Source: Heliocidaris erythrogramma (Eukaryota; Echinodermata; Echinoidea; Camarodonta; Echinometridae). From it: a DNA stretch of 64,000 bases. Where the stretch lies: assembly GCA_025617745.1 (NCBI GenBank), contig CM046858.1, forward strand, positions 38,592,350 through 38,656,349, written 5' to 3'. Below the pieces are notes generated by a model. It did no database searches. It saw only the letters and a list, made by a program, of their open reading frames with translations, and had not been told where the DNA came from. The translations under genes and the position numbers were made by a program. Each line of letters opens with the position of its first letter. The first letter of the stretch is position 1. Positions 1 through 64,000 of this stretch are shown one piece after another.

Positions 1-53
1 AGGTCTGGGCCTATACAAAACTTTTCATTACCTATTATTTGTCAATTTTATCC

Positions 54-59
54 TTTATT
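54..59 (-). other. polyadenylation signal of the minus-strand deaminase-like gene
   Basis: AATAAA is read on the minus strand 37 bases after the stop codon of the deaminase-like pseudogene. It is the only canonical signal seen near any copy of this gene; the array copies have none soon after their stops. Confidence 0.5.
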
Positions 60-96
60 AATTTAATTATGATTTAAGCTACTTGGTTACATGACT

Positions 97-1264
97 TCAT
101 GCACAAGATAAATTGCCCTGAAATGTGGGATTAGGAAGCACTGTATCTTTGTCTTCATATTCAACATACAGATTATCACAAAAGCCCAATTCTAAGTCAA
201 TTGTTTTTCCATGTAGTATATACCCACCGTACGGAATGACATTTTTTAAAGCTATGCATTTATTGTTTATAATGATCTTTTTATTTCCTGCTACCACTTT
301 GGTTTTTGGACAGGACTCAAAATCCAAAATAGAGCAACCATCATAGGAGGACAGGAATACGAAGGGGCTTCACCACAATATCATTTGTGCCATTGGAAAT
401 TGAAAAACGCCATGGCCCATTTTTATCCCCGCTTTCTTCTATTTTGGTGCAAGCACCGCCATGGTTATCTTTCAGATCTGGAGGAAGAGTGATTAAAAGG
501 GGGTATAGATGTAATCCACCCTTTCCAGGAATATAACAAACCCAGTATTTGCAAAATCTTCCATTCACAGATCTACAAGATGGTCGAATGATGCTTGAGA
601 ATGTATCTTCGTAGTTCATACGGGTCTTACTTCCCATTTCATGAAAAAAGAAATTTGTTTTCGAGAGGGCATTGGTCTTACAACATGTCACGGTGACATC
701 TGTCAGCTTGTCTTGAAGAGCAAGGAATTTTTCAAATACCTGTTTGTTTTCTGCCCTTGACTTTCTTGGCGAGTAGTATATTTCAGCATATTCGATAGAA
801 AGTACCACCTTCTCACAGTAACATTGCATTTCCTTCACTCTAAGGGTACATTTTTTACAGCATGAATAATACGTAAACAACCTTAGTTTATAAGACTTGT
901 TCCGGCACAGATTCTTTTTTAAATGCAGCTCAAATGAATCTAACACCCTCTCTTCAGCATGCAGCACAAACACCCTCACTTCAGCATGCTTACAACCGTC
1001 GCACTTTGCGCTGCATGTAGACTCATATTTTTCAACAAAAGTAGCAGAGATGACTCGTTTCCCTATTCCACCCCCATCTGGAAATATGATATCAAAGTCG
1101 TATTGATTTTCTTCGTTGTTAAGAACGTCTAAAGTTAAAATAGCGAATTGTTTTCGAACACGGTTAAGATTCTCGAAAACAGGCTGTAGCAAGTACAGCA
1201 CGGGGTACAGCATATCACTAATACTAGTTCTGCTTACCTTTCTTAACGAATCCACTTCATCCAT
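97..1264 (-). pseudogene. AID/APOBEC-like deaminase paralogue, frameshifted
   Basis: This is a diverged relative of the 379-residue ORFs of the array at 43-64 kb. The first frame runs 307 codons from the ATG at 1264 to 341. A one-base insertion at about 359-367, relative to the array copies, shifts the frame, and the homologous C-terminus continues at 327-97. The catalytic region is recognisable: HAE at residues 102-104 and S-C-C-K-K-C at 134-139. A second HAE sits at 93-95 because a short segment is tandemly duplicated; the extra stretch contains C-S-A-K-C-D-G-C-K-H. The N-terminus is longer than in the array, about four residues are missing after C-T-L-R-V, and the C-terminus stops about 23 residues earlier. 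It may be a pseudogene, or a working gene with one sequencing error in the C-run at the shift. Homology to the array genes is certain by eye; the deaminase function is inferred. Confidence 0.72.
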
Positions 1265-1600
1265 GCCTCCTCACGATCTTAATTGGACTATAAATGTACA
1301 ATCAAAAGCACACGTCCAACGATTAAGATTCTGTGAGTCTAGTCAGTTTTGACGATTTTTTTTATACATACATATACACTTAAGTAGTAAAAAAAAATAG
1401 ATATATAAATATCGACATAATATGTCATATATCATTTAATAAAACCGATCTTTCTTTTTTTTGTATTTGTGTTGATAATAAAATCCTGTCCGCTCTAGTC
1501 ACCGTCCTGAAACTATATGCTTGATACAGCGCTCGAACAAACATTAAGTATGACATAAAAGTCTGGGCGGAAAATTAACACACAATTCTATGTACATAGT
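1265..1600 (-). promoter_or_regulatory. conserved 5' flank of the deaminase-like gene
   Basis: Read on the minus strand, this block aligns piecewise with the roughly 380 bases before each array ORF. Shared strings include TATGTCATACTTAATG, CAGGACGGTGACT, TAGAGCGGACA, TATGTCGATAT, CGTTGGACGT and AAGATCGTGA, the last just before the start codon. A/T-rich TATA-like strings lie near 1400-1412. Conservation between two copies that differ clearly in coding sequence suggests a retained promoter or 5' UTR. No specific factor site is claimed. Confidence 0.45.
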
Positions 1601-4600
1601 ATTGTCATTCTGAAGGCTGTAGCACACAGGGTTTCGTATTCTTAGATTTATATACTTGGTTTTTTATACTTGGTTTTATGGTCATTTGCAGGGTAAAACG
1701 ATCATTTGCCTTGTACTGTGTTTTGCGAAACGCATGCATGAGCGAACAGCACACGCGGCTTGTGTGGGGGATCGGTGCGGGCTGAAACATTTCAAGTGAG
1801 CGGGGGAAAATCATGCACAGACAGAGCTATAGGATGATAATTTTTTTGAGAAGTAACTTCTACAACCTGTATTATTTTCTTTATGTCATTTAAAATGTGT
1901 TTTAACACTTATCTTATATTCTTATTCTACACCTTCGTTCTGGACTGGTGTCTTTCCTAATTACTTTTGCTGACCTATAACGATAGTGGTGAGTCCCAAA
2001 TGGATGATTCGAATGATTCGAATGATATTATAGACCTCCTTCAAAAAAGATATCTACAATTACCTAAATCAGATATTTTATTTATTATGGACTCCAACAC
2101 TGGTAAGAATAATGATCAATAAGTAATGTCGTCGATTCACAAGAGTTCAGGCAAGAATACGCACTTTAAAAAATGTGTATAAATCTCAGTATCTTCCGCA
2201 AGAAAAGCTCGTTTTGAAGTTGGGTGCGGAAGGCGAATGCTGATTACGTGACTCTTTGACCAGAAATTTTGCAACATTCTGCCTGATTGATCTAAAACTT
2301 TGACCAAACACGACACACGACATGACAACACGACATGCTACACGACAAAGGGCAAAAAAACAAGTGCACACCGCGCAGGATATTCGCTAAAAAGTCGTGC
2401 TGGAGAGAGGGTGATGTCGTCTTTGATGGTGAGAATGTCGTGATAGAATTAATTTGGAATTGATCATTGTAGTCATCAAAATAATTACAAAGATGAGACG
2501 GAAGTTTATCTTTTGATTTGGATTTTCTAAAAGTTGTTAAATTATGTCGAAGAATTACAAAAGTTTTATTTGGTGTTGTATATATTCGGAATAATCACAA
2601 CTTTTTTTCTTCATATCGTCGTGTGGAACCCCCCCCCCCCCCCGCACCTACCCCTGTTACATACAGCGCAGTCTTGCGTCAAAATAATTGAAAAGCAGTA
2701 CGGGCGTCGAACTAACTTTCCGCTTTAAAAGAAGGCGCTACAAGCCGTTATCTTTCTCTAAAATTTGCTATAAACGTCAGAGCTTTCGCGCTTCGCGCGG
2801 GAGGAAAACTTCCCACTAGACCATCCTCTAGAACCGCCCCTAAAATGAAATCCTGGCTACGCGGTTGGCCCCCTCACGTCTGCCCCCCCCCCCCTTCCCA
2901 ATTGAAAAATTGTCCATGACACATAACCGATGGTGGTCTTCCCGGCATTAAATCTGATTTCTGTGACATTATATGCACATTTCCCCAAACCTATAAAAAC
3001 AATTAATATTCTCTCTACGATTGGGTGCAGCTACTGGAGTGGGGAGGGGGGATGGGGTTGAAATAAATCGCGAAGGGGGAGGTTGCGAAATGAAAGGACC
3101 CCTCACGCACCCTCTCCTTCTAAATGGTCTTATTACTTCACATTCTATCTATCAAGTATACTTACTTGAATACCAATAGACCTGAAATAAAATCTCAGTC
3201 ACAACCGAATACCCTCCAATTTTCTCCTAATTGTAAATTCACGGTTTTGCAAACCAAACATTTTTGTTCGGGTGGTGGTGCTGGTGGTGGTGATGTGTAT
3301 AGGGAGGTGTGATAAGGCCTATAGTGCAATAAAATAAAAGTGACGCTAATTCCGTGAGAAATTTAATTGTTTTTACTTATGGATGCGGGATATGTAGCCC
3401 TCGTAGCAACAAGAGGGCAAATATTATAAGTGGAAAACAAACGCGGGGAAATGCAGCACACAGAATGTAAATAGAAATGCACGCAGGTTAAGAAAAAGTT
3501 AAACACTAATTAATACACCGGCTTAAAAGAAAAGAGAAAAAGGCTTTTGTAAAAGTCTGACAAGAAGGATCTGGACTCCCGTCAATCCAAAATTACCGTA
3601 CACCGACAGATACACTTCCGGGATCGCAAGCAACGCAAATTTGTATACTTGTAGCTATTTTTTGTCAGCCTGTGCCCCCTCTTTTAAGCCAGTGTATCTT
3701 TATTGTGGCCCCTGATTGTCGGGGTATAATTATAATTTATGAGCAAGAATGGGAGCTATCTGAAACTGTATATGCAATGATGTATACATTGCATTATTCC
3801 TCATGGTATCATCATAATTTTATTTGCTCATGGGCGGCGTATTTTTCCATTCATGGGGGAGGGGTTCATTTCTACGTGGTACTTTAGGGGAAAGGGGGCA
3901 CCCACAGGATCGTCTAGGAAAGCTGTGTTTGGCTTTAGCCCATCAGGTAATACTTTTTTTGGACCTGTCGTAATAGAACGAAGCACACAGAGACAGGACA
4001 CATTAGACAAATAAAGAAGTTTCACTTCTTTAATTGCGGAAGGGGCGTTTTTTCATCATTGGATGGGGCACATTTTCCAAGGAGGGGCAGTCATCGAACT
4101 TTACCTAAAGGAAGCCAAATTTTGGTTGTAGTTGAGGGAAAAAACCACAATGATGAAACAAATCATGCACAAACCAAGGTATAGGGTATATAGGTATAAT
4201 TTTACCTCAGGGACACTATCGCGCGCGGGGGCATTTGATATAAGTTGCAAGGGCACTCGTCTCATAACAACAAACCGGCCTTTAAAGTTGACAAAATCCG
4301 CTTATGAGTGTTTGAAGATAATTTAGAGATTATAGGCTAACATGCTGCATCCGCGCCTTTTCAAAAAATTTTCTTCGATTTTGTAGTAGGCTCAAAAAGT
4401 CCCTGATGTAGGCCTATAGGCCTACTTACGATTTTAAAATGAAGATGTTATAACAGGCCTATATTATAGTGCAGAGTACATAGGTGTCAAGTCAATCAAT
4501 CTAATATCGAGATGTCAGGCAATCCACCCCACCCCACCCGGATCGATGCCCCCCCCCCCCCCCCCCCCCCCCTCCTCCTCCCCCCGCCGGTCCGTCCTCG

Positions 4601-5208
4601 ATTCATCCGATCCCTAAGCAAACAGCGAGATAAACCAAGTCTGCATGCACAGACTGTATTTTGATACTTAAATAATATGAGCCCAACTTTCTCTTTCTAT
4701 TGCCCTAGATGTGTTAAAATAAGAGAGTAGAAGCTACAGTAAAGGGCATATGGACTGTTTTTGAACTTGGCAGTATCCATAGTCTCCAAGTTAGACCATC
4801 TGTTATGTCAAAAGTTTGTCGGTCTGCAAACTAAACTAAGCGGGGCTAAAAATATTAATGACGTCATTGTGGTAAACATTGAAGAGATCACGTGTATAAT
4901 GTACATGTATGCGCTGATATTATGATGCCGGAATGCATCGTCACTGTTAAATTATTATGCTTTTATAATTATAGATCAAATCAAGAACTACGGGAAACCT
5001 GCTGATGTCAGGAGTTACTTGGTCTTGGAGATCGGACTAGGCTGCAGTTAGATCATTAAGGTAGCTGTACCAGGTTTGGTTTTATTTGCTACCTTCATTT
5101 CTGTAGACAAGCCACACTCGATGTCTACAGTCTAGTACTATTAGTATTACCCACTCATAGCTACATTCCTATACTTCGTGTGTATAATGTAGGCAGTCAT
5201 ACACCTCA
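1601..5208. other. intergenic stretch without a recognised gene
   Basis: No coding region is supported here. It contains long C homopolymers (2629-2643, 2883-2894 and 4549-4572), a low-complexity ACACGACATG-like stretch near 2307-2345, and A/T-rich sequence. A 40-codon ORF at 2000-2122 (+) begins M-D-D-S-N-D-S-N-D and contains a donor-like G|GTAAGA near 2102. It could be a small exon, but nothing around it supports that. Confidence 0.5.
4549..4572. repeat. poly(C) homopolymer tract
   Basis: An uninterrupted run of about 24 C followed by CCT repeats. Such tracts recur in the window (2629-2643, 10358-10368, 12595-12605, 18477-18490, 32655-32667, 33841-33857) and are places where the assembled length may be unreliable. 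Confidence 0.9.
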
Positions 5209-5213
5209 TCTTT

Positions 5214-8072
5214 CTATTTATTTATTTATTTATTTATTTATTTATTTCTGAATGGTTCATCATATTACATAGTACATTGAAATAACTCCTTGGAGCGGTC
5301 ACATCCATAAGAGAAGACATTTAAAGAAACAAATAACAATGACAGAATCGTAAAATAACTATGGTCACAACACAGACATAGAATAATGGAGCACCATACA
5401 GAGGTATAGCAATATAAGCTTAAAAGGCTTGAAACGTTGCCATACCTTCACATTCAAAACTAACGAATTACATATATTATCATTCAAAACTAAAACTAAA
5501 ACAAAATAAACAGAAAAAACAAAAACAAAGAGAGAAACTCAATAACCAATGTTAACATTAAATGAACTAATTTGAAATTTTACACTATTTACAACAGATA
5601 AAGATGAAAATAAAGTTATAGAAGGTAAGAAGATGGAGAAAGAGGAGGGAGCCTTTATTATCCCAAATAATATATGTAATCAGTAATATAGTAAAGGCGT
5701 CGATGGATATCTATACACGTAATAGGACAAATTATGTAGGATGAAAATATTCTAGTCTTTCGGGTGATATGAACCTCTAGGCTTCGTTGTAGTAATACAA
5801 GAAATAATTGTACATGTATATGCATTAATCACATCTTAGAGATAAGCATGCGCTTAATCGCATTTTTAAAGGAATGAATGGTAGGTAAATTTCGAGTGTC
5901 ACTCGGTAAGGCATTCCAGACATCTGGACCGTTATGCCTAACAGATTTATGAGCCAATAATGTGCGGGGTTTGAATAAGTGAATATTAGCCGATTGTCTT
6001 GTGGGGTAAGAGTGAATATCACTGTTTCGACTGAACATGGAAGAAAAGGAAGTGGGCAAAAGGTTGTTATTATAACGAAACATAAAGAGGGCGGTTTGAA
6101 GAAAATTGATGTCACTAACCGTAAGGCTCTTCAACTTGATAAAGAGAGGCCGTGTATGGTCACGGTAACCAGCTCCAGCACAAATGCGGATAGCTTTCTT
6201 TTGTAGCAAGAGAATATTATCTGTAACACACTTAGATGTTGCCCAAAGAACATTGCAGTATGAGATGTATGGTAGAATCAGAGTATTGTACAGTATAAAA
6301 ATTACTTTGTCAGGAACTATATATTTCACTCTATATAATATTCCAATATTTCGGGAAATTGTTGTTCTTATGTTTTTCAAATGATCATTCCAGTTTAGTT
6401 GTTCATTAATGTAAACACCGAGAAATTTGGTACAAGTTTTTCTTTCCAACAAGACATCATCTAGTTTTACTTTAGGAGTTTGTACTCCACGAGACTTTCT
6501 ACCTTTAAAGTGAATATAATTCGTTTTTTGCACATTGAGAGACAGCATATTGCTCCTAAACCAATTGGTTAATTTGGGTAGTTCATTATTAATTGTATTT
6601 TCAAGGATATTGATATTATTATGAGATAAGAAAACACTTGTGTCATCTGCAAATAATATGTAATTTAGAGTGGTAGACACATTGCAAATATCATTGACAT
6701 ATATCAAAAATAACAAGGGGCCTAATATTGAACCTTGCGGAACACCGCATTTTAGAAATGACACAGCAGAGTTGACAGAGTTGTAGGATGTGTATTGCCT
6801 TCTGTTAGAAAGGTAGCTAGAGAACCACTCCAGAGCAATGCCTCTGACTCCATAATGTTGTAGTTTACATAGCAGAATTGAGTGGTCAAGTGTGTCAAAA
6901 GCCTTGCTCAGATCCATGAACACACCAATAACATGCTCACGAGCGGCCAGGGCACTAGACACATGGTCATAAAATTGCAACAATGCAAGGTCAGTTGAGT
7001 GAGACCTTCTAAATCCATACTGGTTAGGGTTAAGAAGTTTATGTTTCTCAAGATAGCTAAAAAGTCTATTATACACGATTCTCTCAAGTATTTTTGAGAA
7101 ACTTGATAATATTGAGATTGGCCTATAGTTAGCGATGTTTGAGGGGCTATCTTTTTTATGCACAGGAATAACCTTTGCCAGTTTGAATGAAGAAGGAAAT
7201 ACACCACTTGATAAAGATAGATTACAGATGTGTACAAGAGGTGTTAAAATCGAACCTATGATCTGCTTCAAGAATGAGGAACTAATTCCATCATGACCAA
7301 GGGATTTACTATTTTTTAAAGAACACACAACATTAAGTACTTCAAGATAATCAGTTGGCTTGAGGAAAATAGAGGATTGAGACTGCCCTGGCAGATATTG
7401 CTTAAAATTTGTTCCTGCTGTATTTATTTTCTTTGCTTGATTTGGGCCCAAGTTGGTAAAGTATTCATTGAACACATTAGCAATATCTCCTGCAGCAGTT
7501 ATCTCACGATTCTCATATACAAAATTTTGGGTGTTTTCAGTCTTATTTCTTTTACACAAAATATCTTTAACAACTTTCCATGTAGATGACATATTTCCTC
7601 TTGTCTTATCAAATTGCCTAGTGTAAAATGTACTGCGCGATGATCTTATTATCGACGTTAATTTATTTCGGTATTTTTTATATTTCTCGATATTCTCTCG
7701 AGTTGGTTTCCTCAAACTTCTTTTGTATAGGGTATTTCTTCTTTTGATAGACTGTAGTATCCCCCTGGTAATCCAGGGATGTTTACCAAATCTCTTATTA
7801 TTTGATTGAATGAGAGGGATATTCTTATCATAATAATCATAGAATTTACTCCAGAACAGTTCAAAAGACTTATCAACATCTTCACATACCAACACGTCGG
7901 ACCATTCTTCAGCCAGGCAATCGTTGTTTAGATTGGAAATATTATCCTCTGTCAAGATTCGTCTCTCTATAATCCCCTTTTCCTTACGGCCATTAATTAG
8001 TAGATCACGAATCATGCAGAACACAGGTAGATGATCAGAAACTTCACAATAGAACAAAACACCACTGCACAA
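5214..8072 (-). mobile_element. LINE (CR1/L2/jockey-like), 5'-truncated
   Basis: A non-LTR retrotransposon in minus orientation. Its 3' end is a (TTTA)n run, at 5214-5247 on the plus strand, typical of LINE tails made of short tandem repeats. About 580 bp of 3' UTR precede an intact ORF at 5829-8072. The 5' end is cut just inside the endonuclease domain: the ORF begins near the V-S-D-H-L-P-V-F motif that closes APE-type endonucleases. No clear target-site duplication was found. The clade assignment rests on reverse transcriptase motifs read by eye. Confidence 0.88.
5829..8072 (-). CDS. LINE ORF2 fragment: reverse transcriptase
   Basis: An uninterrupted 747-codon ORF. Residues 10-18 keep the end of an APE-like endonuclease (V-S-D-H-L-P-V-F). 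The reverse transcriptase spans roughly 280-560: Y-R-P-I-S at 316-320, Q-Y-G-F-R at 351-355, D-L-S-K-A-F-D at 387-393, G-V-P-Q-G-S-I-L-G-P at 443-452 and the catalytic F-A-D-D at 474-477. A C-terminal region typical of CR1/L2/jockey proteins follows. In its element it would copy RNA into DNA at a nicked target. The N-terminal endonuclease is mostly missing, so the copy cannot be autonomous. The absence of stops or shifts over 2.2 kb suggests recent insertion. The first Met is simply the first in the truncated frame. Confidence 0.9.
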   Translation of the reverse strand: MCSGVLFYCEVSDHLPVFCMIRDLLINGRKEKGIIERRILTEDNISNLNNDCLAEEWSDVLVCEDVDKSFELFWSKFYDYYDKNIPLIQSNNKRFGKHPWITRGILQSIKRRNTLYKRSLRKPTRENIEKYKKYRNKLTSIIRSSRSTFYTRQFDKTRGNMSSTWKVVKDILCKRNKTENTQNFVYENREITAAGDIANVFNEYFTNLGPNQAKKINTAGTNFKQYLPGQSQSSIFLKPTDYLEVLNVVCSLKNSKSLGHDGISSSFLKQIIGSILTPLVHICNLSLSSGVFPSSFKLAKVIPVHKKDSPSNIANYRPISILSSFSKILERIVYNRLFSYLEKHKLLNPNQYGFRRSHSTDLALLQFYDHVSSALAAREHVIGVFMDLSKAFDTLDHSILLCKLQHYGVRGIALEWFSSYLSNRRQYTSYNSVNSAVSFLKCGVPQGSILGPLLFLIYVNDICNVSTTLNYILFADDTSVFLSHNNINILENTINNELPKLTNWFRSNMLSLNVQKTNYIHFKGRKSRGVQTPKVKLDDVLLERKTCTKFLGVYINEQLNWNDHLKNIRTTISRNIGILYRVKYIVPDKVIFILYNTLILPYISYCNVLWATSKCVTDNILLLQKKAIRICAGAGYRDHTRPLFIKLKSLTVSDINFLQTALFMFRYNNNLLPTSFSSMFSRNSDIHSYPTRQSANIHLFKPRTLLAHKSVRHNGPDVWNALPSDTRNLPTIHSFKNAIKRMLISKM

Positions 8073-9274
8073 AAGTCACCAATATTCACTCAAAATCGGC
8101 ATTTAATTTTCAAAAACCGACCCCAAAATATCCAAGAAATACAATAAATTCAACTCACCAATGTTGGAAAAGATATTTACAAAAATGAAATCCGCAATTT
8201 ACTGTTGATTCTCGCGAAACGAGCTATCGGAGTCATTGTGTACATTTCCTGGTCGCCGCGGGCGCTGACATCTCCCCAAAAGAGTTTTGTCCTCAAAAAT
8301 TCGGTCCCTATGGCATACACGGAAAAGTTCCGATTTCCTGTGTGCGCGATCGTAAAGATCGATGTGCGCTTGCGATCCCGAGTTTCTTCGTGGACAAAAA
8401 TTGTATTGGCCGATTTTAGTCTAAGACATCGGCAGTTTGTAAACAACACGCGATCGCGAAACAAATCGGCGGGGATTTCTCCGGTTTTGGACAAGATTTT
8501 GACTTTGGATTTTGCTGAAAATATCAAAAGTTCTTCCTAACGGCCATTTGAGGTAGGAGTGAGATTTTTAAGGGCTGAATTTGAAAGCAAGTATTTAAAA
8601 TATTTATCTTATTTTTTCCCCCATACCTTTAGTACATGCGACAGAAAATACCAACTATTTTACAGAAATGTACCCGGACTAGTAGTACCGTATATGAGTC
8701 GGCATCTTCGCGGTACCCGGACCGGTGAGCTCGCAGGCCTCGGGATGCGGCAGCCTCGACGGCCGGTGCTAACGTCAGTCAGTGCTAACTGATGTCAGAG
8801 CTGACTCCATTGTCATTGATTCATCATATGTATTACTGATACTAGATGACATGATACCGCCCCATTGACATTGTCTTGCATTGAGTTATTAATATAATTG
8901 TCTTGTGTAAAAAAAGAAAGAAAAAGAAGTGACTTTTGACAGATACTTTTGCAGGTCATTGACATAGCATGATAGCTACATACAGACTTGAGACTACGAC
9001 CCTCGTCTACAATATCAGTACTAGTACTAGACCGAAAATTCTGTCTCTCGTTCGTTAACCTCTTATTTGGATAGGGTCGGCTCTTCACTTAGATTTTAGA
9101 CCTAGGCAGGCTAGGGTTTAACTGATATCTACTAGATCTAGGCTACTAGGTTTTCTTTTAAATATTTCTACTTAACTTTTGTTTAGGCTTAGCTTTTTAA
9201 TAATAATAATTCTACAATGTGATTAAGAAAGAACTTAGTCTAGAGTTAGAAGTCAACATACATGTATTGATATA

Positions 9275-9388
9275 GACCAAAAATTCTGTCTCTCGTTCGT
9301 TAGCCTCTTATTTGGATAGGGTCAGCTCTTCTAAGAGCTGACCCTATCCAAATAAGAGGCTAACGAACGAGAGACAGAATTTTCGGTC
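9275..9388. repeat. near-perfect palindrome (about 56-bp arms)
   Basis: The left arm runs from GACC at 9275 to CAGCTCTT and the right arm is its reverse complement, with only a two-base CT loop near 9331. The arms differ at about one position. A third copy of the arm lies at about 9030-9086. The flank of the right arm (CAAGTACTGATGTTGTAGAC) also mirrors the sequence before that third copy, so the right half is an inverted duplicate of 8995-9086. Confidence 0.9.
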
Positions 9389-10372
9389 AAGTACTGATGT
9401 TGTAGACTAGAATAGATGGCAGATTTGTCATACAAAAGTGCCCCATCCAAGGCCAAGCTGTTATTTATTTTAGTATTTTTATTAAAGAATTCTCCATGTG
9501 CCAGCTTGATGCTTTAAGTGTGTTCTGAAAACCTACCCTCAACGACACTTAAACTTAAAGTACATGTAGATCAAGGTAGCCACTGCCACAAAAAAATAAA
9601 AACAGCACTCACAGTCACAAATCATACCTTAAAATAATGCTTAATATTCCAATTATCACATAGATAGCTCAAAACTTACCAGAAAATCTCATAAATAGTG
9701 AAAAATGAGGGCTAAATAGTCCATATCATGTGCTGAAAAATACGTTGACATATTCTTTGTTGCTATGTTAGGCATCTACTATTGATGGTCAAAACCCAAA
9801 ATCGAAGGGCTGACTGCATGACAAGCCCATTTCTATGCCTCTCACAGGCATAGGCGATTCACTGCGGCACGGTTATTCAATGACGCATCGATAGATAACG
9901 AACTCAACTGCCATAAAATACAAAGATTCTGACACATTTCACTAAATCAACCACTCAAACTATACAAGAACAAGGTAAGTAGCGATAAAAATGCCTAAAA
10001 TTGCATACATACCGCCACTTCTTAGCTCCTTCAGGGAAAAAATCCTGGGTTTGGTGGGATGCAAACGGCATCCCGGATCGATGAACACACAGGCATGCAG
10101 AATACGTCATTGATAAACATAGGGGGACCAATCACAGAAAGAAAAAATCTCAGATTCATTCGCTTGTCATTCGCTTAACACAGGCGGTATCGGAAGTGTG
10201 TGCATGCATAGCGGGCCGAATCACGCATTGACTATCTGTGTACTTGCGCGATAGCGCCATCTAGCGTCCGTGGGTGCGACTAATCAAGGTCTACCCCTCC
10301 CCCTTGCCAGAATTTTATTTTCCTTGCCAGGAGTACAGTCCACAGCCGTGACAAGGGGTGGGGGGGGGGGTA

Positions 10373-10453
10373 GCCAGGATTGGCTTCGTGAGTGTAAAAA
10401 AAAAAAAAATTGACTATACGCCTTTTACATCACGAAGCCAGGAATCCTGAAAT
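10373..10453. repeat. short inverted repeat with poly(A) loop
   Basis: CCAGGATTGGCTTCGTGA pairs with TCACGAAGCCAGGAATCCTG across a loop containing a run of about 14 A. It is probably a small foldback repeat; no gene is associated with it. Confidence 0.6.
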
Positions 10454-10911
10454 AACACTTTCCTGATAACTCCCGCGACCGACAGGTCCTCCACCACAGC
10501 GTTTCCTCCTAGGGAAACTTTTGGAATTGTATGTGTTTTTGATCATACGTATTTTTACAAAAAAATCCAAAAGAAGAGCATAAGAAATTTCTGAGTGTTT
10601 CTGACCAGTATACCTCCTCTTGTCATGCAGATATAAAATGGCGGCTGCGTGTGACGGCGCGCGCCTTCGGCGACGTACATGTATAGTTTCAATTATGGTT
10701 GTATCGCCAATCCTGGCTAGGGGGGGTGGTTGTCTTAGTCCCTTAGTGCAGCCTGAACTGTTGCCAGATCTAGATGTTGACTTGTCTCAACCTCAGATGA
10801 TCCTATGGTATCAAGAGCACTAATTCTTTATTTTAAAGAACGCAAGCGCAATAGAAATAATAACTTTCTCCTCGTGCTTTTTTGTCTGTTTTGCTTTTTG
10901 CAGGTTGCAGG

Positions 10912-13900
10912 ATGGCTGACTTTATTTCAACAAGGAGCCGCCACAACACTCAAAAATTGAGCATCAAAATAGCAGTTCACACCCTTTTCCTCCTGATCGC
11001 ATTATGTATTCCAGTGACCTCAGGGTTCATGACCCCCGGCATGATTCATAGGATGGCCACTGCAGGACGCCCTCCTATGACACCGCATGTCCAGGGTGAA
11101 GTCTCCAGCAAGTGCGAGGCTGATCTGGCTGAACTCCTAGCAACAGAGACTGATCAACTTATACCAGGTCTGTCTTTAATTTGACTGTTGTTAACTCTCT
11201 GTCAAATACATCTGAGTTAATTGCCTTGTGACTCCTAGCAGATTAATAAATTTTGTTCGGTCTTCAGCCATTTTTTCCTTTAATTTTCAGACAAATGTTT
11301 TGTAACAATATCTCATGACATGCCAGGAGAGGTACGTGCATATTATAGATGGCTATAGCGTGATTACTTTAATCTGAGAGTGTGAGGAGAAACTTCCATT
11401 CTTATCTCTTTTTGTTTTATACCAATAAAAAATGGTTATTACATCATGTCAAATAGATTTGAATTATATCCATATCTTATGTGGATTTTATGGGAATGAA
11501 TTTTAGTGTGATTCAGCATTGGACCAAAGGCTGTTATAGCTAATATGCCCAGTAATCCTCAAATTGGCAAGAATCCTACCTAGGATATAAAAAAAAAACC
11601 CAGCAGAATGGAGGTACGTAAGCTATTCCTAAGCTCAACTTAGGAATCAGGTGTGGGATGGAATGAATGAATGCGCCTGAATAGGGAAGGAATGAAGGGG
11701 ATAAAAGAGAAGAGGAAAGGCATCTAGAGTGATGGTGGTGATGGTGACGGCCGAATATCATTAACTAAACTGCATTAATTCCAGACTGCAAAGCAGTGCT
11801 GAAAAGAAAACTAATGTAAATTAATTCAAGGTTTAGACGGACAACAAAAAGAGAGTGGACAAACATTTCGAGCAAAGTAATTGATGACAAAATAACATTC
11901 TTACAGAATAATAACTAATGCATGGAAAATCCACACCAGGAAACTCTCCCCAGTAATCTTTGAGTTACATGTATTTGATTAAAAAGATGAATCACAAACT
12001 AAGAATTGATATTTATTCATAGGTGAAAAATATTATTTTCTTTCTTGGAAGTTAAGGAGTATGGAGAAAATAAAGTATGCCCTTATTCTATACGAGTGCT
12101 TTAACTGGTGTGTTAACTAGTCAACTCATAAGTTGTTTTTACACTTACTGTGAAAGTATTTGAACTTGCAATTTCTCTTTATAGAAGTAACATTAGAAGT
12201 TCAGATTTTGAATATATTGTAGTGTAGCAGCATCAAAGAAAATGAGAAAAATATTTGTTGGGGCTGATCAGCCCCCATTCCCCTGAGATGGTCATCTCAG
12301 TGAGGGATCACTTTGGTTTATTAATGATTTTTTTTTATCCCCCCTTTATTCATGTAGTTCTTGATGCGATTGGTAAGCCTCAGCCAGGGCTCATGCATGG
12401 TAATCTAGCCTGGCTTGGCCATTTTGATGAGTGCAAGAGCGTCACAGGTTTCAACTACTGCCTCACATATGTACAGCTGCAGATGCCGGCTAATTCTAGC
12501 AACGTTCCCAATGCATATGGTGTAAGTTGAAGTTCTTGCAATTTTACAGTGCCATAGTCCAGCCATTTAGGGGGCACCTCTGTCAACAGATAAGGGGGGG
12601 GGGGGCACCAGAAATATTGGGTGGATGGAATGCTACATAACAAGACCATAGAATGAGGGGAGAGTGCAGGAGGGAGAATCTTCTCATCCCCTCTCCATTT
12701 CTGTATTTATTTTTTTTCTTCTTTTTGTATCCGATTCTTTTTTTTTTACCTTTATTTCTTTCTCTCTCTTTTAGTATGTGTGTAAATTTGTTTAATGATT
12801 ATGTATAAGCCTAATGTTCACTCTTAACTTTTTTGTGCTGTGGGACACCTTACTGTATCTTAAAGGTAGTGATTAGTACTGGCATTGATATTGTATTTTT
12901 AGAGACTACTGTCAAGAAGTTATTGCGACGTGTGGATCATATAAATGTCGTTATTAAGAGTGTCCCTTCATTTCATTCTTACTGAAAAATTAAAAAAATA
13001 TCCCTCTTCTTGGCCATCGATGAAGAATGAAGGTGGTATTAAATCACATTTTCTTTTTAATCAACATTTATGAAATCGTTAGTATGAAACAAGTGGCGAG
13101 GTGCTTGCAGGAAAATAATCTTAGATGCCGATTAATGTTTGATCACTCCCAATTTTAAAATCTGGTATCATTTATCAGATTTTCGTCAAACTTCACTGAA
13201 TTGTTTCTCTCATTTTTCGCTGGTATCAAGGCCAGGGGAGCGTTTCATCAAGCGTTTTGTCAGTGATTTTCACCGACAACTGTTATAAGCTACTGAAATC
13301 CTTGCATCTGATTGGCTGAGAGCAAATTTGTTTGGTAAAATCACTGACAAAACACTTGATGAAACGCTCCCCTGATTGATTGCAGGATGGTCTTTCCCTT
13401 TAATGCCAATCTTTGCATAAAAAATGTAGAACCCATGTACCTAATGAGGTTCTCTTGACCTTTTACATTTATATCGTGATGGAAGTACAAACTCCACCTT
13501 AAAATCATCTTCACATACATGTACATGTGCTTAGAAAAAGCTGAAATACACACATTTCAAGGTCAAAGTACAACTCATAAATTGCCTATTGTAGTAGGCA
13601 TGTGACTGTGACATGTTGTTTTTTTATTGGTATTATTAGGGTACATGTGTGTAGTGATTTTGAACTTTGATTTCTATTGTCTCCTTTGAACCTTCAATTC
13701 ATGAATCAAACATGGTCATATGACCAAGTTACTGTTGTAACATGTAAGATGCACAAAGTTTACAACATTAGTAGAACCGTGGTTCTTGCACATACATGTA
13801 AATGGCGGCCAGGCCCGTGTGACGATTTGATTGGACTGCCTAGAATATCATGATCAGTTAGAAATAAAACAAAAAGCAGTTGTTTCGTTCTGTTTTGGTG

Positions 13901-16900
13901 CTGTACAATGAGCATGTACATGTATAAATAATTCACAACAACTGACTTGGCATGAAAAGTCTAAAATCTGTTTATTATGAAATGCTACAAAGTAAAATGA
14001 GAAAGACAATTAAGTAATGAATAAAAACATGAAAAATAATGAGGGAGTGTATGGAATGGTGTTTTATTTGCAAAATATTTCGCCACCCTTTGATGGTCAG
14101 TGTATGTTACCAACTATATGATGACAAGGACATTATCAGGGATTACATCAAAATAGCAACAATTATGATTGAATGTAATCCTTATTTATCTAGACCTTTT
14201 GCCACCCCCTTATGGTCCATGGGTGAAACTCAGTAGCATGTGAAGTAATTTCATGTATATTTCTGGCCTGCCTGACATTAAGAACCCTTTATTTAAAAGA
14301 TCTACATACATGTAGTTATTATATCACTACTGTGACTCTTACATAAATCCCTAGGCCCTACATTTAATGAATTTTATAGAAAATACTATACATGTACATG
14401 TGCATTTCTTAACATTGGTCAAATGATATGTCAATTCTACCACAGATTCATGTACATGTATCTACTATTTGTGAGCTTTGCATAATTTATATGTCAGTGC
14501 ATGGTTCTTCACACTTTGGGGCTCATGACCAAATCTGGCAGTTCTTATCAGTGCTATTACCTCCATGTACTTTTGGGTCAGTGACATTTCCCCTGTAATG
14601 CAAGTGTACAAAGAATTATACCAATTCTTTAGTCATCTGAAAATCCGAAAGTGACCCCAGCCTCCTATTGGGTTCACAGTCTTTCAGGACAGGAATTATT
14701 TAAGTGCTAAATTGATCACATTTTGTTCTTCAAATTGGCAACAATAATATTTTTCTTTAAGTGCTACATGGTTCTAATAAGGTGTATTGTCTTTGAAAAC
14801 AATATGCATCATTAGAAATTGTGTCGAAAAGTTGAAAAAAATTGCCAATTTGGATAAAAAACAATGATTTTGAACCTCTCAGTGTGTTGCCAATTTGAGG
14901 ATTTTAAAGCTTACTGTCGTTTTTAAAATACCTGCTATCAAACGCAATATGGTAATGCAGCAAAAATGGACATAATGTGTGCAGAAATTTTTGCTCTTTC
15001 TACTCATACATCTGGTGTATACTCATACATCTGGTTTTGTAGAGCTCTGAATCCAAAGTTATTGAGCCAAACCACAAAACATGGTCAATTGTCTTGAAAC
15101 TTGAAAGGGTTAAGAACCACTGCTGTACATGGTTACAATTCAGTTTTATGTTTTTATCACTACAGGCTTCAACACTAATTTGGGGATTGTGCGTACCAGC
15201 TTCATGTTCAAATTCTGATATACTCTACTCTCTTCAAGACTTCTTAGGTAGGAGAAGAATATACAATCATCCATCTGATTTAGTTTTGCCTTGGAATCTG
15301 TAGAGAAGGAACAGTGAAGGAAAAAGAGAAAGGCAGTCTTTATATATATATATCGACAGATTGTCTATATTCTTTCAATTGCAGTAATTATCACAGTTTT
15401 TTAAAGGATTGGTTTGATTTCAGTAATAGCTGTAAATTTAGGAAAGCTACATGTACATGATATGAAAACATAGTAAGGGGTTGTACTTTTGTAATTTTCA
15501 TTGAAATACAAATAATGTATAAATCCAGTTACATTTTCATGGTCATATTCCTTCCGGAATATTTCTAATGCAGAATCAGAACAAGTTATATTTCACAGAG
15601 AACAAAATCATTGAATTTAAGAGACATGTACCTATCATTGTATTGTTTTCTCCTTTGGGATCAGTGAATTGAAGAAACATATACATTACGTCATTGTATT
15701 TTCTTTTCCTTTGTGAAATTATTTTCTTGAATCAGAACTAGTGGAAGCTCCTTTTAATATATCAGTGGTGAATGCATCGTCAGTAGTCTGTGCTCAAGAC
15801 CCCCCTGCTCCATATAACAGTACTGGATTCATTGTCACTCTGTAAGTATAGTTCTGGGCCCTGTTTCATAAGACTTGTTATCAATAACAACTGCCCCATT
15901 TCTATGACAAATTCGCTTTCAGCCAATCAGATTCAAGAATTTCAGTAGCTTATAACAATTATTGTAACTTGTTATTGATAATAAGTTTTATGAAACGGGG
16001 GCCCAGGTATTTATTACCTATACAAATTGTATAAATGAAAATATGATAAATGAAAATGAAAATATGATAGAAAACAGTGTAAGAGTGCTCTAGTCTCTTT
16101 TTATGTCCCCCAATTATTAAAAAAAATATGCCTGAAACTTGCAAGATGTTTTGTCCAATTTTTAAAAATATATGCGCCACTGAATTTGACCACGTGTGGA
16201 TGACGAAAATTTGTGACTTTAAAACAATATAAGAACCATAAAAATAAAAGAATTAATTCGAATTTGAAGCAGTATTTTTAAATTTCATCTTATTGGCTCA
16301 TGAATATTCATCAAAGTGGATATATGGAGTGCCGAGTGCCAAGTTCTCTATTTTGTGCACATTACTGCAATCCTGTAACAAACTGAATAAAATAAATGAA
16401 TGAACAAAATAAATTAACTGACTGCAGTCATGAAATTAAATTAAGAAAATTTGTTTGTCTGTTTACAAAAATCATGTTAATGAGCCAGTTTGTAATTACG
16501 ATTTGCACTTATGCAGATAAAGGTCATTTGTACTGAGTACAATTGACCTCTATACGCTTTCATAGTGTGTGCACCATGTTGCGGGCACCATTATGATGTT
16601 ACATGTTAAGCAATTAATGCATCAAACAGATGCCTGTGCGTGTACAAATTGGCGTAATTTCAGGGTCATTTGTCCCATGTACTAATTAAGAACTAGCTTA
16701 TTATTATGGGATGAGATGGTCAACACCTGGGGGGCGTTTCATTAAGTGTCTTGTCTGTGATTTTTACCAACAAATTTGCTCTCAGCCAATCAGATGCAAG
16801 GATTTCAGTAGCTTATAACAGTTATTGCAACTTGTCATTGATGACAAGTTTTATGAAACAGGGCCCTTATGCTCCATTTTATCAGTGGACTAAATCTACT

Positions 16901-19900
16901 GACTTGAACCTGGACTACTAGTTATATTAAAATACACTTTTATGAATACTGGCCAATGTGTTTTCCTTTTGTCAGACTCTTTCTTGGGCTAATTGCCTGC
17001 CTGATGCTGTTGGGTGCTTTCCTCGACAAGACGCTGCGTTCCATCAACTACAAACCACCCGCCACCACCAGCCACTCCCAGCTCCCTATCAACAGGCCTG
17101 TCAGAATTGTAGATGCCTACCAGAGGGTGAGAGGTACCGGCAGAGAAGGGGAGGTGGAGGCGGAACACCAGGAGGAGGCGGAACCCCAGGAGGAGGAACG
17201 AGAGCTGGAGGAAGTGCCCACAGGTAATATTTCACCATCCATTGATCCGACATCTGCTCTGGGGATACTTCTTCGGTGCTTTGTTTCGTCAAAAATATTG
17301 GGTTAGGGTTGGGGTTATTGGGTTTTCGGTTGAATTTAGGGTTGGGGTTGTTAGGTATAGTGTTAGCGTTGTAGTGGGGAATTCGGTCAGTAACTGTGGA
17401 GCAATTGTTGGCAGGACATGTGCCTTACAACCTTGATGTCAGGGACCATCTTGGACAGAATGCTGAAGAACTTGCTTTTCCTCTTCTAGAGCTGCCAACT
17501 CTCCAGGTTCCTGCGGGAGACTCCCGGAAAATGTCCTTATCTCCCGATCTCCCGACTCATAGTAAAAATCTCTCGGATTTTGATGTTTTAATGTGAATTA
17601 TGTAGAATTGTATTTTTTGTTCATGTTTAGTGTACAAATAACTTTTTTTCTTTCAACTCAAACAAACATATTTAAGAAAAAAATCTCCAGAGATACCGCA
17701 GCGCTGACGGGATCCAGGGTCAAAAGAAATTGTGGAGAAATGCAATGTGCAGTGCGTGCGGTACAAAAGTACTTTGATGACTGCCAAATTTGTTATATTC
17801 TTCAAAATACAAAATACAGCCCTGGAAAAAATTATTAGACCAAGCTTCTGTAATAAATGTACTATAATATGCATACAAACTTATGAGAATGATTTGTCTT
17901 TGTATTTCAATGAATGAATAACAAATTCCAGCAATTATACCTTGCTTTTATGATATTTTATTTCCTTCTTACCACAAAAATAACACTATCAGTAACCATT
18001 CCAGGTCTAATAATTTTTTCCATGGCTGTATGTGGGTATTCATGAAATCGGCTTTCATTTTTAGCTCACCTGAGCCTAAGGCTCGAGTGAGCTATTGCAA
18101 TGGAAATTTGTCCGTCGTCCGTCGTGCGTCGTGCGTCGTCCGTCGTCCGTCGTCCGTTAACTTTTTACATTTTCATCTTCTTCTCCAAAACCCATGATCG
18201 GAATTCAACCAAACTTGGTAGGAATCATCCTTAGGGGTAGGGGACCCAAAGTTGCTAAAATGGTACATGTGGCCCCCAGGGGGGCCCAGGGGGGCCCAGG
18301 GGGAGGGCCCCCAATTGTAAAAGCTATGTAAATTTCAAACATCTTCTTCTCCAGAACCAGGCATAGCTCAGACTTGGTATTGTGTATGGAGATACCTCTA
18401 TAGATGAAGAATGAATGTTGTTCATGAAATTTCTCTGAGTGGCCCTATAGGGGCCCTGTGGGGGTAACATACTGGAGGGGGGGGGGGGGCGCTGCCAGGC
18501 AAAATGTACATTCTGATCTTCTTCTCCAAAACACATGATCGGAATTCAACCAAACTTGGTAGGAATTATCCTTAGGGGTAGGGGACCCAAAGTTGCTAAA
18601 ATGGTACATGTGGCCCCCAGGGGGGCCCAGGGGGAGGGCCCCCAATTGTAAAAGATATGTAAATTTCAAACATCTTCTCCAGAACCAGGCATAGCTCAGA
18701 CTTGGTATTGTGTATGGAGATACCTCTATAGATGAAGAAAGAATGAATGTTCATGAAACACTGAGTGGCCCTATAGGGGCCCTGTGGGGGTAACATACTG
18801 GAAGGGGGGGCGCTGCCAGGCGAAATGTACATTCTGATCTTCTCCAAAACACATGATCGGAATTCAACCAAACTTGGTAGGAATCATCCTTAGGGGTAGG
18901 GGATCCAAAGTAGACCATGGGGTGGGGGGGGGGGGGGGGGAATTATGTTAATTTCTAACATCATCTCATGTACATTCTCCTAGTTGTTTCAATTTCTAAC
19001 ATATCTCCTGGTGGTGCTAGAGAGAACATGCACCAGATATGAATTGATCCACATCAGGTGAGCGTCGTGCCCCCTGGGGCTCTTGTCTAAGAAACGTTTC
19101 ACCCGGAGATTACTCTCCCATGTTGTTCTTGCTTCCCATACCATTTTTAAGTCATTTTGGTTTATTACCTGTATGGTTTAGCCAATGACTGATACTCACA
19201 TTAAATTTACACTGTTCTTCACAGATGTGATTATTGATATTCTTTAAGGAGGTAGGGAAAAGAAATATATGTAATGATATACAAATTTTAGCGAGAAGTC
19301 GGTAAAGCAAATGAAATTAAACAAAATAAGTATTCTCATCCGTCCATCTTTTCAGCATGTACCAGAGCTTGGCATCAGTTTGTCCTTTCCTTTGCCATCA
19401 ATCGCAACCTTGCCAAGCTGCTTGGGGCGAAGAAAACAGAGGGCAGTATATCCTGCCTGAACGGTATTCGGGTCATCAGTATGACCTGGGTCATCTTGGG
19501 TCATGTGTCAAGCTTTGTGATGGGAACAGGAATTGTTGGTAAGAAGATTTTTCTCATATTTAAACACTTTGAATATGTATGAAAATCTGTTAACTTTCTT
19601 CGTGATATTTGTAGGCACGCATTGGAAAATGTGAAAAAATGAAAATAATTGACCCTTTGTTATTATTTTACTTTGATGAGTATATACATGTACCCTCCAC
19701 CTCAAAAAACGATCACGAGAAACCATAAAAACCTTTGTGCATAGGTTGTTCCTAATGCAGTCTTCGAAAAATGTAGGTCTATTTTCATGTATACAGACAA
19801 TCATTGATGCAGTTTTTACCTTGATGGACCATTCCAGGAAAACAAATGTTTTTTTGTTTTATTTTGGTAATTTTTTTGAAGAGCAGGGCCCTGCCTAAAG

Positions 19901-22900
19901 CCTTACAAGGAGTTGCGATTGTCACGGATCTATCACAAACTTACAAACTCTTATCTCTTTGCGGTTTATTTCAAGTTGCGATCGATTTGAATCAGTCGCA
20001 GCTCTTTATAAGATGGTGCCGTGGTTGTCATCAAGGCAAGTGTGACTTGGATTTCCTGTATATTCTGTATCTTTTTCATGTTCTTTAATGCAGGCAACCT
20101 CCTGTTTGGCTATGGATTCATCAGCCGTTTTGGCTTCCAAGCTGTTTCCAATGCATTCTTTTCTGTGGACTCTTTCTTCTTCCTCAGGTAACTGATTCCC
20201 AGCATAAACCTATGAAACTGTGCAGCCATTTTTTTCCTTCACCCCCTCTTGCCATTTACTTACACAGTAACCCTTTCATGACAGGAATTATTTACAGGCT
20301 AAATTGATCACATTTGTTCTCCAAATTGGCAACAATGATTGTTTCCTTTTACTGCTACATGGTTCTAATAAAATGTAATATCTTAGAAAAACATATGCAT
20401 GGTTGGGAACTTTGACAAAAGTTGAGAAAATTGCCAATTTTTATAGAAAACAGTGATTTTGAAGTTCTCATTGTGTTGCCAGTTTAAGGATTTGTAAAGC
20501 TTATTCTCCTTTTTAAAAGTCCTGGCATCAATTTATGCAGTATAGTCATGCAACAAAAATGGACACAGTATATGTAGAAATTTTTGTTCTTTCTACTCAT
20601 GCATCTGGTATATACATGTATTTAGAGCCTCACAATCAAAAGTTATCGAGCCAAACCACAAAATGTGGTCAATTGTCTCGAAAGGGTTAAAAAGAAATCT
20701 GCTGTAGTATAGCCATCATGGATTACCATGTCATGTGTGGACGAGCCTTCATAAGGTAAGCTAGATCAATAGCTGCATGTTTAAGGGAACGGAGTTGGTC
20801 CGTTATTGTTGATGTTAATGTCCGCAGTCAGCTCTCTGACCCTGATCAGACCCAGGTTCGAAACTGAGTCACGTCCTCTGGATGGTGACGTTAAAGGTTC
20901 GTCCCAGACATGTATCACTCAGTTTAAAACAAAGCTTTAACAAATCAACAATTATTAAGAAGATCAATGAAATATGGTATTGCACTTTGTTTGAAACAAG
21001 AGGTTTTACAATTGTATTGACTATACTTTTGTATGTTTCGTAATGACATGCCAACAATTTTTCGTTCAGGTAACCAGCCTTTACAGTGTGGGTTTTTTAT
21101 TAAAGATTCAGCAAAATCAATACACAATTTTTCTCGCCTTATTTGCAGTCGTTCAAGTTGGCATCATTTCAGGGCATCTTCATAGTCTATATAAATTTTT
21201 ACCTAAAATAATTTTACATACTCTCTTCTGGAGTCTTTCTAAACTTTCTATCTGATTTACAGTAAGACCTCGGTTAAAAACGGGTGCGCAATACTCCAAA
21301 ACAGGACGAATATATCCAACATAGATTTGAATTAAGTCTGGAGTTGGTAGTTTATATAGTATATGTTGTATCATGTATGTTTTTTAAACCTGTGAAAGTA
21401 CATGTATATTTTGTAACATTATATTTTGTAACCTTTGAAAGTCTATTTTCTACCCCACAGTGGTTTGTTGGTAGCGTATATGGCTCTAGGAAGGATGGTA
21501 AAGACCGGTGGAAAGCTTCCTTGGCTCTGGTTCTATTTCCATAGATACTGGAGGTAAGTTCAAAGTGAAGTAGAAGTAGAAAGTGACCACACTAGCATGT
21601 AGGGCAGTCATGGATCATTTTGGCTAGATGTGGCATCATGCATACTGGTGATGCTATGGTTACAACTGATCATGCTTATTTCTGCACGTGCATGTCCGCA
21701 TCCGAAGGCCTGCGATTCGTACATCCTTTGTTTGCCATGATCACAACCGCCTGTGCACGTCTCTGCGTCTCCTCTAGGGTGTCTTGCACCCTCCTCATCA
21801 ACATACACCCTCTGACCTGCAAAGACTCTTGAGGCAAACGTACAGCCCCCCGTTTAGGTACCATGCAACCGATGCACGATATGTCACTGCTCCGTATGGC
21901 AGTTTCCGGTGCCACAGGCTACGTGAGACCTCTGCAAGAAGTATGATGGCTGCACGTGTCATCTGCGTTCATCACATCATGTAGCCACACGCAGAGATTG
22001 TTGGACATGTCCAACAGCCTCCTTGTGTGTCTTGTGTGCTCCTACATGTACATGCTTGGAAGAAACATGCAGACCGGAAGCAAGGAATTCCTGCAAAATC
22101 CGTCGTAGACAACATGCAGAGAGGTGCACAGCCGGCTTGTGACCAACGCTTTAAATGGGTACCCGATTGGATGCAAACGTCAATGTGATTGGGTTAGCAT
22201 GTGCATGCCTCTAAAATGACTGGCTAAATTCTCCATGTAAAGTGGGGAGTTCAGGGGGGCATTTCATGAAAGACTTGTCAGATATTTTATCCGACAAATT
22301 TGCTCTCAGCCAATCAGATGCAAGGATTTCAGTAGCTTATATCAGTTCATCTCAAAGCTCCTCTGATCTTCCATGAGCAATCCAATGAGAGAAAACTCAG
22401 AGATTATACTCTTCCTTACTTGCTTACCAGGCTAACACCGGCACTGGCTATGACAATGATCATCTCAATCTACATCAAACCTTACCTTGGAAGCGGTCCT
22501 ATATGGCAGCTCCAGGCTTCTGATCCAAACTGTGAGAAGTATTGGTGGGCCAACATTCTCTACATCAATAATTTTGTTCGAGACGGAGGAGAGGTAAGGA
22601 TTATTGTGTGGATTGTGAGCTCTTTGCGGCGACAATTACAGGGGAAGTCCACCCTGGTATTTTAATTTGATTTCAATAAAAGCAGAAAAATGAGAGAAAT
22701 CAATCGGTGAAAGTTTGAGCAAAATCTGTTATGAAATAAATTGGCAAATTGGCATCTTGCGAGTGTGTGTAATTGGGTTTTTACAGACGTGTATCAATCA
22801 GATATGATTATTTACGTCTGGGACCGACCTTTAACGTCACCATCCGAAAGACGTGACTCAGTCTCGAACCTGGGTCCGCTGAATCAGTTTATAACTTCCA

Positions 22901-25900
22901 CTGGTAGCTGGATTACAGGCGCACGCCACAACGCCCAGTCAGCTTCTCTCCCATTTGCTATGTACAGAATATTTCTGAAAAATTTTTCAGTTATTGATAA
23001 ATGAATACATTTGTTTCTTATAGGTTGTTTCTAAAAACATATTTGCAATGATTACATCTAGAGTGCATTTATGATACTTTCACTTAGAGAAAGTGGAAAT
23101 TTATTTTTATTAAATATGTATGTATTTAAAATGTATTTATTAGTACGGCAACTGGGAGAGGAGCTTGCAAGATATGTCACAAAGTTGCCAATTTTTTTGG
23201 CTGATTACAAGATCAAAAATTCATAACTTATTTCTTTATTATCGGATTTTGCTCAAACTTTCATTGATTTTTTTCTTTAATTTTCTGCTTCTTTTAAAAT
23301 CAACTTGATATCGGGATGAACTTTGCCTTTAAGAACCTTGGAATAAAGAAAATAGGCACATTTTTATCTAAGAATGTTTTAATCTCTTGAGTGTATTTTG
23401 TTGCTTTATCTTACATTTTTGGACAAGGAAAGTTTGTCAGATTCTTACTGAAGCTTAAAATGGTTGTTTCTATCAAGATGAAAAAAAAATCCATCTGTGA
23501 TTAAAAACCTGTATCAAAAAAATTGATCTGTGAGACAGGTTTCTAAAATTGATGACATTGTAAAGTTTAAATTTTGTAAAGAAATGCTGTAGAGTGAAAT
23601 TATAATGTATGAAATACACATACAATATACATACATGTACCTTCCTAGTGTGCATACATTGTTATTAGATTCATGTCAAGACAATATCTCTTCATGGCCC
23701 CATTTCATTAAACTTGTTATCAATAAAAAATGCCCATTTCTATGACATATTCGCTCTCAGCCAATCAGATTCAAGGATTTCAGTAGCTTATAACAAGTAC
23801 TGTACCTTGTTATTGATGACAAGTTTTATGAAACAGGACCCTGATGCTCCATTTATCAGTGGACTAATCTACTGACTTGAACCTGGGGAGTGTTTCATCA
23901 AAGTGTTTTTGTAAGTGATTTTTACCGACAACTGTTATAAGCTACTGAAATCCTTGCATCTGATTGGCTGAGAGCAAATTACCGACAACTGTGAAAAGCT
24001 ACTGAAATCCTTGCATCTGATTGGCTGAGAGCAAATTTGTCGGTAAAAATCACGGACAAAACACTTGATGAAACGCTCCCCAGGACTAATGTTAATACAC
24101 TTTTATGAATACTGGCCATTTTACTTTTGTCAGACTCTTTCTTGGGCTAATTGCATTTCCTGCTCATCTGCTGTCATGTTTGATGAAGCATCATCATTTA
24201 CTTTAGTCTCACTTTATCTTGATTTTTGTTTTCCATATTTCAGTGCATTGGTTGGGTATGGTACCTTGCAAACGACATGCAGTTCTTTGTGATCAGCCCC
24301 TTCTTACTGATAATGCTCTATAGGTGAGTAAACATCATTAATGTGTGGTGAACAGCCATGTTTCATAAAACTGGTCATCAATGACATGTTGCAATAACTG
24401 TTATAAATCACTGAAATCCTCGCATCTGATTGGCTGAGAGCAAATTTGTCGGTAAAAATCACAGACAAGACACTTGATGAAACACCCCCCAGTGCTCCGA
24501 AATATATGCTCGGACGACAATTGCTCAGGGGAGCGTTTCATCAAGTGTTTTGTCAGTGATTTTTACCGACAAATTTGCTCTCAGCCAATCAGATGCAAGG
24601 ATTTCAGTAGCTTATAACAGATGTTGGTAAAAATCACTGTAAAGCTCTGTAGATTGTAGTGTCGAGAGCTGCAGGCATTAAATTAAAAGAGATGACCTTG
24701 ATTTTGATTTTCCTTTCTGATATTCACGCTTATAGGGAAATCCAAATTTAATGGCAATTTGTTCTGGAAGAAAGAGGGAAAATCAGAGAAGCAGACTGGT
24801 GAAAGTTTGAACGAAAATCGGACAAGCAATAATGGGAGAAAAGTGTTCCTGTTCTCTTTCAAGAACCATGTTCGTAGCGGATCTAGCGAGCTTGTCTTGT
24901 TTGGTTCTGAACGATTTAACTTGTACACCTTCTGAGCAGTGAAGTCTTTGCTACAAGAACTGAAAATTGTCTTTTTATCCTCCTTATTTTTATCTTTAAT
25001 GTCACTAACATTGTTGATTTAAGAATCTTCAGCACTTTTGTTATCATTAACATTATTTTCATTTTTATCTTCTCAAACTTGTGCAGGGTTCCCATTGTAG
25101 GACTGGTAACTATGGGAGTAATGTGCCTTGTAAGCTACATAACGACAGGTCTATTGATGGCCAAATATAACTTCTCTGCAGTATTGATGTGAGTCTCATC
25201 CTTAAATTGGCCTTGAAAGGCCGAGTTCTCATTTTGACCCTCCATGTGTGCGTTGCAATTAGTCTTATTTTCCGGTTAACCCACAGCTCAGAATTTATTA
25301 ATGGTCTCCTCATATTGGCAACATGTACATAGTTTAAAGGGAAGGTTGAGTTCTGGGGAAGGTAAAAAATAATTTGTGAGCTTTCTCATTTATTTTATTC
25401 ACTTTGGAAGATCATCATAGTAGTTATGTGCCCTGAAAAGGATTGCTCTTCAAATGCTCTCACATTCAAAATATGACAAGAAACAGCTGAAATGTTCGGG
25501 CTGAACATTTGTGTGTAGTCCCATATGCACATTTCTGTGTGCAGTGCATGTGACTCGCAGCAGGATTGAGTCAATTTCTTTTCATTTTGGTGATTCCACA
25601 ACCTTACAGCATATACCAATTCTTATGTGCTATATAATCAACTTTTCCAAATTGCTTTAAGACAGTTTATTTCACAATTCAATCTCATGACCAGAACTCA
25701 ACTTTATCTTTAAGGCAAATGTACATGTATATCGAATGAACTGATGTGAATTAAAAAATTCCAAAATGCAACCAAAAAATTGTGTTTATACACGAAAATA
25801 GTGATACAGGTATGAATTCAACTGGTTGCTTACCTCCATGCAAAGAGAATTCAGGTAAACTAAATTCATCAGTCAAACCATTGATACCGTAAACCAGAAA

Positions 25901-28900
25901 TTTTTGCGTGCATGAGCTAGACTTTTGCAAATTTTGTGATTGGTCGAGATTCGCGAAAGTTTCATGCCGCGAAATAATCAAATCGCAATTGGAACAACAT
26001 AAAATTATTGCAATTTGCCCAAAGTTTCTTGCTGCCAAATTGGCTGTCGTTAACAATTCGCAAAAGTTGTATGTCGTGGAGGTTTCTGGGTTTATAGTAC
26101 AGTGAAACCTGTCTTTAAAGACCACTCAAGGGAGACAAGAAAGCGGTCTTTATGAGCAGGTGGTCTTTATGGACAGGTTCCTTTGATACACATTTCAATG
26201 AGAAACACTTTTCAGGGGAAACAAAAATTGTGGTCTTTATATACAGGTGGTCTTTCTATACAGGTGATAGCTAAAGCAGACTGTATTACAATGTTTGACT
26301 GTATTACAATATTTTTTCAATCCCCTAGGGATTCTACTAACCCCCATCAAGATCCGAATCATTCGTTCGAGGCGGTGATCTATAACAAACCTTACTGCCG
26401 CATTGCTCCGTATCTGGTTGGCATGGTGATGGGATATTTCCTTCATCTTTACAAGAATAAAACCTTCAAGATACATCCGGTAAGTTACACTGTATAGGCC
26501 TAGCTAAATTTTTTTTTTTTTTTAAAGGCCATCTATAGAACTTAGGGTCAAGACCTACCCTTACCCCAGTTTGTGTGTGTGTATGTGTACGTGTGTGTGT
26601 GAGTCTGTGATTTTGTTTACCCCCCCCCCCCCATGCTATGACAAATTTGCTCTCACATATGTTTTGTACACAAAATTTCATATTTTCTCCATTATCTCTA
26701 AAGATGCTGCTTGTCTTTTTGTGAACTCAACATATGTTGTGTCATATACATTTTCCCAAGATATATCTTGAGCTAAGGAGACAAGCTGCACCTCGAGAGA
26801 TAATGGGGATAATATGAAATTTTGTGTACAAAACATATGGAGAGTTGTACTACTAAACCTGTTACTTTGAAGCAACATTGCCAATTTGAGGATCGCCATA
26901 GAAAATAAATTGAGACTTTTCAAACTTTTCAAACTTTCTCATTTCGTAACCGATTTTAATGAAACATTTTTGAAGTTGCTTCTTTCTATCTTCTCTCTTC
27001 ATTAAAATTGTTTTTCCCCCAGGGTTTCGTTCTCCTTTAAGTAAACATTTCTTTTTCTGTCTTTGGTATTCCAGTGGTTGTGATTATTTGACTTTATTTT
27101 TTTTTAATTATATGTTTTATTGTTTCATAATCTAATAAAATCACAAAATTATCTGACTTTCTGTCTGTAATTCTTTTCTTTTCCAATTAAATGAAAAGTA
27201 ATAATTATATCAATACAGTGAAAATTCTTTATGAAGAACTCTGATATAAGGAGATTCCTGATTTAACAAGGTAATTCTCATGGTCCCAAGGCCCTTGTTA
27301 TACAGCGTTTCCACTGTAATTTAATTTAATTTTTTTTAAATTTCCTTACACAGTTGTTGGCTGTTATAGGCTGGATCACTGCAACAGCGATTGGGATGTC
27401 ATTGGTGTATGGATTGTATCCTGCTTTCCACGGCCACACTTTGAGTACTGCAGAGAATGCTAGCTACATGGCCCTGTGTCGGTTTTCCTGGGCTGTCTGC
27501 CTGTCGTGGGTGGTCTTCGCATGTCATTATGGATATGGAGGTATACATGATAACTTTATTTGATAAGAATGTTATCGTCCACAGGCCATAGTTTTGTTGC
27601 CTTCTGGGAAAAAAAAATGCAGCTGGGTCATGAGTGGGTAAATTGTATTACACAGTATATCTGACTAACTTTAGGATAGGGCGAAGAAGGGCAAAGGAGA
27701 AGAAGAAGGGCGAAGGAGGAGGAGGGGGAGGGGGGGGGGGGGAGTTGAAAGCAGGAGAAGGAGAAAGAGGAGGAGGAGAAGAAGGAAGAGGAGAGGGGGG
27801 TGGCAAATGGGGGAAGACCAAGAAATATCAGGTTTTATATGGTGGAGAGGGGTAGGGGGAGGGGGAGGGGGAGGGGGAGGAGAAGTTGAAAGCAGGAGAA
27901 GAGTGAAGAAGAAGATGGAGGAGAAGAAGGAAGAGGAGGAAGAGGAAGAGGGTAGGGGGTGGCAGATGGGGGAAGACCGAGATATATCAGGTTTTATATG
28001 GTGGTAGATGAACTGAGGGGAAAAGAGTTTAGTATAATAAAATAGGCAAAATAGACAGGATTGTCATTGGCCCTCAAGGTTAATATTTTCTTTGTTAATT
28101 GTCCCGACATTTTAGAAAGTTTCTGTTTCTTTTGAATTGTACATACACATGTACATCTACATGTATAATGCAATGTTGTTGGAGTAACATAGTGTCTTGA
28201 AAGTGAATTTGATTAATATACTGCCATATCATTTGAAATGCCAAATAATAAATTTTATTAAAAAATGAATGTTTTTTTTTTTTTCGTTAGGTTGGATCAA
28301 TGACTTTCTGAGCTGGGAACTATGGATCCCGATGAGTCGTCTGACATATTCCGCCTATCTTCTTCATCCTATCGTTATTAGTATCTACAATTTCAACTTT
28401 ACCAACAACTACTTCTTCAACATCTATATGCTGGTGAGTAGCATCACTGGCTTATATTTATAAAGATGGAGTAAGCTAAAAACCGGGACCATATTCTGAA
28501 AACTATGTTGACTTGTATGTTAAGTTCCATAGTTAACATACATACCCTTAACATACCTCTAAATCAGTATTATGAAAACTATGTTAAAGGGGAAGTCCAG
28601 TCTAAATATAACTTGGTTTTATTAGAAGCAGAAAAATCAGACCTACAGATCAACAAAAGTTTGAGGAAAATCGGATAACTAATAAGAAAGTTATGAATAT
28701 TTTTAGTGGCATGAAAAACTAGAGAAACAATGAAAAATCACAACTAACCAATAATTTTGTTTATATTCATATAATACAAATTCTCAAGTTTTGTCCAGGA
28801 ATATGAATATTCACATAACTTGAACCAAATACATCTATAGTAATATGTTTTTGCATGTATAAACATTTACAAAATATTTCATGAACTTCAAAATATTGAT

Positions 28901-31900
28901 ATTGTTTTCAAAACATTACATTTCCATAAAAACTTATCTTTTATGTATATTGTATAAATATTCATATTTCTTGATTTTTACAGAAAATTATTTAATCTGT
29001 ATTAGTGTATACATGCAAAAACATATTACTATAAATATAAGTTGGTTCAAGTCATGAGGAAATCACATTCTTGGACAAAAATTTAAATTTGTATTATGAA
29101 TATAAAGAAAATAGTTGGTGAGTTGTGTACCCATGACATCACAGATTCATGACTGAGTTGCCAATTTGTCTAGTGATTTTCATTGTTTCTCCAGTGTTTC
29201 ATGCCACTAAAAAATTCATAACTTTCTTATTAGTTGTCCGATTTTCCTCAAACTTTTTTTGATCTGTTGGTCTGATTTTTCTGTTTCTATCAAAAGCAAG
29301 TAATTTTTGGACCGGACTTCCCCTTTAAGGGTATGTTATCTTTCTTTTAAGGTTATGCCCCTGACACGCCCATTTTTTCATTGATACTCTGATTATAATC
29401 GCTGTTAAAATCACTGATAAAATGTACTCTTTGCCAATCATGCTTCTCGTTTTATTGCGTCTACAATTATGTCAAATATGGCGTGCATTTATTGAGTTAT
29501 CATTTCATACACACTAACTTTCTCGCGAAGGTGTCCATAAAACGTTCCTTTATTCCTTTCTTTTTATGTTTTCTATATCTGTTTCACATTCCAAAGTTAC
29601 AGATTCGCAGAATAATATGGTAGTTACATGTATCACAAACAGAAAAACAGTAGAGAAAACATCTACCGTAATGCGTTTGAAATAGACTGGTGTATCATAG
29701 GTAAAGGACCCCTGGACCAATGTTATGTTCTATGTTAACTTCTACATTATCTTGAGGTTAAAAGAGTAAGAATACCAAAGCTATGTTAATTACTATGTTA
29801 ATTCCATGCATGACATTTGCGTAAAGATGTGCGTATGCGTGCTGCATCTTCCCACCAAAAAACTCTGTTAACATAGTTTTGGACTTAGCATATTTTCAGA
29901 ATAATGATTATGTTAGCTAACATGGTTTTCAGAATACCACCCCTGGGCCCCATTTCATAAAACTTGATATCTACGTATGACAGTTAAAATAAGTTATAAG
30001 CTACTGAAATCATTGCATCTGATTGGCTGAGAGCACATTTGTCATAGATATGTGGTAGTTGTTATAGATAACAAGTTTTATGAAACGGGGGCCCTGGTTT
30101 TTAACTTAGTGCACTGAATAGTGGAGCACTAATTGTCAATTTGTCAATTGTCATTTTTGTTAGCCATTTATTCTACAATATACTGTAATTCTGCAACGAA
30201 TGAATGAAATTTATCCTGTCATGAAATTAAAATGAAAATTTGATCTCGAGTTGACATGATATCTGTTTGTTCGTGTCGTTACAAAAAAAAAAAAAAAGAA
30301 TTGATAGGATGAGGAGGTCGACACTTAGTGTTCCATAAATCAATGGATTAGTGCAAAACCAGAAACTTTCGCATGTATTTAATTTTCGCGAATTTCGCGA
30401 GCGGTTTAGACTCGCGGAAGTTTCTTGCCACAAAACTATTCAATAACAAGTGACACAACACTGAATTTTTGCAATTAGCGAGAGTTTCTTCGGTTGAAAA
30501 TGGCTGTCGTTTAGAAATTGTGAAAGTTTCATGTCGCAGACGTTTCTGGTTTTATGATAAATCTACCTACTTCCTAAAGTTAGTACACTTTTGTGACTAC
30601 CAGCCAGTATGTTCTAATCATTAGAATACATTACAATTCAGTTGTATTGTTTGGCGTTCTAGTCTTGAGTAAGCCTGTATTTCACATACTGTACTTAACT
30701 GGTTTGCCAATTTGAGATAGCTGTGTTTCTAGGGATCATGACTTCGCAAAATCTGTACCCGTCTGAATGAGAATCCCACTTTATTCCCCTCAAATAACCA
30801 GTAATCATGGACCTTGTGGCAGATTAAATTTGTGCTACTGCTAAACAAGTTATCCAATATTAAACATCTACTACTAGTACTAATACCAACAATGCTTTTT
30901 TGACTTTTTTGCTTGAACTCTATCTTTCAGAGCGAGATTTCAATTTATCACTCGATTATTTATTGTTGACGTATTAATTCATGTTAATAAATAGGTACAC
31001 ATGTAACACTCGGATGCATTAGACAAAAGGGATTAGACTCCGCCCCCCTTTATGGCATTATGACTTTATTGGAGGAGCATGCGCCTTTTAATGTTGTTAA
31101 ACCTTTCATGACAGGAATTATTTAATGGCTAAGTTGAGCACCTTTTGTTCTTCAAATTGGCAACAATAATATATTTATTTTATGCTACATGGTTCTAATA
31201 AGGTATAATGTCTTTGAAAACAACAGACATGGTTATGAACTTTGTTGAAAAGTTGAAAAAATTGCCAATTTTGATGAAAAAACAATGAATATGAACCCCT
31301 GAATGAGCTGCCAATTTAGGGATTTTAGAGTTTATTCTCGTTTTTAAAATTCCTGGCATCCAACACAATACAGTCATGCAACAAACATGAACATAGTGTG
31401 TGTAGAAATTTATGCTATTGCTACCCACGCATCTGGTATATTTTTTTAGAGCTCTGACTCAAATAGTATTGAGCCAAACCCCAAAATGTGGTCAATTGTC
31501 TTGAAAGGTTAACCGAACTATGGCGCCATACAAATGCTGTGAATCAATCAATCAGCCATTGTAGGGTAGCCCAAGAAATCGCAGGAAAATCGCAGGAATA
31601 TCAGCAAATGTCAGTTGCAGTCTATATCATTCATTGCATAGCACAATTAAAGTGATCAAATACATTATTGGATATGCTAAGAGCCATGTATGCATGTTCC
31701 CTACTCAGGTTCGGTTGGACACAACATGGCGCATATTCTTTAGTCGTACATGTAAGCCTGCCTATAAACAAAGAAACACGCACCATAGTGTTATGCACTT
31801 GAGCTGAGTTGCCCAAAATCTGTTTGTAGATGGCTCGGGATACCCCCAGGAATGCACCTTTGTCATATTCAGATGTACATAATTTTTACAATTATTATAT

Positions 31901-32123
31901 TATTATTATTATTATTTATAAATGTGAGTTAGTCTACAGGTACATGTACATAGTATCTGTTGTAACAGTTTTTTATTGAATTCTTGACTTGCAGGCCTTT
32001 GAGGTAGCAGCGATCGTCACCCTGGCCTACACTGCTGCAATTCTCATGGCTGTATCCATCGAGTTCCCTCTTGGAAACCTGGAGAAGCTGTTCATGCCCT
32101 TGGCTGAGAAGAAAACAAAATAA
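10912..32123 (+). CDS. nrf-6-like: nrf-6-like membrane acyltransferase (15 coding exons, 726 aa)
   Basis: Exons: 10912-11167, 12358-12521, 15166-15247, 15736-15841, 16976-17223, 19356-19538, 20094-20187, 21461-21553, 22431-22593, 24244-24323, 25087-25188, 26329-26479, 27354-27540, 28291-28433, 31995-32123. Every junction is GT-AG, phases agree, and the joined frame is 2181 bases. The protein starts M-A-D-F-I and has a signal-like hydrophobic stretch at 17-37. An extracellular NRF domain with spaced cysteines follows (about 55-200), then a membrane helix near 203-222, an acidic linker in exon 5 (about 245-284), and an acyltransferase-3 domain with many membrane segments. Family hallmarks are L-N-G-I-R-V-I-S-M-T-W-V-I-L-G-H (His335 likely catalytic), V-D-S-F-F-F-L-S, Y-F-H-R-Y-W-R-L-T-P, W-Y-L-A-N-D-M-Q-F-F and S-R-L-T-Y-S-A-Y-L-L-H-P. 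In C. elegans, NRF-6 acts in lipid or drug uptake across epithelia; the substrate here is unknown. A 5' acceptor at 10903 implies an upstream non-coding exon. Confidence 0.93.
13235..13372. mobile_element. MITE family A (GGGGAGCGTTTCATCAAG termini)
   Basis: The element lies in intron 2 of the nrf-6-like gene. Its ends GGGGAGCGTTTCATCAAG and CTTGATGAAACGCTCCCC are exact inverted repeats. The core contains CCTTGCATCTGATTGGCTGA, found in all family members in this window. Confidence 0.85.
14680..15113 (+). repeat. dispersed repeat family R430, copy 1
   Basis: One of three copies of a roughly 430-bp repeat in introns of this gene (others at 20268-20690 and 31098-31512). They share AGGACAGGAATTATT near the left end, CTACATGGTTCTAATAA inside and TTGAAAGGGTTAA at the right. 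In the best copy the ends form a short inverted repeat, AACCCTTTC and GAAAGGGTT, so it may be a non-autonomous DNA transposon. Confidence 0.7.
15856..16004. mobile_element. MITE family A2 (GGGCCC...TTTCATAA termini)
   Basis: Inverted termini around GTTTCATAAGACTTGTTATC and ATAAGTTTTATGAAAC enclose the same GCCAATCAGAT core as family A. It begins only 14 bases after the donor of exon 4 (15841|15842). Related copies lie at 23697-23840 and 29945-30094. Confidence 0.8.
16729..16866. mobile_element. MITE family A/A2 hybrid copy
   Basis: The left end is of the GGGGCGTTTCATTAAG type and the right end of the TTTTATGAAACAGGGCCC type, so it looks like a recombinant between the two subfamilies. It is followed by about 110 bp that recur at 23841 onward. 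Confidence 0.7.
17815..18030. mobile_element. Tc1/mariner-like MITE with TA flanks
   Basis: The terminal inverted repeats begin TACAGCC and continue TGGAAAAAATTATTAGACC on the left, with the reverse complement at the right end, differing at one base. They are about 27 bp, with TA at each outer end as expected for Tc1/mariner. The interior is about 160 bp, A/T-rich and non-coding. A single matching terminus occurs again near 40112-40136. Confidence 0.8.
18061..19090. repeat. dispersed repeat with three internal tandem subunits
   Basis: It starts with TTAGCTCACCTGAGCC and a GTCCGTCGTCCGTC run and ends GGGGCTCTTGTCTAA. Inside, a subunit of roughly 320-345 bp (ATGATCGGAATTCAACC ... GTAGGGGACCCAAAG) occurs three times, beginning near 18180, 18520 and 18845. 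It carries G-rich runs that create long spurious minus-strand frames. From memory, similar sequences are common in many marine invertebrate genomes. It lies in the intron between coding exons 5 and 6 and its class is unknown to me. Confidence 0.7.
20268..20690 (+). repeat. dispersed repeat family R430, copy 2
   Basis: The best-preserved ends of the family: TAACCCTTTCATGACAGG on the left and CGAAAGGGTTAA on the right. It lies 80 bases after the donor of coding exon 7. Confidence 0.75.
20848..20919 (+). repeat. SINE fragment sharing a block with the 7SL-like SINE at 22.8 kb
   Basis: The block GACCCAGGTTCGAAACTGAG through GGATGGTGACGTTAAAGG and GTCCCAGAC matches 22798-22880 in opposite orientation. 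It contains a pol III B-box-like GGTTCGAAACT. The 7SL-like head is not recognisable in this copy. Confidence 0.5.
21180..21374 (-). pseudogene. LINE reverse transcriptase C-terminal fragment
   Basis: A 64-codon minus-strand frame reads Y-V-G-Y-I-R-P-V-L-E-Y-C-A-P-V-F and then L-E-R-L-Q-K-R-V-C-K-I-I-L, the segment that follows the reverse transcriptase in CR1/jockey-type LINE proteins. Only this scrap remains, in the intron before coding exon 8, with no tail visible. Confidence 0.7.
22254..22350. mobile_element. MITE family A, half copy
   Basis: It begins GGGGGGCATTTCATGAAAG and keeps the TTTGCTCTCAGCCAATCAGA core, but the right half is missing. Confidence 0.65.
22632..23333. repeat. foldback element of the GGGGAAGTCC family with nested SINE
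   Basis: The left arm (GGGGAAGTCCACCC, then AGTTTGAGCAAAATC) and the right arm near 23180-23333 are diverged inverted repeats. The right end abuts TTTAAG, a TTAA-type flank; the left flank is TTAC. The 7SL-like SINE at 22795-22945 sits inside. Confidence 0.55.
22795..22945 (-). repeat. 7SL RNA-like SINE
   Basis: On the minus strand from about 22935 it reads GGGCGTTGTGGCGTGCGCC then TGTAATCCAGCTACCAG, matching the 5' domain of signal recognition particle 7SL RNA as I remember it (GTGGCG-C-GTGCCTGTA-TCC-AGCTAC). Further on, ACCCAGGTTCGAGACTGAG resembles the CCCAGGTCGGAAACGGAG segment of 7SL and contains a pol III B-box-like GGTTCGAGACT. The head includes an A-box-like TGGCGTGCGCC. The length of about 150 bp suits a SINE and not a full SRP RNA of about 300 nt. 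Confidence 0.55.
23697..23840. mobile_element. MITE family A2 copy
   Basis: GGCCCCATTTCATTAAACTT on the left and TTTTATGAAACAGGACC on the right frame the family core. The sequence immediately after it is shared with 16867 onward. Confidence 0.75.
23885..24081. mobile_element. MITE family A with internal duplication
   Basis: Ends GGGGAGTGTTTCATCA and TGATGAAACGCTCCCC. The internal segment CTACTGAAATCCTTGCATCT occurs twice. It has inserted into sequence duplicated from about 16.9 kb, where the uninterrupted site GAACCTGGACTA is still present. Confidence 0.8.
24082..24155 (+). pseudogene. duplicated start of nrf-6-like coding exon 5
   Basis: The string CACTTTTATGAATACTGGCC, then TTTGTCAGACTCTTTCTTGG and GCTAATTGC, repeats the acceptor and first bases of the exon at 16976. 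After that the similarity stops. It lies in the intron before coding exon 10. Splicing to it would be out of place, so it is a decoy acceptor. Confidence 0.75.
24357..24490. mobile_element. MITE family A/A2 copy
   Basis: CATGTTTCATAAAACTGG on the left and ACACTTGATGAAACACCCCC on the right enclose the CATCTGATTGGCTGAGAGCA core. It begins about 30 bases after the donor of coding exon 10. Confidence 0.7.
24528..24655. mobile_element. MITE family A, right end degraded
   Basis: A good left end, GGGGAGCGTTTCATCAAG, and core; the right side is lost after GGTAAAAATCACTG. Confidence 0.7.
25338..25709. mobile_element. TTAA-flanked foldback element
   Basis: TTAA at 25334-25337 precedes AGGGAAGGTTGAGTTCTGGG, and CCAGAACTCAACTTTATCT precedes TTAA at 25710-25713. 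The inverted ends and TTAA flanks fit a piggyBac-type target duplication. The interior is non-coding. Confidence 0.65.
25889..26096. mobile_element. MITE family B (AAACCAGAAA termini)
   Basis: Inverted ends GTAAACCAGAAA and TTTCTGGGTTTAT surround a CG-rich interior with TTCGCGAAAGTTTCATGCCG. A second copy is at 30355-30555. Confidence 0.65.
26570..26602. repeat. (GT)n microsatellite
   Basis: An imperfect GTGTGTGTGTATGTGTACGTG run followed by a poly(C) tract near 26618-26632. It is intronic. Confidence 0.85.
27674..27990 (+). repeat. long purine-only tract with tandem copies
   Basis: About 300 bases are almost entirely A and G (GAAGAAGGGCGAAGGAGG and similar). They include two copies of a unit ending ATATCAGGTTTTATATGGTGG, near 27826 and 27986. 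Frames through it give Glu/Gly-rich low-complexity peptides that should not be called genes. Confidence 0.85.
28485..29944. repeat. outer foldback element (GGGACCATATTCTGAAAAC ends)
   Basis: GGGACCATATTCTGAAAACT on the left and TGGTTTTCAGAATACCACCC on the right are inverted. The outer element is split by a second foldback at 28588-29334, giving a nested structure. Confidence 0.65.
28588..29334. mobile_element. TTAA-flanked foldback element nested in the outer one
   Basis: TTAA at 28584-28587 is followed by AGGGGAAGTCCAG; GGACTTCCCCT ends the element before TTAA at 29335-29338. Arms of more than 300 bp are imperfect inverted repeats (for example AAGAAAGTTATGAATATTTT and AAAAATTCATAACTTTCTTA). 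TTAA duplication points to a piggyBac-like mobiliser, though the termini are not the usual CCC. Confidence 0.75.
29945..30094. mobile_element. MITE family A2 copy
   Basis: GGGCCCCATTTCATAAAACT on the left and AGTTTTATGAAACGGGGGCC on the right. It lies directly after the outer foldback element. Confidence 0.8.
30355..30555. mobile_element. MITE family B copy 2
   Basis: AAAACCAGAAACTTTCGC on the left and GACGTTTCTGGTTTTAT on the right are inverted. The element interrupts a stretch that resembles 16870-16950. Confidence 0.7.
31098..31512 (+). repeat. dispersed repeat family R430, copy 3
   Basis: TTAAACCTTTCATGACAGGA on the left and TTGAAAGGTTAACC on the right. It lies in the last intron of the nrf-6-like gene. 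Confidence 0.7.
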
Positions 32124-32742
32124 CATTTGCATTTACTGCCATGTTTTCAGGTTAAGCGGAGTACAGCTACAGTACTTGCAGTAGACTTGCACTTTGAAAT
32201 CAATTCTCTAGAAGCTATTCTGAAAAGTTGATTATGTAGGAAATGAGAAAATATGTGTATTATGCGGTTTTAGAACCATCAAGTTATTGAAGCTTATAAT
32301 ACTGCTTTTTAGAAACATGTAAAGTGCTGCTCAAAGATGTGGATGACAGTACATTAGGACAACCCTAACATGTGGCCAGAATATATTGGTCTAAGCTTAT
32401 AACAAGGTAACTTCGGAATTTTCATTGCTTTAACTTGACCATCATGGTTATACATTCCGAAAAGGTGCATGTGCATGTGCATGTAGTCAACATATTTTTG
32501 GGTGTTTTACATGTAAAGTGAAGTGATCCAAATATAAGTTACAGCAAGACAACCAAGAAAACAAAAGCTTTGAAAAAAAATTCTCACAAGATATCATGCC
32601 AAAGCCATAATATCAGTTTTCCAGACAAGTTGCAAAATATACATTTTTTTTTAGGGGGGGGGGGGGGTTGTTGTTGTTCTTGAGCATTGTTAAATGATTG
32701 TGCAACTCAGAAGTAAAGACTATCAAATGATGATAGATTCCT

Positions 32743-32880
32743 GGGGAGCATTTCATCAAGCGTTTTGTCAGTGATTTTTACCGACAACTGTTATATGCTA
32801 CTGAAATCCTTGCATCTGATTGGCTAAGAGCAAATTTGTCAGTAAAAACCACTGACAAAACGCTTGATGAAACGCTCCCC
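32743..32880. mobile_element. MITE family A in 3' flank, duplicate 1
   Basis: GGGGAGCATTTCATCAAGCG and CGCTTGATGAAACGCTCCCC are the ends. It was duplicated together with its surroundings. Confidence 0.85.
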
Positions 32881-33932
32881 TGGTTGCATATGAAGAAATA
32901 CATTCAGGATTAATGTACATGTATCTTTTTTGTGATTTACTGCTATAACTTTAAGGTGTCAGCTAACCTGTAAATACATATCTACCGCAGAGTCCTGTAT
33001 TAGTTGAAAGAGAATTTGAACGATGGTGGGTATTTTTAATAATGTCAAATATCAGAATTTTTTTTGATAGCTGCCAAAGGATTTATTGAAAACCAAAGCT
33101 GCCAGAGGAATCATTTTATATCATGTACACTAATGATTTTAATATAAGATATGATTAGGATGATTAATTTGATATATAATGGTGTTTGTATAGTAATGAA
33201 AAGTGCAAATATTATCATCTATGTGTCAAACGATAATGTAAAGTATCGTTGATCTTGTTAACGGCATATTATGGCAATAACTCAGGTTGAAATCTTGCAC
33301 ATCAAACTACTTCCTGCCTTCATTGCATTTACTGCCATGTTTTCAGGTTAAGCGGAGTACAGCTACAGTACTTGCAGTAGACTTGCACTTTGAAATCAAT
33401 TCTCTAGAAGCTATTCTGAAAAGTTGATTATGTAGGAAATGAGAAAATATGTGTATTATGCGGTTTTAGAACCATCAAGTTATAGAAGTTTAATACTGCT
33501 TTTTAGAAACATGTAAAGTGCTGCTCAAAGATGTGGATGACAGTACATTAGGACAACCCTAACATGTGGCCAGAATATATTGGTCTAAGCTTATAACAAG
33601 GTAACTTCGGAATTTTCATTGCTTTAACTTGACCATCATGGTTATACATTCCGAAAAGGTGCATGTGCATGTAGCCAACATATTTTTGGGTGTTTTACAT
33701 GTAAAGTGAAGTGATCCAAATATAAGTTACAGCAAGACAACCAAGAAAACAAAAGCTTTGAAAAAAAATTCTCACAAGATATCATGCCAAAGCCATAATA
33801 TCAGTTTTCCAGACAAGTTGCAAAATATACATTTTTTTTAGGGGGGGGGGGGGGGGGTTGTTGTTGTTCTTGAGCATTGTTAAATGATTGTGCAACTCAG
33901 AAGTAAAGACTATCAAATGATGATAGATTCCT

Positions 33933-34070
33933 GGGGAGCATTTCATCAAGCGTTTTGTCAGTGATTTTTACCGACAACTGTTATATGCTACTGAAATCCT
34001 TGCATCTGATTGGCTAAGAGCAAATTTGTCAGTAAATACCACTGACAAAACGCTTGATGAAACGCTCCCC
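33933..34070. mobile_element. MITE family A in 3' flank, duplicate 2
   Basis: The second copy of the element at 32743, carried by the tandem duplication; it differs by about one base. Confidence 0.85.
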
Positions 34071-34591
34071 TGGTTGCATATGAAGTAATACATTCAGGAT
34101 TAATGTACATGTATCTTTTTTGTGATTTACTGCTATAACTTTAAGGTGTCAGCTAACCTGTAAATACATATCTACCGCAGAGTCCTATATTAGTTGAAAG
34201 AGAATTTGAACGATGGTGGGTATTTTTAATAATGTCAAATTTCAGAATTTTTTTTGATAGCTGCCAAAGGATTTATTGAAAACCAAAGCTGCCAGAGGAA
34301 TCATTTTATATCATGTACACTAATGATTTTAATATAAGATATGATTAGGATGATTAATTTGATATATAATGGTGTTTGTATAGTAATGAAAAGTGCAAAT
34401 ATTATCATCTATGTGTCAAACGATAATGTTAAGTATCGTTGATCTTGTTAACGGCATATTATGGCAATAACTCAGGTTGAAATCTTGCACATCAAACTAC
34501 ATCCTCATTTTTCGAGCAATGTTCATGAAATTTGCCACACACATTGGTCTTGGGAGTTTTCCCCAGCACCAGCGGCCTATCTTTTCTTGAT

Positions 34592-34775
34592 TTACTGCAA
34601 TAAATCATATATACCTACCTATTATGCCAGTAGTCTTGACTACGGGACCCCTTCGAGAATTTAACACACATGAGTCACAATATTGTGCGCACCCCCCGTA
34701 ATCCTATTGTCCCCTTCGCCACTCACGCGCGTCAACACGCTACGGCCATCTTCCTCTTTCTTGCTCGCCCTCGAC
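34592..34775 (+). repeat. DIRS left inverted terminal repeat
   Basis: It starts TTACTGCAATAAATC and continues TATATACCTACCTATTATGC. It is complementary to the right terminus as far as GGCCATCTTCCTCTTT. Confidence 0.88.
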
Positions 34776-35176
34776 GAGATAGGACGTATAGTCACAGCGC
34801 TCCTGAAATCAGGTCGTATAGTATCTTTTAGGCGTGCTTTTTCGCATATTTAAAGCACTTTTAGGTACCTATATTCGCTTAGATTATAGTACTTTGTGTT
34901 TTAGTAGTCACTCTTGCCGATTGCAAGGGATATTTTGATTCCTTTCTTGGCATTTATTTTTCTCTTTCACGGTCAGCCCCACGTAGATATTTCTGTGTGT
35001 TTGCGGGTGTTTCCGTTTGTCACTGAGCCTTTGGGTTTGGTGTTTGTTCTTACGGTTTTGGCTGTGAAAATTTTTTGTGCGTATCTCCCAAATAATTTTA
35101 GTCTTATTTACTGCATTCAGTTGAAGTATTACTTATTTTGAAAAGTATACTTTATTGTCTGTTTTATTGCAGTGGT

Positions 35177-37422
35177 ATGAATTCGGAAGAAGAAGCAGTT
35201 AGGTCACGGAGACCTGCTTCTTCCGAAGAGTCGTCTAGCAAGACGACTCGGCCTTCCAGAACTCTCCCGAGTACTTCGGTACATGGGGGAGGGAGGAGGG
35301 CTAAGGGTAAGTTGCCTAGTGGTGTTTCCTTGCAGAGTTTGCCAGTCTCGGAGCTTGCGGCTTCGGGACGGGTGGCGTTAACTGAGTCTGGATTGTCAAC
35401 TCCGAAGCCCGTGGTTTCGGGGTGGGTGGCGTCAGATTCTAGTGGTTTGGATATCTCGAATCCAATCCCCCGGTCGTCAAGACCAGAAGGGGGGGGCGGT
35501 TGTTTCCCGTACGGTAGCGTTCACTCGCTCTGATCCGTTAGGGGAGACGCGCCCCACTACTGCAGGGCAACCCACGGGCTTAGTCCATGTTGGTCTGGGT
35601 TCTCAAACCCTAGCCCCCGGCCGACGCCATATGGGGGAACGAGTACTTCCTGGGCTGTCTACATTGCCAGCTAATGGGAATGCTCGAGCTAACAATTATG
35701 GACGCTCTTCGGAGCAACAGGTGTTTTCACCTGAGTGCGTGACTACTAGTGCTCCCCTATTGCCGCTCTCTAGCGGTCCAATAGTGGGTTCACACGCCTT
35801 TAGTAGTCATCGGGCACATACCGAGTCATCTCGGTCTGCCCCCGCACTGGGTGCTTTTAGCTCCCAACCCATGGCTATTGCATCTTCTTGCTTAGCCAAT
35901 ATGGGTGATTTGGGCGATTCTTTGGGCTTACGCCCTGAGCGCTCTAATCCCTTTAAGGGAGGTGAACGTCCCTCCGCGGAGGGTTCGGTTCGTGTTTCCG
36001 AAGCGGCTTCGGAGATCCGAACGAATCCGATTAAGCGTTCTAAGAAAAGGGTTTCGGCTACGACTCTTGTCGAGCCAGCCAAGAAGAAGGCAAAAAGTGG
36101 CAAGGCTTTGCCGACCTCTTGCCCGTCTGGCCTGGCTAACCCGGCTAGCTCCTCTCAAGCTGACATGTTCAGCATGATGCGGGCTATTGCTCAGAATCAG
36201 GGTTGGTCCTTTGTACCGGCTACTTCAACCCTGACTTCTGTCCCTATTCAGGGGTCTGACTTTGAGACTAATCAGCCTTTTGTGATTGATTCGTCTTTGT
36301 CTGAGTCGGGTTCGCATGTGCCTCCTATTCCCGCGGCCCTTGGGGCGCCGCCGGGCGAGGAGACTTTTGTTGAACCATGCGGGGCTCTGCCTGCTGAGTC
36401 CTTTGTTTGCGGTCCTTTGTCTCATTCCACTCGGGTGGAACCAGACTTGGAGGCGGCCTCTCAAGCTTCGGTTTCTGGATCGCTTGGGCAGGCGGAGCCT
36501 CAATCGCTCGCCCTGTGTGGGATGGAAGCGATTGCTTTGTTGTCTAAATATCTCCCTGAATTTCAGTCAGCCCGCGCGCAGGGTTCGACTTCGCGTTGGT
36601 TTAAGCAGCAGGATTCCTCCGAGGGTATTGCTCTCGAGGAGGATTTCAAGCTGGAGTATGACCGCATTGAGGCTGCGCTGTTGGTTAAGCGCCCTACTGC
36701 GGTTAAGGGTAAGGCTTTCGCCTTCGGTTCTCAGGATCAAGACAGCTTTTTCAAAGCTAAGACTCTTTCTCCTGAGATTTTAGAAGTTGGTCGTCGCTTG
36801 CAGGCGACTAATCCGCTTACCTCCGCTGCGTTCAAGGCGGAGGATAAGCTTTGGTCTAATATTGAAAACCAGGTTAGGTCAGGTATGCGTTTGGCGGCTT
36901 TTCAAGGGTTTCTCTCCGACCTTAGGTCCAGGGCGGAGGAGTTGAATGTTACTGATGGTGACAAGCTGGTTATTGACGACTTGCTGCATACTCTTTTTTT
37001 GTCTGCAGTGGTCGCAGCTTTCCACCGCAGCTGCTTCGGCTACGTTCCGTCGCAGGACCTTGGCTCTCTCGGCACTGGGTGTTAGAGAGTCGGGCATTGC
37101 TCAACTTCTCCGGGATGTTCCGTCTCGGGGTCCTTCGCTTTTTGGTGGTAAATTTGCTACGGTTTTTCAGAGAGAGATCGATGCGCGAAAACAGATCTCG
37201 GATATGACTAAGCAGTTTCACACTAGCTCTAAGTCAACGCGGGCCCCTGTCCGGCGTAGGCCTGCTGGTCCCGCTTCGGGTCAACGCAGTCGTGTGTCTA
37301 GGGTCCCGCCTTCTGAGCCGCAGCCTCCTCCTCCTCGCGGGAGAGGGAGTCGTGGCAGGGGTTTTTCGAGAGGTTCTCGTGGTAAGGCGACGGCTTCGCA
37401 TAAGACCAAGCCTGGGTTTTGA
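35177..37422 (+). pseudogene. DIRS ORF1 (gag-like), two frameshifts
   Basis: It begins M-N-S-E-E-E-A-V-R-S-R-R-P at 35177. The frame shifts near 35495 in a run of seven G, continues to about 37005, then shifts again and ends at 37422. The protein is Ser/Pro-rich in the first half, helical in the middle and Arg/Gly-rich at the C-terminus (P-R-G-R-G-S-R-G-R-G-F-S-R-G), suiting RNA binding. There are no zinc knuckles. GC content is clearly higher than in the surrounding DNA. The role as capsid-like protein follows from its position in DIRS elements. Confidence 0.75.
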
Positions 37423-38131
37423 TGTTTTTCCCCGAGCGTTTGTTCTTCCGAATTTGGTAGGTGGCCGACTTCATTCCTTTCTCCCCGCTTGGGAGGCCAT
37501 CTCCGGGGACGCGTTTGTTCTCTCCGTCGTGCGAGACGGATTCTTCATAGATCTTTTCGCTTCGCTCCCCGGAGGGGCTATAAGAATTCGGTCACCTCCC
37601 ATGTCTGCCCTGGCTCGATCTCATGCTTCAAAGGAGATCGAGTCTCTATTGGAAAAGAGGGCTATAGAAAGGGTAAGAGACAGGCCGTCTCTTTCCCTTC
37701 CTTCAATTTTTGTTATTACCAAGTGCTCGGGAAAACTTCGTTCGATACTGAACCTGAAAAGAATAAACAAATTCATTCCTCCGGTTCATTTTCGGATGGA
37801 GACTCTCGCCTCCATTCTTCCGTTGATCAAGAGGAAGGACTACGCGGTCTCGATAGATCTCAAGGACGCGTATTTTCACATTCCCATTCATCGCGCATCC
37901 CGCGATCTTCTGGGGTTCTCCTTCCTCTCAGAGACTTATCGTTTTCGGGCTCTTCCCTTCGGGCTGCGCCCGGCCCCTCTGGTTTTTACTCAAGTTGTAG
38001 CTGTGCTGGCGGCCTCTCTGAGGCGACGTGGCCTTCGGTTGTTTTGTTACCTGGACGATTGGCTTCTCCTTGCGGAGTCGCGCGATCGTTTGTTGGACGA
38101 GACTCGTTTGCTCGTCTCTCTTAAGACTTAG
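37400..38131 (+). pseudogene. DIRS reverse transcriptase
   Basis: The frame overlaps the end of ORF1 and reads through the RT: S-I-F-V-I-T-K, L-R-S-I-L-N-L-K-R-I-N, F-R-M-E-T-L, S-I-D-L-K-D-A-Y-F-H-I-P-I-H (catalytic Asp), L-P-F-G-L-R-P-A-P-L-V-F-T and C-Y-L-D-D-W-L-L-L-A (Y-L-D-D, typical of DIRS). A frameshift at about 38120 moves the downstream G-F-L-I-N-W-E-K-S-E-L segment into another frame, so RT and RNase H no longer form one protein. The true start is not clear; Met codons at 37292 and later lie in the ORF1 overlap. Confidence 0.85.
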
Positions 38132-38196
38132 GTTTCCTAATAAATTGGGAAAAGTCAGAGTTAGTTCCTACTCGCAGCCCAGTTTTTCTGGGGGCG

Positions 38197-39579
38197 GTGT
38201 TAGACATAAGGAATCAGTTGGCTCGGCCCAGTCGAGACAGGATTCTCACCATTGTCTCTGCGGCTCGCAAGCTCTTGCTGGCCAGAAGGGTCACGGCCAG
38301 ACAGTGGCTTCAGTTTTTAGGTTATCTAGCCAGTCTAGTCGACGTTCTAGAGGACTGCCGGCTCCTCATGAGACCTTTTCAGAGACATCTCCTCAGGTTC
38401 TTCAAGCCGGGAAGAGACTCTCTTTTGGTCTGGATTCCAGTTGGGGCTAAGGGCTCAACCGTTCGTTCTCCCGTTAAGAGCGGATCTGGTGTTGCAGCCC
38501 CTCTCGGGGATTCTTCACCACAGTCCGGAGTCCCTTCATTTGACTGCTTGGCCCCTGTCAGGGAATCTGCAAGACAGTCGGGTCTCTCTGATAGAGCCGC
38601 GGACTTTTTAATGTCCAGTCGTAGGGTTTCTACTAGGGAAATTTACAATTCCCGTCTCTCGGTCTTTTTCCTTTGGTGTAAAGAGAGAAATCAAACCCCT
38701 TCTAAGGCTCCTATTGGTTCAATTGCGGATTTCTTAATCTCGTTATTTGACAAAGGGAGATCTATCTCTACTATCCGAGGCTACCGTTCGGCGATCGGGG
38801 CCATTCATTCGGGTTTCTCAGATGGTTCGAGGATTTCCAATTCCCCGCTACTAAGTGGTTTGATTCGCTCGTTCTTTCTGAAACGACCTTCTTAGTTAGT
38901 ACCGTCTTGGAGTCTGCCTAAGGTCCTGGAGGCCTTGGCGAAACCTCCTTTCGAACCGTTAGGTGAAGCTTCGCTTCATCATCTTACGGTTAAGACGCTC
39001 TTTTTGGTAGCTATTGCCTCTGGGCAGAGGCGCAGTACTCTTCATGCTCTCTGTCTTACTCCTGGTCATGTTCGCTGGGAGAGAAAAGGCGTTAAATTGA
39101 TTCCTAAGGCTTCTTTTATTGCCAAGAATCAGACAGCTGCCTCTGGCCCTGTTGAGATTTTTCTTTGTCCGCTTTCTGACTTTTCTTCTGTGCGCGAGGA
39201 CAAAGTTTGGTGTCCTGTAAGGGCTCTCAAATGGTATATTGATAAGACTTAGTCTTATCGTAAGGATGATCAGTTGTTCCTGATCACTAGAGAGCCTTTT
39301 TCTCCTGCCTCTCTTGATTCCATCTCTAGGTGGATCGTCGAGGCTATTAGGGCCGCTGGCACAGAGGCTCTTTTATCCGACAGTAAGCCTCGTGCTCATG
39401 ATACTCGTAGTGTCAGCACTTCTTGGGCTCTGTTTCAAGGTGTGGCGCTTGTTGATATTTTGAAGGCTGCTTATTGGCGTTCGTCCAATTCCTTCATTTC
39501 TTGCTACCTTAGGGATGTTCCCGCAGGTGAGGCTATGTTTGCGTCAGCCACCTTGAAGGTCGCTGTGTCTTCTTTGTAA
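38197..39579 (+). pseudogene. DIRS RNase H remnant and tyrosine recombinase
   Basis: One reading frame interrupted by TAG at 38893-38895 and TAG at 39250-39252. The start, D-I-R-N-Q-L-A-R-P-S, is the segment that normally leads into RNase H. The expected RNase H catalytic core is missing: near 38450 the sequence jumps to the region before the recombinase. The recombinase follows with S-T-R-E-I-Y-N-S-R, S-T-I-R-G-Y-R-S-A-I, S-G-Q-R-R-S-T-L-H-A-L (catalytic Arg), A-H-D-T-R-S-V-S (His-x-x-Arg) and S-C-Y-L-R-D (nucleophilic Tyr). It would integrate a circular DNA intermediate. All catalytic residues are present, but the stops prevent a full protein without readthrough. Confidence 0.85.
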
Positions 39580-39654
39580 TCTTTGGTGTAATCCTATTCC
39601 CTTCTGCTTGAAACATGCCTCCCGGTCTTTGAGTTGGCGCTGGTCTGGCATAAT

Positions 39655-39745
39655 AGGTAGGTATATATGATTTATTGCAGTAAATTTGTAAAATCAGCAC
39701 TGATTTTCTTATTTACTATATAAATCTATATACCTACCTATGACC
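39655..39745 (+). repeat. DIRS internal complementary region
   Basis: TAGGTAGGTATATATGATTT through TTGCAGTAA is the reverse complement of the left end. ATTTGTAAAATCAGCACTGA onward is the reverse complement of the right end. The two are joined at a single CAGTAA (39678-39683), the complement of TTACTG. This is the template for the circle junction in DIRS replication. Confidence 0.9.
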
Positions 39746-39819
39746 CTCCCTCCTTCCCCTCACTCCTTCCCCTCACCTTGCAAGCAACATGTTTCTACTT
39801 GGGGTTGCTCGCAAAAGAG

Positions 39820-40013
39820 GAAGATGGCCGTAGCGTGTTGACGCGCGTGAGTGGCGAAGGGGACAATAGGATTACGGGGGGTGCGCACAATATTGTGACT
39901 CATGTGTGTTAAATTCTCGAAGGGGTCCCGTAGTCAAGACTACTGGCATAATAGGTAGGTATATAGATTTATATAGTAAATAAGAAAATCAGTGCTGATT
40001 TTACAAATTACTG
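39820..40013 (+). repeat. DIRS right inverted terminal repeat
   Basis: The reverse complement of the left end plus an extra terminal stretch (TATATAGATTTATATAGTAA, then TTTTACAAA) before TTACTG at 40008-40013. Confidence 0.88.
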
Positions 40014-41225
40014 GTAGTGTGGCGCGTTCACTCGATGCAAACTTTGAGTTTGAAAAAATTTTCAATTCATGATTTTTTATTTACTCACTTCATCTAAGGG
40101 TGTTAAGATATACAGCCCTGGAAAAATTATTAGACCAGCTCCTTTAAAGTTAAAGGCTTACTGTAAATGCAGAAATATTTGCGGTACATTTTCGCGGTAC
40201 ATTTTCGCGGAATTCAGATTTTCGGCGCGCGCAAATTCTAGAACACGCGAAAATATTAGCAAGATTTCTTACGCTTGTTTTGAATGGACGCTGCATTGCG
40301 ACTGACTTTGTGACATTCAGTAACTGCATGTCTGTACCTTACTTGCCTGTAGAGTAGCAGTGTACTTGTACCTGAGTTGACATTTTGTCTGTAAGACAGA
40401 AATTAGGGGTGTCTGGTTCATAGAAACAAACAGGGCCTCCGCTCAGGTGGTACTTTCGCGGCTCGTCTGTGACTTTGTCCGCAGGTGGAGTGATGGAAGA
40501 CCTTACTGAACTGTACGTCACATGCACAGAGAACCCTATTATGGAACTAACGTGTGGAGAAATTGGCTTATTCCGGCCAAGAAGGGAGGAGCCATGGTGA
40601 CTTCTTCCCCAACACTAGCGGCCTGGCTTTTCTTGATTACTGCTAGTGTGGCACATTCACTCGATGCAAACTTTGAAAAGTTTTTCAATTCATGACCATG
40701 TCCATGCATTTTGCTTTTTTTTTTTATTTACTCACTTCATCTAAGGGTGTTAAGATATATATGTGATTAACTGCATATGGTCAGGAAGTTTTTTCAAATG
40801 GCATAAAATTAAAAAGAAGAAGCCCTTTCCATATTCAAGTTCCTGGGAGTGGGAAGTCTGACTTTGTGACATTCAGTAACTGCGTGTCTGTACCTTACTT
40901 GCCTGTAGAGTAGCACTGTACTTTTACCTGAGTTGACATTTTGTCTGTAAGACAGAAAATAGGGGTGTCTGGTTCATAGAAACAAACAGGGCCTCCGCTC
41001 AGGTGGTACTTTCGCGGCTCGTCTGTGACTTTGTCCGCAGGTGGAGTGATGGAAGACCTTTACTGTACTGTACGTCACATGCACAGAGAACCCTATTATG
41101 GAACTAACGTGTCGTGGAGAAATTGGCTTATTCCGGCCAAGAAGGCCTTGAGTTTGACTAAAAACACCCTCTCTGACGTTCCTCACTGGGAATTGGGAAG
41201 GGGTGTAGGTATCCGCCTGGCTCAT
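40014..41225 (+). repeat. tandem duplication with the DIRS empty site
   Basis: Blocks 40014-40100 and 40302-40585 recur at about 40643-40760 and 40858-41144 (for example CACTCGATGCAAACTTTGA and AGGGCCTCCGCTCAGGTGGT). The second copy begins with an uninterrupted version of the DIRS target: TAGCGGCCTGGCTTTTCTTG followed by ATTACTGCTAGTGTGG at about 40616-40651. No gene is recognised. Confidence 0.85.
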
Positions 41226-43387
41226 ATATCATAGTGAACATCTATTGTAGGCTTGCTTACATGGCTTTAGCGCATAGTTTTAAGTTTCATTTTGAAAAAA
41301 AAATAATCACCTTTCGGGGCTAGAGATTCCTCCATTTTTGCTGCTTGTTTTTCTTTTTTATTTACCTGTTTACTTAAAACTCAAAGGAAAAGTAAGAGGT
41401 TTATGCGATTCGCTCAACATCTAGTCTGACTTTTTTTGCTGCTCGCGAAAACTCCTCCCTGAAGACCAAAAGTTGGCATCTCAGATATTGGGGTGAGGGT
41501 ATTAATCACCTTCATTGATATTCTAGTTAGGATTGAAAATAATAACTTTATTGTTGCATTTGAAATGTAAAAATATATAAATATATAATATTATAAAATA
41601 TATTTTACCTGAATGATGTGTCATGAAATATGCTACATCTCATTCATATTTAATCTGAAATGCAAAACGCACACGTGTCTGTAAAAAGAATTAAGTTTAT
41701 CCAGTGCATTATGTTATAGGCCTAGTGAAACAAAAGAATCACCCTAGCAATTTAATCATAGTGAAAAGATAAGCTTATGTATTTTATCTTTTATCTCTCA
41801 TAGTGATGTGAAATTTACCAAGGGCGTATCCAGGATTTGCCAATAGGGGGGGGGGGTGCCCCTCCCCTTTGGAAAATTTTTGCTTCTGAAGAAGGGCTGA
41901 GATGCAAAATAATCCTATATGTGACCAATTTTGAAGCCTATTTAATGAACAACTTTTTTTTTTACGACGGCCAATGGGGGGGGGGGGGGCGCCTGTTGCG
42001 CCACCCCCTGGATACGCCACTGAATTTACTGCATCTTATTCATTTTGAAATGAAAAATACATTAAAATTTATAAAGAGAGCTGAATTTATCTTTAAGTAG
42101 TATTTAAGTAGTATTTGCTGAATAATTCTTGCTATAGGGAAACAGTGTTATAGGAGATGGTTAGTAGAAATATTATTTGTATTCAAAGTTTTTAAATGGT
42201 ACTTTGCAAACTGTACGGGATCTCTTATCCATATGTGTTATGAATTAAATTAATTTTTGGTATCGGATTACAAGATTGACTATTTGTATCTGTGCCGTCA
42301 TCAACAAGCCTTTTGTTGTGAGTGAATCAGACACATTTGACTATCATATACATGTACACAGCATATTTCACAGTATTTCACTTAATTTTACTTAAGTTTT
42401 GAAATAAAAAGACAATGGAATCTTAAATGGTATATGATGCAACAGTGTCATGTCCGTTACGATTACAAAACAAATATGCAATTTTCTATTAAAGATCACA
42501 TTACAAGAAAATCACAAATATGGCAATTAATGTATCACTAGAAACTGGGAAGCTTACAGATGGCAATCGTATAAGTTTTATGTCAACTGCGTATCTGATG
42601 ATTATAAAAACAAGATAAATAAAAGCTCTTCTAAGCATCTGGAATATCCGAGGATTCGCCAGAAATATAGCGATGTTTTGATGTCGTCACACTAGGGATC
42701 GATCCTGCTTAAGCAGACGACGTCCTATAATGAATGAACGTAATTGCAATGCAATTATTTATCAAATTATAAAGAGTTTGGTATATTTAACATGACCTTA
42801 TTTCACACCATTCTAAAAGGGAAAGTGATACTGATTCTGATAACTAAAACCGTTTGATTGTAAATACACAGGAGAAGGGTCAATGATCAATGAACTAAAC
42901 CCCATTTTCAAATTGAAAAGCCCTCCGAATAATAGCATGGATGGTATTCGTTCCCTCTTGAAACGCCGAACATGCCCCGGTGCAAGCAGCTGAAAGCAGC
43001 TGAAAATACAATGGTGTCTTATTTTGTTTACAAGTGACTGATTCCTTTATTTTTTTAACGCTGCATTTTTCATCAAATAATACCTTACACGAAGTTAAGA
43101 GTAAGGCAACAGACTAACATTAAGACTGACGCTAGTCAAGTAAGAGAAATAAGTGAAGAGGAGATGACAAAACAGGCACTGAAAGATGGGTAAGATGTTA
43201 TGGGACATCGTCTGCTTAGACTGGACTGGCCCCTGGTGTGTCGTCACACATCTCAGCAGCGTTCGAGGAGCTCTTCAGCTGCTATATCGGGGACTGTATT
43301 TTACCGTTTTATAATTGATAATAATCATTACTTCAAATGTTTCCAAGCGTTGAAAAGAAAAAAGAAAAGAAAAGAAAAGACAGAAAA
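41226..43387. other. A/T-rich intergenic stretch without a recognised gene
   Basis: Apart from the MITE at 41821-42021 nothing coding is supported. The last 40 bases (43348-43387) are an A/G-rich AAAAGAAAAG run that abuts the first array unit. Confidence 0.6.
41821..42021. mobile_element. small MITE with GGGCGTATCCAGG termini
   Basis: AGGGCGTATCCAGGATTTGC on the left and CCCCTGGATACGCCACTG on the right are inverted. The ends resemble the CAGTGGCG ends of hAT-like MITEs. Inside are two poly(G) runs. Confidence 0.65.
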
Positions 43388-43393
43388 GACAGA

Positions 43394-43570
43394 ATGGTAT
43401 ATTGCAATATAAACACGGAGAAGGAAATATGCTTAATTGATAAAGCATTGGACAAAATTGAAGAGAAAGTGACTGAAAGTTTACTAAAGGTCAATTTTGA
43501 CAGTACATTGGATACATGTACATTTCATATCGAACTTTACTGGGAGCAATCAATTGTCAGAGATGTGTAA
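43394..43570 (+). CDS. small ORF present in every array unit (58 aa)
   Basis: It reads M-V-Y-C-N-I-N-T-E-K-E-I-C-L-I-D and ends Y-W-E-Q-S-I-V-R-D-V. Identical frames occur in the other units, for example 45617-45793. It lies 72 bases downstream of each deaminase-like stop. A donor-like GGTAAGTG overlaps that stop and an acceptor-like GACAG precedes this ORF, but joining them gives an immediate TGA. I do not recognise it. It may be a stray fragment of the same mobile element that left the YADD pieces. Confidence 0.2.
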   Translation: MVYCNINTEKEICLIDKALDKIEEKVTESLLKVNFDSTLDTCTFHIELYWEQSIVRDV

Positions 43571-43641
43571 TGTTCCCATTTGTGATGAACCTGTGCATAG
43601 GGGTGTCAGTGTTTTAGAAGTAAAAATTGATAATAATTACG

Positions 43642-43683
43642 GGTTATGCTGATGATACTGTAACTATATGTGTATACGGAGAA
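43642..43683 (+). pseudogene. reverse-transcriptase-like fragment, YADDTV type (in each unit)
   Basis: G-Y-A-D-D-T-V-T-I-C-V-Y-G-E is followed by a stop. Just before it, one frame away, R-G-V-S-V-L-E-V-K-I-D-N-N-Y resembles the strand that precedes the catalytic YADD of LINE reverse transcriptases. It is repeated in every unit at the same offset. The motif is short, so the call is tentative. Confidence 0.4.
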
Positions 43684-43921
43684 TAGAGAACAACGCAAAA
43701 ATTGCATTCATGATCTAAAAGATGGCACTAGTTGCTAGCAAGGCAATATACTGGCTATGTCAAGTCCTGTTTATGGAACAGAAACAAGGACAGAAAAGGG
43801 TTTAAAAAAAGGAGTCGAAAATATGTCATGGAGCAGTTTTAAGCCAAAAACCATGAAAAGAAAGGAAAAGAATTTTCCTTTCTTTACATCACAAGTGGGA
43901 ACTTTAAACACAAGAATATAG

Positions 43922-44020
43922 GCCTACGCAGACGACTGTGTTATCTACTCCGACATCAAGACACAACTCGACGCGACTAACCTACAGGACGACTTGGACA
44001 GACTTTCTGCATTGTGTGGG
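43922..44020 (+). pseudogene. LINE reverse transcriptase fragment, YADDCVIY type (in each unit)
   Basis: A-Y-A-D-D-C-V-I-Y-S-D-I-K, then L-D-A-T-N-L-Q-D-D-L-D-R-L, is the palm-domain segment of CR1/jockey-type reverse transcriptase from the catalytic Y-A-D-D through the following helix. It stops abruptly where the conserved 5' flank of the deaminase-like gene begins. The same fragment starts at 46145, 48363, 50581, 52799, 55016, 57233, 59451, 61669 and 63888. Confidence 0.8.
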
Positions 44021-44021
44021 A

Positions 44022-44404
44022 ATTCGATCCCCGACCAGACGATTTATTATGTCATACTTAATGCATGAAGTGTTCGAGCATGTATCGAGCATACACGAGC
44101 AGGTTTGTCAGGACGGTGACTTTTATACTATAGAGCGGACACGATTTATCCAACCCCCCAAAAAATTAGATACCCCCCGAAAAAAAAACAGAAAAGAAAA
44201 GAAAAGAAAAAAAGAAAAAAAGAGTTTTTATTAAATAATATATGGCATATGTCGATATATTTTCCATTTTTTATTTTTTATTACTTATAAGTATATAATT
44301 TCTGTAAGTATAAATTTTTATATTTTTTGGGCTCCAAACTGACTAAACGCACAAAATCTTTACCGTTGGACGTTTGTACTTTTGATTGTACTCCAAGATC
44401 GTGA
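44022..44404 (+). promoter_or_regulatory. conserved 5' flank of array gene copy 1
   Basis: This block before the ATG matches the flank at 1265-1600. It contains an A/G-rich tract (44182-44225), TATA-like strings (TATAAGTATATAATTT at about 44286 and AAATTTTTATATTTTTTGG at about 44312) and CCGTTGGACGTTTGTAC near 44363. The equivalent precedes every ORF of the array. The promoter role is inferred from conservation and position. Confidence 0.4.
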
Positions 44405-45544
44405 ATGAGGAGCATCAATCTGCCCTCCCCACAGATTGTTTTCTACAATCATAACCGTGGTCGAAAACAGTCTGCTGTTTTAATTTCATACGATCTTAAC
44501 AGCACTCCCAACGGCAACGAACAAAATGAATTCGAGTCTGTTGACTTTGATTTCATATTTCCAGATGGGGGTGGAATAGGGAAACGAGTAATCGCTGCTA
44601 CTTATTCTGAACGTAAGCATGCTGAAGAGAGGGTGTTAGATTCATTTGAGCTGCATTTAAAAAATCTGTGCCGGAACAAGTCTTATAAACTAAGGTTGTT
44701 TACGTATTATTCATGCTGTAATAAATGTACCCTTAGAGTGGAAGAATTTGTGAAGGAAATGCAATGTTACTGTGAGAAGGTGGAACTTTCTATCGAATAT
44801 GTTGAAACGTACTACTCGCCAAGGATGACAAGCCAAGAATCCGAACGGGCATTTGAAAATTTCCTTGCTCTTCAAGACAAGCTGACAGATGTCACCGTAT
44901 GTCGTAAGACCAATGCCCTCTCGAAAACAAATTTCTTTTATCATGAAATGGAAAGTAAGACCCGTATGAACTACGAAGATACATTCTCAAGCATCATTCG
45001 ACCATCTTGTAGATCTGTTAATAAAAGATTTTGCAAAAACTGGGTTTGTTATATTCCTGGAAAGGGTGGATTACATCTATACCCCCTTTTAATCAATCTT
45101 CCTCCAGTTTTGAAATACAACCACGACGGTGCTTGCACCAAAATAGTAGAAAACGGGGATAAAAATGGGCCATTGCATTTTTCAATTTCCGATGGCATCA
45201 GTGATATTGAGGTGAAGCCCTTTGTATTCCTGTCCTCCTATGATGGTTGCTTTACTTTGCCTTTTGAGTCCTGTCCAAAAACCAAAGTGGAAGCAGGAAA
45301 TGAAAAGATCGTTATAAACAATAAATGCATAGCTTTAAAAAATGCCATTCCGTACAGTGGGTATATACTACATGGAAAAACAATTGACTTAGAATTGGGC
45401 TTTTGTGATAATCCGTATGTTGAATACGAAGACAAAGATACACTACTTCCTAATCCCACATTTCAGGACAATTTTCTTGAGAGTCAAGTAGTTGAAATCA
45501 TACCTGAAAGAATAAAGGATCAAAATGACAGGGAACTTTGGTAA
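44405..45544 (+). CDS. AID/APOBEC-like deaminase, array copy 1
   Basis: An intact intronless ORF of 379 codons. The N-terminal half fits the AID/APOBEC deaminase fold: a first strand R-G-R-K-Q-S-A-V-L-I near 18-27, then H72-A73-E74 (zinc ligand and proton-shuttle Glu), then T-Y-Y-S-C-C-N-K-C at 100-108 with C105 and C108 as likely zinc ligands. The H72 to C105 distance of 33 is close to that in AID, but the usual Pro before the first Cys is Cys104. Residues about 170-379 form a second region with conserved cysteines (202, 210, 215, 244, 282, 290, 308, 334) that I do not recognise. There is no signal peptide or membrane segment. In other animals such enzymes deaminate cytosine in DNA or RNA, in immunity or editing; activity here is inferred. 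This copy has Val133 where all others have Ala, and Glu368. Confidence 0.75.
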   Translation: MRSINLPSPQIVFYNHNRGRKQSAVLISYDLNSTPNGNEQNEFESVDFDFIFPDGGGIGKRVIAATYSERKHAEERVLDSFELHLKNLCRNKSYKLRLFTYYSCCNKCTLRVEEFVKEMQCYCEKVELSIEYVETYYSPRMTSQESERAFENFLALQDKLTDVTVCRKTNALSKTNFFYHEMESKTRMNYEDTFSSIIRPSCRSVNKRFCKNWVCYIPGKGGLHLYPLLINLPPVLKYNHDGACTKIVENGDKNGPLHFSISDGISDIEVKPFVFLSSYDGCFTLPFESCPKTKVEAGNEKIVINNKCIALKNAIPYSGYILHGKTIDLELGFCDNPYVEYEDKDTLLPNPTFQDNFLESQVVEIIPERIKDQNDRELW

Positions 45545-46622
45545 GTGAACAGTTTTGTGTCAGACCTCTGAGCGATACAATGAAAGCCATGTTGTGTACA
45601 TGAGAATGATGACAGAATGGTATATTGCAATATAAACACGGAGAAGGAAATATGCTTAATTGATAAAGCATTGGACAAAATTGAAGAGAAAGTGACTGAA
45701 AGTTTACTAAAGGTCAATTTTGACAGTACATTGGATACATGTACATTTCATATCGAACTTTACTGGGAGCAATCAATTGTCAGAGATGTGTAATGTTCCC
45801 ATTTGTGATGAACCTGTGCATAGGGGTGTCAGTGTTTTAGAAGTAAAAATTGATAATAATTACGGGTTATGCTGATGATACTGTAACTATATGTGTATAC
45901 GGAGAATAGAGAACAACGCAAAAATTGCATTCATGATCTAAAAGATGGCACTAGTTGCTAGCAAGGCAATATACTGGCTATGTCAAGTCCTGTTTATGGA
46001 ACAGAAACAAGGACAGAAAAGGGTTTAAAAAAAGGAGTCGAAAATATGTCATGGAGCACTTTTAAGCCAAAAACCATGAAAAGAAAGGAAAAGAATTTTC
46101 CTTTCTTTACATCACAAGTGGGAACTTTAAACACAAGAATATAGGCCTACGCAGACGACTGTGTTATCTACTCCGACATCAAGACACAACTCGACGCGAC
46201 TAACCTACAGGACGACTTGGACAGACTTTCTGCATTGTGTGGGAATTCGATCCCCGACCAGACGATTTATTATGTCATACTTAATGCATGAAGTGTTCGA
46301 GCATGTATCGAGCATACACGAGCAGGTTTGTCAGGACGGTGACTTTTATACTATAGAGCGGACACGATTTATCCAACCCCCAAAAAAATTAGATACCCCC
46401 CGAAAAAAAAACAGAAAAGAAAAGAAAAAAAGAAAAAAAGAGTTTTTATTAAATAATATATGGCATATGTCGATATATTTTCCATTTTTTATTTTTTATT
46501 ACTTATAAGTATATAATTTCTGTAAGTATAAATTTTTATATTTTTTGGGCTCCAAACTGACTAAACGCACAAAATCTTTACCGTTGGACGTTTGTACTTT
46601 TGATTGTACTCCAAGATCGTGA

Positions 46623-47762
46623 ATGAGGAGCATCAATCTGCCCTCCCCACAGATTGTTTTCTACAATCATAACCGTGGTCGAAAACAGTCTGCTGTTTTA
46701 ATTTCATACGATCTTAACGGCACTCCCAACGGCAACGAACAAAATGAATTCGAGTCTGTTGACTTTGATTTCATATTTCCAGATGGGGGTGGAATAGGGA
46801 AACGAGTAATCGCTGCTACTTATTCTGAACGTAAGCATGCTGAAGAGAGGGTGTTAGATTCATTTGAGCTGCATTTAAAAAATCTGTGCCGGAACAAGTC
46901 TTATAAACTAAGGTTGTTTACGTATTATTCATGCTGTAATAAATGTACCCTTAGAGTGGAAGAATTTGTGAAGGAAATGCAATGTTACTGTGAGAAGGTG
47001 GAACTTTCTATCGAATATGCTGAAACGTACTACTCGCCAAGGATGACAAGCCAAGAATCCGAACGGGCATTTGAAAATTTCCTTGCTCTTCAAGACAAGC
47101 TGACAGATGTCACCGTATGTCGTAAGACCAATGCCCTCTCGAAAACAAATTTCTTTTATCATGAAATGGAAAGTAAGACCCGTATGAACTACGAAGATAC
47201 ATTCTCAAGCATCATTCGACCATCTTGTAGATCTGTTAATAAAAGATTTTGCAAAAACTGGGTTTGTTATATTCCTGGAAAGGGTGGATTACATCTATAC
47301 CCCCTTTTAATCAATCTTCCTCCAGTTTTGAAATACAACCACGACGGTGCTTGCACCAAAATAGTAGAAAACGGGGATAAAAATGGGCCATTGCATTTTT
47401 CAATTTCCGATGGCATCAGTGATATTGAGGTGAAGCCCTTTGTATTCCTGTCCTCCTATGATGGTTGCTTTACTTTGCCTTTTGAGTCCTGTCCAAAAAC
47501 CAAAGTGGAAGCAGGAAATGAAAAGATCGTTATAAACAATAAATGCATAGCTTTAAAAAATGCCATTCCGTACAGTGGGTATATACTACATGGAAAAACA
47601 ATTGACTTAGAATTGGGCTTTTGTGATAATCCGTACGTTGAATACGAAGACAAAGATACACTACTTCCTAATCCCACATTTCAGGACAATTTTCTTGAGA
47701 GTCAAGTAGTTGAAATCATACCTGAAAGAATAAAGGATCAAAATGACAGGGAACTTTGGTAA
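46623..47762 (+). CDS. AID/APOBEC-like deaminase, array copy 2
   Basis: Same 379-codon ORF with H72-A-E74, C105 and C108 unchanged. Its private difference is Gly33 where the other copies have Ser33. It carries Glu368, as do copies 1 and 4. No stop, shift or intron interrupts it. The spacer before it has CACTTTTAAG where copy 1 has CAGTTTTAAG. Confidence 0.75.
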   Translation: MRSINLPSPQIVFYNHNRGRKQSAVLISYDLNGTPNGNEQNEFESVDFDFIFPDGGGIGKRVIAATYSERKHAEERVLDSFELHLKNLCRNKSYKLRLFTYYSCCNKCTLRVEEFVKEMQCYCEKVELSIEYAETYYSPRMTSQESERAFENFLALQDKLTDVTVCRKTNALSKTNFFYHEMESKTRMNYEDTFSSIIRPSCRSVNKRFCKNWVCYIPGKGGLHLYPLLINLPPVLKYNHDGACTKIVENGDKNGPLHFSISDGISDIEVKPFVFLSSYDGCFTLPFESCPKTKVEAGNEKIVINNKCIALKNAIPYSGYILHGKTIDLELGFCDNPYVEYEDKDTLLPNPTFQDNFLESQVVEIIPERIKDQNDRELW

Positions 47763-48840
47763 GTGAACAGTTTTGTGTCAGACCTCTGAGCGATACAATG
47801 AAAGCCATGTTGTGTACATGAGAATGATGACAGAATGGTATATTGCAATATAAACACGGAGAAGGAAATATGCTTAATTGATAAAGCATTGGACAAAATT
47901 GAAGAGAAAGTGACTGAAAGTTTACTAAAGGTCAATTTTGACAGTACATTGGATACATGTACATTTCATATCGAACTTTACTGGGAGCAATCAATTGTCA
48001 GAGATGTGTAATGTTCCCATTTGTGATGAACCTGTGCATAGGGGTGTCAGTGTTTTAGAAGTAAAAATTGATAATAATTACGGGTTATGCTGATGATACT
48101 GTAACTATATGTGTATACGGAGAATAGAGAACAACGCAAAAATTGCATTCATGATCTAAAAGATGGCACTAGTTGCTAGCAAGGCAATATACTGGCTATG
48201 TCAAGTCCTGTTTATGGAACAGAAACAAGGACAGAAAAGGGTTTAAAAAAAAGAGTCGAAAATATGTCATGGAGCACTTTTAAGCCAAAAACCATGAAAA
48301 GAAAGGAAAAGAATTTTCCTTTCTTTACATCACAAGTGGGAACTTTAAACACAAGAATATAGGCCTACGCAGACGACTGTGTTATCTACTCCGACATCAA
48401 GACACAACTCGACGCGACTAACCTACAGGACGACTTGGACAGACTTTCTGCATTGTGTGGGAATTCGATCCCCGACCAGAAGATTTATTATGTCATACTT
48501 AATGCATGAAGTGTTCGAGCATGTATCGAGCATACACGAGCAGGTTTGTCAGGACGGTGACTTTTATACTATAGAGCGGACACGATTTATCCAACCCCCC
48601 AAAAAATTAGATACCCCCCGAAAAAAAAACAGAAAAGAAAAGAAAAAAAGAAAAAAAGAGTTTTTATTAAATAATATATGGCATATGTCGATATATTTTC
48701 CATTTTTTATTTTTTATTACTTATAAGTATATAATTTCTGTAAGTATAAATTTTTATATTTTTTGGGCTCCAAACTGACTAAACGCACAAAATCTTTACC
48801 GTTGGACGTTTGTACTTTTGATTGTACTCCAAGATCGTGA

Positions 48841-49980
48841 ATGAGGAGCATCAATCTGCCCTCCCCACAGATTGTTTTCTACAATCATAACCGTGGTCGA
48901 AAACAGTCTGCTGTTTTAATTTCATACGATCTTAACAGCACTCCCAACGGCAACGAACAAAATGAATTCGAGTCTGTTGACTTTGATTTCATATTTCCAG
49001 ATGGGGGTGGAATAGGGAAACGAGTAATCGCTGCTACTTATTCTGAACGTAAGCATGCTGAAGAGAGGGTGTTAGATTCATTTGAGCTGCATTTAAAAAA
49101 TCTGTGCCGGAACAAGTCTTATAAACTAAGGTTGTTTACGTATTATTCATGCTGTAATAAATGTACCCTTAGAGTGGAAGAATTTGTGAAGGAAATGCAA
49201 TGTTACTGTGAGAAGGTGGAACTTTCTATCGAATATGCTGAAACGTACTACTCGCCAAGGATGACAAGCCAAGAATCCGAACGGGCATTTGAAAATTTCC
49301 TTGCTCTTCAAGACAAGCTGACAGATGTCACCGTATGTCGTAAGACCAATGCCCTCTCGAAAACAAATTTCTTTTATCATGAAATGGAAAGTAAGACCCG
49401 TATGAACTACGAAGATACATTCTCAAGCATCATTCGACCATCTTGTAGATCTGTTAATAAAAGATTTTGCAAAAACTGGGTTTGTTATATTCCTGGAAAG
49501 GGTGGATTACATCTATACCCCCTTTTAATCAATCTTCCTCCAGTTTTGAAATACAACCACGACGGTGCTTGCACCAAAATAGTAGAAAACGGGGATAAAA
49601 ATGGGCCATTGCATTTTTCAATTTCCGATGGCATCAGTGATATTGAGGTGAAGCCCTTTGTATTTCTGTCCTCCTATGATGGTTGCTTTACTTTGCCTTT
49701 TGAGTCCTGTCCAAAAACCAAAGTGGAAGCAGGAAATGAAAAGATCGTTATAAACAATAAATGCATAGCTTTAAAAAATGCCATTCCGTACAGTGGGTAT
49801 ATACTACATGGAAAAACAATTGACTTAGAATTGGGCTTTTGTGATAATCCGTACGTTGAATACGAAGACAAAGATACACTACTTCCTAATCCCACATTTC
49901 AGGACAATTTTCTTGAGAGTCAAGTAGTTGAAATCATACCTAAAAGAATAAAGGATCAAAATGACAGGGAACTTTGGTAA
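48841..49980 (+). CDS. AID/APOBEC-like deaminase, array copy 3
   Basis: Intact, with the catalytic motif unchanged. It has Lys368 (GAA to AAA), a private silent C-to-T near 49665 and a C-to-A just after the stop. Two spacer variants upstream (G-to-A at 48252 and C-to-A at 48481) are shared only with the unit of copy 5, linking units 3 and 5 more closely to each other than to unit 4 between them. Confidence 0.75.
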   Translation: MRSINLPSPQIVFYNHNRGRKQSAVLISYDLNSTPNGNEQNEFESVDFDFIFPDGGGIGKRVIAATYSERKHAEERVLDSFELHLKNLCRNKSYKLRLFTYYSCCNKCTLRVEEFVKEMQCYCEKVELSIEYAETYYSPRMTSQESERAFENFLALQDKLTDVTVCRKTNALSKTNFFYHEMESKTRMNYEDTFSSIIRPSCRSVNKRFCKNWVCYIPGKGGLHLYPLLINLPPVLKYNHDGACTKIVENGDKNGPLHFSISDGISDIEVKPFVFLSSYDGCFTLPFESCPKTKVEAGNEKIVINNKCIALKNAIPYSGYILHGKTIDLELGFCDNPYVEYEDKDTLLPNPTFQDNFLESQVVEIIPKRIKDQNDRELW

Positions 49981-51058
49981 GTGAACAGTTTTGTGTAAGA
50001 CCTCTGAGCGATACAATGAAAGCCATGTTGTGTACATGAGAATGATGACAGAATGGTATATTGCAATATAAACACGGAGAAGGAAATATGCTTAATTGAT
50101 AAAGCATTGGACAAAATTGAAGAGAAAGTGACTGAAAGTTTACTAAAGGTCAATTTTGACAGTACATTGGATACATGTACATTTCATATCGAACTTTACT
50201 GGGAGCAATCAATTGTCAGAGATGTGTAATGTTCCCATTTGTGATGAACCTGTGCATAGGGGTGTCAGTGTTTTAGAAGTAAAAATTGATAATAATTACG
50301 GGTTATGCTGATGATACTGTAACTATATGTGTATACGGAGAATAGAGAACAACGCAAAAATTGCATTCATGATCTAAAAGATGGCACTAGTTGCTAGCAA
50401 GGCAATATACTGGCTATGTCAAGTCCTGTTTATGGAACAGAAACAAGGACAGAAAAGGGTTTAAAAAAAGGAGTCGAAAATATGTCATGGAGCACTTTTA
50501 AGCCAAAAACCATGAAAAGAAAGGAAAAGAATTTTCCTTTCTTTACATCACAAGTGGGAACTTTAAACACAAGAATATAGGCCTACGCAGACGACTGTGT
50601 TATCTACTCCGACATCAAGACACAACTCGACGCGACTAACCTACAGGACGACTTGGACAGACTTTCTGCATTGTGTGGGAATTCGATCCCCGACCAGACG
50701 ATTTATTATGTCATACTTAATGCATGAAGTGTTCGAGCATGTATCGAGCATACACGAGCAGGTTTGTCAGGACGGTGACTTTTATACTATAGAGCGGACA
50801 CGATTTATCCAACCCCCAAAAAAATTAGATACCCCCCGAAAAAAAAACAGAAAAGAAAAGAAAAAAAGAAAAAAAGAGTTTTTATTAAATAATATATGGC
50901 ATATGTCGATATATTTTCCATTTTTTATTTTTTATTACTTATAAGTATATAATTTCTGTAAGTATAAATTTTTATATTTTTTGGGCTCCAAACTGACTAA
51001 ACGCACAAAATCTTTACCGTTGGACGTTTGTACTTTTGATTGTACTCCAAGATCGTGA

Positions 51059-52198
51059 ATGAGGAGCATCAATCTGCCCTCCCCACAGATTGTTTTCTAC
51101 AATCATAACCGTGGTCGAAAACAGTCTGCTGTTTTAATTTCATACGATCTTAACAGCACTCCCAACGGCAACGAACAAAATGAATTCGAGTCTGTTGACT
51201 TTGATTTCATATTTCCAGATGGGGGTGGAATAGGGAAACGAGTAATCGCTGCTACTTATTCTGAACGTAAGCATGCTGAAGAGAGGGTGTTAGATTCATT
51301 TGAGCTGCATTTAAAAAATCTGTGCCGGAACAAGTCTTATAAACTAAGGTTGTTTACGTATTATTCATGCTGTAATAAATGTACCCTTAGAGTGGAAGAA
51401 TTTGTGAAGGAAATGCAATGTTACTGTGAGAAGGTGGAACTTTCTATCGAATATGCTGAAACGTACTACTCGCCAAGGATGACAAGCCAAGAATCCGAAC
51501 GGGCATTTGAAAATTTCCTTGCTCTTCAAGACAAGCTGACAGATGTCACCGTATGTCGTAAGACCAATGCCCTCTCGAAAACAAATTTCTTTTATCATGA
51601 AATGGAAAGTAAGACCCGTATGAACTACGAAGATACATTCTCAAGCATCATTCGACCATCTTGTAGATCTGTTAATAAAAGATTTTGCAAAAACTGGGTT
51701 TGTTATATTCCTGGAAAGGGTGGATTACATCTATACCCCCTTTTAATCAATCTTCCTCCAGTTTTGAAATACAACCACGACGGTGCTTGCACCAAAATAG
51801 TAGAAAACGGGGATAAAAATGGGCCATTGCATTTTTCAATTTCCGATGGCATCAGTGATATTGAGGTGAAGCCCTTTGTATTCCTGTCCTCCTATGATGG
51901 TTGCTTTACTTTGCCTTTTGAGTCCTGTCCAAAAACCAAAGTGGAAGCAGGAAATGAAAAGATCGTTATAAACAATAAATGCATAGCTTTAAAAAATGCC
52001 ATTCCGTACAGTGGGTATATACTACATGGAAAAACAATTGACTTAGAATTGGGCTTTTGTGATAATCCGTACGTTGAATACGAAGACAAAGATACACTAC
52101 TTCCTAATCCCACATTTCAGGACAATTTTCTTGAGAGTCAAGTAGTTGAAATCATACCTGAAAGAATAAAGGATCAAAATGACAGGGAACTTTGGTAA
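51059..52198 (+). CDS. AID/APOBEC-like deaminase, array copy 4
   Basis: Intact and without a private amino-acid change that I can see: Ser33, Ala133 and Glu368. It is the last copy with Glu368; every later copy has Lys368. Confidence 0.75.
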   Translation: MRSINLPSPQIVFYNHNRGRKQSAVLISYDLNSTPNGNEQNEFESVDFDFIFPDGGGIGKRVIAATYSERKHAEERVLDSFELHLKNLCRNKSYKLRLFTYYSCCNKCTLRVEEFVKEMQCYCEKVELSIEYAETYYSPRMTSQESERAFENFLALQDKLTDVTVCRKTNALSKTNFFYHEMESKTRMNYEDTFSSIIRPSCRSVNKRFCKNWVCYIPGKGGLHLYPLLINLPPVLKYNHDGACTKIVENGDKNGPLHFSISDGISDIEVKPFVFLSSYDGCFTLPFESCPKTKVEAGNEKIVINNKCIALKNAIPYSGYILHGKTIDLELGFCDNPYVEYEDKDTLLPNPTFQDNFLESQVVEIIPERIKDQNDRELW

Positions 52199-53275
52199 GT
52201 GAACAGTTTTGTGTCAGACCTCTGAGCGATACAATGAAAGCCATGTTGTGTACATGAGAATGATGACAGAATGGTATATTGCAATATAAACACGGAGAAG
52301 GAAATATGCTTAATTGATAAAGCATTGGACAAAATTGAAGAGAAAGTGACTGAAAGTTTACTAAAGGTCAATTTTGACAGTACATTGGATACATGTACAT
52401 TTCATATCGAACTTTACTGGGAGCAATCAATTGTCAGAGATGTGTAATGTTCCCATTTGTGATGAACCTGTGCATAGGGGTGTCAGTGTTTTAGAAGTAA
52501 AAATTGATAATAATTACGGGTTATGCTGATGATACTGTAACTATATGTGTATACGGAGAATAGAGAACAACGCAAAAATTGCATTCATGATCTAAAAGAT
52601 GGCACTAGTTGCTAGCAAGGCAATATACTGGCTATGTCAAGTCCTGTTTATGGAACAGAAACAAGGACAGAAAAGGGTTTAAAAAAAAGAGTCGAAAATA
52701 TGTCATGGAGCACTTTTAAGCCAAAAACCATGAAAAGAAAGGAAAAGAATTTTCCTTTCTTTACATCACAAGTGGGAACTTTAAACACAAGAATATAGGC
52801 CTACGCAGACGACTGTGTTATCTACTCCGACATCAAGACACAACTCGACGCGACTAACCTACAGGACGACTTGGACAGACTTTCTGCATTGTGTGGGAAT
52901 TCGATCCCCGACCAGAAGATTTATTATGTCATACTTAATGCATGAAGTGTTCGAGCATGTATCGAGCATACACGAGCAGGTTTGTCAGGACGGTGACTTT
53001 TATACTATAGAGCGGACACGATTTATCCAACCCCCAAAAAATTAGATACCCCCCGAAAAAAAAACAGAAAAGAAAAGAAAAAAAGAAAAAAAGAGTTTTT
53101 ATTAAATAATATATGGCATATGTCGATATATTTTCCATTTTTTATTTTTTATTACTTATAAGTATATAATTTCTGTAAGTATAAATTTTTATATTTTTTG
53201 GGCTCCAAACTGACTAAACGCACAAAATCTTTACCGTTGGACGTTTGTACTTTTGATTGTACTCCAAGATCGTGA

Positions 53276-54415
53276 ATGAGGAGCATCAATCTGCCCTCCC
53301 CACAGATTGTTTTCTACAATCATAACCGTGGTCGAAAACAGTCTGCTGTTTTAATTTCATACGATCTTAACAGCACTCCCAACGGCAACGAACAAAATGA
53401 ATTCGAGTCTGTTGACTTTGATTTCATATTTCCAGATGGGGGTGGAATAGGGAAACGAGTAATCGCTGCTACTTATTCTGAACGTAAGCATGCTGAAGAG
53501 AGGGTGTTAGATTCATTTGAGCTGCATTTAAAAAATCTGTGCCGGAACAAGTCTTATAAACTAAGGTTGTTTACGTATTATTCATGCTGTAATAAATGTA
53601 CCCTTAGAGTGGAAGAATTTGTGAAGGAAATGCAATGTTACTGTGAGAAGGTGGAACTTTCTATCGAATATGCTGAAACGTACTACTCGCCAAGGATGAC
53701 AAGCCAAGAATCCGAACGGGCATTTGAAAATTTCCTTGCTCTTCAAGACAAGCTGACAGATGTCACCGTATGTCGTAAGACCAATGCCCTCTCGAAAACA
53801 AATTTCTTTTATCATGAAATGGAAAGTAAGACCCGTATGAACTACGAAGATACATTCTCAAGCATCATTCGACCATCTTGTAGATCTGTTAATAAAAGAT
53901 TTTGCAAAAACTGGGTTTGTTATATTCCTGGAAAGGGTGGATTACATCTATACCCCCTTTTAATCAATCTTCCTCCAGTTTTGAAATACAACCACGACGG
54001 TGCTTGCACCAAAATAGTAGAAAACGGGGATAAAAATGGGCCATTGCATTTTTCAATTTCCGATGGCATCAGTGATATTGAGGTGAAGCCCTTTGTATTC
54101 CTGTCCTCCTATGATGGTTGCTTTACTTTGCCTTTTGAGTCCTGTCCAAAAACCAAAGTGGAAGCAGGAAATGAAAAGATCGTTATAAACAATAAATGCA
54201 TAGCTTTAAAAAATGCCATTCCGTACAGTGGGTATATACTACATGGAAAAACAATTGACTTAGAATTGGGCTTTTGTGATAATCCGTACGTTGAATACGA
54301 AGACAAAGATACACTACTTCCTAATCCCACATTTCAGGACAATTTTCTTGAGAGTCAAGTAGTTGAAATCATACCTAAAAGAATAAAGGATCAAAATGAC
54401 AGGGAACTTTGGTAA
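53276..54415 (+). CDS. AID/APOBEC-like deaminase, array copy 5
   Basis: Intact, with Lys368. The spacer upstream shares the G-to-A (52688) and C-to-A (52917) variants with unit 3. It has one A fewer in the CCCCCAAAAAATTAG string, making the unit 2217 bp. Confidence 0.75.
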   Translation: MRSINLPSPQIVFYNHNRGRKQSAVLISYDLNSTPNGNEQNEFESVDFDFIFPDGGGIGKRVIAATYSERKHAEERVLDSFELHLKNLCRNKSYKLRLFTYYSCCNKCTLRVEEFVKEMQCYCEKVELSIEYAETYYSPRMTSQESERAFENFLALQDKLTDVTVCRKTNALSKTNFFYHEMESKTRMNYEDTFSSIIRPSCRSVNKRFCKNWVCYIPGKGGLHLYPLLINLPPVLKYNHDGACTKIVENGDKNGPLHFSISDGISDIEVKPFVFLSSYDGCFTLPFESCPKTKVEAGNEKIVINNKCIALKNAIPYSGYILHGKTIDLELGFCDNPYVEYEDKDTLLPNPTFQDNFLESQVVEIIPKRIKDQNDRELW

Positions 54416-55492
54416 GTGAACAGTTTTGTGTCAGACCTCTGAGCGATACAATGAAAGCCATGTTGTGTACATGAGAATGATGACAGAATGGTATATTGCA
54501 ATATAAACACGGAGAAGGAAATATGCTTAATTGATAAAGCATTGGACAAAATTGAAGAGAAAGTGACTGAAAGTTTACTAAAGGTCAATTTTGACAGTAC
54601 ATTGGATACATGTACATTTCATATCGAACTTTACTGGGAGCAATCAATTGTCAGAGATGTGTAATGTTCCCATTTGTGATGAACCTGTGCATAGGGGTGT
54701 CAGTGTTTTAGAAGTAAAAATTGATAATAATTACGGGTTATGCTGATGATACTGTAACTATATGTGTATACGGAGAATAGAGAACAACGCAAAAATTGCA
54801 TTCATGATCTAAAAGATGGCACTAGTTGCTAGCAAGGCAATATACTGGCTATGTCAAGTCCTGTTTATGGAACAGAAACAAGGACAGAAAAGGGTTTAAA
54901 AAAAGGAGTCGAAAATATGTCATGGAGCACTTTTAAGCCAAAAACCATGAAAAGAAAGGAAAAGAATTTTCCTTTCTTTACATCACAAGTGGGAACTTTA
55001 AACACAAGAATATAGGCCTACGCAGACGACTGTGTTATCTACTCCGACATCAAGACACAACTCGACGCGACTAACCTACAGGACGACTTGGACAGACTTT
55101 CTGCATTGTGTGGGAATTCGATCCCCGACCAGACGATTTATTATGTCATACTTAATGCATGAAGTGTTCGAGCATGTATCGAGCATACACGAGCAGGTTT
55201 GTCAGGACGGTGACTTTTATACTATAGAGCGGACACGATTTATCCAACCCCCAAAAAATTAGATACCCCCCGAAAAAAAAACAGAAAAGAAAAGAAAAAA
55301 AGAAAAAAAGAGTTTTTATTAAATAATATATGGCATATGTCGATATATTTTCCATTTTTTATTTTTTATTACTTATAAGTATATAATTTCTGTAAGTATA
55401 AATTTTTATATTTTTTGGGCTCCAAACTGACTAAACGCACAAAATCTTTACCGTTGGACGTTTGTACTTTTGATTGTACTCCAAGATCGTGA

Positions 55493-56632
55493 ATGAGGAG
55501 CATCAATCTGCCCTCCCCACAGATTGTTTTCTACAATCATAACCGTGGTCGAAAACAGTCTGCTGTTTTAATTTCATACGATCTTAACAGCACTCCCAAC
55601 GGCAACGAACAAAATGAATTCGAGTCTGTTGACTTTGATTTCATATTTCCAGATGGGGGTGGAATAGGGAAACGAGTAATCGCTGCTACTTATTCTGAAC
55701 GTAAGCATGCTGAAGAGAGGGTGTTAGATTCATTTGAGCTGCATTTAAAAAATCTGTGCCGGAACAAGTCTTATAAACTAAGGTTGTTTACGTATTATTC
55801 ATGCTGTAATAAATGTACCCTTAGAGTGGAAGAATTTGTGAAGGAAATGCAATGTTACTGTGAGAAGGTGGAACTTTCTATCGAATATGCTGAAACGTAC
55901 TACTCGCCAAGGATGACAAGCCAAGAATCCGAACGGGCATTTGAAAATTTCCTTGCTCTTCAAGACAAGCTGACAGATGTCACCGTATGTCGTAAGACCA
56001 ATGCCCTCTCGAAAACAAATTTCTTTTATCATGAAATGGAAAGTAAGACCCGTATGAACTACGAAGATACATTCTCAAGCATCATTCGACCATCTTGTAG
56101 ATCTGTTAATAAAAGATTTTGCAAAAACTGGGTTTGTTATATTCCTGGAAAGGGTGGATTACATCTATACCCCCTTTTAATCAATCTTCCTCCAGTTTTG
56201 AAATACAACCACGACGGTGCTTGCACCAAAATAGTAGAAAACGGGGATAAAAATGGGCCATTGCATTTTTCAATTTCCGATGGCATCAGTGATATTGAGG
56301 TGAAGCCCTTTGTATTCCTGTCCTCCTATGATGGTTGCTTTACTTTGCCTTTTGAGTCCTGTCCCAAAACCAAAGTGGAAGCAGGAAATGAAAAGATCGT
56401 TATAAACAATAAATGCATAGCTTTAAAAAATGCCATTCCGTACAGTGGGTATATACTACATGGAAAAACAATTGACTTAGAATTGGGCTTTTGTGATAAT
56501 CCGTACGTTGAATACGAAGACAAAGATACACTACTTCCTAATCCCACATTTCAGGACAATTTTCTTGAGAGTCAAGTAGTTGAAATCATACCTAAAAGAA
56601 TAAAGGATCAAAATGACAGGGAACTTTGGTAA
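55493..56632 (+). CDS. AID/APOBEC-like deaminase, array copy 6
   Basis: Intact, with Lys368. It has a silent A-to-C in the Pro291 codon (56365) shared only with copy 9. The unit is 2217 bp, with the same short A-run before the gene as unit 5. Confidence 0.75.
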   Translation: MRSINLPSPQIVFYNHNRGRKQSAVLISYDLNSTPNGNEQNEFESVDFDFIFPDGGGIGKRVIAATYSERKHAEERVLDSFELHLKNLCRNKSYKLRLFTYYSCCNKCTLRVEEFVKEMQCYCEKVELSIEYAETYYSPRMTSQESERAFENFLALQDKLTDVTVCRKTNALSKTNFFYHEMESKTRMNYEDTFSSIIRPSCRSVNKRFCKNWVCYIPGKGGLHLYPLLINLPPVLKYNHDGACTKIVENGDKNGPLHFSISDGISDIEVKPFVFLSSYDGCFTLPFESCPKTKVEAGNEKIVINNKCIALKNAIPYSGYILHGKTIDLELGFCDNPYVEYEDKDTLLPNPTFQDNFLESQVVEIIPKRIKDQNDRELW

Positions 56633-57710
56633 GTGAACAGTTTTGTGTCAGACCTCTGAGCGATACAATGAAAGCCATGTTGTGTACATGAGAATGATGA
56701 CAGAATGGTATATTGCAATATAAACACGGAGAAGGAAATATGCTTAATTGATAAAGCATTGGACAAAATTGAAGAGAAAGTGACTGAAAGTTTACTAAAG
56801 GTCAATTTTGACAGTACATTGGATACATGTACATTTCATATCGAACTTTACTGGGAGCAATCAATTGTCAGAGATGTGTAATGTTCCCATTTGTGATGAA
56901 CCTGTGCATAGGGGTGTCAGTGTTTTAGAAGTAAAAATTGATAATAATTACGGGTTATGCTGATGATACTGTAACTATATGTGTATACGGAGAATAGAGA
57001 ACAACGCAAAAATTGCATTCATGATCTAAAAGATGGCACTAGTTGCTAGCAAGGCAATATACTGGCTATGTCAAGTCCTGTTTATGGAACAGAAACAAGG
57101 ACAGAAAAGGGTTTAAAAAAAGGAGTCGAAAATATGTCATGGAGCACTTTTAAGCCAAAAACCATGAAAAGAAAGGAAAAGAATTTTCCTTTCTTTACAT
57201 CACAAGTGGGAACTTTAAACACAAGAATATAGGCCTACGCAGACGACTGTGTTATCTACTCCGACATCAAGACACAACTCGACGCGACTAACCTACAGGA
57301 CGACTTGGACAGACTTTCTGCATTGTGTGGGAATTCGATCCCCGACCAGACGATTTATTATGTCATACTTAATGCATGAAGTGTTCGAGCATGTATCGAG
57401 CATACACGAGCAGGTTTGTCAGGACGGTGACTTTTATACTATAGAGCGGACACGATTTATCCAACCCCCAAAAAAATTAGATACCCCCCGAAAAAAAAAC
57501 AGAAAAGAAAAGAAAAAAAGAAAAAAAGAGTTTTTATTAAATAATATATGGCATATGTCGATATATTTTCCATTTTTTATTTTTTATTACTTATAAGTAT
57601 ATAATTTCTGTAAGTATAAATTTTTATATTTTTTGGGCTCCAAACTGACTAAACGCACAAAATCTTTACCGTTGGACGTTTGTACTTTTGATTGTACTCC
57701 AAGATCGTGA

Positions 57711-58850
57711 ATGAGGAGCATCAATCTGCCCTCCCCACAGATTGTTTTCTACAATCATAACCGTGGTCGAAAACAGTCTGCTGTTTTAATTTCATACGAT
57801 CTTAACAGCACTCCCAACGGCAACGAACAAAATGAATTCGAGTCTGTTGACTTTGATTTCATATTTCCAGATGGGGGTGGAATAGGGAAACGAGTAATCG
57901 CTGCTACTTATTCTGAACGTAAGCATGCTGAAGAGAGGGTGTTAGATTCATTTGAGCTGCATTTAAAAAATCTGTGCCGGAACAAGTCTTATAAACTAAG
58001 GTTGTTTACGTATTATTCATGCTGTAATAAATGTACCCTTAGAGTGGAAGAATTTGTGAAGGAAATGCAATGTTACTGTGAGAAGGTGGAACTTTCTATC
58101 GAATATGCTGAAACGTACTACTCGCCAAGGATGACAAGCCAAGAATCCGAACGGGCATTTGAAAATTTCCTTGCTCTTCAAGACAAGCTGACAGATGTCA
58201 CCGTATGTCGTAAGACCAATGCCCTCTCGAAAACAAATTTCTTTTATCATGAAATGGAAAGTAAGACCCGTATGAACTACGAAGATACATTCTCAAGCAT
58301 CATTCGACCATCTTGTAGATCTGTTAATAAAAGATTTTGCAAAAACTGGGTTTGTTATATTCCTGGAAAGGGTGGATTACATCTATACCCCCTTTTAATC
58401 AATCTTCCTCCAGTTTTGAAATACAACCACGACGGTGCTTGCACCAAAATAGTAGAAAACGGGGATAAAAATGGGCCATTGCATTTTTCAATTTCCGATG
58501 GCATCAGTGATATTGAGGTGAAGCCCTTTGTATTCCTGTCCTCCTATGATGGTTGCTTTACTTTGCCTTTTGAGTCCTGTCCAAAAACCAAAGTGGAAGC
58601 AGGAAATGAAAAGATCGTTATAAACAATAAATGCATAGCTTTAAAAAATGCCATTCCGTACAGTGGGTATATACTACATGGAAAAACAATTGACTTAGAA
58701 TTGGGCTTTTGTGATAATCCGTACGTTGAATACGAAGACAAAGATACACTACTTCCTAATCCCACATTTCAGGACAATTTTCTTGAGAGTCAAGTAGTTG
58801 AAATCATACCTAAAAGAATAAAGGATCAAAATGACAGGGAACTTTGGTAA
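57711..58850 (+). CDS. AID/APOBEC-like deaminase, array copy 7
   Basis: Intact, with Lys368 and no private change that I can see. It may serve as the consensus for the right-hand part of the array. It is the last unit with CACTTTTAAG in its upstream spacer. Confidence 0.75.
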   Translation: MRSINLPSPQIVFYNHNRGRKQSAVLISYDLNSTPNGNEQNEFESVDFDFIFPDGGGIGKRVIAATYSERKHAEERVLDSFELHLKNLCRNKSYKLRLFTYYSCCNKCTLRVEEFVKEMQCYCEKVELSIEYAETYYSPRMTSQESERAFENFLALQDKLTDVTVCRKTNALSKTNFFYHEMESKTRMNYEDTFSSIIRPSCRSVNKRFCKNWVCYIPGKGGLHLYPLLINLPPVLKYNHDGACTKIVENGDKNGPLHFSISDGISDIEVKPFVFLSSYDGCFTLPFESCPKTKVEAGNEKIVINNKCIALKNAIPYSGYILHGKTIDLELGFCDNPYVEYEDKDTLLPNPTFQDNFLESQVVEIIPKRIKDQNDRELW

Positions 58851-59928
58851 GTGAACAGTTTTGTGTCAGACCTCTGAGCGATACAATGAAAGCCATGTTG
58901 TGTACATGAGAATGATGACAGAATGGTATATTGCAATATAAACACGGAGAAGGAAATATGCTTAATTGATAAAGCATTGGACAAAATTGAAGAGAAAGTG
59001 ACTGAAAGTTTACTAAAGGTCAATTTTGACAGTACATTGGATACATGTACATTTCATATCGAACTTTACTGGGAGCAATCAATTGTCAGAGATGTGTAAT
59101 GTTCCCATTTGTGATGAACCTGTGCATAGGGGTGTCAGTGTTTTAGAAGTAAAAATTGATAATAATTACGGGTTATGCTGATGATACTGTAACTATATGT
59201 GTATACGGAGAATAGAGAACAACGCAAAAATTGCATTCATGATCTAAAAGATGGCACTAGTTGCTAGCAAGGCAATATACTGGCTATGTCAAGTCCTGTT
59301 TATGGAACAGAAACAAGGACAGAAAAGGGTTTAAAAAAAGGAGTCGAAAATATGTCATGGAGCAGTTTTAAGCCAAAAACCATGAAAAGAAAGGAAAAGA
59401 ATTTTCCTTTCTTTACATCACAAGTGGGAACTTTAAACACAAGAATATAGGCCTACGCAGACGACTGTGTTATCTACTCCGACATCAAGACACAACTCGA
59501 CGCGACTAACCTACAGGACGACTTGGACAGACTTTCTGCATTGTGTGGGAATTCGATCCCCGACCAGACGATTTATTATGTCATACTTAATGCATGAAGT
59601 GTTCGAGCATGTATCGAGCATACACGAGCAGGTTTGTCAGGACGGTGACTTTTATACTATAGAGCGGACACGATTTATCCAACCCCCAAAAAAATTAGAT
59701 ACCCCCCGAAAAAAAAACAGAAAAGAAAAGAAAAAAAGAAAAAAAGAGTTTTTATTAAATAATATATGGCATATGTCGATATATTTTCCATTTTTTATTT
59801 TTTATTACTTATAAGTATATAATTTCTGTAAGTATAAATTTTTATATTTTTTGGGCTCCAAACTGACTAAACGCACAAAATCTTTACCGTTGGACGTTTG
59901 TACTTTTGATTGTACTCCAAGATCGTGA

Positions 59929-61068
59929 ATGAGGAGCATCAATCTGCCCTCCCCACAGATTGTTTTCTACAATCATAACCGTGGTCGAAAACAGTCTGCT
60001 GTTTTAATTTCATACGATCTTAACAGCACTCCCAACGGCAACGAACAAAATGAATTCGAGTCTGTTGACTTTGATTTCATATTTCCAGATGGGGGTGGAA
60101 TAGGGAAACGAGTAATCGCTGCTACTTATTCTGAACGTAAGCATGCTGAAGAGAGGGTGTTAGATTCATTTGAGCTGCATTTAAAAAATCTGTGCCGGAA
60201 CAAGTCTTATAAACTAAGGTTGTTTACGTATTATTCATGCTGTAATAAATGTACCCTTAGAGTGGAAGAATTTGTGAAGGAAATGCAATGTTACTGTGAG
60301 AAGGTGGAACTTTCTATCGAATATGCTGAAACGTACTACTCGCCAAGGATGACAAGCCAAGAATCCGAACGGGCATTTGAAAATTTCCTTGCTCTTCAAG
60401 ACAAGCTGACAGATGTCACCGTATGTCGTAAGACCAATGCCCTCTCGAAAACAAATTTCTTTTATCATGAAATGGAAAGTAAGACCCGTATGAACTACGA
60501 AGATACATTCTCAAGCATCATTCGACCATCTTGTAGATCTGTTAATAAAAGATTTTGCAAAAACTGGGTTTGTTATATTCCTGGAAAGGGTGGATTACAT
60601 CTATACCCCCTTTTAATCAATCTTCCTCCAGTTTTGAAATACAACCACGACGGTGCTTGCACCAAAATAGTAGAAAACGGGGATAAAAATGGGCCATTGC
60701 ATTTTTCAATTTCCGATGGCATCAGTGATATTGAGGTGAAGCCCTTTGTATTCCTGTCCTCCTATGATGGTTGCTTTACTTTGCCTTTTGAGTCCTGTCC
60801 AAAAACCAAAGTGGAAGCAGGAAATGAAAAGATCGTTATAAACAATAAATGCATAGCTTTAAAAAATGCCATTCCGTACAGTGGGTATATACTACATGGA
60901 AAAACAATTGACTTAGAATTGGGCTTTTGTGATAATCCGTACGTTGAATACGAAGACAAAGATACACTACTTCCTAATCCCACATTTCAGGACAATTTTC
61001 TTGAGAGTCAAGTAGTTGAAATCATACCTAAAAGAATAAAGGATCAAAATGACAGGGAACTTTGGTAA
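59929..61068 (+). CDS. AID/APOBEC-like deaminase, array copy 8
   Basis: Intact, with Lys368. Its spacer returns to CAGTTTTAAG (near 59365), the version otherwise found in unit 1 and in units 9 and 10, which separates the array into blocks. Confidence 0.75.
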   Translation: MRSINLPSPQIVFYNHNRGRKQSAVLISYDLNSTPNGNEQNEFESVDFDFIFPDGGGIGKRVIAATYSERKHAEERVLDSFELHLKNLCRNKSYKLRLFTYYSCCNKCTLRVEEFVKEMQCYCEKVELSIEYAETYYSPRMTSQESERAFENFLALQDKLTDVTVCRKTNALSKTNFFYHEMESKTRMNYEDTFSSIIRPSCRSVNKRFCKNWVCYIPGKGGLHLYPLLINLPPVLKYNHDGACTKIVENGDKNGPLHFSISDGISDIEVKPFVFLSSYDGCFTLPFESCPKTKVEAGNEKIVINNKCIALKNAIPYSGYILHGKTIDLELGFCDNPYVEYEDKDTLLPNPTFQDNFLESQVVEIIPKRIKDQNDRELW

Positions 61069-62147
61069 GTGAACAGTTTTGTGTCAGACCTCTGAGCGAT
61101 ACAATGAAAGCCATGTTGTGTACATGAGAATGATGACAGAATGGTATATTGCAATATAAACACGGAGAAGGAAATATGCTTAATTGATAAAGCATTGGAC
61201 AAAATTGAAGAGAAAGTGACTGAAAGTTTACTAAAGGTCAATTTTGACAGTACATTGGATACATGTACATTTCATATCGAACTTTACTGGGAGCAATCAA
61301 TTGTCAGAGATGTGTAATGTTCCCATTTGTGATGAACCTGTGCATAGGGGTGTCAGTGTTTTAGAAGTAAAAATTGATAATAATTACGGGTTATGCTGAT
61401 GATACTGTAACTATATGTGTATACGGAGAATAGAGAACAACGCAAAAATTGCATTCATGATCTAAAAGATGGCACTAGTTGCTAGCAAGGCAATATACTG
61501 GCTATGTCAAGTCCTGTTTATGGAACAGAAACAAGGACAGAAAAGGGTTTAAAAAAAGGAGTCGAAAATATGTCATGGAGCAGTTTTAAGCCAAAAACCA
61601 TGAAAAGAAAGGAAAAGAATTTTCCTTTCTTTACATCACAAGTGGGAACTTTAAACACAAGAATATAGGCCTACGCAGACGACTGTGTTATCTACTCCGA
61701 CATCAAGACACAACTCGACGCGACTAACCTACAGGACGACTTGGACAGACTTTCTGCATTGTGTGGGAATTCGATCCCCGACCAGACGATTTATTATGTC
61801 ATACTTAATGCATGAAGTGTTCGAGCATGTATCGAGCATACACGAGCAGGTTTGTCAGGACGGTGACTTTTATACTATAGAGCGGACACGATTTATCCAA
61901 CCCCCAAAAAAATTAGATACCCCCCGAAAAAAAAAACAGAAAAGAAAAGAAAAAAAGAAAAAAAGAGTTTTTATTAAATAATATATGGCATATGTCGATA
62001 TATTTTCCATTTTTTATTTTTTATTACTTATAAGTATATAATTTCTGTAAGTATAAATTTTTATATTTTTTGGGCTCCAAACTGACTAAACGCACAAAAT
62101 CTTTACCGTTGGACGTTTGTACTTTTGATTGTACTCCAAGATCGTGA

Positions 62148-63287
62148 ATGAGGAGCATCAATCTGCCCTCCCCACAGATTGTTTTCTACAATCATAACCG
62201 TGGTCGAAAACAGTCTGCTGTTTTAATTTCATACGATCTTAACAGCACTCCCAACGGCAACGAACAAAATGAATTCGAGTCTGTTGACTTTGATTTCATA
62301 TTTCCAGATGGGGGTGGAATAGGGAAACGAGTAATCGCTGCTACTTATTCTGAACGTAAGCATGCTGAAGAGAGGGTGTTAGATTCATTTGAGCTGCATT
62401 TAAAAAATCTGTGCCGGAACAAGTCTTATAAACTAAGGTTGTTTACGTATTATTCATGCTGTAATAAATGTACCCTTAGAGTGGAAGAATTTGTGAAGGA
62501 AATGCAATGTTACTGTGAGAAGGTGGAACTTTCTATCGAATATGCTGAAACGTACTACTCGCCAAGGATGACAAGCCAAGAATCCGAACGGGCATTTGAA
62601 AATTTCCTTGCTCTTCAAGACAAGCTGACAGATGTCACCGTATGTCGTAAGACCAATGCCCTCTCGAAAACAAATTTCTTTTATCATGAAATGGAAAGTA
62701 AGACCCGTATGAACTACGAAGATACATTCTCAAGCATCATTCGACCATCTTGTAGATCTGTTAATAAAAGATTTTGCAAAAACTGGGTTTGTTATATTCC
62801 TGGAAAGGGTGGATTACATCTATACCCCCTTTTAATCAATCTTCCTCCAGTTTTGAAATACAACCACGACGGTGCTTGCACCAAAATAGTAGAAAACGGG
62901 GATAAAAATGGGCCATTGCATTTTTCAATTTCCGATGGCATCAGTGATATTGAGGTGAAGCCCTTTGTATTCCTGTCCTCCTATGATGGTTGCTTTACTT
63001 TGCCTTTTGAGTCCTGTCCCAAAACCAAAGTGGAAGCAGGAAATGAAAAGATCGTTATAAACAATAAATGCATAGCTTTAAAAAATGCCATTCCGTACAG
63101 TGGGTATATACTACATGGAAAAACAATTGACTTAGAATTGGGCTTTTGTGATAATCCGTACGTTGAATACGAAGACAAAGATACACTACTTCCTAATCCC
63201 ACATTTCAGGACAATTTTCTTGAGAGTCAAGTAGTTGAAATCATACCTAAAAGAATAAAGGATCAAAATGACAGGGAACTTTGGTAA
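62148..63287 (+). CDS. AID/APOBEC-like deaminase, array copy 9
   Basis: Intact, with Lys368 and the silent Pro291 variant (63020) shared with copy 6. One extra A in the A-run near 61926-61935 makes the unit 2219 bp. Confidence 0.75.
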   Translation: MRSINLPSPQIVFYNHNRGRKQSAVLISYDLNSTPNGNEQNEFESVDFDFIFPDGGGIGKRVIAATYSERKHAEERVLDSFELHLKNLCRNKSYKLRLFTYYSCCNKCTLRVEEFVKEMQCYCEKVELSIEYAETYYSPRMTSQESERAFENFLALQDKLTDVTVCRKTNALSKTNFFYHEMESKTRMNYEDTFSSIIRPSCRSVNKRFCKNWVCYIPGKGGLHLYPLLINLPPVLKYNHDGACTKIVENGDKNGPLHFSISDGISDIEVKPFVFLSSYDGCFTLPFESCPKTKVEAGNEKIVINNKCIALKNAIPYSGYILHGKTIDLELGFCDNPYVEYEDKDTLLPNPTFQDNFLESQVVEIIPKRIKDQNDRELW

Positions 63288-64000
63288 GTGAACAGTTTTG
63301 TGTCAGACCTCTGAGCGATACAATGAAAGCCATGTTGTGTACATGAGAATGATGACAGAATGGTATATTGCAATATAAACACGGAGAAGGAAATATGCTT
63401 AATTGATAAAGCATTGGACAAAATTGAAGAGAAAGTGACTGAAAGTTTACTAAAGGTCAATTTTGACAGTACATTGGATACATGTACATTTCATATCGAA
63501 CTTTACTGGGAGCAATCAATTGTCAGAGATGTGTAATGTTCCCATTTGTGATGAACCTGTGCATAGGGGTGTCAGTGTTTTAGAAGTAAAAATTGATAAT
63601 AATTACGGGTTATGCTGATGATACTGTAACTATATGTGTATACGGAGAATAGAGAACAACGCAAAAATTGCATTCATGATCTAAAAGATGGCACTAGTTG
63701 CTAGCAAGGCAATATACTGGCTATGTCAAGTCCTGTTTATGGAACAGAAACAAGGACAGAAAAGGGTTTAAAAAAAGGAGTCGAAAATATGTCATGGAGC
63801 AGTTTTAAGCCAAAAACCATGAAAAGAAAGGAAAAGAATTTTCCTTTCTTTACATCACAAGTGGGAACTTTAAACACAAGAATATAGGCCTACGCAGACG
63901 ACTGTGTTATCTACTCCGACATCAAGACACAACTCGACGCGACTAACCTACAGGACGACTTGGACAGACTTTCTGCATTGTGTGGGAATTCGATCCCCGA
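63288..64000 (+). repeat. start of a tenth array unit, cut by the window end
   Basis: It contains the spacer, the small ORF at 63360-63536 and both YADD fragments (the second from 63888), and stops within the string GGGAATTCGATCCCCGA. A tenth gene copy is expected just outside the window. Confidence 0.95.

Follow-up and report, generated by a model that had tools for sequence, protein, structure and literature searches.

What does a run of near-identical open reading frames in a sea urchin genome (1.064 Gb in 26 contigs) encode, how did it arise, and to what use might so many copies be put? The window, the 64-kb stretch of DNA that was analysed (contig C6, positions 38592350-38656349), contains nine open reading frames (ORFs) of 379 codons, all intact and on the + strand, between 44405 and 63287. 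The first-pass annotation had described them as repeated head to tail every ~2218 bp and without a stop or frameshift, and both points were confirmed: their starts lie 2217-2219 bp apart, and all nine frames are uninterrupted. Both the array itself and its likeness to a known family stand on firm ground. The features of the window are as follows.

97..1270, - strand: relative of the array gene, inverted and broken, with open pieces at 341-1270 and 97-369
43388..45610, + strand: first repeat unit, a leader/spacer of ~1 kb and then the gene
44405..45544, + strand: copy 1, 379-aa AID/APOBEC-like ORF; V133 and E368 relative to the majority protein
46145..46288, + strand: short relic in the spacer with a reverse-transcriptase-like A-Y-A-D-D reading; the same spacer occurs in all the other units
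46623..47762, + strand: copy 2, 379-aa ORF; G33 and E368 relative to the majority protein
48841..49980, + strand: copy 3, 379-aa ORF; majority protein
51059..52198, + strand: copy 4, 379-aa ORF; E368 relative to the majority protein
53276..54415, + strand: copy 5, 379-aa ORF; majority protein
55493..56632, + strand: copy 6, 379-aa ORF; majority protein
57711..58850, + strand: copy 7, 379-aa ORF; majority protein
59929..61068, + strand: copy 8, 379-aa ORF; majority protein
62148..63287, + strand: copy 9, 379-aa ORF; majority protein, used as the query throughout
63354..64000, + strand: start of a tenth unit, whose ORF start falls outside the window

The opening 300 nt of the unit are present ten times between 43388 and 63653, each time at 100% identity (as rounded by the tool), and the first of the nine spacings between these unit starts is 2223 bp. 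Indexing of the first 18 bases of the gene across the window and loci L009 and L010 showed that the array extends rightward past the window, with 17 gene starts in all: 13 units that are intact, a 14th with a frameshift, two intact older copies and one fragment. The earlier count of "nine or more" copies holds. The older copies are ~98% identical to the array and lie beyond a retroelement-like insertion. Intactness has its limits, as the 14th unit (outside the window) is frameshifted and open for 228 aa, and the inverted relative at 97-1270 (- strand) is broken, its pieces at 341-1270 and 97-369 being 78% and 82% identical to the array protein, respectively. A GAAAA-rich stretch adjoins the left edge of the array, and a similar tract is found within the units. 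Judging by its A-Y-A-D-D motif, we take the spacer relic at 46145..46288 to be that of a non-LTR reverse transcriptase.

Relatives of the gene are present elsewhere in the genome. One is a single copy on another contig (C20), 73-75% identical to the array, with an open frame of 393 codons; its stop is its own end, ~18 residues short of the end of the array protein. More distant are five loci of one family on C12 and two loci of a third group on C3, with identities to the array of 25-27% for three aligned C12 proteins and 23% for the C3 protein. The C12 proteins are long single open frames with differing C-terminal ends: four of the five C12 matches to locus L017 cross one or two stops, which fall in the last 10-25 codons in the three C12 loci examined. 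The array protein alone retrieved no database relative at E 0.001 in a search that relies on exact word matches, and profile searches of protein databases returned four shorter proteins (P0001-P0004), which the C3 gene resembles. The named ones come only from sea urchins, i.e., Lytechinus pictus (P0002), Diadema antillarum (P0003) and Lytechinus variegatus (P0004), in keeping with a sea urchin as the most likely host, and this group is 22-29% identical to the array protein over part of its length. P0002-P0004 and the C3 gene share HAE, CxxC and the same core with the array protein, but are 162-204 aa long, carry S-P-C-x-x-C and lack the C-terminal half.

Criteria for membership of the AID/APOBEC family were taken from the definition in PMC5956068. 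As the first-pass annotation had noted, the array protein has HAE (residues 72-74) and then a C-x-x-C, C-N-K-C at 105-108, 33 residues past H72; H72-A-E74 stands 29 residues before position 104, in agreement with the pattern of H[AVS]E, 24-36 residues and CxxC. Residues 68-146 pass the curated Pfam cut-offs for several AID/APOBEC families, five with copy 9 (APOBEC2, NAD1, SNAD4, NAD2 and APOBEC_N) and four with copy 1 (the same except NAD1), and at the level of sequence the deaminase match exceeds chance. The C20, C12 and C3 relatives and P0001-P0003 score under these cut-offs. The full-length structure model had a mean pLDDT of only 31.9. A model of residues 1-205, of moderate quality, matched AID/APOBEC structures in Foldseek: the best 50 of 319 matches (up to E 10) were all AID/APOBEC, with APOBEC3H, 3G and 3B among the top folds, a best E of 1.3e-3, and low TM-scores (0.31-0.42 by query length among those 50). 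In this model HAE opens a helix (73-88) and CxxC the next one (106-122), the order of the deaminase fold, and residues 1-205 are predicted to adopt it. Both routes by which the earlier annotation had suggested challenging the assignment, a profile search and structure prediction, therefore gave agreement, through matches above the Pfam cut-offs in the one, and predicted fold and helix order, at low TM-scores, in the other.

The label itself stands, with two corrections. The zinc-site motif of the array is S-C-C-x-x-C, with a cysteine where PCxxC has a proline; it is common to the array, the C20 copy and two C12 relatives, the third C12 relative has S-S-C, and S-P-C occurs in the C3 gene and in P0001-P0004. 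PMC5956068 counts the proline among the defining features, so we call the array protein AID/APOBEC-like and not a classical member. In addition, the C-terminal half (approximately) matches no known family. The array protein could have a deaminase fold but not mutate polynucleotides, the S-C-C-x-x-C site and C-terminal half serving binding, scaffolding or another substrate, as has been discussed for APOBEC2 and APOBEC4. The replacement of the proline by cysteine in the array, C20 and two C12 relatives and by serine in another, APOBEC2 as the top Pfam match of the array protein, and the inactivity of several sea urchin AID/APOBEC-like proteins (SpAIDLs) in E. coli assays, as reported in PMC5956068, are consistent with this. 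Against it, H72, E74, C105 and C108 are invariant in seven of the seven aligned proteins, and we rate it as an unlikely alternative, albeit the strongest of those considered here. An APOBEC4-like gene would be expected to lack introns (PMC8201067) and to match an APOBEC4 profile. The array gene is one open frame without introns, and its Pfam hits with E up to 10 included no APOBEC4 family, in a library that may lack an APOBEC4 model. An N-terminal signal peptide is given as the hallmark of SNADs, the secreted AID/APOBEC-like proteins (PMC11004436). No hydrophobic leader was visible in the first 30 residues of the array protein, and a TGA lies directly 5' of the ATG; the gene may nevertheless have an upstream exon.

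The C-terminal half (approximately) of the array protein is conserved, and the C12 proteins have the same half. Residues 201-379, and likewise the C-terminal parts of two relatives, drew no Pfam hit with E as high as 10, and a PDB profile search with this half gave eight chains up to E 10, the best at E 1 (ClpP), and thus no match. A degenerate second deaminase domain was considered and ruled out, since HxE and CxxC each occur just once in the full protein; the absence of Pfam (residues 201-379) and PDB profile matches also counters the idea. A high-scoring profile comparison for such a domain was disregarded because residues shared between both alignments explain the score.

The units differ pairwise by 1-25 substitutions over 2.2 kb, which bears out the earlier claim of recent amplification. 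Aligned with each other, the 14 tight units show substitutions in 34 columns, and 14 of these columns lie in the 1140-bp gene. Six different proteins are encoded by the 15 intact copies (nine of the 15 are identical), and 15 codons vary, with the amino acid altered in ten; between newer and older copies the differences are mostly amino-acid-changing, six nonsynonymous to one synonymous. As the spacer was duplicated together with the gene, copying took place at the DNA level, and RNA-mediated copying of the array is ruled out. We conclude that the amplification was very recent and presumably proceeded by unequal crossing-over, the ordinary mechanism. Distinct substitutions and indels tell the units apart, which rules out a single unit multiplied by software, though the real copy number may differ from the assembled number.

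Could the array instead have expanded passively, like a satellite, or be an effect of assembly, without any selected role in dosage, its copies intact merely through youth? With units so little diverged, intactness is a weak sign of selection, a simple-repeat tract lies beside the left edge, and the 14th unit is broken. Against this stand the substitution columns and indels, which software copies would lack, the two older 98% copies, which are intact as well, and the open C20 copy. The last of these slightly lowered the likelihood that we assign to passive expansion, which we now consider doubtful.

Comparison with the relatives bears on whether the frame has been under selection. The C20 copy, 73-75% identical to the array, is uninterrupted along its whole length, from which we conclude that the frame has been maintained: ~165 coding substitutions separate the two with no internal stops, against 8.3 expected neutrally (P ~3e-4). 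Three C12 comparisons (~220-350 substitutions) likewise gave no stops against 12-18 expected under neutrality, counts that weigh less because each frame had been trimmed at its own stop, sequences are shared and ends vary. Between the array and C20, whole-frame dN/dS was 0.73, and three C12 pairs gave 0.72, 0.73 and 0.78, a borderline departure from neutrality (p = 0.08, 0.04, 0.08 and 0.04 in the four comparisons). The deaminase part gave 1.08 (array-C20), 1.03 (C12 b-a) and 0.86 (C12 c-b), and the C-terminal part 0.54, 0.67 and 0.72, respectively. We read these results as a coding frame that was maintained while changing fast, the pattern expected of host-parasite conflict; weak or relaxed constraint on the deaminase domain would also give a dN/dS near 1.

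One of the nearest known systems is the sea urchin SpAIDL1-9 family, which has nine loci, five being frame-shifted in the reference (PMC5956068, Liu et al. 2018). Its expression is reported as highest in the gut, and at least two SpAIDLs mutate DNA in E. coli (PMC5956068). SpAIDLs have the HxE and CxxC catalytic residues in common with the array protein, but SpAIDL1 and 4a are described as 193-194 aa long with PCxxC, whereas the array protein is 379 aa with S-C-C-x-x-C; by the same published account, the conserved C-terminal half and the tight recent array also set the array apart. No SpAIDL was among the protein-search matches, in searches that need shared exact words and similar length. In lampreys, CDA1L1 is described as a single-exon, arrayed gene that varies in copy number and restricts HSV-1, and mammalian APOBEC3 as deaminase genes in a tandem array (both PMC8962628). 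Compared with the array, lamprey CDA1 and CDA1L1 belong to another lineage and have the motif SWSPC. We know of no counterpart in them of the C-terminal half. Members of the mammalian APOBEC3 cluster are diverged and multi-exon, unlike the near-identical single-exon copies here, with one deaminase domain each. No sea urchin array of this kind is described in the titles and abstract openings retrieved from an open-licence library. Arrays of such genes have been reported in lampreys and mammals, and a family in a sea urchin; what sets this case apart is a protein in two parts, the altered motif and an array that is tight, recent and for the most part intact.

By likeness to SpAIDL and lamprey CDA1L1, the array most likely encodes an innate-immune cytosine deaminase amplified for dosage. 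We judge the chances somewhat better than even that this would be an intracellular AID/APOBEC-like enzyme whose dosage rose via unequal crossing-over. The protein would be single-exon, intracellular and zinc-dependent with a long C-terminal extension, H72, C105 and C108 holding the zinc and E74 acting as the proton shuttle. It would act on single-stranded viral or retroelement DNA or RNA, changing C to U, with target recognition or regulation supplied by the C-terminal half. Unequal crossing-over between the 2.2-kb units would have increased dosage under selection from genetic parasites. Several observations count against this reading, i.e., the cysteine in place of the proline before the first zinc cysteine, the relatives under the Pfam cut-offs, the deaminase dN/dS near 1, the broken 14th unit and window 97-1270, the six-to-one excess between newer and older copies, the variable C12 frame ends, the full-length pLDDT, and the low TM-scores of the partial model.

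The weakest rival, that the array serves diversification and not antiviral defence by editing immune genes or transcripts of the host itself (e.g., Trf/185-333), is improbable. In its favour, 30% of the nucleotide differences between SpTrf genes and cDNAs in another sea urchin are reported to be a genomic C that reads as U in the cDNA (PMC5491942), and somatic point changes are reported in SpTrf genes (PMC6563789), but the authors of the latter state that they cannot conclude any link to AID genes, and dosage fits the amplification better than targeted editing does.

An amplified innate-immune deaminase remains our preferred reading. A young, high-copy, mostly intact deaminase array in an invertebrate is a natural experiment in how a potential mutator gains dosage by amplification, with lamprey CDA1L1 and mammalian APOBEC3 as parallels, and its C-terminal half and altered active-site motif are testable novelties. 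The array is also a candidate for the unassigned C-to-U changes that have been described for immune transcripts of sea urchins. More speculatively, and as a long shot, a lineage-specific clade of two-part deaminases, combining the S-C-C zinc site with a new C-terminal recognition domain and recently amplified for dosage, might account for the C-to-U changes in the immune genes or transcripts of sea urchins, and so be an invertebrate counterpart of AID/CDA.

Among the distant relatives on contig C12, the loci L014 and L015 lie about 154 kb apart, and their open frames match exactly for 1413 bases from the start before diverging close to the C-terminal end. A long simple repeat that codes for isoleucine opens the stop-to-stop frame. 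The broken relative at window 97-1270 (minus strand) contains two HAE readings at short distance (HAEVRV and HAEERV), and the array-gene copy on contig C20 has an insert immediately before HAE that is not present in the array. This copy and further features of the window are as follows.

Window 5829-8075, minus strand: reverse transcriptase frame of 748 codons (RVT_1 domain, E 7.2e-37)
Window 18178-18911: 341-bp tandem repeat, 2.2 copies, 91% matches
Window 35382-39579, plus strand: series of open frames, of which 37208-38131 matches a reverse transcriptase domain (RVT_1, 1e-16)
L013 (C20), around 4590-5768, minus strand: array-gene copy, 73-75% identical, flanked by reverse-transcriptase/integrase-like frames

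The 748-codon frame is non-LTR retrotransposon-like, and the 35382-39579 series resembles a DIRS-like element. Right of the array, in L010 and L011, frames similar to this series, as judged by inspection, stand near the broken 14th unit.

The frames flanking the C20 copy were likewise labeled by inspection, and this setting looks as if the gene family is located among retroelements.
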